A DNA stretch of 64,000 nucleotides from Hygrophila difformis (taxonomy: Eukaryota; Streptophyta; Magnoliopsida; Lamiales; Acanthaceae): assembly GCA_030278955.1 (NCBI GenBank), contig JAOANR010000011.1, positions 43,511,417 through 43,575,416 of the forward strand, in the 5' to 3' direction. The translations under genes and the position numbers were made by a program. The first letter of the stretch is position 1; each line of letters starts with the position of its first letter. Positions 1-64,000 of this stretch are shown one piece after another. The notes beneath the pieces were generated by a model. The model saw nothing but the letters and a program-made list of their open reading frames with translations. It was not told the origin of the DNA and searched no databases.

Positions 1-640
1 TAGTAATGGACAAATGTGCTTAAAAAATAATAAAGTTGAATTGTTAGTTTTGATAATCAATTGGGCTTTAAGGAAATTATAATTTATATTTACTATTACT
101 TCTTAATTTATAATTTAGTACTTTTAATTTAAAAAATATATTTTAATAAAAATATTATAGAAAAAGATACATATGTATTGTTGAAAATAAAATAAATAAT
201 ATCATATTTTAAAATTAGAACTTAATGAAAATAATGTGAAAGTTTTTCGGAAAAACTTATTTACATTATTTAATAGATTTAGATATTTTAGTAATTAATC
301 TTTATTTAGCAGTAAATATTATCCATGATATTTTGTAATATTAATTTGTTTACTTATGATATTTTGGAGTAAAAAATTATTTGATTCAAATCTATTGGAT
401 TAAATGATTTATATGTAAAGGAAAATTAATCATAATATTCTTTACTATTTTTTTTTTATTTTATAAGGATTTTTTGGCCTGAAAATTTGGATAAAATTTA
501 GATATTTAAACAATTCACTATAATTTCAATTAGTAGGAAAAATATAGATTGCTAAAGTGTTAATATTTAATCCAAATAAGTATATCTAATAAAATTATGT
601 ATATGAGATAATTAATTTATGAAATGTTTAATTTTTGGTA
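1..640. other. AT-rich intergenic DNA, no feature seen
   Basis: Strongly AT-rich sequence without a convincing open reading frame, repeat boundary or RNA gene. I see only scattered A and T runs. No function is proposed. Confidence 0.5.
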
Positions 641-643
641 ATT

Positions 644-785
644 AAATAACTTAGTCAAGTGGTCAAGTTTCTTTACTCTCAACCTTATGTGGTGGTTCGA
701 TTTCTCACCATATCCCCATCCATCCCATTTGTCCTTTTGTAAATTGTATGGCATGGAACTCCTATAATCCCCTTTCCTTAAATAG
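644..785 (+). mobile_element. Degenerate tRNA-derived SINE copy
   Basis: A diverged SINE in plus orientation. A box A-like word (TTAGTCAAGTGG) lies near 651-662 and a box B-like word (GGTTCGATTTC) near 693-703, the spacing of an internal Pol III promoter. The 3' part (CCTTTTGTAAATTGTATGGC and the following CCCCTTTCC) matches the bodies of the copies at 3740-3883 and 12896-13065, so all three belong to one family. I could not find a clear target-site duplication, and the ends are approximate. Confidence 0.6.
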
Positions 786-789
786 GCTG

Positions 790-1140
790 TGAAATAAAAA
801 ATATTCTATACATTTAAATATTTCACTATTTTTTAATTATTAAAGATTAATAATTTAAATTTGAACAATTGATATTTCGTGCGTTAATTATTTGTGAATT
901 AATTATTATTCAATCAACAAACAAATATTAAGTTTCAATATTTTATTATTCAAATTATATTAATATATTGTTATTACATCCTGACCCATTAGAACTGGGA
1001 TAATACTAGTAATAATAATAACAGTAATTATATTAAAATTATATTTTTATTTTCGATTGGAATTCAAGGGGCAATTTACTTGAGAAATTGTTGCGTCTGG
1101 GTCAATCCATTACAATCATTCATCAATGCTTGCGGCACAT
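790..1140. other. AT-rich intergenic DNA
   Basis: No gene, repeat boundary or RNA feature is visible in this stretch. Confidence 0.45.
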
Positions 1141-1143
1141 CTT

Positions 1144-1144
<1 letters not shown>

Positions 1145-1185
<41 letters not shown>
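1145..1185. repeat. 41-base uninterrupted G homopolymer
   Basis: Forty-one consecutive G residues in an otherwise AT-rich region. The run could form G-quadruplexes. Its exact length is likely to be unreliable in any sequencing technology. The apparent glycine-rich ORF across it is an artefact of the run. Confidence 0.95.
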
Positions 1186-1186
<1 letters not shown>

Positions 1187-1531
1187 GATTAAGGTTGGGT
1201 TTCGATAGGGTCTGTGACATTAAGCAGGTGCGAAAGTGCAGTTGTATAAAAATACCCAGCATATGCAAAGCACTCTTTCAATACATACAAAACATTACTT
1301 CAGCACCAAAACCAAATCCACCAATTGTTTAACTTAATAACAAGCACCACAAATGCTTTTGAATGATGAACAGGAGGGTTTTAGAATTACTTGAAAACAA
1401 AACTAGTCTTGTCTTAATGCAATATTGAATTATCATATAACACTAGAATAAAAATTAAATACATTATAACATTAAACATTGCATCTCCTAAGAGAATTAT
1501 ATTAGTAGTACTATTATTAATTATTGACATA

Positions 1532-1564
<33 letters not shown>
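1532..1564. repeat. (AAT)n microsatellite
   Basis: About eleven tandem AAT units, a simple-sequence repeat in noncoding DNA. Confidence 0.95.
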
Positions 1565-1566
<2 letters not shown>

Positions 1567-1994
1567 AAAAGAATTTATTTTCTGAAATTAATAATTAAAT
1601 TAAAATATGTTTAATGGAATTCCCATCTTGAAATTAAAAAAAGAATTTCTTATTACACTTTTCAATTCAATGGTTTTCATAAATGTATAACAGTGATATA
1701 AATTTTTTAAATTTAATTTTTTGGGGGTAAGATTAATTTAATTTTTTCAATTCAATGGTTTACCTCCTCTACTTATTTTATTTTTCTATATATAAGTTTT
1801 TTTATACTTATTTGTATAGAAAAGTGATTGAAAAAGAGAGAATATAATTTCATATCTTCTTTATTTTTCCTAGCATTAATTAGTTGTTTCGCAAAAAAAA
1901 AAAAAGAGAGAATATAAAAAGTAGGTATTGTGGAGGGTTTATGTTGACATTAATTAAGAATTTTTTTTTGGAGGATCCACTTCAATAGATTATA

Positions 1995-2572
1995 CTACCT
2001 CCGTTCTTGAATGTTTCTTACATTCAATGGGTCTGTTTGGGAGTTAGCATATAGCAGATAGCAGATGACAGATTTGACCAGTAGATTTGAGTAGCAGATA
2101 TAAGCAACAGATTTGACCAGTAGATAGTAGTAGCATATTTCATTAAAGTTGTTTGGGTATTTTAGTTACTCCAAATCTGCTCCCAAAATATACTTGAGAT
2201 TGGAGCATATTAGATTTGAGCAGATTAAGCTAAATCTGCTACTAAAATATGTTCATTACCAAACACCATAAAGTAGTATATTCCTTGGTCAAATATGCTC
2301 AAACTCAATATGCTGCCCAATCTACTATCAACCAAACAGGTCCAATAAGTTGCCACTATTCACACAGAGACTTTTACTTAAAGTTTTATCATAGTTATAG
2401 AAGTTAAAATATAGCTAAATGAGATATTGTTAGATTCGTCTCGTCGTGTAGTTTTTAAATAGGGAACTTTTAGAATTTTTACATATACCGAATTTGAGTT
2501 ATTAATGATTTAAAATGTGTATTGAACAGCGTGATGCGTGGGCCTGTCAAAAACATTTGAAAACAGAGGAAG
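1995..2572. mobile_element. Stowaway-like MITE carrying a nested insertion
   Basis: The left end reads CTACCTCCGTTC and the right end, on the opposite strand, CTTCCTCTGTTTTC. Both are bordered by TA (1993-1994 and 2573-2574). A CTCCCTCCGT-like terminal inverted repeat with a TA duplication is the hallmark of Stowaway (Tc1/mariner) MITEs. Without the nested element at 2029-2343 it would be about 260 bp. That is the size of the related element at 19782-20041, which shares interior words such as the block around ACTATGATAAAA. Confidence 0.7.
2029..2343. mobile_element. Tourist-like (PIF/Harbinger) MITE nested in the Stowaway element
   Basis: The terminal inverted repeats are GGGTCTGTTTGG on the left and CCAAACAGGTCC on the right (10 of 12 paired). 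The flanking trinucleotide AAT is duplicated at 2026-2028 and 2344-2346. The interior is rich in AGCAGAT/ATCTGCT words that themselves form inverted repeats. A 3-bp duplication with GGG/CCC-like ends fits PIF/Harbinger-derived MITEs. No coding capacity is visible. Confidence 0.65.
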
Positions 2573-2575
2573 TAG

Positions 2576-3735
2576 ATTATGTATAGATATATAGATATAG
2601 ATAGATTTTAAGATCCCCAAATGTCATGAAATTTGAAAAGTTTATACATTGCCGGTGCAAAAAAAACTAACATAGTCTCCACAAAGACTCTCGGTCTTCT
2701 ATATAGTAAATTTATCGTATGGCAATTGTATTGTGTTGTTGGTGCGGTGCTTAAACAACCATTGTTGTCCTTGTCCTTGCACTCCTCATCGTTCCTCTAT
2801 AAAATTTTTGAATCAACGCAACAAGTACATTTTCTAATTGCTTGAATGTGTCTACAACTCTGTGTGACCAAATCAATGCAATCACATCACATGTACAGCC
2901 CATACAATACGTGTATCATGTTATATATATATATATATATTCCCAAACTCCCAGAACACTGGAATCTAAGAAAAAAGGGTATTTGGAAGTAAAGGGTGAG
3001 AGGAACAAAGTCATAATGAACCAATCAGAAGAAATCCTTGGATCAAATTTCTCCAATCTATTTCCTAATTTTTTTTTAATTTTTTTTTTGTGTCGGGAAT
3101 TTCATGTTTATTTTATTTGTGTAGTTGGATAATTGGATCCATAAGATAATTATAACACGACCCTAGATAGAACTTATTAGAAGCATATGATTTATAATAT
3201 CATCATCAATTGGGACAAATGCATACCGGGCAAGTTCTTTCCCCAACCTCCGTTCCTCTCAATTTTCTAATCTTAAACTCTCTCACATGTGCAGTGCAAC
3301 TAAAAGATTAGACCATTTCAAAAAATAAGAGATTTAATGGGTTGTATCCGATTAAGACCTTATATTAATGTTTTGGCCTTTCAAGTAGAAAAAACATAGT
3401 ACTACAGATGGATGAACTTCCTCACTGATTTACTATCTTTATGAAGGCCGTGTTTGTAATATTATTAGAATTTAGAGCTTCGAATTAATGGTGAAAATTA
3501 GTTTTAAATTGATATAATTTTGAATAATAGTGTTTGGTTATAGAATTAAAAATTAAAATTTAGAATTTGGAGTTTGAAAATTTAAACGTTAGGGAGATGT
3601 TTTTCAAATATTAGAGTTTAGAGGTTAAAATTTGACGATTATAAAATTTAAGCTATTTTAATATATATTTGAAAAATCAAATGCTAAACACGTGGAGGTT
3701 TTTTTTCCCCAAACAAAGGCAGGAAGCCTAAGAAT
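2576..3735. other. Intergenic DNA with a short (TA)n tract
   Basis: AT-rich sequence with a (TA)n microsatellite at about 2922-2940. Between 3480 and 3680 there are repeated AATTTAGA- and AAAATTTAGA-like words. No supported gene is seen. Confidence 0.45.
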
Positions 3736-3739
3736 AGTT

Positions 3740-3883
3740 TTTTTTAGGAGCCATTAAAGGTCTGAAAAGAGATGGTGGAAGTCATGCCACACAAATTACA
3801 AAAGAAACAAAGAAGAGGGATAGGGAACCGAGTGACGATTCGAACCCCACCTATAAGTTGGGAGTTCGAGTCGTCCCAACCCA
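3740..3883 (-). mobile_element. tRNA-derived SINE with 17-bp target-site duplication
   Basis: A SINE in minus orientation. It is bordered by a perfect 17-bp direct repeat, GAAGCCTAAGAATAGTT, at 3723-3739 and 3884-3900. The A-tail appears on the plus strand as the T run starting at about 3738. On the minus strand a box B-like GGGGTTCGAATCG word is visible near 3836-3848. The body aligns with the copies at 644-785 and 12896-13065. SINEs have no proteins and are mobilised by LINE machinery. The intact duplication suggests a relatively recent insertion. Confidence 0.8.
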
Positions 3884-3900
3884 GAAGCCTAAGAATAGTT

Positions 3901-4240
3901 GAAACCTTTTTTTTTTTTTTTTTTTTTTTGGGATGAGAAACTGAGAATTGGCATTGGTAATTCAAAGAAGGCTAATTCATGAGGTAAAGCCCAGCTGTTC
4001 CAAGCCCAAAGCAAACAATTAGCGTATCCAAAGCCCAAATCAAAAGTCTCAAATATTGACGATTTCCAGTTCGGCTTTTCCTGTAAATATAATTTCAAAT
4101 TGACACTCCCTTTGGTTGGCAGTCGCACTAACGTTGGCGCTAATACTTCCATTTCTGTATATTTAAATTTCAAAATTCTCGAGAGACAGCTGTTGGGAAG
4201 ATGATGGATTGAAGGCTGCGGTTATATACAAGCACAATTT
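3901..4240. other. Intergenic spacer between SINE and MULE
   Basis: Begins with a T run (about 3907-3930), followed by unremarkable sequence up to the presumed left end of the Mutator-like element. No gene is supported. Confidence 0.4.
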
Positions 4241-4481
4241 GTTAGGGGCACTCAATCTACATGGTGAAATATCTTAAATACCCTTACATAATATATTATA
4301 TGGATTGGGGCACACAATACGGATTGGAGCACACGATTGAATTGGGCACACAATATATTAGATCGGATTAAGGGCACACATCACGATTGAATTGGGCACA
4401 ATTTGTTTCTTCTTCCCTCGTCTCTTCTGTTCAAACAAAACAAGAACCAAAACCCTACTTGCATTTTTTTACTCATACTCC

Positions 4482-7400
4482 ATGGACAAGAACAATGATG
4501 AGCAAGATAAACATGTGGTGGTGGAACAAATAGAACTCATAATAGAACCTGTAAGCTTTTTTATATTTATATTCAATTTGTATAGCAGATCAGATTTCGC
4601 AGTGTGCGTTGAGTTTTGGTGTGTTGAGTTTTGGACGAACGAACGAACGGCATCGCATTCAAGCACAAACGGCCACTACTGGCCGTGTGCAATAAGAGAA
4701 GAACGGCCAATGTTGGCCGTTCACATTGAAGGACGGCCGGCCGTTGATGGCCGTTTCACTCCAGATAGAAACGGCCATTCATGGCCGTTGTTTCCCCTTT
4801 TTTTTTTCCTCGCGCACACTGTGTTTAATTGTTTTCTTTGTTTTCTTTATTGTAGCTCAATTGCGTACCAACAAGCGACGAGGGTGTTGCCCACGAAAAG
4901 AATGAATTGAGCTTGGATGTGATAACCGACTACTCCCACCTATTTTCCACAAAAGAAGAGTTTGATAGTAGGGACAGTTTGGTTGATCGTGTTAAGGAGA
5001 TCGCAGTAGCGCACCAAATGATAGTTGTTGTTCAAAGATCGAATATGGCAACCGAAACCAAAAAGGGTCGGGTTTTTATAGGATGCGAACGAGGAGGGGA
5101 GTATAGGAAGCATAAAGCTAAAAAGAATAGATTCGATCCTTCGGTTGATGAAGTGAAGAGTGACCCGGAAAAATCCATTAAAAAAAGGGATGTGGGAACC
5201 CGAAAATGTGGATGCCCATTCTTAATAAGGGGGCAACAGAAAAAGATCAAGGGACATTGGGAGCTGACCGTTATGAGTGGTGTGCACAATCATCCTCTTG
5301 CCAACTATCTCGAGGGGCATCCGTATGTGGGGAGATTGACGAAGAAGGAGGAAGAGCTTGTAGTGCGTCTGTCAAGAATGAAAGTGCCAGTGAAAAATAT
5401 CCATGAGCAACTCAGAGAGAATTTCCCAAGGAATGTCTCAACCATGAGGACGATATACAATGCGAGGGCGAAAAATAGAGTGATTGAGCGGGCCGGTAGA
5501 TCTGAAATGCAATACCTGTTGGGCAAGTTAAAGGAGCATGGGTACTACTTTGTTTTTAGGAGATGTGAGTCTAGTGGGGAGGTCACAGACCTATTCTTTG
5601 CACATCCAAGGAGCATTGAAATATTGAAAGCCTTCCCGAAAGTGTTGGCTATGGATTGTACATACAAGACGAACAAGTATTGGATGCCCCTATTTGAGAT
5701 TGTAGGAGTGACTTCCACTGACAAGACATTCTGTGTTGCATGTGCCTACTTTAAGGCAGAGAAAGTAGATAATTACACGTGGGCGTTGGGTAGTCTGAGG
5801 GCTTTAATGGATGATGACTGTTTGCCTTCGGTTATTATAACAGACAGGGAGAAGGCATTGATGAATGCAATTGATCGAATTTTTCCTACCACGGTTCACA
5901 TGCTATGTAAGTGGCACATTGATAGGAATGTGATGGCAAACTGCAAAAAACTGTTTGCTGAGGCTGAACAGTGGAATTTATTTTACACATCTTGGAATGA
6001 ATTGGTGGCGGTTGACAGTGAACATTCATTCAAACAGAAATGGATCCGATTTCAGGCACAGTTTTGTGATTGGCCGGCGGCAGTGCAATACGTTGAGAAA
6101 CAATGGTTGGAGCCATACGGTCCAAAGTTTCTGGCATGCCACACCAACAAAATTATGCACTATGGGAACACAACCACGAACATGTATTGTAATGTTGTTT
6201 GTAATTTTAAATGGTTGGATTTTGATATAGTCAAACTTAAACCATGAGCTCTTTTGTTATTCTTTTTTAAAATTAACAGGGCAGAGGGGCAACACTCAGC
6301 ATTGAAACGTCAGTTGCGCTCCAGTTTGGGAAATTTTGAAACATGTTGGACACATTTTCATACACTGATGGAGACTTGTCATGTAGCACTGAAGGATTCC
6401 TTTGAGAAGAGTCATGGTGCTCTGGCAGTCAAGTTTCATACTATTACTTTCCAGCTGCTTCGGGGTCTTGTATCGGATGCAGCCATGACACAAATAGATG
6501 CTCAACTGATGAAACTGAAAGATGGTGTTATTGATATAGATGATTGCGGATGTGTGATGCGTACCACATGTGGACTGCCCTGTGCCCACGAGTTATCAGA
6601 ATATGTAACAAAGGGCATGCCAGTTCCATTAGAGTTGATTGATGATTTCTGGCGGAAGTTGGATATAAACCCTCGCGTACGTGATGCAGAACCCCGAGTT
6701 CAGATTCAGAACAAGTTTGATGAGTTCATTTCCAAAGCACAGCAGTTGTTTCGGGAATCAAACCCGACGGAGCAAGAGATGTTTCTTAGGAGGCTAATGG
6801 AGGCAGTGAATCCTAATGTTACATCCCTCACAGCCCCCAGCACCACCGTACGCACCCGAGGCAGACAATCCACAGCAACGAAGAAGAAGGCGGCATCTAC
6901 GAAGAGGGACCCGAGTGCATTTGAGTTGCCGGCTACCATGGTTGACAGTTGCTCCCCAGTCCAGACTCCCATGTATACAGTTGGTCCAGTAGTGCCAACT
7001 CCGATGTTCACGACTTCTAAGAGACAATTGGTGAAAAAGGTAAGTTTTATTGTGAATTAACCACCATTCTATATTTTACATTCACTTGAATCAATTTTAC
7101 ATAGTCAATGTTTTACAGATTCCACTTGTGCCACGTGGTCGATCAGACGCAATACCATTCATTGATAGGCTACCGCATCATTTTAGAATGTACATCCAGA
7201 GTGTAAAGAATGTGGTAGGTGATGGTCATTGTGGATTTCGTGCAGTTGCCGATCTTTTGAACTATGGTGAGGGATCGTGGAGGACGATAAGAACGCATCT
7301 CATGGATGAATTGGCCACCCATTCGAGTCTTTATAGGGATGTGTTCCTGCAGCAGGAGGGACGTGTTGAGTATATAATGAATGTGTTGAACTGTTTCACT

Positions 7401-7832
7401 GATACTGCACCCATAGACAATTGGTTTTGTTTGCCTGAAATGGGGCATCTTGTGGCATCTTACTATAACGTGGCACTTGCATGTCTCTCAAACGACATGT
7501 CTGTGACTTATTTGCCTATGCGCAGGGGTGTAGATACGAATGCAAAGGTTATTTGCTTGGGTCTCATAAATGGAAACCATTTCATACAGGTAAAACTCAT
7601 ATTGAGTTGTTATATTTTTTTTACAATAACAATTTATGACTTATTCTGATTGCTAATGCAGGTGCATGTATCTTCCAACTCCCTACTCCCCCCTATCGTG
7701 CACCCTTGGAGAACATATCGGACAATGGAGGCCGAAACATGGGCAATATTTTTTAAGAGTCGGTTTGATGCTTATGCTATAGCAAGATCTGATGGAAGAA
7801 CGAGTACCCAAAGTGTGAATAATTTAGAATGA
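4482..7832 (+). CDS. MULE transposase fused to OTU-type cysteine protease domain
   Basis: Predicted exons are 4482-4550, 4856-6183, 6280-7039, 7119-7589 and 7662-7832. All four introns are GT-AG and all phases match, giving 932 residues with no stop. Residues about 130-210 form a FAR1-type zinc-binding DNA-binding domain (GTRKCGCPF, GVHNHPL). About 270-470 is the MULE transposase core, with acidic residues in AMDCTYKTN and IITDREKA, the CKWH motif, and a candidate third acidic residue in the AEGQHSALK segment. A SWIM zinc finger (CGC, then TTCGLPCAHE) lies near 550-575. From about 745, an OTU domain keeps the DGHC motif and the late histidine in NGNHFIQV, as expected of an active cysteine protease. 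The start at 4482 is preferred because it opens a short exon with a good donor (CCT|GTAAGC). Plant MULE proteins of this FAR1-SWIM-OTU type cut and move the element; the OTU role is unknown. It looks potentially functional. Confidence 0.85.
4670..4790. repeat. Palindrome array 1 (GGCC-type) in transposase intron 1
   Basis: Four short dyads: 4670-4687 (ACGGCCA, spacer CTAC, TGGCCGT), 4702-4723 (9-bp arms, spacer ATGT), 4734-4745 (ACGGCCGGCCGT, overlapping a further TGGCCGT) and 4771-4790 (AACGGCCA, spacer TTCA, TGGCCGTT). The array lies wholly inside predicted intron 1 (4551-4855). Three of the four have a 4-nt spacer between CCA and TGG. Confidence 0.9.
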
Positions 7833-8007
7833 TAATAATTAGATGATGCTGTACATGAGCAATATTTTGTTTGAGTCATTGTGGATTTGATGATGTACAT
7901 GAGCAATATTTTGTTTCAGTCATTGTGGATTTGATGTTGTGCTTGGGCAATTTTGTTTTGTGGAACAGATTCATTTAAGCATCATATTTTAAAAAAAAAA
8001 TAAAGCA

Positions 8008-8214
8008 CGGCCGGCCAGTTATGGCCGGCCATGCACTAATATGGACGACCATTTGTGGCCGTCCTTAGCAACAAAGAAACGGCCGGATATGGCCGTTTCT
8101 ACTGGAAGTGCATTTCCTCTTCAATGGAACGGCCACTCTTGGCCGTTCCTAACCTATTGCGAACGGCCAGGAGTGGCCGCTATGCAAGCCACACACACGG
8201 CCAATAGTGGCCGT
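8008..8214. repeat. Palindrome array 2 (GGCC-type) between the convergent genes
   Basis: Six dyads in about 205 bp: 8009-8030 (GGCCGGCCA/TGGCCGGCC, spacer GTTA), 8043-8064 (GGACGACCA/TGGCCGTCC), 8076-8099 (GAAACGGCC/GGCCGTTTC), 8126-8149 (GGAACGGCCA/TGGCCGTTCC, spacer CTCT, perfect), one near 8161-8180 (CGGCCA, GGAG, TGGCCG) and 8197-8214. They lie between the transposase stop (7832) and the end of the minus-strand PMD gene (8476). Confidence 0.9.
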
Positions 8215-8475
8215 TCCTTCTGTGTAAAAAGAAAAATGTTGTCTGTATTGTGTTGCTTCTCCAAACCTCAGACCATTAACAAGAAACATTAAGAAAAATG
8301 TGCAATAACCAAATGTATTTCATTAACCACAAACATTAACAAAAATGTGCAATAACCAAATGTATTTCATTAACCAGAAACCTCAACAAAGATGTGCGTA
8401 AATGTCAATCACGAATACATTATAGGCGGCATCTAAATGGTCAAAATGTTCTACACAATTCACAAAACAATACAT
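8215..8475. other. 3' flank between array 2 and PMD gene
   Basis: Contains a tandem duplication of an AATGTGCAATAACCAAATGT-type segment (about 8297-8370). Presumably this is the 3' UTR or terminator region of one or both convergent genes. No gene is seen. Confidence 0.5.
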
Positions 8476-11049
8476 TCATCGTCCCGAAGGACCCGATACA
8501 CCGCGTCGCTCACGCACCCTACCAGACCCCGAAGGACCAACCTGAGCCCCAGAGGACGATGCCCCATGTCGCTGTGATGGACCAGCACCACCATCGTCCC
8601 GAAGCGTGATATAAGTGTACTGCAATGCATTGCCAAGCTCTTCAACAGTACATTCATCAGGTGTAGTCTCATACCGCTCCACGTAGGGCTGCAGGTACCC
8701 ACACACCATAGAGATGCGAGCGTATGGGTCCACCACGTGATGTGCATAACCAGGAAGTTCGCCGGCTGCCCGCGGGGGACAAAGAGAAGGTCGACAGTGT
8801 GTCCGATACCACTCCATATACGAGCCATCGCACTCCCATGGTGGTACCGCCAATCGACCTCGTCGCTCCTCGGGGAGTACATGGGTCTCCCAATCATCAA
8901 AAAAGTCAGCGTAAGCAGCAAAAGAAGCCCGTGTCCGAGCTGTGGGGCCCGCACTCCGATCAAGTCGATATGCATAAGGTATACGGGGGATGGTCTGAAC
9001 ATATCCGAACTGGCGTAATACCCTGTCCGGCAAATATGGCTCAACTATGTCCCCGGCGGATATCAATCCTTTGAAGAATGTAATCTCGGGACGGGGAGAG
9101 AACTGTCTCACGGTGCTGTAGGGATCCCATACAACCTTAATATAGAATATCATTTATAATTAGGTAGATGCAAAATGGAATAATAGGTAGAATCAATAAA
9201 AATGTCATACCTCGCCTGAAGTGAGCCCATCAATGCGTGCACGCATAGCCTGTATGCGTTCCAATGTTGGTCCCTCCTGTCTCGTCCGTCCCGCCCATCG
9301 AGTGGCCAATTCGTATCGAGGCTCGAATGCAGGATTGGGTTAAGGACGTGGGAGCGTCGGAAAATGCTCGTAAATCCATGCCTGTAACAACAACAATAAA
9401 ATGATTTAGTGTTAAACATGTTATGGTTAGAGCTTTACTTATTACTATGTAATTCAAATTGGTACCTCGAGAAGAGTGGTGAAGCCACAAAACTGTCTAG
9501 TGGATGCACGACATGCTGCACCCAGCTGATGATAGAGATAAGCAAGAACAGCTGTACCCCATGCGTAAGTCCTGAAACGCACCATATCCCGTAAATAATC
9601 CATCCAATACAGCTGCACCGAATCCCCACTCTTGTCGGGCAATAGTGTGGTGCCAAATAGGTACATAATATGAGCTCTGGCACAACCGAGCTGTCTATCA
9701 GGATCAAGCAATGTCATGCCGTCCATAAAGTAATCCTTCAACCATTTCATGGTCACCGACACCCCAAAGTTGCCACCCATCCCTTCCACAGCAGCCTGCA
9801 GTGGAATCCGAAAAAAGTGAGCAACATCAGCGGCGGATATCCTCTCTGACCTCTCCGGTAGTGCCACCGCATCGCCAACAACCACTAGTCCTGTAAGGTA
9901 GTGCACATCCTCTAGGGTGATAGTCATCTCCCCGAATGGCATATGAAAGCTGTTAGTCTCTGCATGCCACCACTCAATGAATGCCTGAATCAGTGTCTTG
10001 TTCGGGTGCAAGTATGAGGCCCGTTTCATATTAAGGAGGCCGGTACCCATCAGAAAGCGCCTGGTTCCTCTGGTGGTTTCATCCGCTGGGAAGTCCCACG
10101 ACTTAAATTTCGGGACGTGGTTATGTATCTTCATTGGCTGTCTCTCCTCGCCCCGGAGTATCGCACAGGCAATGTGCGACTCCCACTTAGTTAATAATGG
10201 CAACTCCTGATCATGGCCGGACTCACTACCCGACTCTTGATCTGATCCACTGCCCGACTCTGACTCTTGCTCTGATCCAGACTCTTCTGCATCTGATTCT
10301 GTGGGAGGAGATGGTGGTGTTGGAGGGGGCTCTGGTATGGCCAAAATATGTCCGGTAGCCTCGTCATATGCAGCCCGACGCTGTCGTCTGTATGAGGCCG
10401 TCTGTCGTACACGGACACCTAAGGGAATAAGATAACAAAATATATTAACATATGATTTAATATGATTTAAAAGAATACAAGAATAAAGGGAAAAAAAATT
10501 AAGGCACGGCCGGCCAGTAGTGGCCGGCCGCTGTACTAACCGAACGGCCAATAGTGGCCGTTCGGCTCTTGCCTGGAACGTCCATTAATGGACGTTCCCA
10601 AACCAACGGCCATGGTCAACCATGGCCGTTCCCTGTAAAGTAGAAAAATAAAAAAAAGGGAGGAACGTCCGAATCTGGACGTTCCTCCCCGGCCTGGCCG
10701 GCCATTGATGGCCGGCCACTTCCAAAACCAACGGCCACTCTTGGCCGGAACTCTCCATTCCCTGTATACGAAACCCTATACGAAAAATCAACCATCTCCA
10801 TTCCATCCCTCTGTATACACGAAAAAATAACCCATGTCTATTCCAGTCTCAACCATTCTCCATTCTCAAAATTAAACCAATCCATTCTCAAAGCTAACAA
10901 AGAAGACACTCAAAAACATAGAACATAGACAGATCTGAAAGAAAAAAACGAAAAATACCTTCTCCACCGTCTCCACCACCACGCTCGCCACCGCCGCCGC
11001 CGCCACGCCCTCCGCCGCCACGTGCCCTCCCTCCACGCGTCCTCGGCAT
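8476..11049 (-). pseudogene. Plant mobile domain (PMD, aminotransferase-like) gene with one nonsense codon
   Basis: The minus-strand exon model is 10959-11049, 9466-10418, 9211-9381 and 8476-9135, with GT-AG introns and matching phases over 625 codons. Exon 1 encodes an Arg/Gly-rich tail. Exon 2 starts with an acidic Ser/Glu-rich stretch and then the plant mobile domain (for example MTITLEDVHYLTGL and the WLKDYF and YLFGTTLLPD segments), the family of MAIN/MAIL1 and of PMD genes carried by MULEs. Exon 4 continues the C-terminal half and ends in a low-complexity Gly/Ser/Arg tail. The one defect I see is an in-frame TAA at 9340-9342, which would cut the protein to about 361 residues just after the main domain. 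It could be a recent inactivation, a sequencing error or a tolerated truncation. PMD function is not settled; host PMD proteins affect transposon silencing. Confidence 0.75.
10506..10747. repeat. Palindrome array 3 (GGCC/GTCC-type) in PMD intron 1
   Basis: Seven dyads: 10507-10530 (CGGCCGGCCA, spacer GTAG), 10541-10564 (CGAACGGCCA, ATAG), 10575-10598 (GGAACGTCCA, TTAA), 10605-10630 (AACGGCCATGG, TCAA), one centred near 10674 (13-bp arms GGGAGGAACGTCC), 10696-10717 (GGCCGGCCA, TTGA) and 10732-10747 (CGGCCA, CTCT). All sit in predicted intron 1 of the PMD gene (10419-10958), mirroring array 1 in the transposase gene. The arms differ from one another but stay self-complementary. Confidence 0.9.
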
Positions 11050-11215
11050 TTTTTGTTCACAGATTTGGTTTCTTCTTCGGGCTTCTTCAATTTTCTCCTT
11101 GTGTGTATTCTCCTTTGTGTGCCCTAGCTATCCCTTCCCTTTCCCCGATCTGTGTGTTTGTGTGTTTGTGTGTTTGTGTGTGTTGTGATAAATAAAATCC
11201 TGGACCACAAAATAT
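11050..11215. promoter_or_regulatory. 5' region of the PMD gene, with TGTGTTTG repeats
   Basis: Sequence upstream (minus strand) of the PMD start codon. It contains four or more tandem TGTGTTTG units (about 11151-11180), read on the minus strand as a CA-rich tract. A promoter is expected here, but I see no clear TATA box. Confidence 0.35.
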
Positions 11216-11265
11216 ACAAGACCGGGACTCCAAATTGATTACAAGACCGGGACTCCAAATTGATT
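11216..11265. repeat. Tandem duplication, 2 x 25 bp
   Basis: The unit beginning ACAAGACCGGGACTCC and ending AAATTGATT occurs twice in tandem, at 11216-11240 and 11241-11265, with no difference. It lies near the presumed right end of the MULE. Confidence 0.9.
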
Positions 11266-11309
11266 AAAAAGGGTAGAATGGGTAAATTGTTTTGTGTGTG
11301 CCTTAATCT

Positions 11310-11413
11310 ATATGTTTTTTGTGTGTATATGGGAAAAATAAGTGTGTCCATAACGGGAGCCATATGTTTTTTGTGTGTATATGGGAAAAATAAGTGTGTC
11401 CATAACGGGAGCC
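11310..11413. repeat. Tandem duplication, 2 x 52 bp
   Basis: A 52-bp unit starting ATATGTTTTTTGTG and ending AACGGGAGCC is repeated without change at 11310-11361 and 11362-11413. This could be a replication slip at the MULE edge or part of a tandem-repeat terminus. Confidence 0.9.
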
Positions 11414-12296
11414 TGGATTGAATACCTGGCCCAGTGGAAACGCAGTGCAAAGATCGGCTGCCAGAGTAGAGTCACCAAGTGGGGATACGACTACGACTGT
11501 TGGCAATTGGCATCCCAAGGCTTGCACCTTATTGAAAGTTTTTGGGGTCTATTTCAAGTTGGTGGATCGGAATCGAACGGATAAGTCTTCTTTTTGATTA
11601 ACCCTAGTGCGACGCCAAGCGCCTCCCAACTCCGCTGCTACCGCCGCCGCGCTGCTGTCTGCGTCGCGACTGTCCGCGCGCCTCCGCACCCGCCGTCTGT
11701 CTGGTTGAACGCCATTTTGTGTCCAGCCGCGCCCGCCGTTCAACTCCGCTGGTTGAACGCCCCCGTCGCCATTTTGTGTCAGCCGCCGTCTGTCTCCTAT
11801 CGCGCTGCGCGCCCCTCGCCGCCGCCGACATTGTTCTGCCTGCGAGGACCACCGCCACCGCTCGTTTGTTGCGCCTCCAGCCTAACTCCCGCTCGTACCT
11901 CCTGTTCCAATCTACAGTCCACCTTGACGTCGCTCCTCCGCCTTCGCGAAATCGTGGCGCGCCTGCCTACGCGAAAAGTCCGGGGATTCTCTCTGCAGCC
12001 TCTGTCCGCCGCTGCTGTCTGGGCGTTTTGTCGCCCTCCTTCGCTGGCGGTCTGAGTTCTGTCCGACGCATTTTGGGTTATTCCTGTGTGAACCCAATTC
12101 TTATCTCTGCTGTGTGAAATTGTTGCCCCTATCCTTGCTGCCTGTGTAAGAAGAAAAACAATTGGTTGTGTTGCTGTGAGAGAAAAGCTCATTCATATGA
12201 GGAAGGAAATCTCTCGAGTGCTGGTATTTTTGTGAAATTGCTGTGGCCGGATTCTTTGTGAGTCTTGTGGGTATGTTGGGGGTTGTTTGATGCACC
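11414..12296. other. GC-rich block, possibly an ancient 5' exon or UTR
   Basis: From about 11600 to 12060 the sequence is rich in CCGCC/CGCC and contains a partial internal duplication (GGTTGAACGCC and CGCCATTTTGTGTC each occur twice). Long frames exist on both strands, but they are compositional (Ala/Pro/Arg/Ser-rich) and match nothing I recognise. The block may be a former first exon or UTR of the locus whose T/G-rich intron follows. I do not call a gene. Confidence 0.35.
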
Positions 12297-13443
12297 CCAC
12301 TCAGGTATGAGGGATTTACATTAGGCAGATTTAGGATTCTCGTGGTCTGTGACTCCAAGTCTCCGTGACTGATTCAGATGATTGTCTTTTGTGGCATTTT
12401 TGTGCTTCTGATAATTTATATCTATGTGATTATTTGGCTGAGTCTGTATCCTATTCTATGGTTGCCTTAATCTTTGTGATTGGAAAATTCGTTGTGATTG
12501 CTAATATGCTGGCATCGATGGCCTTGTTTGAGTTTCTTGTTTGTTTGGCCTTTTTTGTTGTTGTTTTGTTTGTTTTTTGGCTTTTGTTTGTTTGTGTTCT
12601 TGTGAGTATATTTATTGTTTTAGGTTTTCCTTTATCTTTGAGCTTGTTTGTGTTTGTATGTATTTGATGTGACAATGATATTTTGTTTCTTCTGTGAATA
12701 TTTGAATGTTTTAGCTATTGAATCTGGACCATCTTTTACTGTATGCTTTAGAACATATTGATGTTGTCTGAATAATTGAGTACCTTAAATCAAACTTGAT
12801 TTTGCTTTTGTGTGTTAGATTTGACATTAATTTTTTGTTTGTTGTTAAATTGGATAACTAGGATGTATTATTAATTCTTGAGATTCTTTGTATTTTTTTT
12901 TTGAGGAGCCACTGAAGGCCTCGGAAAGGGGTGGTGGGAGCCCATGCCACACAAATTACAAAGGGGAATAAAAGGGAGGGATAGGGGGCCGGAGGGGATC
13001 GAACCTCCAACCTCCCGTTGGAAGCCTAGGATTTAACCACTTGGGCTAAGTCCTCATCCCCAAGCTTCTTTGTATTTGATTTGATATTACTATTCTTGTT
13101 GGTTAGTGGTATTCTTTTTCCTTGTTTGCTTGCTACTTGTGATTTGGCTAAATATGTGATGTGTACTTGATATTTAGTGTTTGAATTTTGTGTTTTGAAT
13201 AAGTGGTGTATGTTTTTGGCAATATGTTTGTGCATTAATTGAATTTGTGGTAGTGTACGCTTGCTTTGTGCTTATCTTTTTAAAATTAGTTGTACTTTTT
13301 TCGGTAAGTTTGTGTTTGTTAAGTGCATTAGTACCTGATTAATAGGTTTTTAGTAGTGTGTGTTTGGTTTCGAGTTTGTGACAAGATATGACAAATTATC
13401 TCTTCTACTTTGATTCTGTTAATTTATTTGAAAGTCTAAGCAA
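12297..13443 (+). repeat. T/G-rich intron-like unit A (duplicated at about 20846-21740)
   Basis: The segment starting GCACCCCACTCAGGTATGAG, with the later TCTGTGACTCCAAGTCTCCG and GGACCATCTTTTACTGTATG words, recurs in the same order at about 20846-21740. The strand is T- and G-rich with no reading frame, as in large plant introns. A SINE has inserted at 12896-13065. The copies are clearly diverged, so the duplication is old. Confidence 0.7.
12896..13065 (-). mobile_element. tRNA-derived SINE, well preserved
   Basis: A minus-orientation SINE with box A (TAGCCCAAGTGG) and box B (GGTTCGATCCC) readable on the minus strand, and an A-tail seen as plus-strand T's from about 12893. It is bordered by the 12-bp direct repeat TTCTTTGTATTT at 12884-12895 and 13066-13077. 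It is the best-preserved of the three family members here. It is not a tRNA gene: the 3' half departs from a tRNA and continues into a SINE body. Confidence 0.85.
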
Positions 13444-14639
13444 TATACTAGCAGTGTTATCAAAATGCCGCCATGGCGGGTGGCGGTGGCGGGATTTTGG
13501 CTCCCCGCCACGATATACCTTGCTCTGCCACAAGGGTATGCTGTGGCGGGGATGACGGCCATGGACCATGGCGGCGGCCATGGCGGTTATGGCGGATGCT
13601 TCTTGTAATTTCAGAAAATATGCAAACATCCGGAGATTTTTTGAAGATTTGTTGCTATTTTAGAAAGATTTAGGAAAGACCCGACCCAGATTCGGCTCGG
13701 ATCCGGCTTTAAAAATGAAATTAGGGTTAGGAATCACAATTTCGTACCATTTCTTCCCATATCAAACCCAACCTCCGGCGACTAGCGGAGGACTACCGGC
13801 GATGACGGCGAGCAACGGCAGGTCTCCGGCGAGCGACGACGAGCGGCGGCGGCGGTGGCGGCGAAGCAGGTTCTTATTTTCTGTTTCGTTGGCCTGATCG
13901 TCTCTCTGTTTCTGTTCGGTTCTTTCCGCTCTCTGTTTTTGTTCATTTTTTTCTCAGATAAACATTCCTTTTGTACTTCTATTTCTGTTTGGTCTCTGTT
14001 AACCAAGAATTTTTTTGATTGAATACTATTGAAGATGATTACAAGATTCACTGAAGTGAATGACAAGAATTTAAATAAAGCTGTAAAGAAATGAAAAATT
14101 GCAGAACGGAAAAACACGAAAGAAAACTTGCAGAAAGGAAATGGCAGAAAGTAAAGATAATGAAAGTGCGATTCCTCTTGGGGGTGTGTGGATGTCATTG
14201 GGATGAAACCACCGTCTATTTATAAGGAGGACCACGACATTCATCCTCTTGATGTGGACTGCAGCGTTACAAGCAATCACTTCCCTGATGTTGCGCCGCC
14301 TTAAATGTGTCAGATCCTCTCTTGGAGTAACTTCTTCTTTTGCTGACTCTCTCCCTTTGATGGCGCCCCATATTGAAGTCCCTTGATCCTCTCTGCTTTT
14401 AATGTGTCTTCAGAGTACCATAATCCCTCTCCAGTCTACTCTTATGGCGGCTTCTCACTACTTGGTCCTTATCCGGATAATTCTTGAATTGGATCGGGCC
14501 TCCCGAAAAATGGGTTGGACTAATTTAATTGGGCCTAATATTTTATGGGGTTAACAGATGCCCCCTTCGCGCAATTTGTCTGATTAGCCTTTTTAAGACA
14601 GATTTGCGCGTTTGATCTAGGTCCATTTAGACCAATGGT

Positions 14640-16440
14640 AAACCCAAAACACCTCAGTCGCCTGTCGTGTAATGCTGCTAGGCAGCTGCTGCTCCGCCGC
14701 GAGTGCCGCCATCGGGCCGCCGTCATCATCCTCCGGGCGCCGCCATCGAATCCTCGGCCGCCAAGCGCCATCCGTCAGGTCGCCATCATCGCCGTGGAGA
14801 GCCGCCATCGCTGCTACTGACACGCCGCCAATCTCTTTGTCGAAGGCGCCATTCGACGTGAAGGGCTGCCAAGGGTGTGAGCGTCGCCAAGCCCAACTCC
14901 AACCTTGCTCGCCGCCAGACGATGCAGCGCCGCCACCTCCTTGAGCCGCCATCAGCAGACGCGCCGCCAGCATGAGTTTTGGCCGCCAGCCTATGCGCCG
15001 TCAAGCAGACTCAGCCGCCAGCCCACGCTTCAGCCGCCAGCTCTCCACGCCAGCCGCCAGGTCCAACGCCGCCAGCATGAGTTTTGGCCGCCAGCCTATG
15101 CGCCGCCAAGTAGACTCAGCCGCCAGCCCAAGCTTCAGCCGCCAGCTCTCCACGCCAGCTGCCAGGTCTAGGGCCGCCAAGCAGACACGGGCCGCCAGCT
15201 CCTCTCACGAGCCGCCAGGTCGCCAGCCGCCATCCCCAGACGTGTCGCCAGCTCCTTGGTGGAGCCGCCAGCCCTCTCCTCGGCTGCCAAACCCACGCGA
15301 CGCAAGCCGCCAGCCGAGGGTCGTCCGCTGCCTGGTCTCGAGCGCCGCCAGTCACCACGCGCCGCCAGGTCTTTGCCAGCCGCCAGCCCTTGTTGAGCCG
15401 CCAGACCTTCACGCGCCGCCAACATACCCTCAGGCCGCCAGTCTCTTCGGGGAAGCCGCCAGCTTGCTCGAGTTCTAGGCGACCAGCTATGTGATAGCCG
15501 CCAATTGTCGCCGCCAGCGTACCTTCGCCCGGCCGCCAGCATACCCTCGCCCGGCCGCCAGCATATCCTCGCCCGGCCGCCAGCCTCGCCCGGCCGCCAG
15601 CTGCGTGGTAGCCGCCACTCGTCGCCGCCAGCCTCCCGAGTTGGGCCGCCAGCTTCATCCCGCTGCCTTCGCTTGCCTGCTGCCAACACTAGCGAGCCGC
15701 CAACCAGGTGTTCAAGCGCTGCCACGTCCGGAAGAAGCTGCCAACGAAGAGGCCGCCAGCGAAGGAGAGTGTCGCCATCTCCTACCCCCGAGCGCCGCCA
15801 GCCTTGATCGGAGCTGCCAGCCAATCGCCGCAAGCCGAACCTGCCGCCAGTCGGGGTGCCACCATCTGCTAGGCCGCCGTCAGCTCCTCTAGTCCGGGCC
15901 GCTGCTCGTGTTGATCTGTGTCTGCTCAGCATCTCAGCCGCCACTTTCTTGCCGCCGTTGGAAACGCCACAAGCCGCCACCAAAGGCACTTCGGCCGCCA
16001 CCCTGGTGCCTCAGCCGCCGTCGCAACACCCCGGCCGCCAGCTCTAAAGCTCCTCCAGGGCCGACGCCAGCCGCCAGGACGCTGCCTCGCTCCAGTCCCC
16101 TCTCTTTAGAGCTGCTTACCCTTCAGCCGGAGGAGAGCGCAACCAGCGAGAAGGAGCGTCCCCAGTGCCTCCTGCTCGGGTCGCCAGCGTCCTGCAGCGC
16201 CGCCACCCCGGAGAGCCGCCAGCGTCCTGCTCCTGCCGCCAAGTCTGAGGGCCGCCACCCATCGACGCGCCGCCAACCTGACCCGAGGGCTCCCAAACAT
16301 GCCAGCTGCCAGACTGCCACGCGCCACCAGCCTTGTCCTCGTCAGCCGCCAGCACACTGCAGTGCCGCCAGATCTGTCAGCCGCCAGCCATCATAAGCCG
16401 CTTGCGAGATCTGCTCAGGCCGCTACTCCTCATGCTCCAA
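14640..16440. repeat. Degenerate GCCGCCAG-motif array
   Basis: Roughly 1.5 kb of GC-rich DNA in which GCCGCCAG or close variants recur many dozens of times at irregular 8-40 bp spacing. Read on the minus strand (the element's sense strand) the word is CTGGCGGC. A 105-bp unit is tandemly duplicated at 14963-15067 and 15068-15172. Long frames on both strands are compositional. The block follows gag in the element's sense direction. Its origin is unknown. Confidence 0.85.
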
Positions 16441-16486
16441 CTACTCGGCCTTCTCCAAGGCCGCTGTTGATGGCGTCCCAGGGCCA

Positions 16487-18091
16487 CTATCCAGGATTTT
16501 TACCACCCAAGGTTACTGCATTGGCCACCACCCTTGGTTCGTCTTCCTCTTTACTGTGTTTCAATTCCTCAAAACGAGTCCTGTGTATAGGTAGACGCTT
16601 CTCATCTTGTTCCTCAAGGAATTTCTCCAAGCGGGACGCTCTCTCGGCCAACTGGGTAAGATCAATGCAATCCTGCACAATTAAATGCTCTTTCAATTTT
16701 GGCAACATATTCCCTACTGCAATATTGCCGATCTCCCTATCAGGGACCGCAGTTGCGCATCGGCTCTTAAGCCGCTGTAATCTATTGATAAATGTGATCG
16801 CCGCTTCATCGGCAAATTGTTTAGCATTAGTTAACTCTGCTAAACTAACACGTGTCAAAGCAGTGTAGAACCTATCGTGGAAGGCTCTCTCCAAATCAGC
16901 CCAACTCTGAATTGAATTAGGCTGCAAAGATGCATACCAAGCAAAGGCAGGTCCAGTAAGGGATGTACTGAACAGCCTCAGCTTCAGCCAATCATTGGCC
17001 GCCATCTCACCACATTGTGCAGTGAATCTGCCCACATGCTCTACAGTGGACTTTCTGTCGTCCCCCGAGAACACAGTAAATTCGGGCATCCTGAACCCTC
17101 TCGGATAGGGCTGCATCGTATCCACCCAGTCTGGATAGGGCTTTCTGTAAGTAGGCCGCTCTATCGGCCTTAATTGGATCCTGAAGTGCTGCTTCATCAT
17201 ATCTGCAAGTTGATCAGATGACACAGCGGGTGCCTCCATAGGAGGCAAGGCCGCTGGAGGTGTGGCATGAGACATGGCGGTTGGTGTGGTAGGTGTCGCT
17301 GCCATCCCATATAGTTGTGGCATCTGCCCCTTGGCGCTGGCTGCATACAAATAGGGTTCGGTACGGGAGTTGGTACTGGTATGGCGGCTGTGGGAGGCGT
17401 AGAAGGTGTCCAAGCCACTCCATATGGCTGTGGTGCCTGCCCCCCTTGCGTTGGCGAAATCCAACTAGGTTTTGGGGGCACCGCAATCGCTTGGCGTGAT
17501 GTCATGCCGAATGCATCGGTGACCGCCGTACAACCTGGTATAGCGCTGGCCGCCACCAAACAGCTTGATGAAGCATACATCGGTACGGGAGGTGCCGCAT
17601 AGCAGAAGTTCGGTATACTAAGTGCCGCAGGAGTGAAAACATGAGTGGATGGGAATGGGGGCAGACTCGCCAATCCTCCAAACTCTGAGAGTGGCGGCTG
17701 GCCAAAAGCAGTCCCCCAAGTCCTCTGCGGGCCGCCATACGGCCCTGGGATGGTTGGTGGCACATTTGTGCCATTCGCTGAAATGGAACCCTCTTGCGAA
17801 GTTCGCAGGGATCCACAAATCCTGTCAGTCTGATCGGCCATAGCAGGCCGCAACACGTCCATGAGATGCCTTGTAAGTAGAGGCATGAATTCGGCCATCG
17901 ATTCAGTCATCGATAGCCGCATCTGTTCCGAAAGGGATGGGACTTGCATTATCCCTTGTGATGGTTTGAGAGGTAGTCGCCGCATTATCGGCGTTCTTAG
18001 ATGGTGTTCTTACTGGAGTTTCTTCATGGAGCGACATTTCTTCAAATTTTTGTGTTAAGTCCCTTACTACTCGTCCAGATCTAAGTAGCAT
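16487..18091 (-). pseudogene. Retrotransposon gag polyprotein, frameshifted
   Basis: The likely start is at 18091 (first residues MLLRSGRVVRDL), close downstream of the primer-binding region. The reading then moves through three frames: 18091 to about 17950, about 17985 to about 17400, and about 17464 to 16487. That implies at least two frameshifts. The last part holds the retrotransposon gag (PF03732-type) core with the segment WADLERAFHDRFYTA, preceded by a Pro/Ala/Thr-rich linker. No CCHC zinc knuckle is visible before the frame ends. Gag proteins package retrotransposon RNA; this copy cannot do so intact. Confidence 0.8.
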
Positions 18092-18123
18092 ACACTCTAA
18101 GCGGATATGGTTTCCACTCGAGT

Positions 18124-18142
18124 CCCACTGGGCGTGCCAATT
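18124..18142 (-). other. Primer-binding site of the gag-bearing LTR element
   Basis: Directly inside the right LTR, the minus strand reads TTGGCACGCCCAGTGGGAC after a 2-nt gap. The position is right for a tRNA primer-binding site when the element is read on the minus strand. I did not assign the tRNA. Confidence 0.55.
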
Positions 18143-19154
18143 TGTTAACCAAGAAATTCTTTTAGGGAGAAACCTCTTTTTTGATTGAATGAGTACTGAA
18201 GGTTACAAGGATTGCAGAATAAAAATACAGGAAGTAACGAAAGCGTTGTAAAGGAATTGAAATTGCGGAATGAAAAGAAATTGCAGAAAGGAAATACAGC
18301 AGAAAGTAAAGAAAAATTAAGGTGCGGATTCTCTTGGAGAAGTTGGAGGTCTCCTCATTGGATGCTGCCTCCAGTACTTATAAGGGGTTACACCTCTTAT
18401 TGGCAGAGTTAAGGTCCTCCTTCATGGATGCTATCGTTACCCCAATCTGCTCCCATGAATCCCCCAGATGGCGCCTTGTCTTAATGTTGCCATTCTCCGG
18501 AAACCGCCGCCCCTCCTTTGTTGGCGTAGTCAATACCGACAAATGGACTGGGCTTGATATTTGGGCCGATGCGTATTGGGCCAAATTTGTGTACTAATAT
18601 ATTTTTGGTGTCAACAGTCTCTAATCTCTATGTTTCTGCAGTTAGTGTTTCGTGTCTCTCTCTGTTTCTGACTTGATATATTACTTAATCTCAGATAGTA
18701 TATTACTTAATATTTTTAATGAATTTCTGACTTTCTGGTGTTTCTATTTTATTTCTTTTCTTTTCTCTGGTTTGGTTTCGTAATTTTGTTTTGACATGTT
18801 ATGCTCCATAGATCATTATGAGGATGATTAGGTTGGGCTTGGGGATGATAATGAGTATTGAGTAGACTTTTTATTGATTTATATTGGGTGCTTGATGTAT
18901 TTCATGCTTGTTTAAGAGTTGTTTTTGTGGGTGTTTAAGACTTTTTAAGTATTTTATGAACTTTATTGTGAATGTTTTTATTAATTTTTTCTATTTTTTA
19001 GTATTTTATTAGTATTTTTATAATTAAATTAATTTTTTATTTAATATATTTTGCGTCTGCCATAACCCCGCCACGCCATCCGCCATAACCCTATGGCGGT
19101 ATTTTGGCTTTCCGCCATGACCCGCCATCCGCCATTGATAACATTGTATACTAG

Positions 19155-19780
19155 TATTAACCCCACCTGGGTGGGCGGGAATGGTATCTAATAAGGTAGA
19201 ATATCATCTATAGTTTGCATATAAATATAATAAAATATTGAAATATAATGCTGGTCTGTTGACAAATATGAAATAAAACGCATCCAAACGTGCTTGAATT
19301 TCTATGAAATATTAGTCGTCAATATATTTGGCCCAATAATTATGTATGTAATTAATTTATCAACAATTAAACAGAAAATATTAATTGTCCAAGTTAGATA
19401 ATTAATCCCAATATATTAAATAATAATAATACATTATTTAAATGTTTATAATCTAATAATCTTCACCCAATATTTATTACTAAACAAATATTAAATGCTA
19501 AAATAGAAAAACTTATTAAACAATGTAAATATTTTTTTCTCGATCAACTTTCACATTATTTTTAATTAAATTATATTTAAAAACTTATATATACATATAT
19601 TTTATTAATTTTAATAAAAATCAATCAATTTACATTATTCTATTCCCCCTTCCCCAGAAAAAAATTACATTATTCTATTTTCAACAATGAATATGTATAT
19701 TTTTCTTAGTATTTTATCAAAATATATTATTTAAATTAAAAGTATTAAATTATAAATAAGCAAAAAATACAATCTAAGCT
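19155..19780. other. AT-rich intergenic DNA
   Basis: AT-rich sequence between the hAT element and the Stowaway MITE. No gene or repeat boundary is recognised. Confidence 0.4.
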
Positions 19781-19781
19781 A

Positions 19782-20041
19782 CTTCCTCCGTCTCACTGTA
19801 GTTGTTACACACCCTTCCGACACGTATGCCGATGCACAATTTTAACGGTTAATAACTTAAATTTTGTACAACGAAAAGTTATAAAAAATTGATTGTCTAA
19901 AACTACAATATTAGACGAATCTAACAAGATCTCACTTGACTATATTTTTTCTTACATAACTATGATAAAAATTTGAATAAAAGTTTAACAGTGAATAGTG
20001 TCAAAAAATGATTTGTAACAAAAAGAGTGAGACGGAGGAAG
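19782..20041. mobile_element. Stowaway MITE, complete
   Basis: Near-perfect terminal inverted repeats, CTTCCTCCGTCTCACT at 19782 and its complement AGTGAGACGGAGGAAG ending at 20041, flanked by TA on both sides (19780-19781, 20042-20043). It is 260 bp with no coding capacity, typical of Tc1/mariner-derived MITEs. The interior resembles the outer element at 1995-2572 in reverse. Confidence 0.9.
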
Positions 20042-20149
20042 TATAATATTCTCAAAGCCCAATTATATTTCAAATCCAACTCAATTATTTTTTAAAACCC
20101 ATTAATGACCCATTACTATTCATAAGATCAACAAACTTTATATATTATA

Positions 20150-20470
20150 GAAGATTGTAGTGTTGTAGTGAATACAAAGTGATACCCTGTTTCATGGAGT
20201 TACAGGTTAGTTTTATTTAGTTAGATGTTAAGTTAATTAGTATATCTAGTAAATTAATTACTACTCACATGCTTTGACAATTATTGAGCTTCCCTTTAGC
20301 TTTTTAAAGCTCATGTCAGAAGTCTTGTGACCAGAGCAGAAGGAAAAAACATTTGAGGTTTCACATAGATACATTGTGCGTAGGACCAAAGCATGCTACT
20401 CGAAAGCTAGTTAGCTCTCTTTTTACCCTGTCGAATTTGACTTTTGTTGAATAGGAGACAATAACTAACC
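20150..20470 (+). repeat. Duplicated block (second copy at about 23035-23360)
   Basis: The block beginning with TAGTGAATACAAAGTGATACC, through TTATTGAGCTTCCCTTTAGC and the GGACCAAAGCATGCTACTCG word, to GGAGACAATAACTAACC recurs at about 23035-23360 with few changes. The second copy breaks off exactly where the scramblase-like exon relic begins in this one. Confidence 0.8.
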
Positions 20471-20830
20471 AATTTGTTGTCGTTGAGAACCCTGTGATTT
20501 GGAAATGGACATTTTCTTTGAAGGACATTGATGGAAACGTGTTAGCTGAGGTTTGCACATATGGTTTTCTCTTATTTGTAAAATAATGGACTTTGTCTTG
20601 CTGCAACATAGTACTTTTTTAAATTAGAATTATCTACTATAAGTTGATATATTTTTTTTATTAGATACATGCTACTGCAAAACTGACCTCGACAGAGACC
20701 TCTATAGAGTACTTTTTATCTTCCTTAAAGAAAAGCAGTAATTTGATGCCTCTATTTCTATGATGCAGATTTTCACAAATCGGGCCAGTATGTGATTCAT
20801 TTGGGAGTGCGGAGTCCGGTTCTTAACCTG
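20470..20830 (+). pseudogene. Scramblase-like (LURP/AIM25 family) exon relics
   Basis: Two short coding-like segments on the plus strand. The first, about 20475-20555, reads VVENPVIWKWTFSLKDIDGN followed by VLAEV. The second, about 20768-20830, reads DFHKSGQYVIHLG in another frame. Their order and wording recall the plant phospholipid-scramblase/AIM25 family (a tryptophan-rich strand, then a GQYVI strand). No intact frame or flanking exons are present, so this would be a relic of a gene whose intron is the T/G-rich DNA around it. Recognition is from short motifs only. Confidence 0.45.
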
Positions 20831-20845
20831 CTTTTTTTGGCCAGT

Positions 20846-22960
20846 ATGCACCCCACTCAGGTATGAGGGTTTTACAATAGGCAGATTTAGCGTTCTCGTG
20901 GGTATTGCTTTTCTTGCAATCTGTTGAATATGTGGGAAATTGAATGTGTTTATCTAGATCTGTGACTCCAAGTCTCCGTGACTGATTCAGATGATTGTCT
21001 TTTGTGACATTTTTGTGCTTCTGATAATTTACATCTATGTGATTATTTGGCTGAGTCTGTATCCTATTCTATGGTTGCCTTAATCTTTGTGATTGGAAAA
21101 TTCATTGTGATTGCTAATATGCTGATTTGAATCTTTGTAATTATGAAATCTATGTGATTCTTAAACTTGTTTGTCTTTGATGCGGCATTACTGTTATTAT
21201 TAGTTTGTATTTGTTTGTTTGCTTGTTTTTAATTGAATTGAATTTTTGAATTCCTTGACCATTTGTTTGTTGTGACTTTGTTGTTCTTGTTTCTTGTCAA
21301 CTTACATAATTAGGGAGCTTGTTTCATGTTTCTTTTTGTTTCAGTGTAATTGTGATGTGAATTGGTGATCTTGTTTATTTTTAAGTTGGACACATTTTTG
21401 TTTATTTGCGTTTTTGTGTATTACATGTGGCATCTATGGTCTTGTTTGTTTGGCATTTTTTTGTTGTTATGTTTGTTGTTTTAGCTTTTGTTTGTTTGTG
21501 TTCTTGTGAGTATATTTTTCGTTATAGATTTTCCTTTATCTTTGAGCTTGTTTGTGTTTGTATGTATTTGATGTGACAATGATATTTTTGTTTCTTCTGT
21601 GAAAATTTTGAATGTTTTAGCTATTGGATCTGGACCATCTTTTACTGTATGCTTTAGAAAAAATTATGTGGTCTGAATAATTGAATACCTTAAATCATAC
21701 TTATCTTTTGCTTGTGTGTTAGATTTGAATTATGTGGTTTGAAGATTGTGTACTTGATAGTTTGTGTTTGAATTTTGTTTTTTGAATAAGTGGTGTGTGT
21801 TTCTGGCAATATGTTTGTGAGTTAATTGAATCTGTGGTGTTGGCAAAATTAGTTGTACTTTTTCGGTAAGTTTGTGTTGATTTGATTTGTTTGTAGTTTG
21901 TTCAGTGCATTAGTATACATGTTTTATAGGTTTCTAGTAGTGTGGGTTTGGTTTTGAGTTTGTGACGTGAGTTTTATAGTTTGTGTTTGTTATTTGTTTT
22001 ACTAAGTGGTTTGTGTGTTTGGCAGTTTGCTTATGATTTAAATTTATGTTGATTTGATTTATTTGTATTTTGAAAAGGGCATTCATATACATTTATTAGG
22101 CTTGATGTGGTTGATATTATATTTTCTTTAGGGTACTTTAAATGTGTTTCATTCATATTGTATGAAATATTCTAGTGTGTGCTAAGGTTCATACTTACAT
22201 TTTGTTTTCTGAATCTTTAATTTGAATTTTTTAATGTGTTATGTTGTGTGCTATTCATACTTGCATTTTGTTTTGTGAATCTTTGAATGTGAACTTTTGA
22301 TCTTTTTTAATGTGTTCATTGTTCCTGTACTTTGTACTTTGCTTTTGGTAGGTTGGTTCAAATTTTATGGTGCACGCTTAGCTTTGTTTTGAATATTTAG
22401 GATTATAAAATGTTTTGTATTTTTATATGACTTCTCTTAATTTGTTTCTAAATGTTTTTAATGTAGTGGTGTATGTCTTGACTTTGTTTTTGTGATTTGG
22501 CTAAATATGTGGTGGTGTATGTTTGTTATTTGTTTGAGTAAGTAGTGTGTGTAAGTGGTGTGATTTGGCATTGTGTTTGTGATTTGTTAAATAGGTGGTG
22601 GTATATGCTTGTTGCTCTCTTTTCAATTTTATTGTATTTTTTTTGGTATGTATGTGTTGATGTCATTTGTTTGTAGTTTGTTAAGTGCGTTTGTATGTAT
22701 TTAATGAGTTTGGAATTGTGTTTTTTTTTTTCATTCTATAATTTATTTAATGAGCCTGGGGTATTTTCATGTATGTGTTGGTGTGTGCTTAGGTTCATGC
22801 TACATTTTGTTTCAGGAATATTTTTAATGTGAATCTTTGAATGTGTTAAATTTGGTGTTTCTTTTTTAATGCGTTCAATTAATTTTTTTTGAGATTCCCA
22901 CAACGGATAATGTGTGGGACTCCCCCATAGCAATTATTCCACCTACTGGAGAAGAAGAAA
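20846..22960 (+). repeat. T/G-rich intron-like unit B
   Basis: The first 900 bp match unit A (12297-13443). The later part (about 21740-22700) matches unit C (about 23440-24600), including the TTGAATATTTAGGATTATAA and TATGACTTCTCTTAATTTG words. Composition is T/G-rich with no frames. Near 22880-22945 a GTGTGGGACTCCCCC word resembles the TRIM-like LTR words at 24605-25260. Confidence 0.7.
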
Positions 22961-22964
22961 GCAG

Positions 22965-24600
22965 TCAAGATATGACAAACTATCTCTTCTACTTTGATTC
23001 ATTTTATTTATTTTAAAAACAAAGCAATATATTGTACTATTGTAGTGAATATAAAGTGATACCCGGTTTCATGGTTTTTTATGGAGTTACAGGTTAGTTT
23101 TATTTAGTTAGATGTTGAGTTAATTAGTATATATAGTACATTAATTACTACTCACATGCTTGGACAATTATTGAGCTTCCCTTTAGCTTTTTAAAGCTCA
23201 TGTCAGAAGTCTTGTAACCAGAGCAGAAGGAAAAAACATTTGAGCTTTGACATATATACATTGTGCGTAGGACCAAAGCATGCTACTCGAAAGGTAGTTA
23301 GCTCTCTTTTTACCCTGTCGAATTTGACTCTTGTTGAATGGGAGACAATAACTAACCGTGTCATGTGTAGGAGGATTTCTTTAGTGAACTTTTACTAGAT
23401 GCTGTTGGAGATGCCTGAGGTTCAGGATTTCTTTAGTGAACTTTAGTCTGTGTTTGAATTTTGTTTTTTGAATAAGTGGTGTGTATTTTTGGCAATATGT
23501 TTGAGTTAATTGAATCTGTGGTGGTGTACCCTTGCTTTGTGCTTATCTTTCTAAAAATTAGTTGTACTTTTTTTTGTTAAGTTTGTGTTGATTTGATTTG
23601 TTTGTTAAGTGCATTAGTACCTACTAATAGGTTTGTAGTAGTCTGTGTGTGGTTTTAAGTTTGTGACGTGTGTTTTATAGTTTGTGCTTGTTATTTGTCT
23701 GAGTTGGTGGTTTGTGTGTTTGGCATTTTGATTGTGATTTAAAATTTATGTTAATTTGATTTATTTGTAGTTTGAAAAGTGCATTTATATGTATTTATTG
23801 ATGTGGTTGATATTTTATTTATATCATACTTTCTTCAGGTTACTTTCAATGTGTTTCATTCATAAATTGTATGAAAGTTCATGCTTACATTTTATTTTGT
23901 AAATCTTTAATTTGAATTTTTAAATGTGTTATGTTGTTTGCTATTCATATTTGCATTTTGTTTCGTGAATCTTTGAATTGAACTTTTGAGCTGTTTTTAA
24001 TGTGTTCCTGTACTTTGTACTTTGTTTATGGTAGGTTGGTTCGGATTTTATGGTGCACGCTTAGCTTTGTTTTGAATATTTGGGATTATAAAATGTTTTG
24101 TATTTTTATATGACTTCTCTTAATTTGTTTCTAAATGTTTTGAATGTAGTGGTGTATGATGGACTTTGTTTTTGTGATTTGGGTAAAGATATGGTTGTGT
24201 ATGTTTGTTTAATTTTTTGTTAGAATTAGTAGTGTGTGTAAGTGTGTTTTCGCATTATATTTGTAATTTGCTAAATATGTGGTGCTGGTGTATGCTTGTT
24301 GCTATCTTTTCAATTTTATTCTATTCTTTTGTTAAGTATGTTTTGATGTGATTTGTTTTGTAGTTTGTTAAGTGTGTTTGTATGTATTTAATGAGCTTGG
24401 AATGGTTGATATTTTTATTTTTATTATATTTTGCCAGGGGTATTTTCAATGTTTTTTTTCTTTAAATTTTTTTATAAGTTGTATGAAATGTTGTGGTGTG
24501 GTGTGGGCTTAGGTTCATGCTACATTTTGTTTCATGAATCTTTTTAATGTGAATCTTTGAATGTGTTTTTACGGAAACAAATTTGGTATTTTTTTTAATG
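22965..24600 (+). repeat. T/G-rich intron-like unit C
   Basis: Starts with GATATGACAAACTATCTCTTC (also in unit A near 13385), then the block shared with 20150-20470, and from about 23440 a diverged copy of the unit B interior. The order of shared words shows local segmental duplication rather than unrelated low-complexity DNA. Confidence 0.7.
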
Positions 24601-24604
24601 TGTT

Positions 24605-25260
24605 CATTTAATTTTTGTTGTGACCCCACAACGGACCCATAGGTATTATTCCACCTATTGACAATTAGTTTTGGGGGGTTAGAAACTTCATGCCATGGTT
24701 TTTAATGGTAACAGACCCATAGGGTACCCAAATTAGTTATGATGAGCGTCCTATATTAGCTTGATTCCTCCTAGTTTATATTGATGGACCTATTCCACTT
24801 ATTGTCATTTGATTTTAGGTTAGAATATTCTATCCAATGTTTAACATGGTATCAAAACAATGGGGTGCCCGGATTGGGTAGTTGTTAATCATGGATGTTA
24901 GATTCGACTTCGAGATTAGCATCATCTCGATATGGGTGTGTTGAGTATTCCACATCGGTTATAGAGTGTGATTCCCCCTAGTTTATATAGACATGAACTA
25001 CTCCATTAATTGTCAATCGGTTTTGGATTAGAAACTACTATACATGATTCAACATGGTATCAGAGTCATGGGTGTCTGAACTGGGTATGTTGTCAATCTT
25101 AGATGTGCGATTCGATTTTGAAGGGGTGTACTAAGTGTCCCACATCGGTTATCGTGTGGGACTCCCCTTTGTTTATATGTTTGTATAGATATGAGTTACT
25201 CTACATGTTGTCAAGATTTTGGGTTAGAACCCCCAATCCATGCTTTAACAATTTGTTTGT
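24605..25260 (+). mobile_element. TRIM-like LTR relics with primer-binding-site words
   Basis: Three related units carry TCCACATCGGTTAT or CCCACATCGGTTAT, GTGTGGGACTCCCC-like and TTGTCAATCGGTTTTGG-like words. Two of them are followed by TGGTATCAAAAC (24847) or TGGTATCAGAG (25055), the initiator-Met-tRNA primer-binding sequence of many plant LTR elements. The short spacing (about 200 bp) fits terminal-repeat retrotransposons in miniature. The copies are too decayed to set ends. Confidence 0.55.
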
Positions 25261-25820
25261 GGGCTTGTTCAAATTTTGTGGTGTGCGTGTGGCTTTGTGT
25301 TGAATCTTAGGTTTTGTGTGTGTGTGTGTGTGTTTTTTTTTTTTTTGTGTTTTAATTTGTTTCAATATGCGGCAGGGTGCACTTGACATTATTTTTGTGA
25401 CTCGTCTGAATATATGTTGGTGCAAGCTTTGTTAAGTGACGTCATATGTTTTTTTTTTTTTTTGCTTTTTTTTAAAAAAAAATGGTATAAGGATCTTGTG
25501 TTTATTCTTTGGGGATAATTAGTTTTCCATGTGGTTTATTTATGGTTTTGTTATTTGAGTTTGTGCCCTTTTTTAGTTCATTGAATGATATTGTATTTAC
25601 TCTTGGGGTAAGTGATATTCTGTGTGGTTTGTTTATGCTTTGTTGTTTGAATATTTGTTTTTTATAAAAGGCGTTTGCTTGCTATACTTAATTGGTCTTT
25701 TGATGTAATCTATGTGTCATAGTGTTGTGTTTGAATATGTGTTTTATGTTGGTTTTAATAATATATTCTTTAGTGACTTTAAAAAGGCTTTTTTCTTTTT
25801 CTTAAATTCAGAAAAATAAT
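25261..25820. other. T-rich DNA with (TG)n tract, no gene
   Basis: Contains a (TG)n microsatellite at about 25313-25332 and long T runs. No supported gene. Confidence 0.45.
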
Positions 25821-25821
25821 T

Positions 25822-26097
25822 TTGTTGAAATACTGTATATCTTTACATTCAACTGATTTCAATTTCTATCCAAATCGATCAATCCATATGGCTTATGATG
25901 GACAACTTGTGGAGAGAGAGAGAGAGAGAGGAGATAATTTTCTCCTTTATTTCTCTTCTTTTTCATTCTCTGGTTCTCACCTTAAGCTTAAGCCCTCAAA
26001 GAAACAATTCTACACGCACGGGGAGCCGTGGGAGGATGAGTACAATTGGATGTTGCAGCTTGATGACAACGTAGCTATGCGACACATGAATATGTAA
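25822..26097 (+). other. Unrecognised 91-codon frame containing a (GA)n tract
   Basis: An ATG-to-stop frame in the spacer 3' of the convergent XTH gene. It has a (GA)n microsatellite at 25911-25930. Its C-terminal part (HGEPWEDEYNWMLQLDDNVA) looks more protein-like than the rest and might be an exon relic. I recognise no family and see no splice support. Confidence 0.25.
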
Positions 26098-26689
26098 CAA
26101 TCAAACTTGCCGGAAAGAGCTGCTATTATGTCAAGCCAAATGGTGATACGATGATTGTAGGTTGATATGATGATTCTTATCATTGCTATTATGGTAACTT
26201 ACTATTGAAAACTTCACAGGTTGATATGATGATGGCAAAGGATGAGACAATCGGGCCAAACTCAGTGCACTGATTTTTTATTTTTTATTTTTTTTTAAAG
26301 TGAGTTACAAAATTGTTTTGCACATACAATTGGATTGCAACATCTTATTTTGTACCACTGTTGCTATGAGCTTGGTGAATTGCTCCAAATTTAGTATGCT
26401 TGTGAAGCTGAGATGATATTATTGAGATGTTACGACGCAATGTCACTAATTACCCACAAATTCTTTTCAAACACAGTAGTAAATCTATCATACAAGATGA
26501 TTGGTTCATCATACTTCGGTTGAAATTTTGGGTGTAGATACTATTTGTGCTTTTATTATCGTCTGCTAGGGTGTATGTGTGTTTTCCTATTGGAAGTTTT
26601 CACTAACTTCTGTTATTGTGATCTTAAGGTCCATCTCTCAATAGATTTTGTATTGAACTACTGTTAAGAATAACGGATGCAAGTTTCTG
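26098..26689. other. 3' flank of the XTH gene
   Basis: Noncoding sequence downstream of the minus-strand XTH stop codon. It should hold the 3' UTR and polyadenylation region. No other feature is recognised. Confidence 0.4.
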
Positions 26690-28000
26690 CTATTGTGAAT
26701 TGCATTCTGGTGGCACCACTTTGTATCTCTGCTTGTCTTGGCAATACGAGTAAAACATGTGCTTCCTTCTAGCCCACTCCAACCCTGTTCTCTGCTGGAT
26801 CGACAACTTGGAAAATTGTTCGCCATCGACTGGGTCCACGCTTGAAATACTGGTTCTTGAACAAGAAGGTGTTGTATCATTGTAGTTCTTGATACAGCCT
26901 TCCATTTCAACCCCTCTCATCGACGCCACAAATGGGCTGTATTTGTAATTGACAGGGTATTTTCCTCCATGAGTTGCCCATTGTGATGCGTCCCAGATTG
27001 TGGTGTAAGCAGACATTGGTTTTGAAGGATAAATTGAGGAGATGGGAGTATTGTGAATGACTTCTCTTACAGGTATGCTATCTACCATAAAACTGCATGT
27101 GTGTGCGTGTGTTTCCCTGGCAAATTCAGTATTCAAGAATTAAAAAAGCATATATTTATATCAAGAATTCGAAATTCTTACACTGCGTGATGACTATTCC
27201 ACAGGATGCTGTAGTTATGGAAGCCTTGTGTGGGATCAAACCACAGGTAGAACTTTTCCTCCCTGCCTGTGCTTACGCTTCCTTTGCCATATACGTTCGT
27301 TTGTAGGACCCATTCTCTTCTTTTCTCGTGGCCTAGCAGCTCAATATCGAGCTCATCGTGGTTGTGAGGAAATGCATCTGCATTTGATAACTGAAATAGA
27401 ATTCCACTATTTTATATACAACTAGTTTCGAGCATGGTAAGATGTTCGTTTTGAACATGTAAAAGTCACAACAGTGACTGTTATAACTCATAGAGCCTGT
27501 ATTTAACAGTTTGTTTGACATCTTTTTGGATGAAGGTAAGCTTACATAATATGCTACCACAACACCTGACGAAAAGCCCGCTGGCAGCTTTAAAGCGGCA
27601 CTGAAGAATCCATAATAGTATTGATTCTTCGACACCAACCCAGATCCTAAAAGACAACGCCGAAGACATTATAAACCAGAAGAGCCCAAAAAGAACCTCA
27701 CCTGACATGTCCTTGGTCCTTGCGACACAACATAAGACACTTCTTTTTTCTGAACATGCACTTACCGGAAGACTTGTCCAAGCTCAGCTCAGCACCGGCT
27801 CCATCACTGCTCACACGTACATTCGACCCCCCAAAGAACACATTGTAGCTCTGAATAACGTTTAACGTCCTAAAACCATCTGTCACTCTCTCCACATCCG
27901 GTGGCGTATACAACGGGCCACGCGAGTGAACCTTGACTACCATGCACGAAACCAGAACAATATTTGCTATGAAAAATATGCCGTAGAACATTGCTGCCAT
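26690..28000 (-). CDS. XTH: Xyloglucan endotransglucosylase/hydrolase, intact
   Basis: Minus-strand exons are 27766-28000, 27546-27646, 27182-27390 and 26690-27092. All junctions are GT-AG and in phase, giving 315 residues. Residues 1-26 are a hydrophobic signal peptide, so the enzyme is secreted to the cell wall. The GH16 active-site stretch [12 protein letters not shown], with the catalytic acidic residues of the DE-x-D-x-E motif, is encoded at the start of exon 3. Downstream are YSILWNSHH, the substrate-cleft word [17 protein letters not shown], and a C-terminal XET region with cysteines and the segment [20 protein letters not shown]. Family enzymes cut xyloglucan and rejoin it to another chain or to water, remodelling the wall. 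Four exons and about 315 residues are normal. No glycosylation sequon directly follows the active site. The subgroup is uncertain. Confidence 0.93.
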
Positions 28001-28046
28001 TGTGTGTGTGTCAAAGTTATACTTGGGGAATGTTTTGGTGTTGTAG

Positions 28047-28055
28047 TATTTATAT
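28047..28055 (-). promoter_or_regulatory. TATA box candidate of XTH
   Basis: The minus strand reads ATATAAATA about 50 bp upstream of the ATG at 28000. This implies a short 5' leader of roughly 20 nt. It is the only clear TATA-like word in the proximal region. Confidence 0.6.
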
Positions 28056-28060
28056 TTTGC

Positions 28061-29448
28061 GCCGCAGACAAATTAAAGAGGTCTTTATTATTAAGTTTGT
28101 GCTTAGTTGTTGCAAGCTGGCTTGGATCTTGCAAGAATGCCTAATTTTAATTATGGTGATGTTGCATTAGATAGCAGTTGGTTTGGGGGTTTCTGTGTAT
28201 GGATTGTGACAGTGGACATGTCTGGAAAGTAGTTTGTAGTTTCTAGCTCTCTTGGTGGAGGCAATGGTGGAAAACTACACTTGTTTTTCTTTTGGTTTCT
28301 GAGTAAATTGGTTTTAGATGAAGAGACTTCACATTGATACAGCTGGAGCAAGAATCTTTCTTAATTGCTGATTAATAAGGTCTGGGAAGAGTCCCTCACC
28401 ACCTATTAATTAAAGTTGGAAGTTTAGTAGATGTTACATCCTATTGCCATCATGGATGTTGACCTGGCTTGTAATGGAATACATTAAGTTCATATACTAA
28501 TTATTTAATTTATGGCAAATACTAATAAATTTTGATAAGTTGGCCTCAGTAAAATGTGTTGTTAGATAACAGCACTCAGTTTTGAGGTTCTGAGGTTCTG
28601 TACAAGAATAAAAGAAACTCATTGGAAAGGTCCTTTTGTCTCCATCTGTGAATCTCACTTTTTAATCCCCTTCATTAATCATAGTTGCCTACACTGATGC
28701 TAGAATCATTAGGGTTTGGCACGGCTTGTATTCCTTATAGATTATAAATTTTATCTCCTACTAAGTATATGTATTATGGTTATCTTAAATTTTTGCAATT
28801 CAAAGTTTATAAATAAATAAATCTAGAAGAAATAGAGTTGCTTAAAGTGAAATGATGTGCTGTGTTGTGTTTTGTGGTCACTATTGGGCGTTTTGTATGG
28901 ATCAATACAGCTGTTATTTTGGCACAACTATGAGACTAGGCGCAACCCATCTTGACTATCAGTATTGCAATCTTGTTTTGTTACAATTAGTGTCATTAAT
29001 TTGACAGTGATTTTTCTTTTCTTTTAGGAACGAATTGACCACTTCACTTTTGTTCATTGGGAGACTTCCATTTCTCTTGGTTCATTTTCTGTTTTTCATT
29101 TTCGTTGTGCCATACTACCAATTATCTATTTTACATTATTATATTAGTATTGCCATTTTAAGAGAAATCATAGTATTTTATAGCAAGATGATAAGGATAT
29201 CAATATAGGTCCTGTTTGGCAAAATAGCTAACCGAATCAATTATTTTGTAAGACAATATGAGATAAATTAGCTTATTTAAAAAGGCAAAATAACTTAAAA
29301 TAGTGTTCAATCAGTTTTTTTTTTTGCGCCACATCAAGGAGCTGGATGGAACTCCATGGCCCATGCAAGCAATGGATGCTTGCTTGTATAAGTCATTGAA
29401 TTAGCGAGGAAAAAATATCCATCAACCCATAATTCCATATTATATAAT
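28061..29448. other. Upstream region of XTH, no other gene
   Basis: AT-rich noncoding DNA, presumably including distal promoter sequence of XTH. No other coding or repeat feature is supported. Confidence 0.45.
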
Positions 29449-29728
29449 ACTCAATCCGTCCTATTATTTATGTCTCATTTTCCTTTTTTGGTTGTCCCAA
29501 CACTTTTGTCACATTCCATTTTAGGAAATAATTAACATATTAATAACTAAACTTACCCCCATCACATCACATAAATAAATAAATATCATTAATAAATTCA
29601 ACTCACAACTATCACGTCACATATAAATAAATCAATTAAAAAATCAAACCCATTATCATCACATCACACAAATTCATAATTTATCCCAATTTTAAACACT
29701 AATCTACCCCTAAATCAAATACTAACTA
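29449..29728. mobile_element. Half of a Stowaway-like MITE, apparently interrupted by the Helitron
   Basis: It begins TACTCAATCCGTCC, close to a Stowaway terminal repeat (TA then CTCNATCCGTCC), followed by AT-rich sequence with repeated CATCACATCACA words. No matching right terminus appears before the Helitron 3' end at 29729. The other half would be expected beyond the Helitron 5' end; an ATACGGAGTAG word near 63560 is a possible but weak candidate. Confidence 0.4.
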
Positions 29729-29758
29729 CTAGTAATTTCACCTGCGGTACCCGCGGGT
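29729..29758 (-). other. Helitron 3' terminus with hairpin
   Basis: Read on the minus strand, the arms ACCCGCGG and CCGCAGGT (one mismatch) around the 3-nt loop GTA are followed by seven bases and CTAG, then host T. This is the canonical Helitron 3' signal, which terminates rolling-circle transfer and inserts between A and T. Confidence 0.8.
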
Positions 29759-30100
29759 TTTATTAGGTATTCGTGTTTCCTAACAAAACATTTGTTATAT
29801 AACTATTAAATTGAATCGATTACTTTCTGAATTATTGAAGGCAAAAGTGCCCGACAAATATTAAACACATAATAAACCTATTAAAAAAATCAAACAAATT
29901 AATATATTGTGAAAATAAGACACAAATCTTATAAATTAATATATTGTTCACCTATTAAATAATCATTCTATAAGGTGTTTTGCATGGATACAGTTAAATT
30001 TATTAATCTCTATGTAATTGGAATAATCTCAATCAAATAGGTTGAATGTTGTCCAATTTAATCAGATGCAAATCATAATAGCAATCATCAATTACAAAAT

Positions 30101-31652
30101 TCATATGTTTTGTAACATTTCTTTGTACACAACATTAATCGTGGACTTTCTATCGCAATCCACATCGTCATCATTACAAATCATGATCTTCAGTCCAGCA
30201 CGTGTTGTTACTCTAGAAGCAGCAACATATAACTGACCATGGGTGAAAACGGCCTTGTTCAAGAATAATCCTACTTTGTGTAGGGATTGACCTTGACTTT
30301 TATTAATTGTCATTGCATAGCAAAGTATAAGTGGGAACTGTTTCCGCTCGAATTTGAAAGGGAGACGTGGATCCGACAGTGTTAAAGACATCCTTGGAAT
30401 AAGTACTTTCGCTCCAACATTTTCACCTGTGAGCACTTCACCTTGCAACACATTACTTCCGAGATGTGTGATGATTAACCTTGTGCCATTACATAGACCG
30501 TTAAGAGGATCAATATTTCTAATGAGAATCACAGGACTACCAACCTTTAGCCGTAAGCAATGCACAGGAAATCCAGAGCAATGTAAGGTGTTGAGAAACT
30601 CCACAGTATGAATGTCAGCCAAAAGTGAGGCATTACTATCAACTTGTGTTGCTCTATCTGCACTGAAATAGGTTCTGTCTTCGTTCATGTTCATTGAAAG
30701 TATGTGCTCATTGATCACGTCAACAGCCTTGATTGTTGGGCATAAAATAGCTCTCTCCTTTAAGTAATCGCGGTCAGACATGTTTTTGGAGAACAATGAA
30801 TAGATTTCTTCTACAATAGAAGAAACAGGATCATCAAAATAATTGATCAATAATTCATCAGGTATATCAATTTTTACTTCTCCCTCGTTCGAATCTCTAA
30901 TTCGTCCATCCCCTATAGCTGACAACCAAGTGGCAAACTTCTGTATTTCACACTGCTCATCTATTGTAGAAGCTGTACGAAGGCGCATGTTTTCAGTTAA
31001 GTATAGCACTGTACAATGTTTCCAAAGATAAGATGATGTCAACGTGGCATTGACAATATCCTGCCTCATTCCTTTGTGTATAACAGGGAGTATCTGTCTG
31101 AAATCGCCACCGAGTACAATTATTTTTCTGCCAAACACAACATCGTTTGAACCTGCAAGAATAGGCTGCATGAGATCACGTATTGTCCTATCCAATGCCT
31201 CAAAACAATGTCTATGTGTCATTGGTGCTTCATCCCATATGATTAGAGAAGCCTTCTGAATTAGCTCCGCAAGATGAGTGGATTGTTTTATATTGCATGT
31301 CGAATCTTCAACTATTTCAAGAGGAATCTTAAAGCGAGAGTGAGCAGTTCGGCCCCCTGGAAGCAACAAAGAAGCAATTCCACTTGATGCTACATTTAGT
31401 ACTATTTTGCCTTCCCTTCGAAGAGCAGCCGATAAGCCATTCCAGACAAATGTCTTTCCTGTTCCTCCATATCCATAAACAAAGAACAAACCACCTTTTC
31501 CAGATTTTATAGCAGTTAGAACTCTGTCATGTACTGTGCGCTGCTCCGGAGTACATTTTATGAGGAAGTCTTCATACTTCATTTGCATTGCACTATGATC
31601 ATATGCTAATTCTTGCATTAGTAACAAATTCTCATTGGAAAATGTTAGACCT
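30101..31652 (-). pseudogene. Helitron PIF1-type helicase, C-terminal part of the split Rep-helicase
   Basis: About 515 codons in one open frame after the insertion point. It holds the SF1B/PIF1 helicase motifs: Walker A GYGGTGKTF, Walker B IIWDEAPM, motif III LGGDFRQILPV, TINKSQGQSL and the motif VI-like YVAASRVTT. It ends with a typical Helitron tail (INVVYKEMLQNI). The domain unwinds DNA during rolling-circle transposition. It continues the frame that stops at 49410-49414 on the other side of the retroelement. The duplicated GACCT lies in both flanks. The domain itself shows no stop, but the gene is disrupted. Confidence 0.9.
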
Positions 31653-31955
31653 TGATAATGGCCAAAAATGACCATTATTTTCAATCCATTTCCGTGTCTT
31701 AAACGGGCATTTGATCGCATTCCGGTCTTACATTAAGTAAGAAAGCAGTCGAATTGGACTGATTTATGCATAATTGTAAAAATAATAAGCTGGTATGAAA
31801 AAGGCATAAATATGTAATTTTATTACATATTTATGTTAGAAAAATCCAAAAACATGAGAAAAAGAAAAGGAAACAAAAAGATGGGAAAAAGATAGAAAAG
31901 CCCACAAAAAGAATACTCTCGGCCCATCTGGCCCAATCCAGCAGGCCCAAGAAGA

Positions 31956-32117
31956 CCTTTGTCGCGAAAGCCCCTTGGCGCGATGCATGGTTCCGCGACA
32001 AAGGAACACTCCGCGACCAAGTGGCCCAGATGAAGAAGAGACCAGCGGAAGCCCCTTGGCGCGATACCTTTGTCGCGATGTGCTGTTCCGCGACAAAGGT
32101 CCATTCCGCGACCAAGG
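31956..32117. repeat. Palindrome units Ua and Ub in LTR U3
   Basis: Ua (31956-32021) has the arms CCTTTGTCGCG and CTTGGCGCG followed by CGCGACAAAGG and CGCGACCAAG. Ub (32054-32117) is nested: CCTTGGCGCGA outside, ACCTTTGTCGCG inside, then CGCGACAAAGGT and CGCGACCAAGG. Each unit is two forward and two inverted TCGCG-centred words within about 65 bp. They lie 150-310 bp upstream of the TATA box. A further single TTCCGCGACCAAA word is at about 32170. The identical set is at +13221 in the 3' LTR. Confidence 0.9.
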
Positions 32118-32272
32118 TACATTTTTAGAGACACAAGACCCAGTCGAGAAGCTTTGCCACATGCAGTGTGTTCCGCGACCAAACTTGGTGCTCTGAGACA
32201 AAGCTGTGATGTGTGTGATGTCTTGAGACACAATGGGCTCAAATCAAGGCCCATGAGCTTAGGGTTTCCCCT

Positions 32273-32282
32273 CTATAAATAT
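32273..32282 (+). promoter_or_regulatory. TATA box of the 5' LTR
   Basis: CTATAAATAT, in a good plant TATA context about 620 bp into the LTR. A transcription start about 30 bp downstream would make U3 about 650 bp and leave an unusually long R-U5 of nearly 3.9 kb. Confidence 0.65.
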
Positions 32283-32905
32283 GAGGTGTTTCCTTTGAGC
32301 TAAAGGTTGGAAGAATTTTAGAAAAACTACACCTTCTTGAAGACAAGTTGGGAAGTTCGGTAGTTTAGTGTAGTTTAGGGTAGTTTAGTTAGGTTTTCTT
32401 TTGTATTATTTAATTTATGCACTAGTTAGATGTAGTTTACTGCACTTTGGTTAGATAGCCAGTTTTTATACCTTGTTTTGGTTCTAAACTTTTGTTTAAG
32501 GGTTTGTGATACTCAAACCATGAGTATGAACAACACCATTCAATAAAATGGGAAAACATTCTCCATTTGTGTCCCAAAAATCATGAAATGGGTCTCACAC
32601 CCCATGGATCTTTGCTGTTTTCATTTTCCTTGGGTCATTTGACCCTTGTTTTTGCATTTTAATGTCGCTGCTTGGTGACTTTTTCTTGGGATAATGTTGC
32701 ATGTTTATGGATGATCAAGCTTAGATTAGGGTTTCTTAAGTTTTAAGTTTGCTTTATTTCTCTTTTGTGCAAGCATGTTCTAGCTAGATTCATATTCTGT
32801 TTTGTTATTTTGAGCTTAGTTTAGCTTTTGAATCTGAAATGGGTGAGATCACACATAATGCATGCCACTGTTCCACTTACTTTTCTGACATATGTACTGG
32901 ACACA

Positions 32906-33375
32906 CCTTTGTCGCGGAACAACCCTTGTCGCGGAGCCACGTTCCGCGACAAAATGATGCTTTGGCGACAAAGGCGCTAAAGGACATTTGTTGACCATTA
33001 TTTTAAAACCCTTGGTCGCGAAACAACCCTTGGCGCGGAACCACGTTCCGCGACAAAATCTTGATTAGCGACCAAGGATCCAAATGCTTGTGATTTTATT
33101 CTGGAAGGGCTTTGTCGCGAAGCAACCTTGTCGCGGAACCACGTTCCGCGCCAAACTTCTGTTCCGCGACAGGAATTATGCCTTGTCCAACTTTCTACCT
33201 TTTTGTCGCTATGCCCTTGTCGCGGAGCCACGTTTCGCGACAAAATTTTCTTTACTTAGCGACAAAACAAACCCTAAACTTTCAAAATTCCATTTCTCTT
33301 ATTTCCCACCCCTTTGTCGCGAAATCTTTGTCGCGGAGCCATGCTCCGCGACACGAACCCTGTATCGCGACAAAG
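32906..33375. repeat. Five-unit four-armed palindrome array in the LTR (about 100-bp period)
   Basis: Units at 32906-32974, 33010-33077, 33110-33173, 33201-33267 and 33312-33375. Each has order A, B, B', A'. The inner arms are mostly TTGTCGCGGA(A/G)C and its complement around a 3-nt CAC or CAT. The outer arms differ between units but remain matched: CCTTTGTCGC with GCGACAAAGG in unit 1, CCTTGGTCGC with GCGACCAAGG in unit 2, TTTTGTCGCTA with TAGCGACAAAA in unit 4. An identical array is in the 3' LTR at 46127-46596. Confidence 0.93.
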
Positions 33376-36188
33376 TGGCACCTTTTGCCAAATTCTCATT
33401 CTTCATCTCACTCCATTAATTAATTGAACCTTTATATTAATATTTTGAGGTTGAAATCCAATGATCTTAACCCATGATTAATTTGATATAAAGAACTTTG
33501 TTCAATTCCCTATTAAAAGATTCTTCTACAAACGATTAAACTCTAATGATCTAAGTATATAATCCGGACTGTAATTGACTAACTAATTATGGAATGGGTG
33601 ATTATTTAGACATGAAGAGTAATTGTGGATTTAATTCCATACCCTTGCATGAGAAACCAATGTCTCTCATGCAAGATGATCCAAAAATATTTTTCTTTTA
33701 TTTATTTTGTCTTTTCCCGTGTTGTGTGAAACAGCTAATAAGGAATATATCAGATTAATGTTGGCGGGTATTCCCATACGGATAACTAGCTCGTGATCTG
33801 TATATTAATTATTAGATGTTATTTTGCATGGTCCGGATAGTGGTCGGAGGACGCCTTGGCGGTTCGTCCATCCGGGATTATAATAGCTGCTCAGCTGACT
33901 CCTATCCGGATACAGTTTCTTTTTCGTTATCTTAATTTCAAACCCGAATTTTGAGCTGTAATAGTATCAAATGATGTCGATCAACATTGCTTGAATAGTA
34001 TTACAGCAAGAAAACATGTAGGTTTTTCTCTCGTTTCACAGATAGTAGGGGTCTTGATGATAGCGATCACTGTTGTTAAGATTATTCTACTATCTAAAAT
34101 CTTTCCATCTGGAATAATTGGGAACTGGATAGCAGATGTTTGCAGTCCAGATCACCCCAGTTGTTTCTGGCATTCTCTTTAGCCAAAATTCTTCTCATCT
34201 CCGGCTATTTCATCTCTGTGTGTCAACTTCTGTCTAAACCCACCTTATATTTTGGGTTATTTTATCTTACCCTTCTCTATAAAATTATGCATGATATTAT
34301 TATGTAGATATTGTGGTCGATATTATTTTGGGATCCTTCCCTTGGACATAGAAGTCTTGATTTAACTCAGATGTTTAATACTAAATTTCCAACAAAAATT
34401 CCTTTATAAAATCCGGATCTGAGTAAGGGATAAATTCGACAGTTATGACTAATTCATATCCGACTGGGGGTAGATTTTGGGAAATTAGAAGCAGAGTCAG
34501 CGATTAGGTCTCACCTAGACTGAAAGGGTCTGTGTCCTTATTGAGAGTCTAGTACCTGATAGGGAATGATTTTCAGATTTATTATTTTCCAAAATTGCTG
34601 TTTGTTGGAAATCTTGTATTAAATATTACACTGGGTCAGATTCCACTTGGATTCCGATAAGGTGTGACAGTTAATACTAGAGGAACAACATTCGGGCCTT
34701 GGTTATTTTCTAAGGTAGGGTTGAGTATTCTTTCAACTGCTATCTTCTTCTGCCAAAGCCTATTTTTAAGTCCTGAGTGAGTGCATCCGGAACGAACTAA
34801 TTTTATTAGTTCGTCTCATTAGTTTGTATCTCATAACCACCCGAAGGGAAGTGAGCACTGTAAGCGGTTCACTGAAAATAGGGAATTCTTGATCCACATC
34901 CGGTCATCCTGACTGGGGGCTTTCTTTTACTACCAGGGTCAAACTTTCAGAAACTTCCGAGTGATAGGACTTTAAATGCTTTCTTTATTGCTTTCTTTTA
35001 ACTGCTTCCTTTAGAGGTCACTCGGTTGTATTGAGAGTTGTGTAACTGCTACTAGGACTGAGAGTTAAGGGATAGTTCAGGGCTTAATTAGAATCTTTGG
35101 GCGTGACATGGGGGAATGATAACAGTACTTGGCACCTCAATAAATGATTTGTCAGGTGTTGCTTGTCCACCACGGATAATTAACATACCTTAGCAATGCA
35201 TTGCAAGGGTGGTTATGCGTCTGTGGTATCTTAGAATTTATTTTCTTAAGAGCATGTAAACTCTTACTGTAAGTACCTGTCTGTTAGAGGGAACATGGTG
35301 CAGAGAGCATGAGAATTAGCTAACTGAACGGATTATCCCAAACTAAGATCTGTGCAACAAAATGGAAGTTTAACTATATTTCATCTAAATCTTGTCCAAT
35401 CTTTATTCTTTTCTTCCTGTCCCTTCTGTCTCATTTAAATCTGCTTTCATAGGACAATCTTAATCGCTTTCTTAGATTAATCTTATTGCTTCCTTAGATT
35501 AAATTTAACTCGCTTTCTAGACTACTTTTATCTGCTTTATTTTAAATGCTTTCTTAATCTGATCTAGATTCTGTCAAGTAGTTGTTAGCCAAATCACACG
35601 CTTGATGCGAGTAACCGAGTGGAAAATCTTAGTAAATGACGTGGGACCTGCTTCTATCGCACATCCTCCAGTGAACGATCCGGTCTTACTATAAATTACT
35701 GCAATTTTTGACACCGTGCGCTTTCGGGAGCACAATTTCTTGACTACGAGCAATAAAAACATGACTACGTATAAATATATCCCTAATCACAACACCGCCA
35801 TCATAAATTGGTTTCATTAAATAAAACCTAAACCAGGATCACGACTTTTCATAAAATACTCATGAAGTGGGAATTAGTCAAAAGTTTCATGGCATGAAAT
35901 CTTATGGCAAGACTTGATGAGAAGTATCATGGCATATTTGCCGGGGATCCTCAGTGTGACAGGCTGAAGATCAACTCATCCCGGCTATGCCATGAGATTT
36001 GTCAGCATTTCATGACAGAGAGGACCACATTGCCATTTGAAATTAAAGCCCCTCACATGAGCAATAAATTGATAATCTTGACATATCCCTAAACCCTTTC
36101 CCGTGAATCATAACTCTTTTCATGCAATAAATCTAACCTGGTATATTTTAGCAAAAGCTCGAGTTAACGAAACTTGTCAAAAGTTTCA

Positions 36189-36206
36189 TGGCGCCGTTGC
36201 CGGGGA
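36189..36206 (+). other. Primer-binding site of the long-LTR element
   Basis: TGGCGCCGTTGCCGGGGA directly abuts the end of the 5' LTR. This primer-site word is common in plant Ty3/Gypsy elements, notably Athila. It shows that the element is read on the plus strand. Confidence 0.85.
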
Positions 36207-36328
36207 GGATGCAGCGTCATTTATTAAGAGGATTACACTCCTGATTACTCCTAGATTAGCTTAGATTAGTCTAGTTTAATGTAATATATTTAATTCAGAA
36301 CAGAAAAAGTACCCTCATGATCAATTGA

Positions 36329-36366
36329 ACATTTAGAGTACCAAGACTCTAAATGTGAGGATGTTG
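36329..36366 (+). other. Hairpin plus PPT-like word, internal copy 1
   Basis: An inverted repeat (ACATTTAGAGT, then ACTCTAAATGT) runs into AAATGTGAGGATGTTG at 36351-36366. The same 16-nt word precedes the 3' LTR (44860-44875) and the ORF region (38849-38864). Confidence 0.75.
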
Positions 36367-36717
36367 AACTGAGGAGAAAACCTAACCTAATGGGTATTTA
36401 TCTGTCTTGCAGGAAATTCGGAACCAACCAAAAAGAAGGAGCAGAAAAAGCAAGGAAAACCAGGTTCTTGGTTGGGAAAATTCCACAAATCTGAGAAACT
36501 ATTTTCGGAATTTAAAGAAATTTAAGATCCGGAATAAATCTTGCAGATAAATGGAACTGACCCGACCTAATTTTATGCAAGTAGATTATTTTAAATAATG
36601 GCCCAATGGTTTGAATTTACTTGGACTGAATTCATTCAGGTCCAACTCAAATAAAACGGATGCAGGCCCAATATCACACTCGGGCCCAATCCGTTGAAAA
36701 TTTGAAAATTCAAAAAG

Positions 36718-37223
36718 TTTGTCGCGGACTGACCATTTTGTCGCGGAACAACGTTCCGCGACCAAGTACAACTCCGCGACAAAACACCCCTTATCGGCAA
36801 CCCTTGTTTATCTTTGTCGCGGAATGACCATTCTGTCGCGGAACAACGTTACGCGACCAGGTGCAATTCCGCGACAAAATCTCACTCATCTCTGAACCTT
36901 TGTTTGTCTTTGTCGCGGAGTGATCATTTTGTCGCGATGCCCAGCATCGCGCCCATGTGCAAATTCCGCGACAAAGTTATACTCATCCCTAAACTCCGCC
37001 TGTCCTTGTCGCGGAACATTTTGTCGCGGAGCATGACTCCGCGACAGAGTTCCTACTCCGCGACACGGACACACCACTCCATCCCTTCTCGCCATTTTGT
37101 CGCGGTACACTTTGTCGCGGTGCATGACTCCGCGACAAAGTCCCACACTCCGCGACACCTCTAATGTCGCTGAGCCTGGTCGCGTAATCCTGTTCCGCGA
37201 CCATGGGCTAGGGTTCCGCGACC
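36718..37223. repeat. Six-unit four-armed palindrome array upstream of the internal gene promoter
   Basis: Units start at 36718, 36813, 36907, 37003, 37095 and 37164, a period of about 95 bp. Each has two TTGTCGCGG-type words followed by two CCGCGACAA-type words. Inner arms vary in pairs: GGAAC with GTTCC in unit 1, GATGC with GCATC in unit 3 and GGAG with CTCC in unit 4. The array ends about 10 bp before a TATTTAA box. Confidence 0.93.
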
Positions 37224-37230
37224 GGCCCAT

Positions 37231-37242
37231 TACTATTTAAAC
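37231..37242 (+). promoter_or_regulatory. Internal promoter TATA-like box
   Basis: TACTATTTAAAC lies just after the palindrome array and is followed by a C/T-rich initiator-like stretch (CTCTTCTTCCCC). The predicted start codon at 37401 would lie about 130 nt downstream of the transcription start. Confidence 0.5.
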
Positions 37243-37400
37243 CTCTCCGCCTCCCTCTTCTTCCCCACGCATTCGGACTTAGAAAATTTTCGAAAACACT
37301 CTCGCACACTCGAAACCTCTCCCGAAGCACACCACTGTGTTCTTCGCACTTTTCGAACGCCAAACCCAAGGGAAACTCTGCCCAAATTTTCGTAATCCTT

Positions 37401-40400
37401 ATGGAGCCATCAGGACCTTCATCTTCGTCCTCTCCGAAGCAAACCGAGCCTTGGTAAGCATTCCCCACCCTTTTCGTACGCGAACCGCTGCCCTGTTTTT
37501 GTGATTTTGGGGATTCCTGCGTTATTGCTCTCGATAATGTGTTAATGGGCGTCCTCATGGTTGTTTTCACTTAGTTGATTTTCAATCTTAGTGGTTCTGT
37601 GTATTGGGCATGTTTGGACTGTGATTCCCTGTTTTTATCATTAATGGCCGAATGTGGTGTTGGGGTTTGGTACTTTGGTTGGTTGATGGAGGGGCACAGA
37701 TGGAAGTGTTAGGGGTTGTAGAAATTTTGATTCCATGAAGGCTAGGGTTTGGCAGTGGCAGATTCCGCCATGGTTGTGGGTTTTGAGTTTTGAGATTCTT
37801 TTGCTTTTGTTTGTTCTAGTCTATTTTGCTAATGTTTTGTCTGTTTGATCTTGATACCTCCTGGATTGTTGAAAAATCTTGAAAAAGTGAGAGTTAATGA
37901 ATATAGGAATAATGCATGAGTAACAATATGCTGTTGTTTTTCTTGATTATAGAGCATGAATGATCTTGTAGTTTTTGAATATGTGAGGGATGAAGATGCT
38001 TTTAGTCCCATGTTTTGGCTCGAGTAGAGGCATGATCCTGTGTTTTTAACTTGCTGTGTTCATAAGTATTGCATGCTAAGGTGATCATTTAATGCCATTT
38101 CCTGTTTTGGTGTGTCTGTGTTTGTGTGCAGCAAATTGAGGAAAGTGAGTGTTTGCATTGTTTTTGGCATGTTAGTGCACACCAATTCCTTTTCAGCAGT
38201 GCACTTTTTCACTAAAAGACAAGAATAGTACTAGGAATTTTGGTTGACAATGTGTTTTTGTTCCCAATGGAATTAAAGAGTGTGAGTTAAGTAGCAGTAT
38301 TTTGCCACCTCAACTGCTACCTTTTGACAAAAATCCAAAAATGGGACCACACACACCCCACTTTTCATTAAATAAAAACAAGTCAACCTCTTCAAAATTA
38401 AAAATAGTGTTTGCATTTTCTTGAGCGTTTTAACTGTCCAATGACAGTCCAAACAATCCGGAGACAGCAAATCCATCCCGCCACGCCTCCACTGCACATT
38501 CCATTTTCGAGCCATCCGTTCCATTATCATCAACTCATTCCATTTTCAACAAGTGCCTCGAACTTGTTTAATAAAATTGGAAAAACAAACTTTTGGGCCC
38601 AATGGCCCACTAAAAAAGGAATTTTTGGTCCAATGACCACTTCACTTTTATTCTTATTTTATTTTTATTTTTATTTTCATTTTTATTTTTATTTTTATTT
38701 TTATTTTTATTCCTCCTTTTTGATTGGACTCAATAGTCCAATTAAGTTATCTCCTTCTAGGTCCTAAAGGATAATACCTTACATTTGGATCTTTTAAATA
38801 AACTCAGATTAAATCACTTAAATCACATTTCGAGCTTAGCAAAGCTCAAAATGTGAGGATGTTGGTTTTCACACCTGAGTAGTCTTTGAAAACTCATAAA
38901 AATTGTTGGATGCATCTAAGCACCTTGACCTTTTTCAGGAACGCATTAGTAGTGCACTCAGGCATCGGATTGCCTGACTGCACATATGAGGAAGCTGGCA
39001 ACCAGGCCTCAATTGATCGAACAGAGATCAAGGACACAAGAGAGGCCATCAAATCAGTTTATAAGGTGCCTCTGGACCACACTACAGATGAAAAGTTGAA
39101 ACTGTCTCCGGGATGGGATGTGCATATCCCTCCACAGGAAAGGTCAATAGTCGCTGCATCGATAGAAAGGGACTACTACCACTTCCTGAAGAAGTTTTGG
39201 GTAAGGATGATGGGGTATGCCCCCCAAGACGAAAAGACAACTCCTGAGGTCCATCATGAGCGCATCCAATTGAGGTTCAGAGAGCACAGGGCTGTATGGA
39301 ATCGGCATGTGGAGAAGGGAACAAAAGATCCAAATATAGCTGACTTCGACATCATCATTCCCAACCAGATCGTGGATCCTCAAGTTCGGATGGCCTTCGA
39401 ACACAAATACATGGATATAAGTAGGGTTATCAACAGTGGGGCCATCATGATGTATGAAGCATTTCCATTTAAGTGGAATCCGTATCTGTTTGAAGCAAAA
39501 GGACCAGTGGAGCAGAGGTGGATTACAGATCTAGCTCGGGCCAGGCATCGAGAGCTGACCTTCAACCTGTACAAGCGCCTCAAAAATGCTGAGAAGTTTG
39601 AGCAAAGCCGTAACACCTCACTGTTGAACACCATGAGGAAGATGATCAAGGATGCACGCGAACAATGGGATGACCTGACTACTGTCTGGGGAAAAGGCAA
39701 TCCAAGTATCACTGGGTCCTTTCTGGAAGAAGGAGTGGTACTACCTGCAGATGAGGTACTTGAAACCATCTTCACACACAGGAAGTATGGACAGTACGGG
39801 ACAAGCAAAGATGATGAATTTCCCCAGCACATAGCAGTACTAAGAGATCAGCTACAAGTGGATATACGCAAAGGTGGCTGGAAACCCAAAAGGAAAAATG
39901 AAAGGCAGTTCAATTTGCTATCGAAAGCTGAGGCTGGGATGTACCTCACGTACGATTCGGCAGAAGACATGTCCTACCTGGAAGGGATTCAAAAGGATCT
40001 GGTGGGAGGCATGATAGATCAATACAGAGACTCCTACTGGGACTTGATCATGGAGATGGATAAGTTTGCACTGGAATACTGCAACAGTACTGCTAATGGA
40101 AAGAAGGTCCTGCACTATAACAATAATGTTCGGAGTAAGTTCTGCTCCAAAATCAAGAAGGACTGGGAGGACCAACTGAGGAGAATATCTCAAAGGAGCT
40201 TTATTGAGGATTATTTGCAGCGTGCCGAGAAGCAACTAGGCTACGAGGGTGAACCGAACAGGGAAGAGGATCCCGACGCTGAAATTGACGCATATTTCTC
40301 CACTCCCCCTGAGGCCAACCCACAGCCTACCCAGCCAGCAATTCAAGCTTCAGCTTTGCCGCCTAGAGGACAGACTGAAGCACAAAAAGTCGTTACGTCC

Positions 40401-43214
40401 GAGCCAGTGGTGCAGTCGGCCCAGACTGAAACGACAACATCTGTTGTAGCACCTGCCACCACTAAGGCACCCACACAGCCCGAGAAACCTTCCACCACTG
40501 CTGCTACATCTGAAGGTCAACCGGGAATGAGGAGAAGGTTAATAAGGTCCGCTGATAAGGACAAGCCAGCAAGGGCTCCGGAAAAGAAAGTAGAAATCAA
40601 GGAACCGGAACCAACTGTTAGGAGAGTGGCAGAGCCCACTGATCCTAAGGACAAAGGTAAACAGCCAATGCCGCCGCCACCCCCGAAAAAGAAGCACCAG
40701 GTGATATCCGATGCTGAGCTAGCCATGAAGATGTACAATGAAGAGCTTGCATCAGCTGGTTTGCTGGATCAAGTGACAGGTGGTTCGGGAATAGAAAAAT
40801 TGACTGAGGAAGAACGCCTGGAAATGGAAAGGAAAGCTGCAGAGGAAGAGCAGATCCGAAAGAATATCCAGCAGACAAAGGATGAAGAAACTGCCAGAAA
40901 AATGCAGGCTGAGCTGGAAAGCAGGAAATCTGCAGAGGTTGAGCGGGGTAATGAGGAGGACTTTGAGCTAAAGATCACTGGAGAAGTGCAAGGGCGAGGT
41001 TTGAAAATCAAAGAAGAACAACCTCCTGCATGGACTGGCCCCACTGCACATGATGCTGAGACCATCCGAGGGGACATAAGGAAGAGGCTTAATGAACAAA
41101 TCGAGACGAGGATCGATGCTGGAGAAAAGCCACATCAAATCGAATATCAGACAAAAGTAGGTCAAGTGATCGATCCTCTCGTGGGCACAACCAGAATTGA
41201 AGAATTCATCACGCAAGGAGGCCCGTCTCACCAGCCTGAGCAATCCGAAGGACCGCAAGACTCCATAGATCCGGTGGCACTAGACAAAATCCTGGAAAAG
41301 CAGCCAGACGACCCTCTCATGACCTCTGCACTTAAAGAAAAGGTTCAAGGAATTCTGACTGAAGCTGCAGATGGAAACGATTCGGAAGAAGAAGCTCGGC
41401 AGGAGGAACAAGAATTCATGAATCAAATGGCGCCTATTCTCCAACGTCCAATTGGACGAGCTGCAAGAGTTAGGGAGGAGGAGGAGGTATCAACTGATGT
41501 TGATGACCGTAATTTTCATGTAACTGCATCTTTTTCACCTGTAAACTGTGAACTCAATACGATGAAACATGTAATTAAACAGGTTGAGGAGGCAGTCGGA
41601 GATGAAGCAGCACATGGAGAGCGAGAGCCGAGTCAGAGGGGAGATGAGGCTGAACCAGGGAATGACCAGCCACAGGAGGGAGACGAGCAAACAGACTGGC
41701 ACTCGAGTGACGACGAGTCTGTCGGATCCATTCGACCAGTCGAGTTTTGGTCCGAAAACACTGTAAGGCAAAGAATGGGCGTCGCAAAAGAATATGGGAA
41801 GAAAAAGCTCAGCGAAGAACAGATCCAGATCAAGTTCAATGGCAGCAAAGAGAGTGCAGAGAAGTATAAGAAGTTGCAGAAGATGATAGTGCCAGACAAA
41901 GGGTTCAGGCCTGATGCGTTGTCACACCCCACTGTTGAAACTTTCTACAGAAATCAAGAGTGGGGTAACTTCATGTTGCATCATGACGAAGATGGCTTCG
42001 TGGAGCTGACAAAAGAATTCTTCTGCAACATCGATGAAGCTGCCAGAACAACATGGATCCGGGGACAAGTGATCAACATTGCACCTGATTGGCTGAACCA
42101 GTTCTTCGGGACCCCAGAGATTCAAAGCGAATTTCCCCCTGGTGAAATCATGACAAAAAGAGCCAAAACGACTGAATATGCGAAGTATGCTACACTGGCT
42201 AACAGCATGACAAGCGTGACCGCCCCGGGACATACATTCAACGCAAAATGGCTGCGAATACAATTCATGCCAACCTACGAATTCTACATGTCTAAGATCC
42301 GGCCCAACTCGCATCCGCACACCACATCTGGAAATGTGTTAATGGGATTTGCAAGGATGTGGGGCGGAGCAAAACTTAATGTAGGGAGGCATGTATTTGA
42401 GGTGATGATAACCCGCATAAAGGATCGACAGGTGCTGTGTTATCCGAATCTGATTAGGAGAATCTGCATAGCTCAGGGAGTTGATTTGAGCGCTTTTGAG
42501 GGCGACACAGTGGTGAAGGTGAACCCACCTATCAGTGTGCCAAGACTTCCCTTGAGTGAGAGTATCAAATATTCCCTTCCCCAACTGTCCGGCAGAGGAG
42601 ATTCGGACGCTCAATCCTCTTTCATATCGGGTGAGCAGGCATCAAGGAAGCGAAAGAGGCAGCCGAAGACAAAGAAGGGAACACAAAACACCTGTGCTGA
42701 TGCAGGACCTTCGAATGTTCGAGAGGAGCCTCCCGCAGACCAAGAACGGACTGAGATTCCAATCCCGCCTCCGACTCAACCTCAACCTCAGATGCCTCCT
42801 CAAAGCCAGAATGTATCTCAGTTCCCTGCTGATTCTCAAACGATTGAGATGGTGAGCAGAATGAGTCAGTCTATGCTTGAGGGGATGAAATCCATGACTG
42901 ATGTAATTTTGGCAAGCCAAGAGGGACAGCAGAAAAGGGCAGAAGAGGAGCGTGAAGAGCGAAGGAGGGAGAGAGAAGAAGAACGCGAGGAGCGTAGGAG
43001 GGAAAAGGAAGAGAAACGGAGAGAAAAGTTGGAAAAGGAAAGGAGAGACGAGGAATTCAGAATGATGATGCTGGAAAAAGAAGAGAAGAATCGAAAAATG
43101 GTGGAATCACTGATCCTTAGTCAGACTCAGCTCCTGCAAACCTTACTTAAGAAGATCCCTGATGAGGCTGGCTCCTCCAAGAAATCAGACGAGAAGAAAG
43201 ATGGTGATCCCTGA
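37401..43214 (+). CDS. 1442-residue protein of the long-LTR element, plant-transposon-protein domain
   Basis: Predicted exons are 37401-37453 and 38939-43214. The donor is CCTTG|GTAAGC, the acceptor lies in a T-rich tract ending TTTTTCAG, and the phase matches. Without splicing, the long frame itself is open from 38886 to 43214. Residues 1-460 are globular and unrecognised. About 470-610 is Pro/Thr/Glu-rich. About 635-690 is a charged helix. About 1000-1206 resembles the putative plant transposon protein domain (PF20167-like) found in Athila-type elements (the segments WIRGQVINIAPDWLNQFFG, KLNVGRHVFEVMI and YPNLIRRICIAQGVDL). About 1345-1410 is an Arg/Glu coiled coil. There is no reverse transcriptase, protease, integrase or zinc knuckle. 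The frame is intact in a young insertion, suggesting recent selection. The function is unknown. Confidence 0.8.
37454..38938 (+). other. Predicted 1485-bp intron of the internal gene
   Basis: T-rich, without long frames. It contains a (TTTTTA)n tract at about 38650-38711. Near its 3' end is a second hairpin (CACATTTCGAGCTT, then AAGCTCAAAATGTG) running into the AAATGTGAGGATGTTG word at 38849-38864. Confidence 0.6.
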
Positions 43215-44873
43215 CTCCTTTAATTCTGAGCTTAATTGTAAATATCATATAAGAGAATTTCAATTCATCCATGCAAGATAGATTTGAATTGCAAATGAAA
43301 TCTCTTGTAATTGATATAATTACTGCTTTCAAATTGGGATTTTGCAACCCCAACAACAATCTTTGTTTTTATTTGGTTCTTTTATTTCTGAAAAGATGTC
43401 TGACAGTCCGAGATGAATAAGTGACTGTCAGGCCAAAAATATGCTGTTGACATACTCAGTATGTCAGCAGTGCCTCTTTACTGCTTTCAATTAAATAACC
43501 AGCAAAAATATGCATAAACTTGCTCTAAATTCACAGGTTGAATTTAGGCTTATGATTGAATCTTCAAACTTTTAAATTGGGATAATATAATTGAGAACAT
43601 GCATGACATGAATTCCTGAGGTTTTGAGCTATAAAAATTTAATGATGCGATCAGCTTATTGGGTAATAAATCTGCATGTTAGAGATCTCGATTGAATAAA
43701 TTGTTAGAGTTAAGCTTTGATTAAATTTGAGAACACTGCATGACATGAATGAACCATTCCTTGTGAGATTTGAGCCATGAGTCATTTTTACTCATTCGTT
43801 TTCTTTGATGAGTGAATCTTTTTGATTAAAGGAAACTAGAACTTGCAGTTGGGACCGATTCAAGACCATGCCGTATTCCCGAAATCGAGAATATGATCGA
43901 GGCACCTAGAAAAACCAAATTTTTGGCCTTCGTTTGAAATCCAAACCCAAAAATATTTTCCCGTTAGGATTAACCAATTTAAACCTATAAGCCTAATTTT
44001 TCTTTGGAACCCTCTATATTATTCCTAGCCTTACAAAAAGACCAAGAAATGCAAACCCAAGTGTGCAAGGATGAGTTTTATCAAAGGCAGTAAATTTATG
44101 ATCATCATGAAAACTATAAATCGGAATTCTATAAACCGATTCAAAAAAAAAAAAAAAAAAAAAAAAAAAAACGAGAGAGTTGAATTCCATTCAACATCAA
44201 TAAATTGCAAATTGACAAAGCAAATTAGACATAATCTAATGTCATGCAATATGAAAAGAGAAAAGCAAAAGAAAGAAAGGAAAATTGATGATCATATATT
44301 TTAAATAAATATGCCAAGTTATGATAGAATTAATTCTTGCCACTTCTTAGCCCAATAATTTCCTTTCCTACCGAATGTTACAACCGTATGCCCCATTACA
44401 ACCCTCGAATGAGACCTCGTGATCCCGATTTGAAGAAATGAGCCGGTGGCGAGTTGGTCTGACTGCAAGCTTATGGGATAATTTAATTAAATATGATTTT
44501 GAGCGTTCATGATTAAACCCCAATTGAGAGTGAGTGAATTTTCCGATTCTCTTATAAGTAAGGCCTTTTCTCATTACATATGTTCATGTCATGCCTTAAT
44601 TCTAATTTTTAATCTTTGCATCTTTCAAAACATGATATTCATGAAGGATTGATAATAATGTTTGATTTGTAGGCCCGATACAGTGAGCAAGCATCATTTC
44701 ATTAAACACTGCAATCAAGGGAATTCAATACTAGTAGTTCTGATTATCTTATCCCAATTCAAAAAGGATGTGATTTATGAAGCCACGAAAATGAATTGAA
44801 TATGTAGAGTCCGTGTTCCGAGGAACATTGACTCTGACTGCTCGGGGACGATCAGTATTAAATGTGAGGATGT
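43215..44873. other. Internal 3' noncoding region of the long-LTR element
   Basis: Between the ORF stop and the 3' LTR. It holds a 29-base A run (44143-44171) and two similar GAACATGCATGACATGAATT/GAACACTGCATGACATGAAT blocks (about 43593 and 43732). No reverse transcriptase or other pol coding sequence is present on either strand. Confidence 0.6.
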
Positions 44874-44875
44874 TG
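44860..44875 (+). other. Polypurine-tract region at the 3' LTR border
   Basis: The word AAATGTGAGGATGTTG straddles the 3' LTR boundary (the LTR starts at 44874 with TG). Its position is that of the plus-strand primer (PPT), although it is not a pure purine run. Two additional exact copies lie inside the element. Confidence 0.55.
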
Positions 44876-47800
44876 ATAATGGCCAAAAATGACCATTATT
44901 TTCAATCCATTTCCGTGTCTTAAACGGGCATTTGATCGCATTCCGGTCTTACATTAAGTAAGAAAGCAGTCGAATTGGACTGATTTATGCATAATTGTAA
45001 AAATAATAAGCTGGTATGAAAAAGGCATAAATATGTAATTTTATTACATATTTATGTTAGAAAAATCCAAAAACATGAGAAAAAGAAAAGGAAACAAAAA
45101 GATGGGAAAAAGATAGAAAAGCCCACAAAAAGAATACTCTCGGCCCATCTGGCCCAATCCAGCAGGCCCAAGAAGACCTTTGTCGCGAAAGCCCCTTGGC
45201 GCGATGCATGGTTCCGCGACAAAGGAACACTCCGCGACCAAGTGGCCCAGATGAAGAAGAGACCAGCGGAAGCCCCTTGGCGCGATACCTTTGTCGCGAT
45301 GTGCTGTTCCGCGACAAAGGTCCATTCCGCGACCAAGGTACATTTTTAGAGACACAAGACCCAGTCGAGAAGCTTTGCCACATGCAGTGTGTTCCGCGAC
45401 CAAACTTGGTGCTCTGAGACAAAGCTGTGATGTGTGTGATGTCTTGAGACACAATGGGCTCAAATCAAGGCCCATGAGCTTAGGGTTTCCCCTCTATAAA
45501 TATGAGGTGTTTCCTTTGAGCTAAAGGTTGGAAGAATTTTAGAAAAACTACACATTCTTGAAGACAAGTTGGGAAGTTCGGTAGTTTAGTGTAGTTTAGG
45601 GTAGTTTAGTTAGGTTTTCTTTTGTATTATTTAATTTATGCACTAGTTAGATGTAGTTTACTGCACTTTGGTTAGATAGCCAGTTTTTATACCTTGTTTT
45701 GGTTCTAAACTTTTGTTTAAGGGTTTGTGATACTCAAACCATGAGTATGAACAACACCATTCAATAAAATGGGAAAACATTCTCCATTTGTGTCCCAAAA
45801 ATCATGAAATGGGTCTCACACCCCATGGATCTTTGCTGTTTTCATTTTCCTTGGGTCATTTGACCCTTGTTTTTGCATTTTAATGTCGCTGCTTGGTGAC
45901 TTTTTCTTGGGATAATGTTGCATGTTTATGGATGATCAAGCTTAGATTAGGGTTTCTTAAGTTTTAAGTTTGCTTTATTTCTCTTTTGTGCAAGCATGTT
46001 CTAGCTAGATTCATATTCTGTTTTGTTATTTTGAGCTTAGTTTAGCTTTTGAATCTGAAATGGGTGAGATCACACATAATGCATGCCACTGTTCCACTTA
46101 CTTTTCTGACATATGTACTGGACACACCTTTGTCGCGGAACAACCCTTGTCGCGGAGCCACGTTCCGCGACAAAATGATGCTTTGGCGACAAAGGCGCTA
46201 AAGGACATTTGTTGACCATTATTTTAAAACCCTTGGTCGCGAAACAACCCTTGGCGCGGAACCACGTTCCGCGACAAAATCTTGATTAGCGACCAAGGAT
46301 CCAAATGCTTGTGATTTTATTCTGGAAGGGCTTTGTCGCGAAGCAACCTTGTCGCGGAACCACGTTCCGCGCCAAACTTCTGTTCCGCGACAGGAATTAT
46401 GCCTTGTCCAACTTTCTACCTTTTTGTCGCTATGCCCTTGTCGCGGAGCCACGTTTCGCGACAAAATTTTCTTTACTTAGCGACAAAACAAACCCTAAAC
46501 TTTCAAAATTCCATTTCTCTTATTTCCCACCCCTTTGTCGCGAAATCTTTGTCGCGGAGCCATGCTCCGCGACACGAACCCTGTATCGCGACAAAGTGGC
46601 ACCTTTTGCCAAATTCTCATTCTTCATCTCACTCCATTAATTAATTGAACCTTTATATTAATATTTTGAGGTTGAAATCCAATGATCTTAACCCATGATT
46701 AATTTGATATAAAGAACTTTGTTCAATTCCCTATTAAAAGATTCTTCTACAAACGATTAAACTCTAATGATCTAAGTATATAATCCGGACTGTAATTGAC
46801 TAACTAATTATGGAATGGGTGATTATTTAGACATGAAGAGTAATTGTGGATTTAATTCCATACCCTTGCATGAGAAACCAATGTCTCTCATGCAAGATGA
46901 TCCAAAAATATTTTTCTTTTATTTATTTTGTCTTTTCCCGTGTTGTGTGAAACAGCTAATAAGGAATATATCAGATTAATGTTGGCGGGTATTCCCATAC
47001 GGATAACTAGCTCGTGATCTGTATATTAATTATTAGATGTTATTTTGCATGGTCCGGATAGTGGTCGGAGGACGCCTTGGCGGTTCGTCCATCCGGGATT
47101 ATAATAGCTGCTCAGCTGACTCCTATCCGGATACAGTTTCTTTTTCGTTATCTTAATTTCAAACCCGAATTTTGAGCTGTAATAGTATCAAATGATGTCG
47201 ATCAACATTGCTTGAATAGTATTACAGCAAGAAAACATGTAGGTTTTTCTCTCGTTTCACAGATAGTAGGGGTCTTGATGATAGCGATCACTGTTGTTAA
47301 GATTATTCTACTATCTAAAATCTTTCCATCTGGAATAATTGGGAACTGGATAGCAGATGTTTGCAGTCCAGATCACCCCAGTTGTTTCTGGCATTCTCTT
47401 TAGCCAAAATTCTTTTCATCTCCGGCTATTTCATCTCTGTGTGTCAACTTCTGTCTAAACCCACCTTATATTTTGGGTTATTTTATCTTACCCTTCTCTA
47501 TAAAATTATGCATGATATTATTATGTAGATATTGTGGTCGATATTATTTTGGGATCCTTCCCTTGGACATAGAAGTCTTGATTTAACTCAGATGTTTAAT
47601 ACTAAATTTCCAACAAAAATTCCTTTATAAAATCCGGATCTGAGTAAGGGATAAATTCGACAGTTATGACTAATTCATATCCGACTGGGGGTAGATTTTG
47701 GGAAATTAGAAGCAGAGTCAGCGATTAGGTCTCACCTAGACTGAAAGGGTCTGTGTCCTTATTGAGAGTCTAGTACCTGATAGGGAATGATTTTCAGATT

Positions 47801-49409
47801 TATTATTTTCCAAAATTGCTGTTTGTTGGAAATCTTGTATTAAATATTACACTGGGTCAGATTCCACTTGGATTCCGATAAGGTGTGACAGTTAATACTA
47901 GAGGAACAACATTCGGGCCTTGGTTATTTTCTAAGGTAGGGTTGAGTATTCTTTCAACTGCTATCTTCTTCTGCCAAAGCCTATTTTTAAGTCCTGAGTG
48001 AGTGCATCCGGAACGAACTAATTTTATTAGTTCGTCTCATTAGTTTGTATCTCATAACCACCCGAAGGGAAGTGAGCACTGTAAGCGGTTCACTGAGAAT
48101 AGGGAATTCTTGATCCACATCCGGTCATCCTGACTGGGGGCTTTCTTTTACTACCAGGGTCAAACTTTCAGAAACTTCCGAGTGATAGGACTTTAAATGC
48201 TTTCTTTATTGCTTTCTTTTAACTGCTTCCTTTAGAGGTCACTCGGTTGTATTGAGAGTTGTGTAACTGCTACTAGGACTGAGAGTTAAGGGATAGTTCA
48301 GGGCTTAATTAGAATCTTTGGGCGTGACATGGGGGAATGATAACAGTACTTGGCACCTCAATAAATGATTTGTCAGGTGTTGCTTGTCCACCACGGATAA
48401 TTAACATACCTTAGCAATGCATTGCAAGGGTGGTTATGCGTCTGTGGTATCTTAGAATTTATTTTCTTAAGAGCATGTAAACTCTTACTGTAAGTACCTG
48501 TCTGTTAGAGGGAACATGGTGCAGAGAGCATGAGAATTAGCTAACTGAACGGATTATCCCAAACTAAGATCTGTGCAACAAAATGGAAGTTTAACTATAT
48601 TTCATCTAAATCTTGTCCAATCTTTATTCTTTTCTTCCTGTCCCTTCTGTCTCATTTAAATCTGCTTTCATAGGACAATCTTAATCGCTTTCTTAGATTA
48701 ATCTTATTGCTTCCTTAGATTAAATTTAACTCGCTTTCTAGACTACTTTTATCTGCTTTATTTTAAATGCTTTCTTAATCTGATCTAGATTCTGTCAAGT
48801 AGTTGTTAGCCAAATCACACGCTTGATGCGAGTAACCGAGTGGAAAATCTTAGTAAATGACGTGGGACCTGCTTCTATCGCACATCCTCCAGTGAACGAT
48901 CCGGTCTTACTATAAATTACTGCAATTTTTGACACCGTGCGCTTTCGGGAGCACAGTTTCTTGACTACGAGCAATAAAAACATGACTACGTATAAATATA
49001 TCCCTAATCACAACACCGCCATCATAAATTGGTTTCATTAAATAAAACCTAAACCAGGATCACGACTTTTCATAAAATACTCATGAAGTGGGAATTAGTC
49101 AAAAGTTTCATGGCATGAAATCTTATGGCAAGACTTGATGAGAAGTATCATGGCATATTTGCCGGGGATCCTCAGTGTGACAGGCTGAAGATCAACTCAT
49201 CCCGGCTATGCCATGAGATTTGTCAGCATTTCATGACAGAGAGGACCACATTGCCATTTGAAATTAAAGCCCCTCACATGAGCAATAAATTGATAATCTT
49301 GACATATCCCTAAACCCTTTCCCGTGAATCATAACTCTTTTCATGCAATAAATCTAACCTGGTATATTTTAGCAAAAGCTCGAGTTAACGAAACTTGTCA
49401 AAAGTTTCA
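44874..49409 (+). repeat. 3' LTR (4536 bp)
   Basis: Same length as the 5' LTR and offset from it by 13221 bp throughout, so no indels separate them. Substitutions noticed are at 45554, 47415, 48097 and 48956. It carries the same TATA box (about 45494) and palindrome arrays (45177-45338 and 46127-46596). Confidence 0.95.
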
Positions 49410-52400
49410 GACCTCCTGTTGGATATTTCCTTGTTGGGAATTCACGGAGAGTTCTACCAAGTCTTTGTAATAGCTTCTCCATCAAAAGAAGTGTTAAATT
49501 CTCCAACTCATCATCATAAATCTCACCCCCTGTTGAGATGAAATATAATTGTTACAAAAATAAAAGTGAAACAAATATTCTATATCATCCGAGAAATATT
49601 CTATATCATTGCATGGTACAAAAATATTCTATATTAACTCACCATATATATAATTCTTGTTTATGTCGTGCAATATATCATCCGAGAAATATCTCCAACA
49701 CCTGCTCCATATCATGCCAAGATCCATTACACTGTCTGAAAGAATCATCGACAAAAATAGATTCCGTAGTGAAACCGAAGAAGCCCAGTGACTCGCTTCT
49801 TCAATCGCATCGATGTATTCACGGTCATCATCTAACAATCCCAATGAATAGCATGCTTCTTTGAAGGTTGCAAACTGCACACCGTTGACACATCACAATG
49901 CTTCATAGCTTGTAGGACCACGAACTACATTAAGAAGACATCTTAAGTAGTACAGTTCACCTGAGGATGGATGAACAAAATGCATCCTACCAACTGAAAA
50001 ACCCCGTTTCCTTGGCTGCCAAACCCTACAATCTTCTTTCCAAACAAATTTGGAAGGAAATTCTGTGTATGTTAGCTCTCTCGCCTCTGGATAAATTGAA
50101 TTTGCTTTGAACCATGCAATGAATTTACTTTCTCTTATTGTTGCACGCTCAACTATATTGGCAACTGTATCTATATCAGAAAAACAACAGGTTGTTGTCC
50201 TTGCAGATGGAAGGACAATCTTTCAACAGGAGGGGTCCGAAAATGTATGTCAAACATGAACAACCTCCATGCAGCCTCACACGATGATATATACCTACAA
50301 TCATAAAAAATCTGTGTTTCATCAGTGGTCTTTCCTGGCTGAATATTTTCAGTAGATGCATAAAAGCTAGCCGTGACACGATCATGTCCTTTATGCACAT
50401 ATTTGAATAAGTACTTTATAGAACGACTCTGATTACACCATTCAACATTTATATGAGCACGGTATTTCATCAACAGAGAACGATTGTGTGGAACCACACT
50501 GCGGTTATCAAGAACCACTCCACTTTTCTCAATGGTACGTCCATTATTACGTCGTCTATAGACAGGATAGCCATTCTCATCAACACTTGTATCAACAACA
50601 AATTGTTTTGGATAGTGCTTTGAACATTTTCCGTCCACCATGCAAGAAGAACTCGTTCTGGCTACCCCACATGGACCATGCACCATAAACTCTGATACAA
50701 CCTCATAATATTCAGGGTCATTCATTCTATCAGGTATTTCAGCTGAAATAATGTTGTTGATTTCTTTAGATGTTACATTAACATTGAGCTTTCGCAGGAA
50801 CAGCAGAATATGTGCATGAGGAAGACCACGCTTTTGGAATTCAATTGTGTACACAACTGTTAACATGAATATATCAAAAATAAAAAAAAATAACATGTAT
50901 TCATTACTAAGAATTAATTTTGACATATGAAAAAATAGACAGTACCTGCCCTAACCCCTCCAAAGAAATCATTTTTAAAATCTGTAATCATCTTGTCTAA
51001 TTTCATCTTGAACACTCGAACAATGATATCAGGTCTGTCTGATGCAGTCACTTTATGCTTTCTAAGATACCTTGTAATTTCTGGCCAATTAGATTGTAGG
51101 TAAACGTGATAAAAAGATTAGGGTAGCCTGCCCAGCCACATATTATAATGGCATCTTGATAGTTTTGTATCATGTACCTAGCACCCCAGTGAATGAAGAA
51201 GGCAGAATAATTCGCTTCCCTATGTTTCTTGTATCAGACTCTTCATTTAATAGAGCCTCTTCCAGTCCATGATACATATCACATCGAAGTTTCTTTTGAT
51301 TTCTCCTTACGTATGAAATCCTCCGTGATTCAACCATTGCATAGGTATCTACCAGAAATTGCTGGAATAATCTCTTGGATTGCAATATCATTGAAGGCTC
51401 AGATTCTCTAAAATGAATTCTATATGAAATAAATTCCCTAAGGGATAACTTTCTCCTCTTCAGACATGTAAGACTAGGATTATTATCACCAACCAATATA
51501 CCATCTCTAAAACCATCTTCCCCATATGGGAATAGAAGAGGATACTGTAGGGAAAGGTAAGCTGGATGCAACTCAGATATGTGATGTAACTGACCACCTT
51601 TAGTTTCCACAACTATATCCCTTGGTTCAATAGTATCATCCAAGTCTCCGACAATTAAAGCAGCGACTTCTGATTGTGCAGGCAAGTTATAAGTCCTGCC
51701 GTCACGATCTCTTCTCCCAATAAGTCTCAACCGCACATTACCACTGTTGTGAAGATTCAACTTATCCCTTGCCATCCTATATGTCTGTGCCAACACATTG
51801 TATCTGTCTAGCATCTGAATGAGGTCTGCAACAATTTCAGGATTTAAGTTTTCTTTGCCGGTACCACCCCTGATTGATGACAATGTAACATCAAGAAAAA
51901 AAAATTAGTATAGACACATATTCTGACTTAAAAATGTAACATCAAATATTATTGACTTAAAAAAATTTCCTAAACATTTACCTGACTGACTTTATCCTAT
52001 TAGCAACCTCATGTTCTGTATCATATATGTATAATTGGCTAAATTTTGGAGTTTTGCCATCAGAGGGCAGTAAATTTCCGATTTTTGTGGTAATTTTGAC
52101 CCATGAGTCGAATTATAGGAGGTGAATTTCCGGTGTTGAGGCTCCTATCAATTTTACCACCCATCGAAGTAAAACTAAACATGCTGTTGTAGGACCGAAT
52201 CTCTTGGAGAAAGTTTGTGCTCCGGCTACAACTACCACCATACAAATCCCTCAATAGAGGGGGAGGAATGGGCATCTTGGGCAGTACAACTTTCCCATTT
52301 AAACAACAATTAGAATAGGTTGGCTGCTGGTGTTTCAAATCCCTTTTGGATTTCTCGTCGTACAAAAAATTTGCTGAGCACATCCCACAAGTATGAACGG

Positions 52401-53369
52401 GATCTCCAATATCATTGTAATCTATTACAGTGTAATTCATTTATATACATTCAACTTGTAATTATTGCAATAAGTTATAGGACGAATTTGAAATATTTAT
52501 ATATTTACTGTATTTCAAAATTACCTTCACTGGCTTTTCGAGAAAAATTTCGAGAAACCTTAAATCTTCCTGCAAATTGTATAACATAAACAAAATATCG
52601 TTTTGCAAATAACAACAATTTAAGAGAATTTTCAGAAAACAATACCATTTTCGTTGGTACAATCATCCCATGTATTTTGCACAATGGATGGTCGGAAATG
52701 AGTGACATCATTTTCCAAACTCATTCCAGATTGTTGTGAAGGGACGCTTGATATTATATTCCTTTCCAATTCTGAGTGGCAACAAATATAGATTATACAA
52801 TAATTTATTCACAAAAAATGGAAAGTAAATAATGGCCATATAATGAAAATTTTTCACTAACCATGCAGCCTTTTATTCTTAGGGCGTATGAGAGTATCAT
52901 TTGACTCTCTTTTCTTATTACGCAAAATTGGATCTTTAGAACTTGTACCTACATTTCCTCCCTGATCTTTAATAACAGAACCATTATCCTTTACATTCGT
53001 CAGGTCTATAACACAAGAAACTTGCGAATATTTCTGTTGAGCCGAGATATTAAGATCTACACATCCAAAATTAAATATAAAAACAATAAACAATCATGAT
53101 GGAATGTTAGGAAGTTAAAAAAAACTTAATACACTGACCATTCGTCACTTCCTGGAAAGGTGATAGTTCCTGAAAAGGTGATCTATTTATATAACACGAT
53201 GAAACTGACACTCTTTTTTGAGGAATTGGGTGCTGTAACAGCTCGTATCAACACCGTTGTTCCTACAACCTCCGCTTATCGGTGAGTTGTTCTCCCGTGG
53301 GTTACTAAGCCGGCAGCTCTGATTTAGTTTTCTCATCTTTGAATGTGGTGACCCCTTCCAATAACTCAA
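49410..53369 (-). pseudogene. Helitron Rep (HUH endonuclease) N-terminal part, frameshifted
   Basis: Minus strand, about 53369 to 49410, then continuing at 31652 beyond the retroelement. The N-terminal exons include a Cys-rich Helitron segment (GDPVHTCGMCSANF, then CCLNGKVVLP) at 52060-52440. A Helitron-like N domain is at 51170-51883. The Rep core is at 50171-50926, with the HUH motif in GLPHAHILLFL and both catalytic tyrosines in YLFKYVHKG. Rep nicks and joins DNA in rolling-circle transposition. I infer single-base frameshifts near 52080, 51185, 51095 and 50180 because the conserved reading changes frame there. The last region before the insertion (about 49410-50160) encodes the linker to the helicase. 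The gene was already decaying before the retroelement split it. Confidence 0.85.
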
Positions 53370-54009
53370 CTCTATTATATTAGACTTAAAATGTATTTTA
53401 TAGTTAATAAATATTGGTACTCATGATACAACAACCACCTAATTGGTTCTTTCATGTATGACAGCTAACTTTATTGAATGCACCAAGTGAATGCCTTGGT
53501 CGTTGAAAAAGCTGATGTGCAGTTAAGAGGATTCACACCCTATTTTTTTAATAGAAGTATGGGAATTACCATTATGGGCACATGTAATCCATTTTAATTT
53601 TCTTTTAATGTATAGAAATATACTACTAAAAATTGTTCCAAATGGATAATTGGGTAAATTAAGTCATGAACAATCAGACACTTTTATCGGACAACGTATT
53701 TTACATGTTATAATGACATTCCTACTATCGAAGATAATCTCAATGATTGTTAGTGTCAGTTCATAATTAGTAAAAGGCTTATAAATAGAGGAGGGAAATG
53801 ACACAGCAAATATAGTTTGAATGAAATGGAATAATTGTATGCTAAGAACACATAACATGTTTAAGATATATGGCATTCAAGCAAGCATTTTATATACTAC
53901 AAAGGAAATGTACGAACTGTTTCAAAGGCAGAAGATGGTCATATTCCGAAACATAACTATTTTCCGTTGTTTGATACTGGAACAAAAAAATTTAGACACA
54001 AAAAATTCA
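53370..54009. other. Noncoding spacer
   Basis: AT-rich sequence between the Helitron Rep gene and the F-box relic. No feature is recognised. Confidence 0.4.
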
Positions 54010-54931
54010 TGTACTACAAAAACCCCATTGGTTCCATGCTGGAGCTGAAGCTTGATCATTCACCATGAAAAAAAGAAGCATTCCTTCTCCGCAACACATA
54101 AGTGACAAATTGGTTCCATGCTTTCATAATCAGGGTCTGGCCATCCATTGTTTCTTTTCAGATGAGCACGATTCTTGCAAAAGTCCAATTTATAACCTGG
54201 CGCCAGAAACAACTTATCATCGACCTAATTTTCGTTCGAAAATTAACCCAAGTACGGCCTGTTCTTGCAAAGGTAGCTCATCATCTCCAAGCCTCTGGAG
54301 ATGTTCTCTTCAGAAATGGATGTGAGAAGGATAATGGAGGTCATATACATCGATTTGAGATGACCTTCAGCAGCAGCTCCTGAAAGCATTGTAAGAGCTG
54401 TGTCCCTATCTAAATCCAAGTATAGCTGCCACTGAAGGTACATAAGAATTATCGTGTATAAGAAAACACAATCCAAGTATAAGGAAATACACTTAAATTA
54501 GTGTGTATAATCACATCAAGTATATAATGCATTCCACAAAAAAAGAATGGTAGAGATTTACCATTACTGCCTTGAAAAGTATGTCTAATTGCCAGCATCT
54601 TGACACATATGGTAAAAGAACTGAGCTTCTGGTTTGAGCATGAAAACCACCTTCCATCAAAATAGCTCATTTTACAAAACCGCAATATAAGAGGCCGATT
54701 GAAAAGTCTCCTAAAGTCCGGACAGCTGCAATTTTCATAGAAATATGGTAAGCATCTTTAAAATATGAAAATTACATTAAATGGGACAACTATATTAAAA
54801 TCTTACCTCCTTACAGCAATGAACATTGTATGCATAGATGAAGAACAAATTCTGACCAGAATATCAATCAGAATATCATCAGGGAGTTCGTCCAGATGTT
54901 TACAAAATGAAGACATCTGCCATAGTTCCAT
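54010..54931 (-). pseudogene. F-box protein relic, copy A
   Basis: Minus strand. Exon 1 (start at 54931) encodes an F-box (LDELPDDILIDILVRI). Exon 2 (about 54565-54725) begins after CTGCAG and encodes a segment around CPDFRRLFNRPLILRFCKMSYFDG. Exon 3 encodes LYLDLDRDTALTMLSGAAAE followed by GHLKSMYMTSIILLTSI, a Sel1-like helical pair. The order matches plant F-box proteins of the At2g35280/At1g67623 type. Frame breaks in exon 2 and stops in exon 3 make it non-functional. It is paralogous to copy B at 59372-60248. Confidence 0.65.
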
Positions 54932-56307
54932 TTTTACCTATATAAAGAAATAAACAATACTTCACTTAAAAATATCTAAATAATGCAAAAAAATTATAAA
55001 ACCATCAATTAGAAAACAATATTTACTTAATAACGCGAAAATCCCAAAAAAAAAAACGGAAAATGCATCCACAATGCAATTTACGGATGCAATATAAATT
55101 AGAAACTTGGTCGATCAATTACAATATAAATTACGATAACAATATACGGAAAATGCATCAGCAACATATCAGAACTGAACAGAACAGGTAGACATTAAAA
55201 TCGTTCTATAATAGTTACTTCAAAACGCAATTTAGAGTTTAAGTGTTTCTAAGATAAAAGATGCAATAAACCCTGAAATCAAACAAACTATTATCGACTA
55301 TAATAATACCCAATTGTCTAAGACAACTTCAAAATACAAAGATGTAATTTTAATCTCTCTTGCAAACGGGAATCACTAAAAAAAAAACCTAAAACAGAGA
55401 CATGCAAAAATCAAGAAGTTCATTCACTACAAAACTACGATTGCGTTGCAAAATTGGAACGGGCATATCATTTCCGCATACCTTAAACGAAAAAATGAAA
55501 AAAGAAACATAAATGTATGATCGATGCTTACCGCTTTATCGGAGAAGACGAAGTGCGCGGAAAGTTTTTTGCTGCGGTTCGGAACAGGCGGGAGTAAGTG
55601 AAAGGACGCGTAGACAATGATATTTTCTTGAGGGAGGGAACAAAATGGCTGTTGCAAGTATTTATAATGATATACAGTTATACACCCGTTAAGTGACAAT
55701 ATCCAAACAATTATTTAAAAATTGTGTTAGACGCCACATATTTCACCTTTTTTGTGTAAACAATAAAATAATTCATAAAATATTTTTATTATTCATTACT
55801 ACTTTGCCTTCTATTTTTGTTATAGTTTTAGACCACCAAAAAATAAGACAATAAGTTTCGTATTTACAGAAATTCGGCAGCTTGACGGAATAAAATTAGC
55901 TTTCACCATACTATTATAAAATAAATAAATTTGACCACGTCTAAAATTTATAATCTAGCATAATCTTAATTCATTCCAAAAAATCAAGGATATGTAATTT
56001 TACAACGTATTAAACCCTAGCAAATAATTTTTCGAGTCTTTATAAATAAACTTATAGATAGAAATTCCATAAATATAACCTACCAAATAATAAAGAAAAT
56101 AATATAATAAACAGTAAAGTTCGATTGAAAATCAATTAACATGCATGCCAAAAATAGATAATAGTGTTTGAAACCAACAAAACAAAGCAAAAGCGACATT
56201 AAAACAGTATCGGACCAGTCCGGAATAAAATAACTATGCCTTCAAAATCATAAAACAAATCATAAGAGACAGATAAGTTTCTTCCAAAAGCAGTTGCATC
56301 CTCCCCA
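54932..56307. other. Noncoding spacer upstream of F-box copy A
   Basis: AT-rich sequence. A short GC-richer stretch at about 55535-55600 could be part of a former 5' leader. No gene is supported. Confidence 0.4.
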
Positions 56308-58444
56308 CTATTTCTCCACTTTCACCTTCTTCCGATTGTTCGAAGCTGAAAACTCGTCGTCAAGGTTCTTACTTACGTCGGCCACAATCTCTTCGTCTAC
56401 TCCGTTAGCATCTCCATCGTTACTGAGATCAGGAGTATGAAATCCAGCCGAATCAGATGACCTTTTCGTAGAAGGTGGACTTGTTGTGGCATGAGTGGAT
56501 GAAGCAATATCATTATCAGCCAATTGAGGATCACTGATAATTGAAGAAACCGTCAATGAATTGTAACTACGCCAGTAATCGGTGCTTTTAATTGTGACAC
56601 GAAATGTGAACTTCTTGTTCATGAGACAGTTAAGGATCAGCTGTGGGAAGCATTCATCCTACAAAACAAATAAACGTATTAAATGAATATTTGGTTGATT
56701 TAAATAGTAAATAAATATCATTGAGAGATATTTGTTACCTCGGCATGGAATCTTTCAAATCCTCAGCAGTCTTTCCAAATAGAGAAACATAATCCTTATC
56801 AAACATCACCAAAGTGCATGATGTCGTGTCGTCGGCAACATAAACAGTGACTTTATACTTAATGGTACCACTCTGATACCAACTCTTGCATTTATGACAG
56901 CAGAAACTACCCTTTTGTCGCTCCATCTTCTTATAGCACTTCATACATGTGTAATAATAGAAACCTTCTGATATATCCACATTCACGACAATTGCGTTGA
57001 TATAGAAGTCACCAGACTGATTGGAGGAAAGTCACAAACAATATAAACCATAAATGTGAGACATAATTTTATGTAGAGTAAAGAAACGAATAAAAAAAAT
57101 ACCAAAATTGCGTTCAAACCTCTAATAAATAGATTGTGTCCTTTATGGTGGTCAAAGTGAATCCTTTAGAGGGAGAATCATCACCAGCGGAACGGTGGGT
57201 TGACTTAGACATGCTAGGCAAATTCTTGCCACACGAAGAATTGACCTTCATACTGTGTATGAACAACACTTAATCAAAAAATCATACTAAACAAAATTAA
57301 AAGAAATATATATACACACACATTATTACAGTGTCAAACTCACTTATAATGAAATATTGAACTTCTGGTATTTTAGAATTGATCATGAGCTTCGACACTC
57401 GAAAAGCATTTTGAACTTTTATTTTACCTGTGTTAATAAGGAAATCAAGCATATTATGAACTTATTACAAATAAGACAAATACATATATTGCAAATGTCT
57501 ACTTACCCTGAAACTCGGATGCACGACAGAATTGAAGAATAATAATGTTCACAGCTGTTGGAAGTTCGTCAATATCGGTCAGAAATTGCTCCACATATTC
57601 GTCCCAAAGAGTGCAGTCCAAAACATTGCCCCTTCATTCAAAATAAAAAATAAAAGAAAGAGTAAATATTTGTATGCAACAATTATTATAGAATAGTTTG
57701 AGCATACTGACTTTAAATCTTCCAACAACATATTAACCAACATCTTCTGCTTTCCATCTTTGCAGTTCATTGAGGTTGGCGGTGATTTTGTCAAAACACG
57801 ACCAATAATATCTGAAAAAAAGTAAATAGCACATATATATAAGGAAGTATACGCGAAGTTGAATTAATAATTATTGTCCTCATTAAAATACTTATACGGT
57901 CTTACCAAATGGGACAGTTTCAGCTACCATCTCGCCATGCAAGGAAAGTATATCCGGGTAAGGTTTGAACTGGAAAGTGCAATCAGGAAACTCAAGATCG
58001 ACTGCATTAGAGATAACACTATTTGGATAGAAAATTCCTTTGAACTCGTGACCGGTGACCCTAAACATGTCTCGGTTCTCAACAACACCGAAACACACCA
58101 AAGTATAAATGCCCCCCTCACGAATAAGAGCGTGGAACTTTTTTGCGATGCTTCTGCCCGCAGAAATATGAAAGCGGATACCCTGAAATATGACAACATG
58201 ACAAAAATTAATGAATTCATGTAAACGGTTATTATTAATTACAAATAAAGTCACTAATAACTAACAATCAATAATAATAATTAAAAAAATCGGAAAGTAC
58301 CTCTCCATCGTGAAATATTGCTTCAAATGAATTCAAACTTTCCGATTGAAACATACAAACTCCATAACAACGTAGACACCTCGCCTTAATACAAACTTTA
58401 GTACTTGTCGGAGTAAGTTCGGGAAACGTCACAACCTGATCCAT
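56308..58444 (-). CDS. RPA70-like single-stranded DNA-binding protein
   Basis: Minus-strand gene of about eight exons. The first is 58301-58444, the second 57906-58182, then pieces near 57815-57715, 57625-57515, 57430-57340, 57235-57120, 57020-56740 and 56650-56308. The first two exons give an OB-fold DNA-binding domain (DBD-A/DUF223 type). The next, including DIIGRVLTKSPP and DCTLWDEYVEQF, give a second OB fold. The penultimate gives the RPA C-terminal OB fold with a four-cysteine zinc site (CMKC, then CCHKC). The tail ends in a basic NRKKVKVEK, a likely nuclear signal. RPA-like genes are frequent passengers of plant Helitrons and could assist rolling-circle replication. I saw no clear stop or frameshift, but the middle exon borders are approximate. 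Confidence 0.75.
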
Positions 58445-59371
58445 TCTACCAATTTTCAATCTATGATTCAATATAAGTATTCTCCCTTTGAGGTGTGGAT
58501 AACATAGGGGCCGTGGAGTGGTGCATTATATAGAGGAAAACAATAGAGAAGGATTCATCGTAAACCACACCGGTTGTAATAATTATTGTGTATGAATACA
58601 CCTTTTTAGGGCTTATTTACATTATACACCTTTTTATTGAAAACATCAATCGGCCTCTACCTTTTGCAGATAACAATTATTGTCCGACATTATACTTATA
58701 TGAAATAATAAAAAATAAAGGACGATGGTATGTAGGGTTTACTTTGGCCACTTTTGATATTAGGATTGGGCCGGGAACGTGGATCGTATGGTGATAAAGG
58801 ACTCTAAAATTTAAGGAGTCCAATATTGTTTTTGCAAGAAAATTAAAAAAAAGATACGTAAGAGTTATTGGAACACATTATATTATAATATGACAATTAA
58901 TGTCCACAATAATATTACATCTTCATCACGTTTTTTTTTTTGGGGTTTTGCATACATTTTTCTTGTTTTTTTTGTAGATTTTTCGTATTACGTCAATGAA
59001 GAACATCGAACACACAAACGGTTATTTAAAATTACTCTAATTTTAATTGGCACTATATTTTTTTTTCTTTTGGTGGGTACAAAGCCCTATAGATATTCCG
59101 CACCAATAAATATTGTGGATTAAAACTCAAGTAGTATAATGGTGATCAAGCTTTCGCATAATGATAATATACGTATTACTGGCAAATTTATAAACTAAAC
59201 AGAATATTAAAGAAAAATAAATACTCATTAATTATAATATTCCACAAAAATTGGGAAAATACTTAATCATTGCACTGCGAAATACAGTTTGTATTAAAAT
59301 GATTCATAGAACAAACCAACCAACTTCACCATGAAAAAAACACAAAATAATGTGCAGATGATGCAAAAACT
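58445..59371. other. Noncoding spacer upstream of the RPA-like gene
   Basis: Presumably contains the RPA-like gene promoter. T runs occur at about 58931 and 59060. No other gene is supported. Confidence 0.4.
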
Positions 59372-60248
59372 TCACCACGAAAAAAACAAATACTCCTTCC
59401 CTGCAACACAAAAATGACAAATTGGCTGGAACCATTCGTAGTCTGGATCTGGCCAACCATGCACTCTCTCCCAGTGATCACCATTCATACAGAAATATAA
59501 TTCATTTCTTGGAAATGGGAATGGAAGGGAAACATTCCGCCAGAAACAACTCTTCATCGACATTATTTTATTCCTACATTCCACCAAAGAAACCCTATTT
59601 TCACATAGAGATCTCATTATCTCCAAACCTCTGGTATTATCATCTTTAGAAATGGAAGTCAAGAGAATTATAGAAGTCAAATAAATCGATTTCAAATGTC
59701 CTTGAGCAGCAAATCTAGCAAGCATTCTCATCGCTAGCTCCCTGTCCAAATCTATATACAACTGTCTCTGAAAATATAAGAAATTCCACATGTCCAAGCA
59801 AAATAAATACAAATTCAATTAAATAGTTAAGTTGGTACTATGACAAATTAGGAATTATATGAATAAACAAATTATACCATGACGGCCTTAAATTGTATAT
59901 CATAATTTCCCGCATGTCGACATACATTGTGGAAGAACTTTGCCTCTTCTTTGAGCATGCAAAAATATGTTTTTGTCGTAATAGCTCATTTTACAACACT
60001 TTAGGACAATGGGCCAATTAAGTACCCTTCTGAAGTCCACACAACTGCAATTTTCATAGAAAAATAGCATAAGCTTTTAAATATGGTAAATATTTGAAAT
60101 CTAAGAAGTACTCAAAATCTAACCTCCTGACAGCACTAAACATTGATTCCATAGACGAACAACCAATTCGTGAAAGAATATCAGCCAGAATTTCATCAGG
60201 AAGTTCATCTAGATGTTCACAAATCAACGAAGATTGCAAGGAGGTCAT
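59372..60248 (-). pseudogene. F-box protein relic, copy B
   Basis: Minus strand. Exon 1 (start about 60248) encodes HLDELPDEILADILSRIGCS, an F-box for SKP1 binding. Exon 2 (about 59878-60045) reads SCVDFRRVLNWPIVLKCCKM and then needs a one-base frame change to continue. Exon 3 (59372-59769) encodes LYIDLDRELAMRMLARFAAQ, GHLKSIYLTSIILLTSI and a C-terminal His/Cys end (PICHFCVAGKEYLFF). It is the better-preserved copy. If the frame change is real it is a pseudogene; if an intron removes it, it could still be expressed. Confidence 0.65.
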
Positions 60249-60293
60249 TGTAATCTGTACCAAAAACGGGGTTTTAATTTGAAAGATTAACAA

Positions 60294-60776
60294 TCACAAT
60301 TAGTCAATATAAATGATAAAAAAATAAATCGACTTTGCGAAGTACATCTGAAATTGATATAAACGTTGGTTGCTTACCAATTGCTAGAAGAATACGAATT
60401 GAGAGGCAGAACCTTTTAAAAAAGGCACGAATATGCGAAGGGACGTGTACACATGAATATATTCAAAATATTTTAATTGTTAGTATTTTGCACAATTGGA
60501 TTAAGAAAGACTGTTGCACTTCCTTAAAATTTTAATTTTGGGATTATATTCGTCAATATAAATGATTATCAGTTATGGGAAAAACAAATCGTTGTATAAT
60601 AATTTCGGCATACATTTATTTAGCTTGATATAAATAATTAATAGAAACGAATCTATAATATGGAAATTTCTGATAATAAATTTGAAGAGCCGTAATAATC
60701 CAAAAATTATAATAATAATTATGAATCGTTACAATTTCTGATTTATTTTATTTATGTGTTATTTATCAACTACATT
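60294..60776. other. Noncoding spacer
   Basis: AT-rich sequence between F-box copy B and the unknown minus-strand gene. No feature is recognised. Confidence 0.4.
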
Positions 60777-61404
60777 TCACAAACATTCCAAAGTTAGTCG
60801 AAAGAAAAGCATTTGACTCCTAACTTTGCTAGTCCAGATGCGATCTAGATCGCCAATCTTCCTCGAAGCATACTCATCATATCGATGCTCCAAATTTTTG
60901 TAAATGGTCTCCAATTCATCTACGGTGCTTTCCAAATTTCTCTTTAGAACATAGGGCAGTTCTGAATTACCCTCTCCAAACTCGATCACATTTCGGATAT
61001 TGTCCGTGTAAGTGGCCGTGATTTCCTTCAATTTTTTGACAAATGTATTTGCTGCATCAACCACCTCACAATCTTTAATTGCGCGATCCATAAAATCAAT
61101 TGCACTATGAAATTTTCTTCTTTCCGAAAGAGTCAAGGCAGGTTCATTTTCGATCAAGATATCCTTCAAAATTTCTCGACACTGCACCGCATCTATACCT
61201 CTTGGGAACGCATCATCTGGATACATACAGATTTTTTTTAGTTACAAATAAAAAAGGTGTATTCAATAATATAAAAGTCCGAATATTTAAATAATTTCGA
61301 ACCTGTATAGGATTGGAGTAGATTTGCTTTTCGTATTTAACCCCCCAGTTCAATGCGGCCATATCGAAACAAAGTTTGGTTTCCACATAGAGTAGATGAG
61401 CCAT
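60777..61404 (-). CDS. Unknown helical protein, probably two exons
   Basis: A minus-strand frame at 60777-61226 (149 codons) encodes a Glu/Lys/Leu-rich, probably alpha-helical protein (LSERRKFHSAIDFMDRAIKD). A second short frame at 61303-61404 starts MAHLLYVETKLCFDMAALNW and ends at a good donor (ACAG|GTTCG). They may be exons of one gene, but no acceptor I tried keeps the phase, so the link is unproven. I recognise no family. It could be a fifth passenger of the Helitron region or an independent relic. Confidence 0.4.
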
Positions 61405-61446
61405 ATTGGAGCTATTAATAGGGAAACAACGAAATTAATTATTATT

Positions 61447-61735
61447 ACAAATCGCATTCAAACAGGTGTAATGATTGCACGTTTCGTAAATAGGATTGAA
61501 GATACCAAAATACAGGTGCACATAATAATGGTGCAGACAAAATAATAATAATATTTATAATAGTACCGCGGGGAAAAAACGAAATGAAGTGAAGTGTTAT
61601 CTTAAATCACATTAAATCAGGCGTAATGATTGCACCGTTTCGTAAACAGGATTGAAGATTCCAAAATACAGGTGCAGATAATACGGATGCGGACAAAATA
61701 ATAATAATATTTATAATTATATTGAAATTTATAAA
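61447..61735. repeat. Tandem duplication, about 160-bp period
   Basis: The block containing GTAATGATTGCAC, CGTTTCGTAAA, AGGATTGAAGAT, CCAAAATACAGGTGCA and AATAATAATATTTATAAT occurs at about 61468-61565 and again at about 61625-61725 with a few differences. A more diverged TATCATGATTGCAACGCC word near 63915 may be a third copy. Confidence 0.8.
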
Positions 61736-62683
61736 TGTGTATAATAATACAATACATGAAAGATTTACATTTCATCATAAAAAATAATTCCGTTCAATAA
61801 AATCTGTTTAACTTTTTTTAAATAAATTTTGTTAAAAAATAATTATAATATATTATAATAACATGGTATAAGGATTATGAGATTGATGTTCATGGTTTAG
61901 AGTTTGCAAAACATAATATGCAAGGAGAATCACGTTTAGTTCATGGACTATATATTATGTTTGTATTGGATTGGACTAAGGAGAATCACTCAATCACATA
62001 AGCATAAACCATAATATGCAATTGCGTTGCTCAATATGCAAAGACCAATCTGATTCCATTTAGTTTAGGGTATAGGGTTTAGTGTTAGATGTTTATGGTG
62101 TGGGCACAGCTCCATTAGAGAAAATTAAATTTCTCCGTTTTAAGGTGTTGAGTTTAGTGTTTATTGTTCAAGGTTTGGATAAGAATAATGAGAGAATATG
62201 CAATACATATTATATGGTTTAGGGTTCTTTATAAATGGCATTATTGAATTGGTTTGAGGAAAATGTGTAGTGTGAAGGGTCTAGGGCTTAGAGTTGATTG
62301 ATTAGTGTTTAATATTAAAATTTACGGTGTAGAGTTTAAGGTTTTTGCTTTACATTATAAGATTAACATGGTATAAGGATTATGAGATTGAGGTCCATGG
62401 TATAGAGTTTGCAAAACATATAATGCAAGGAAAATCACGTATAGGGTTTAGGTGTTATAGGGTTTAGGGTTTATTGTATTTCATATAAGGTTAGGGTAGT
62501 AACAGTGAATTTTAGGGATTAGGATGTAGGGTTTAGGGTTTAGGGTTAAGAGGTATCGTATTTGACTTAAGGTTTAGGGTAGCATCGGTGAATTTTAGGG
62601 ATTAGGCTTTATGAATCAATTTTTGGTGTTTATGGATTAAGGTTTCGAGTATGAGAAAATTTGTTATATAAGGTAAATTTATT
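61736..62683. repeat. Degenerate telomere-like TTTAGGG repeats
   Basis: Many scattered GGGTTTAGGGTTTAGGG-like words (best at about 62528-62547) mixed with TTTAGTGTTTA and ATTTACGGTGTAGAG variants. The plant telomere unit is TTTAGGG. These copies are interspersed and degenerate rather than a pure array. A diverged first copy of the tandem unit described at 62684 starts near 62137. Confidence 0.6.
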
Positions 62684-63532
62684 GTTTTAAAGTGTTGTTG
62701 TTTAGGGTAAGAATAATGAGAGAATATGCAATATACATTATATGCTTTAGGGTTGTTTATATATGACATTATTGAATTGGATTGAGGATAATGTGTAGTG
62801 AAAAGGGCCTAGGGCATAGGGTTGATTGGTGAGTGTTTAAGGTATACAGAAAGCGCCACATATTAAATGGTAATTTAGTAAAAAACTTGAATTGGTGGTT
62901 AATACGTAATGATGAAATTTACTGTACCGATTTTTTTATCAACTGGTGTCTAGCTTTATCGAATACAACACTATATGGAAGCTCTTTGCAGATATTATTT
63001 ATTGAATCACGTATTTTAAAATTAATAACCCTTTATTGGGAACACCATTAGCCGAAAACTTTTTGCAGCACATATTTATTGGAGCATTGTATTTATGTTT
63101 TAAAGTGTTGTTTTAGTGTTTATTGTTCAAGGTTTAGGGTAAGAATAATGAGAGAATATGCAATATACATTATATGCTTTAGGGATTTTTATATATGACA
63201 TTATTGAATTGGATTGAGGATAATGTGTAGTGAAAAGGGCCTAGGGCTTAGGGTTGATTGATGAGTGTTTAAGGTATACAGAAAGCGCAACATATTAAAT
63301 GGTAATTTAATAAAAAACTTGAATTGGTGGTTAATACGTAATGATGAAATTTACTGTACCGATTTTTTTATCAACTGGTGTCTAGCTTTATCGAATACAA
63401 CACTATATGGAAGCTCTTTGCAGATATTATTTATTGAACCACATATTTTAAAATTAATAACCCTTTATTGGGAACACCATTAGCCGAAAACTTTTTGCAG
63501 CACATATTTATTGGAGCATTGTATTTATGTTT
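62684..63532. repeat. Tandem duplication, two units of about 415-435 bp
   Basis: Unit 1 (62684-63096) and unit 2 (63097-63532) start with GTTTTAAAGTGTTG and end with GGAGCATTGTATTTATGTTT. Unit 2 has about 20 bp extra near its start. A 72-codon frame (62833-63051 and 63265-63483) is almost identical in both but resembles nothing I recognise, so it is probably incidental. Confidence 0.9.
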
Positions 63533-64000
63533 ACGAAGTAATTTAACTGACGATTATAATACGGAGTAGGATTTAAGTAAAAGAGAAGGATATCAATATG
63601 TTGGGAATTTATTTCTCAAATTTATGTACTATTGATGGTATAAGGATTAAAGTAAAATCAATAATATCGTACTTGATGATGATCTATATATGTTTAGAGT
63701 ACAGATTCATCCAAACACTATTAGATGGATATAAGCTTTGAGATCCATTGAAATAGTCCATCACCATAAAAATTATTTTGATTTCGACAAAAAAATTTGA
63801 TTAAGTAGGGGTGTTTTTTGTAAATTGGTCCACGAAAATCTGATTGTATTATTAGATGCTTGAAATGATTAAACGGTTTTGAATACAACTATTTTAAAAC
63901 GCATGCGATTAGGTATCATGATTGCAACGCCTAGTATATATGTTCGAGGTTACCGAGATACATGCAAAAAGATTCTAATGAATTTAATATGCCCATTTGA
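63533..64000. other. AT-rich DNA, no feature seen
   Basis: No gene is supported. An ATACGGAGTAGG word near 63560 is reminiscent of a Stowaway terminus but is unpaired in the window. Confidence 0.4.

Follow-up and report, generated by a model that had tools for sequence, protein, structure and literature searches.

Arrays of four-arm palindromic units as probable cis-regulatory elements in a Ty3/gypsy-type LTR retroelement family of Hygrophila difformis

What explains long rows of nested inverted repeats inside a plant LTR retroelement? Such rows are present in a 64,000-nucleotide stretch of Hygrophila difformis DNA (the window), in which an earlier note had described units with two forward arms followed by two reverse arms (A B B' A'). 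In this study, we examined the units in the window and in other copies of the element. The explanation that we consider probable is that the arrays are cis-regulatory palindromes, predicted targets of a dimeric protein, which would drive an LTR promoter and an internal promoter in a family of the Ty3/gypsy type.

The retroelement and its arrays

The element has the features of an LTR retrotransposon, namely near-identical LTRs, TG..CA ends and a target site duplication of 5 bp (GACCT, at 31648-31652 and 49410-49414) that borders it (Table 1). The LTR pair aligned at 99.8%, and inside the borders 4 substitutions were found in 4536 bases. Since only four substitutions separate the LTRs, the insertion is recent. 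The primer binding site is presumably of the tRNA-Asp type. A single long sense ORF (38886-43214) lies within the element. Because no gag or pol domain was found among the Pfam matches of this ORF, the window copy was taken as non-autonomous. The retroelement is nested within a Helitron, with minus-strand PIF1 helicase and Helitron_like_N ORFs on both sides.

Table 1. Features of the retroelement, in positions of the window
Feature	Position	Strand	Basis or remark
LTR retroelement, 17.8 kb	31653..49409	+	LTR pair and junctions
5' LTR, 4536 bp	31653..36188	+	partner 3' LTR 44874-49409
U3 array, two four-arm units	31956..32119	+	
Degenerate third U3 unit	32150..32205	+	two reverse arms at 18.1 and 11.6 bits
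TATA-like box TATAAAT of the predicted LTR promoter	32274..32280	+	GGCCCA and AGGGTTT words ahead
R/U5 array, five four-arm units, downstream of LTR TATA	32906..33378	+	
Primer binding site	36189..36206	+	sequence adjoining LTR end
Internal array, six four-arm units	36718..37224	+	ahead of accessory ORF
TATA-like box TATTTAAA of the predicted internal promoter	37234..37241	+	9 bp past last arm
Predicted coding exon 1, 53 bases, phase 2	37401..37453	+	ATG 37401, ends at GTAAGC
Predicted intron GT..AG	37454..38938	+	in-frame donor and acceptor
Accessory ORF, PF20167 domain	38939..43214	+	open frame from 38886, 1442 aa
3' LTR copies of the U3 and R/U5 arrays	45177..46599	+	

The count of 13 units and their places in the three arrays agreed with the earlier note, and both LTR sets recur at +13221 as it had stated. 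All 13 units read + + - -, which is the nested order that had been described. The regular period of about 95 bp was borne out only in part: the units do repeat, and their intervals form a soft period with a mean of 94.9 and an SD of 8.8 (162 intervals below 140 bp, taken from the window and from 32 further stretches). No helical phase was found in the spacing of these intervals. Random arms and irregular spacing were sought in other copies, and the nested symmetry and the repetition of units held there.

To score the arms, we derived a matrix from sites of the element itself. On this scale, 51 of 52 arms were above 6 bits, with a range of 7.0 to 28.2; in the last unit, arm 1 was positioned by visual inspection. 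The same own-site matrix gave 93 matches in the window, with 10 outside the arrays and the best of those at 13.0 bits, so that arms are almost confined to the U3, R/U5 and internal arrays. Conservation of the arm core was not counted as evidence, because the sites had been gathered by match to the core. In seven stretches from other copies (L138, L143, L144, L149, L150, L153 and L155), the U3 units were wholly or partly + - - -, in place of the + + - - of other LTRs. In the six such LTRs that were measured, a TATA-like box lay 35-38 bp past the last arm.

The number of units differs among copies. Of 20 internal arrays, 17 had 5 or 6 units and three had 3 or 4, and one of these three came from a partial stretch; complete R/U5 arrays had 3 to 7 units per copy. 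This variation would be expected if the arrays were passive, that is, if tandem duplication made them and hairpin-templated mutation kept their arms alike without any function. We regard such an origin as distinctly unlikely, for reasons of spacing that are given below.

Inner spacing and covariation of the arms

The strongest feature of the units is a rigid inner spacing of 9 bp, which was absent from the first observation. In the window, the inner arms start 18 bp apart in 13 of 13 units, which leaves 9 bp between the 9-mers, whereas the outer distances vary from 13 to 19 (A-B) and from 18 to 22 (B'-A'). In the genome (915 Mb), 15,839 of 16,248 perfect dyads (97.5%) had a spacer of exactly 9 bp, 100 had 0-8 bp and 309 had 10-20 bp, counts in which copies share descent and hence are not independent events; reversed-pattern controls gave 0, 3 and 0. 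A wider pattern of 5-30 bp, which includes outer pairs, matched 25,306 times compared to 3 in the control.

The same spacing was seen when copies were inspected in smaller sets. The window together with 12 stretches from other copies yielded 91 inner dyads, with starts 18 bp apart in 87, 17 in three and 19 in one. The window and 32 stretches gave 172 units with four arms, and the spacing was 18 in 148 of them, a share that is biased low because 18 of the 32 stretches had been chosen for holding a displaced dyad. It was as in the window in 103 of 104 dyads from 20 further copies of the window's subfamily, and it was 18 in 84 of 84 dyads from 28 copies of a second subfamily with an F-box ORF. 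The A-B distance was 14-19 and the B'-A' distance 18-22 in 170 of the 172 units. Since both of these distances vary, the inner spacing is the constrained one. Passive duplication leaves the fixed inner and variable outer spacing unexplained. A scan of viral contigs for the 9-bp dyad returned one stretch with a single dyad (L207:5149-5175), which is likely a chance match, and a scan of bacterial genomes with spacers of 7-11 bp returned 111 stretches, which were also taken as chance.

The outer arms and the inner arms had been reported to covary. In the window alone this was weak, with p ~0.05 for A-A' and p ~0.048 for B-B', each the best among several column ranges under within-array shuffles, and in the first U3 unit the best pairing joined arms 1 and 3, which is not nested. 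The claim gained support, though modest, from other copies. Similar units were clustered, each cluster was represented by one of its units, and unit halves were exchanged at random between units of the same array class. With column ranges picked after earlier looks and p-values uncorrected for multiple tests, 21 clusters gave 77 of 126 matches at the A-A' outer end (62.4 expected, p 0.0006) and 61 of 84 at the B-B' inner end (51.3 expected, p 0.0003). In 30 clusters, with classes set by a simple rule on the central bases and p-values likewise uncorrected, the outer flank of A-A' gave 101 of 180 (86.2 expected, p 0.003) and the inner flank of B-B' 84 of 120 (80.0 expected, p 0.016). Coarser clustering gave uncorrected p-values for A-A' and B-B' of 0.04 and 0.057 (19 clusters) and of 0.013 and 0.10 (11 clusters). 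The four non-nested pairings had no excess of matches in the 21 clusters. There was no covariation at the A-A' inner end or the B-B' outer end, and B-B' across all columns gave p 0.77 within classes (30 clusters). These results support nested covariation across copies at a modest level.

Covariation of this kind raises the question of whether the units work as RNA, as two-step hairpins in transcripts that serve packaging, translation control or small RNAs. In the 30 clusters, nested pairs covaried at the p-values given above and non-nested pairs did not. Predicted folding was far stronger than in shuffles, with z -10.8 for the R/U5 array and -15.2 for the internal array, as any palindrome array would show. 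Non-Watson-Crick pairs comprised 18 G-U and 30 A-C in 20 clusters, and in the covarying flanks G-U was less frequent than in shuffles. Because wobble pairs are not favoured, the covariation gives no special support to RNA. Hairpin loops tolerate changes in length, yet the 9-bp spacer is nearly invariant. Furthermore, transcription of the accessory gene is predicted to start downstream of the internal array, which would therefore be absent from the accessory mRNA. An excess of small RNAs has been described over the palindrome clusters of Sireviruses, in the account that a 2023 paper (PMC10760457) gives of Bousios 2016. RNA hairpins are the main rival, mostly owing to the array downstream of the LTR TATA; we judge them possible but rather unlikely as the general explanation. 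For the R/U5 array in particular, an RNA role may apply, as its transcript is predicted to fold strongly.

The lack of a G-U excess also bears on passive arrays. Quasi-palindrome correction would yield Watson-Crick covariation without G-U, and this is the pattern that was seen.

TATA-like boxes and accessory genes

The U3 and internal arrays each lie ahead of a TATA-like box. In the window, the LTR box is 72 bp beyond the last U3 arm. We scanned 28 loci and measured 24, the other four not showing the two arrays together, and the distance was 72 bp in 15 of the 24, 71 bp in 3 and 35-38 bp in 6. The distance from the internal array to its box was 8-10 bp, and exactly 9 bp in 46 of 48 copies. Twenty of these were the further copies of the window's subfamily, of which 19 had a gap of 9 bp and one a gap of 8 bp. 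They had been chosen by the exact TATA-leader pattern, which occurs 277 times in the genome and includes the box, so that in this set the box is given and the gap is not. The other 28 were F-box copies, in which the arms were followed by TATTTATA at 9 bp (27 copies) or 10 bp (1 copy). In these copies the array and box were unselected, because the search targeted the ORF. The two subfamilies (PF20167 and F-box) differ in TATA, leader, exon 1 and ORF, and the near-constant distance from arm to TATA was thus found with different genes. Passive arrays do not explain this constancy.

The arrays are also rich in CpG. The observed/expected ratio was 1.02 in the U3 array, 1.51 in the R/U5 array and 1.46 in the internal array. 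Seven other parts of the element were measured for comparison: six had 0.09-0.64, and the seventh, the stretch past the internal array, had 1.24. Host recognition offers another reading of this density, in which the arrays do not activate the element but act as silencing triggers or as CpG-dense targets of methylation. The strong predicted folding would suit such triggers as well. A trigger that harmed the element would hardly retain its exact geometry across over 15,000 dyads, and we consider this reading very improbable. GGCCCA words, which we take to be TCP 'site II' motifs, stand beside the U3 and internal arrays.

The frame that follows the internal box resembles an exon. The acceptor at 38939 carries the frame of exon 1 into the accessory ORF, to which predicted splicing would join it. 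This ORF matched PF20167 ('Putative plant transposon protein') with E 1.5e-12, and in two more copies of the window's subfamily it was about 92-95% alike. Exon 1 differed from that of L123 by a single 3-bp gap and by changes in 9 other codons, of which 6 were silent.

Relatives of the element carry other genes. Over the first 1.6-1.8 kb their LTRs are 76-80% identical to those of the window, and beyond that the identity is 68-75%. Pieces of three copies contained gag (PF03732), RT, RNase H and integrase in gypsy order, together with a weak protease match slightly under the Pfam cut-off. The window's element has no pol domain of its own by Pfam, and its gypsy order is read from L129, a relative with homologous LTRs in which the Ty3/gypsy pol order (RT, RNase H, integrase) is present. 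In the gag-pol relatives, the internal array follows pol and precedes a different accessory ORF, which matched TPR_27 and F-box; the latter match exceeded the Pfam cut-off in one of two copies scanned. The F-box-like protein occupies the position of an ENV-like gene in these relatives (L130:295-1008; L132:950-1663).

A search for the F-box ORF gave 6117 first-look candidates, and most of the 150 that were scored had no inner stop. The best 30 of the 150 were fetched, and the start of exon 1 was located in 28; these copies are close relatives. Exon 1 had phase 2 in 27 of these 28, and the predicted spliced protein had 243 aa in 25. Between two copies, 108 of 185 base changes were at third positions, and from its sequence the F-box ORF looks coding. 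Protein database searches with the PF20167 region and the F-box ORF gave no match at E 0.001. In a comparison that covered 36189-38886 and L117, L127 and L157, the leader, internal promoter and intron of the non-autonomous subfamily were about 73-83% identical to the post-pol region of the F-box subfamily, and the ORFs are different. The window's subfamily thus appears as if gag-pol had been lost and the accessory ORF exchanged.

Because the spacer is base-exact, the TATA distance near-constant and the CpG-rich modules repeated mostly five or six times, we read the units as promoter-proximal arrays for a dimer. A dimeric DNA-binding protein would recognise the inner dyad in each four-arm module, and the binder on a whole unit may be a dimer or a tetramer. 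It could be a host factor or a protein encoded by the element. The U3 array beside its TATA-like box would serve the LTR promoter, and the internal array beside its own box would serve a second promoter for the accessory gene; both promoters are presumed to be in use. The weakest step concerns the R/U5 array, which may be a downstream enhancer or part of a further start region. This array is 626 bp downstream of the LTR TATA and fits the promoter reading least. TATTTAA was present 14-16 bp past it in only 11 of 24 loci and was not found there in the window's element; a third promoter beyond this array is suggested in those 11 loci only.

Other observations also count against promoter arrays. 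The CpG ratio is high past the internal array as well, and some LTRs have U3 units that read + - - -. Nested covariation is not needed for simple protein binding. The fixed distances could be partly due to recent common descent, because the best-scoring F-box loci (30) and exact-pattern copies (20) were sampled.

A broader proposal would make the family a retroelement regulon, in which the element family itself encodes, or has taken over from its host, a single dimeric protein that would read the fixed four-arm code and co-activate the LTR and the second promoter. The F-box product, as an adaptor in autonomous copies, or the PF20167 protein in non-autonomous copies would remove a silencing factor of the host, and the element would thereby bear its own anti-silencing circuit. 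We hold this to be a long shot.

Comparison with known systems

In copia elements, integrase precedes RT. The family studied here has the Ty3/gypsy gene order, which sets it apart from Sireviruses, and Sirevirus membership was rejected because the copia order was not found. The earlier note held that no standard part of an LTR element explains the units. This was too strong, as the palindromic boxes of Sireviruses, which are Ty1/copia elements, are similar (PMC2829016). The passages of PMC2829016 on these RM boxes describe many palindromes, nearly all with a CGG-CCG core and accompanied by CpG islands, which cluster ahead of the TATA box in the LTR and, a second time, ahead of ENV; its authors found support for an internal ENV promoter yet pinpointed none. 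The present arrays share with them, as so described, the many copies of CGG-CCG-core palindromes upstream of the LTR TATA, the richness in CpG and, in the F-box relatives, further boxes ahead of an extra gene past pol. The window's own element differs from these relatives in that its internal array precedes the PF20167 ORF and there is no pol. Unlike the Sirevirus boxes in those passages, the present units consist of four nested arms around an inner spacer of 9 bp, a third array is placed after the LTR TATA, and the extra gene encodes an F-box or PF20167 protein.

If the promoter reading is true, the two great groups of LTR elements, copia (Sireviruses) and gypsy (this family), both possess palindromic promoter arrays. 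Both groups would place arrays before the LTR TATA and before an extra gene, and this common placement would point to a shared regulatory solution. The 9-bp geometry is present in thousands of natural copies in one genome, which would make the reader protein directly testable. The accessory F-box gene would be a candidate for how such elements deal with the host.

Grande is a Ty3/gypsy element. Past pol and ahead of the 3' LTR it carries an additional gene that has a promoter of its own (Gomez-Orte 2013, as cited in PMC7264820 and PMC11963269). An extra gene in this position is found here also; by those accounts the Grande gene is antisense, whereas the present accessory ORF is sense and its promoter is predicted only. 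Retand elements are likewise of the Ty3/gypsy group (PMC11963269). About half of them contain tandem arrays, some are non-autonomous, and a long region separates pol from the 3' LTR. All have antisense ORFs there, with a TRP28 domain in 97% of clusters, and their LTRs are 315-1194 bp (PMC11963269). The long region, the arrays and the non-autonomous members are similar here, but the present LTR is 4536 bp long, its arrays consist of palindromes, and the accessory ORF runs in sense. By analogy, the present family would unite Sirevirus-like boxes with a Grande-like accessory promoter in gypsy elements, with a stricter four-arm geometry.

Known binding sites were compared as well. The usual arm, as we understand the consensus sequences, fits neither CAMTA (CGCG box) nor E2F well. 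Auxin response factor sites were rejected, since 13 bp separate the TGTCGC hexamers in the inner dyad and the canonical form given in PMC10690724 is TGTCNN inverted repeats 7-8 bp apart (IR7/8). No retroelement was among the titles of the matches listed when the arm words were sought in full-text literature, and no report of the four-arm unit was among the literature matches listed, judged by titles and abstract openings.

Other features were seen elsewhere in the window. At 14911-16380, 36 GCCGCCAG words in a single orientation, often 15-22 bp apart, form a direct array in another LTR element, where it adjoins a gag ORF (PF03732, 16490-17464 minus); we take these words to be GCC-box-like. An ORF at 4907-6247 resembles a FAR1/MULE transposase. 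A tandem repeat of 432 bp, with 1.9 copies at 98%, lies at 62700-63532 near TTTAGGG repeats.
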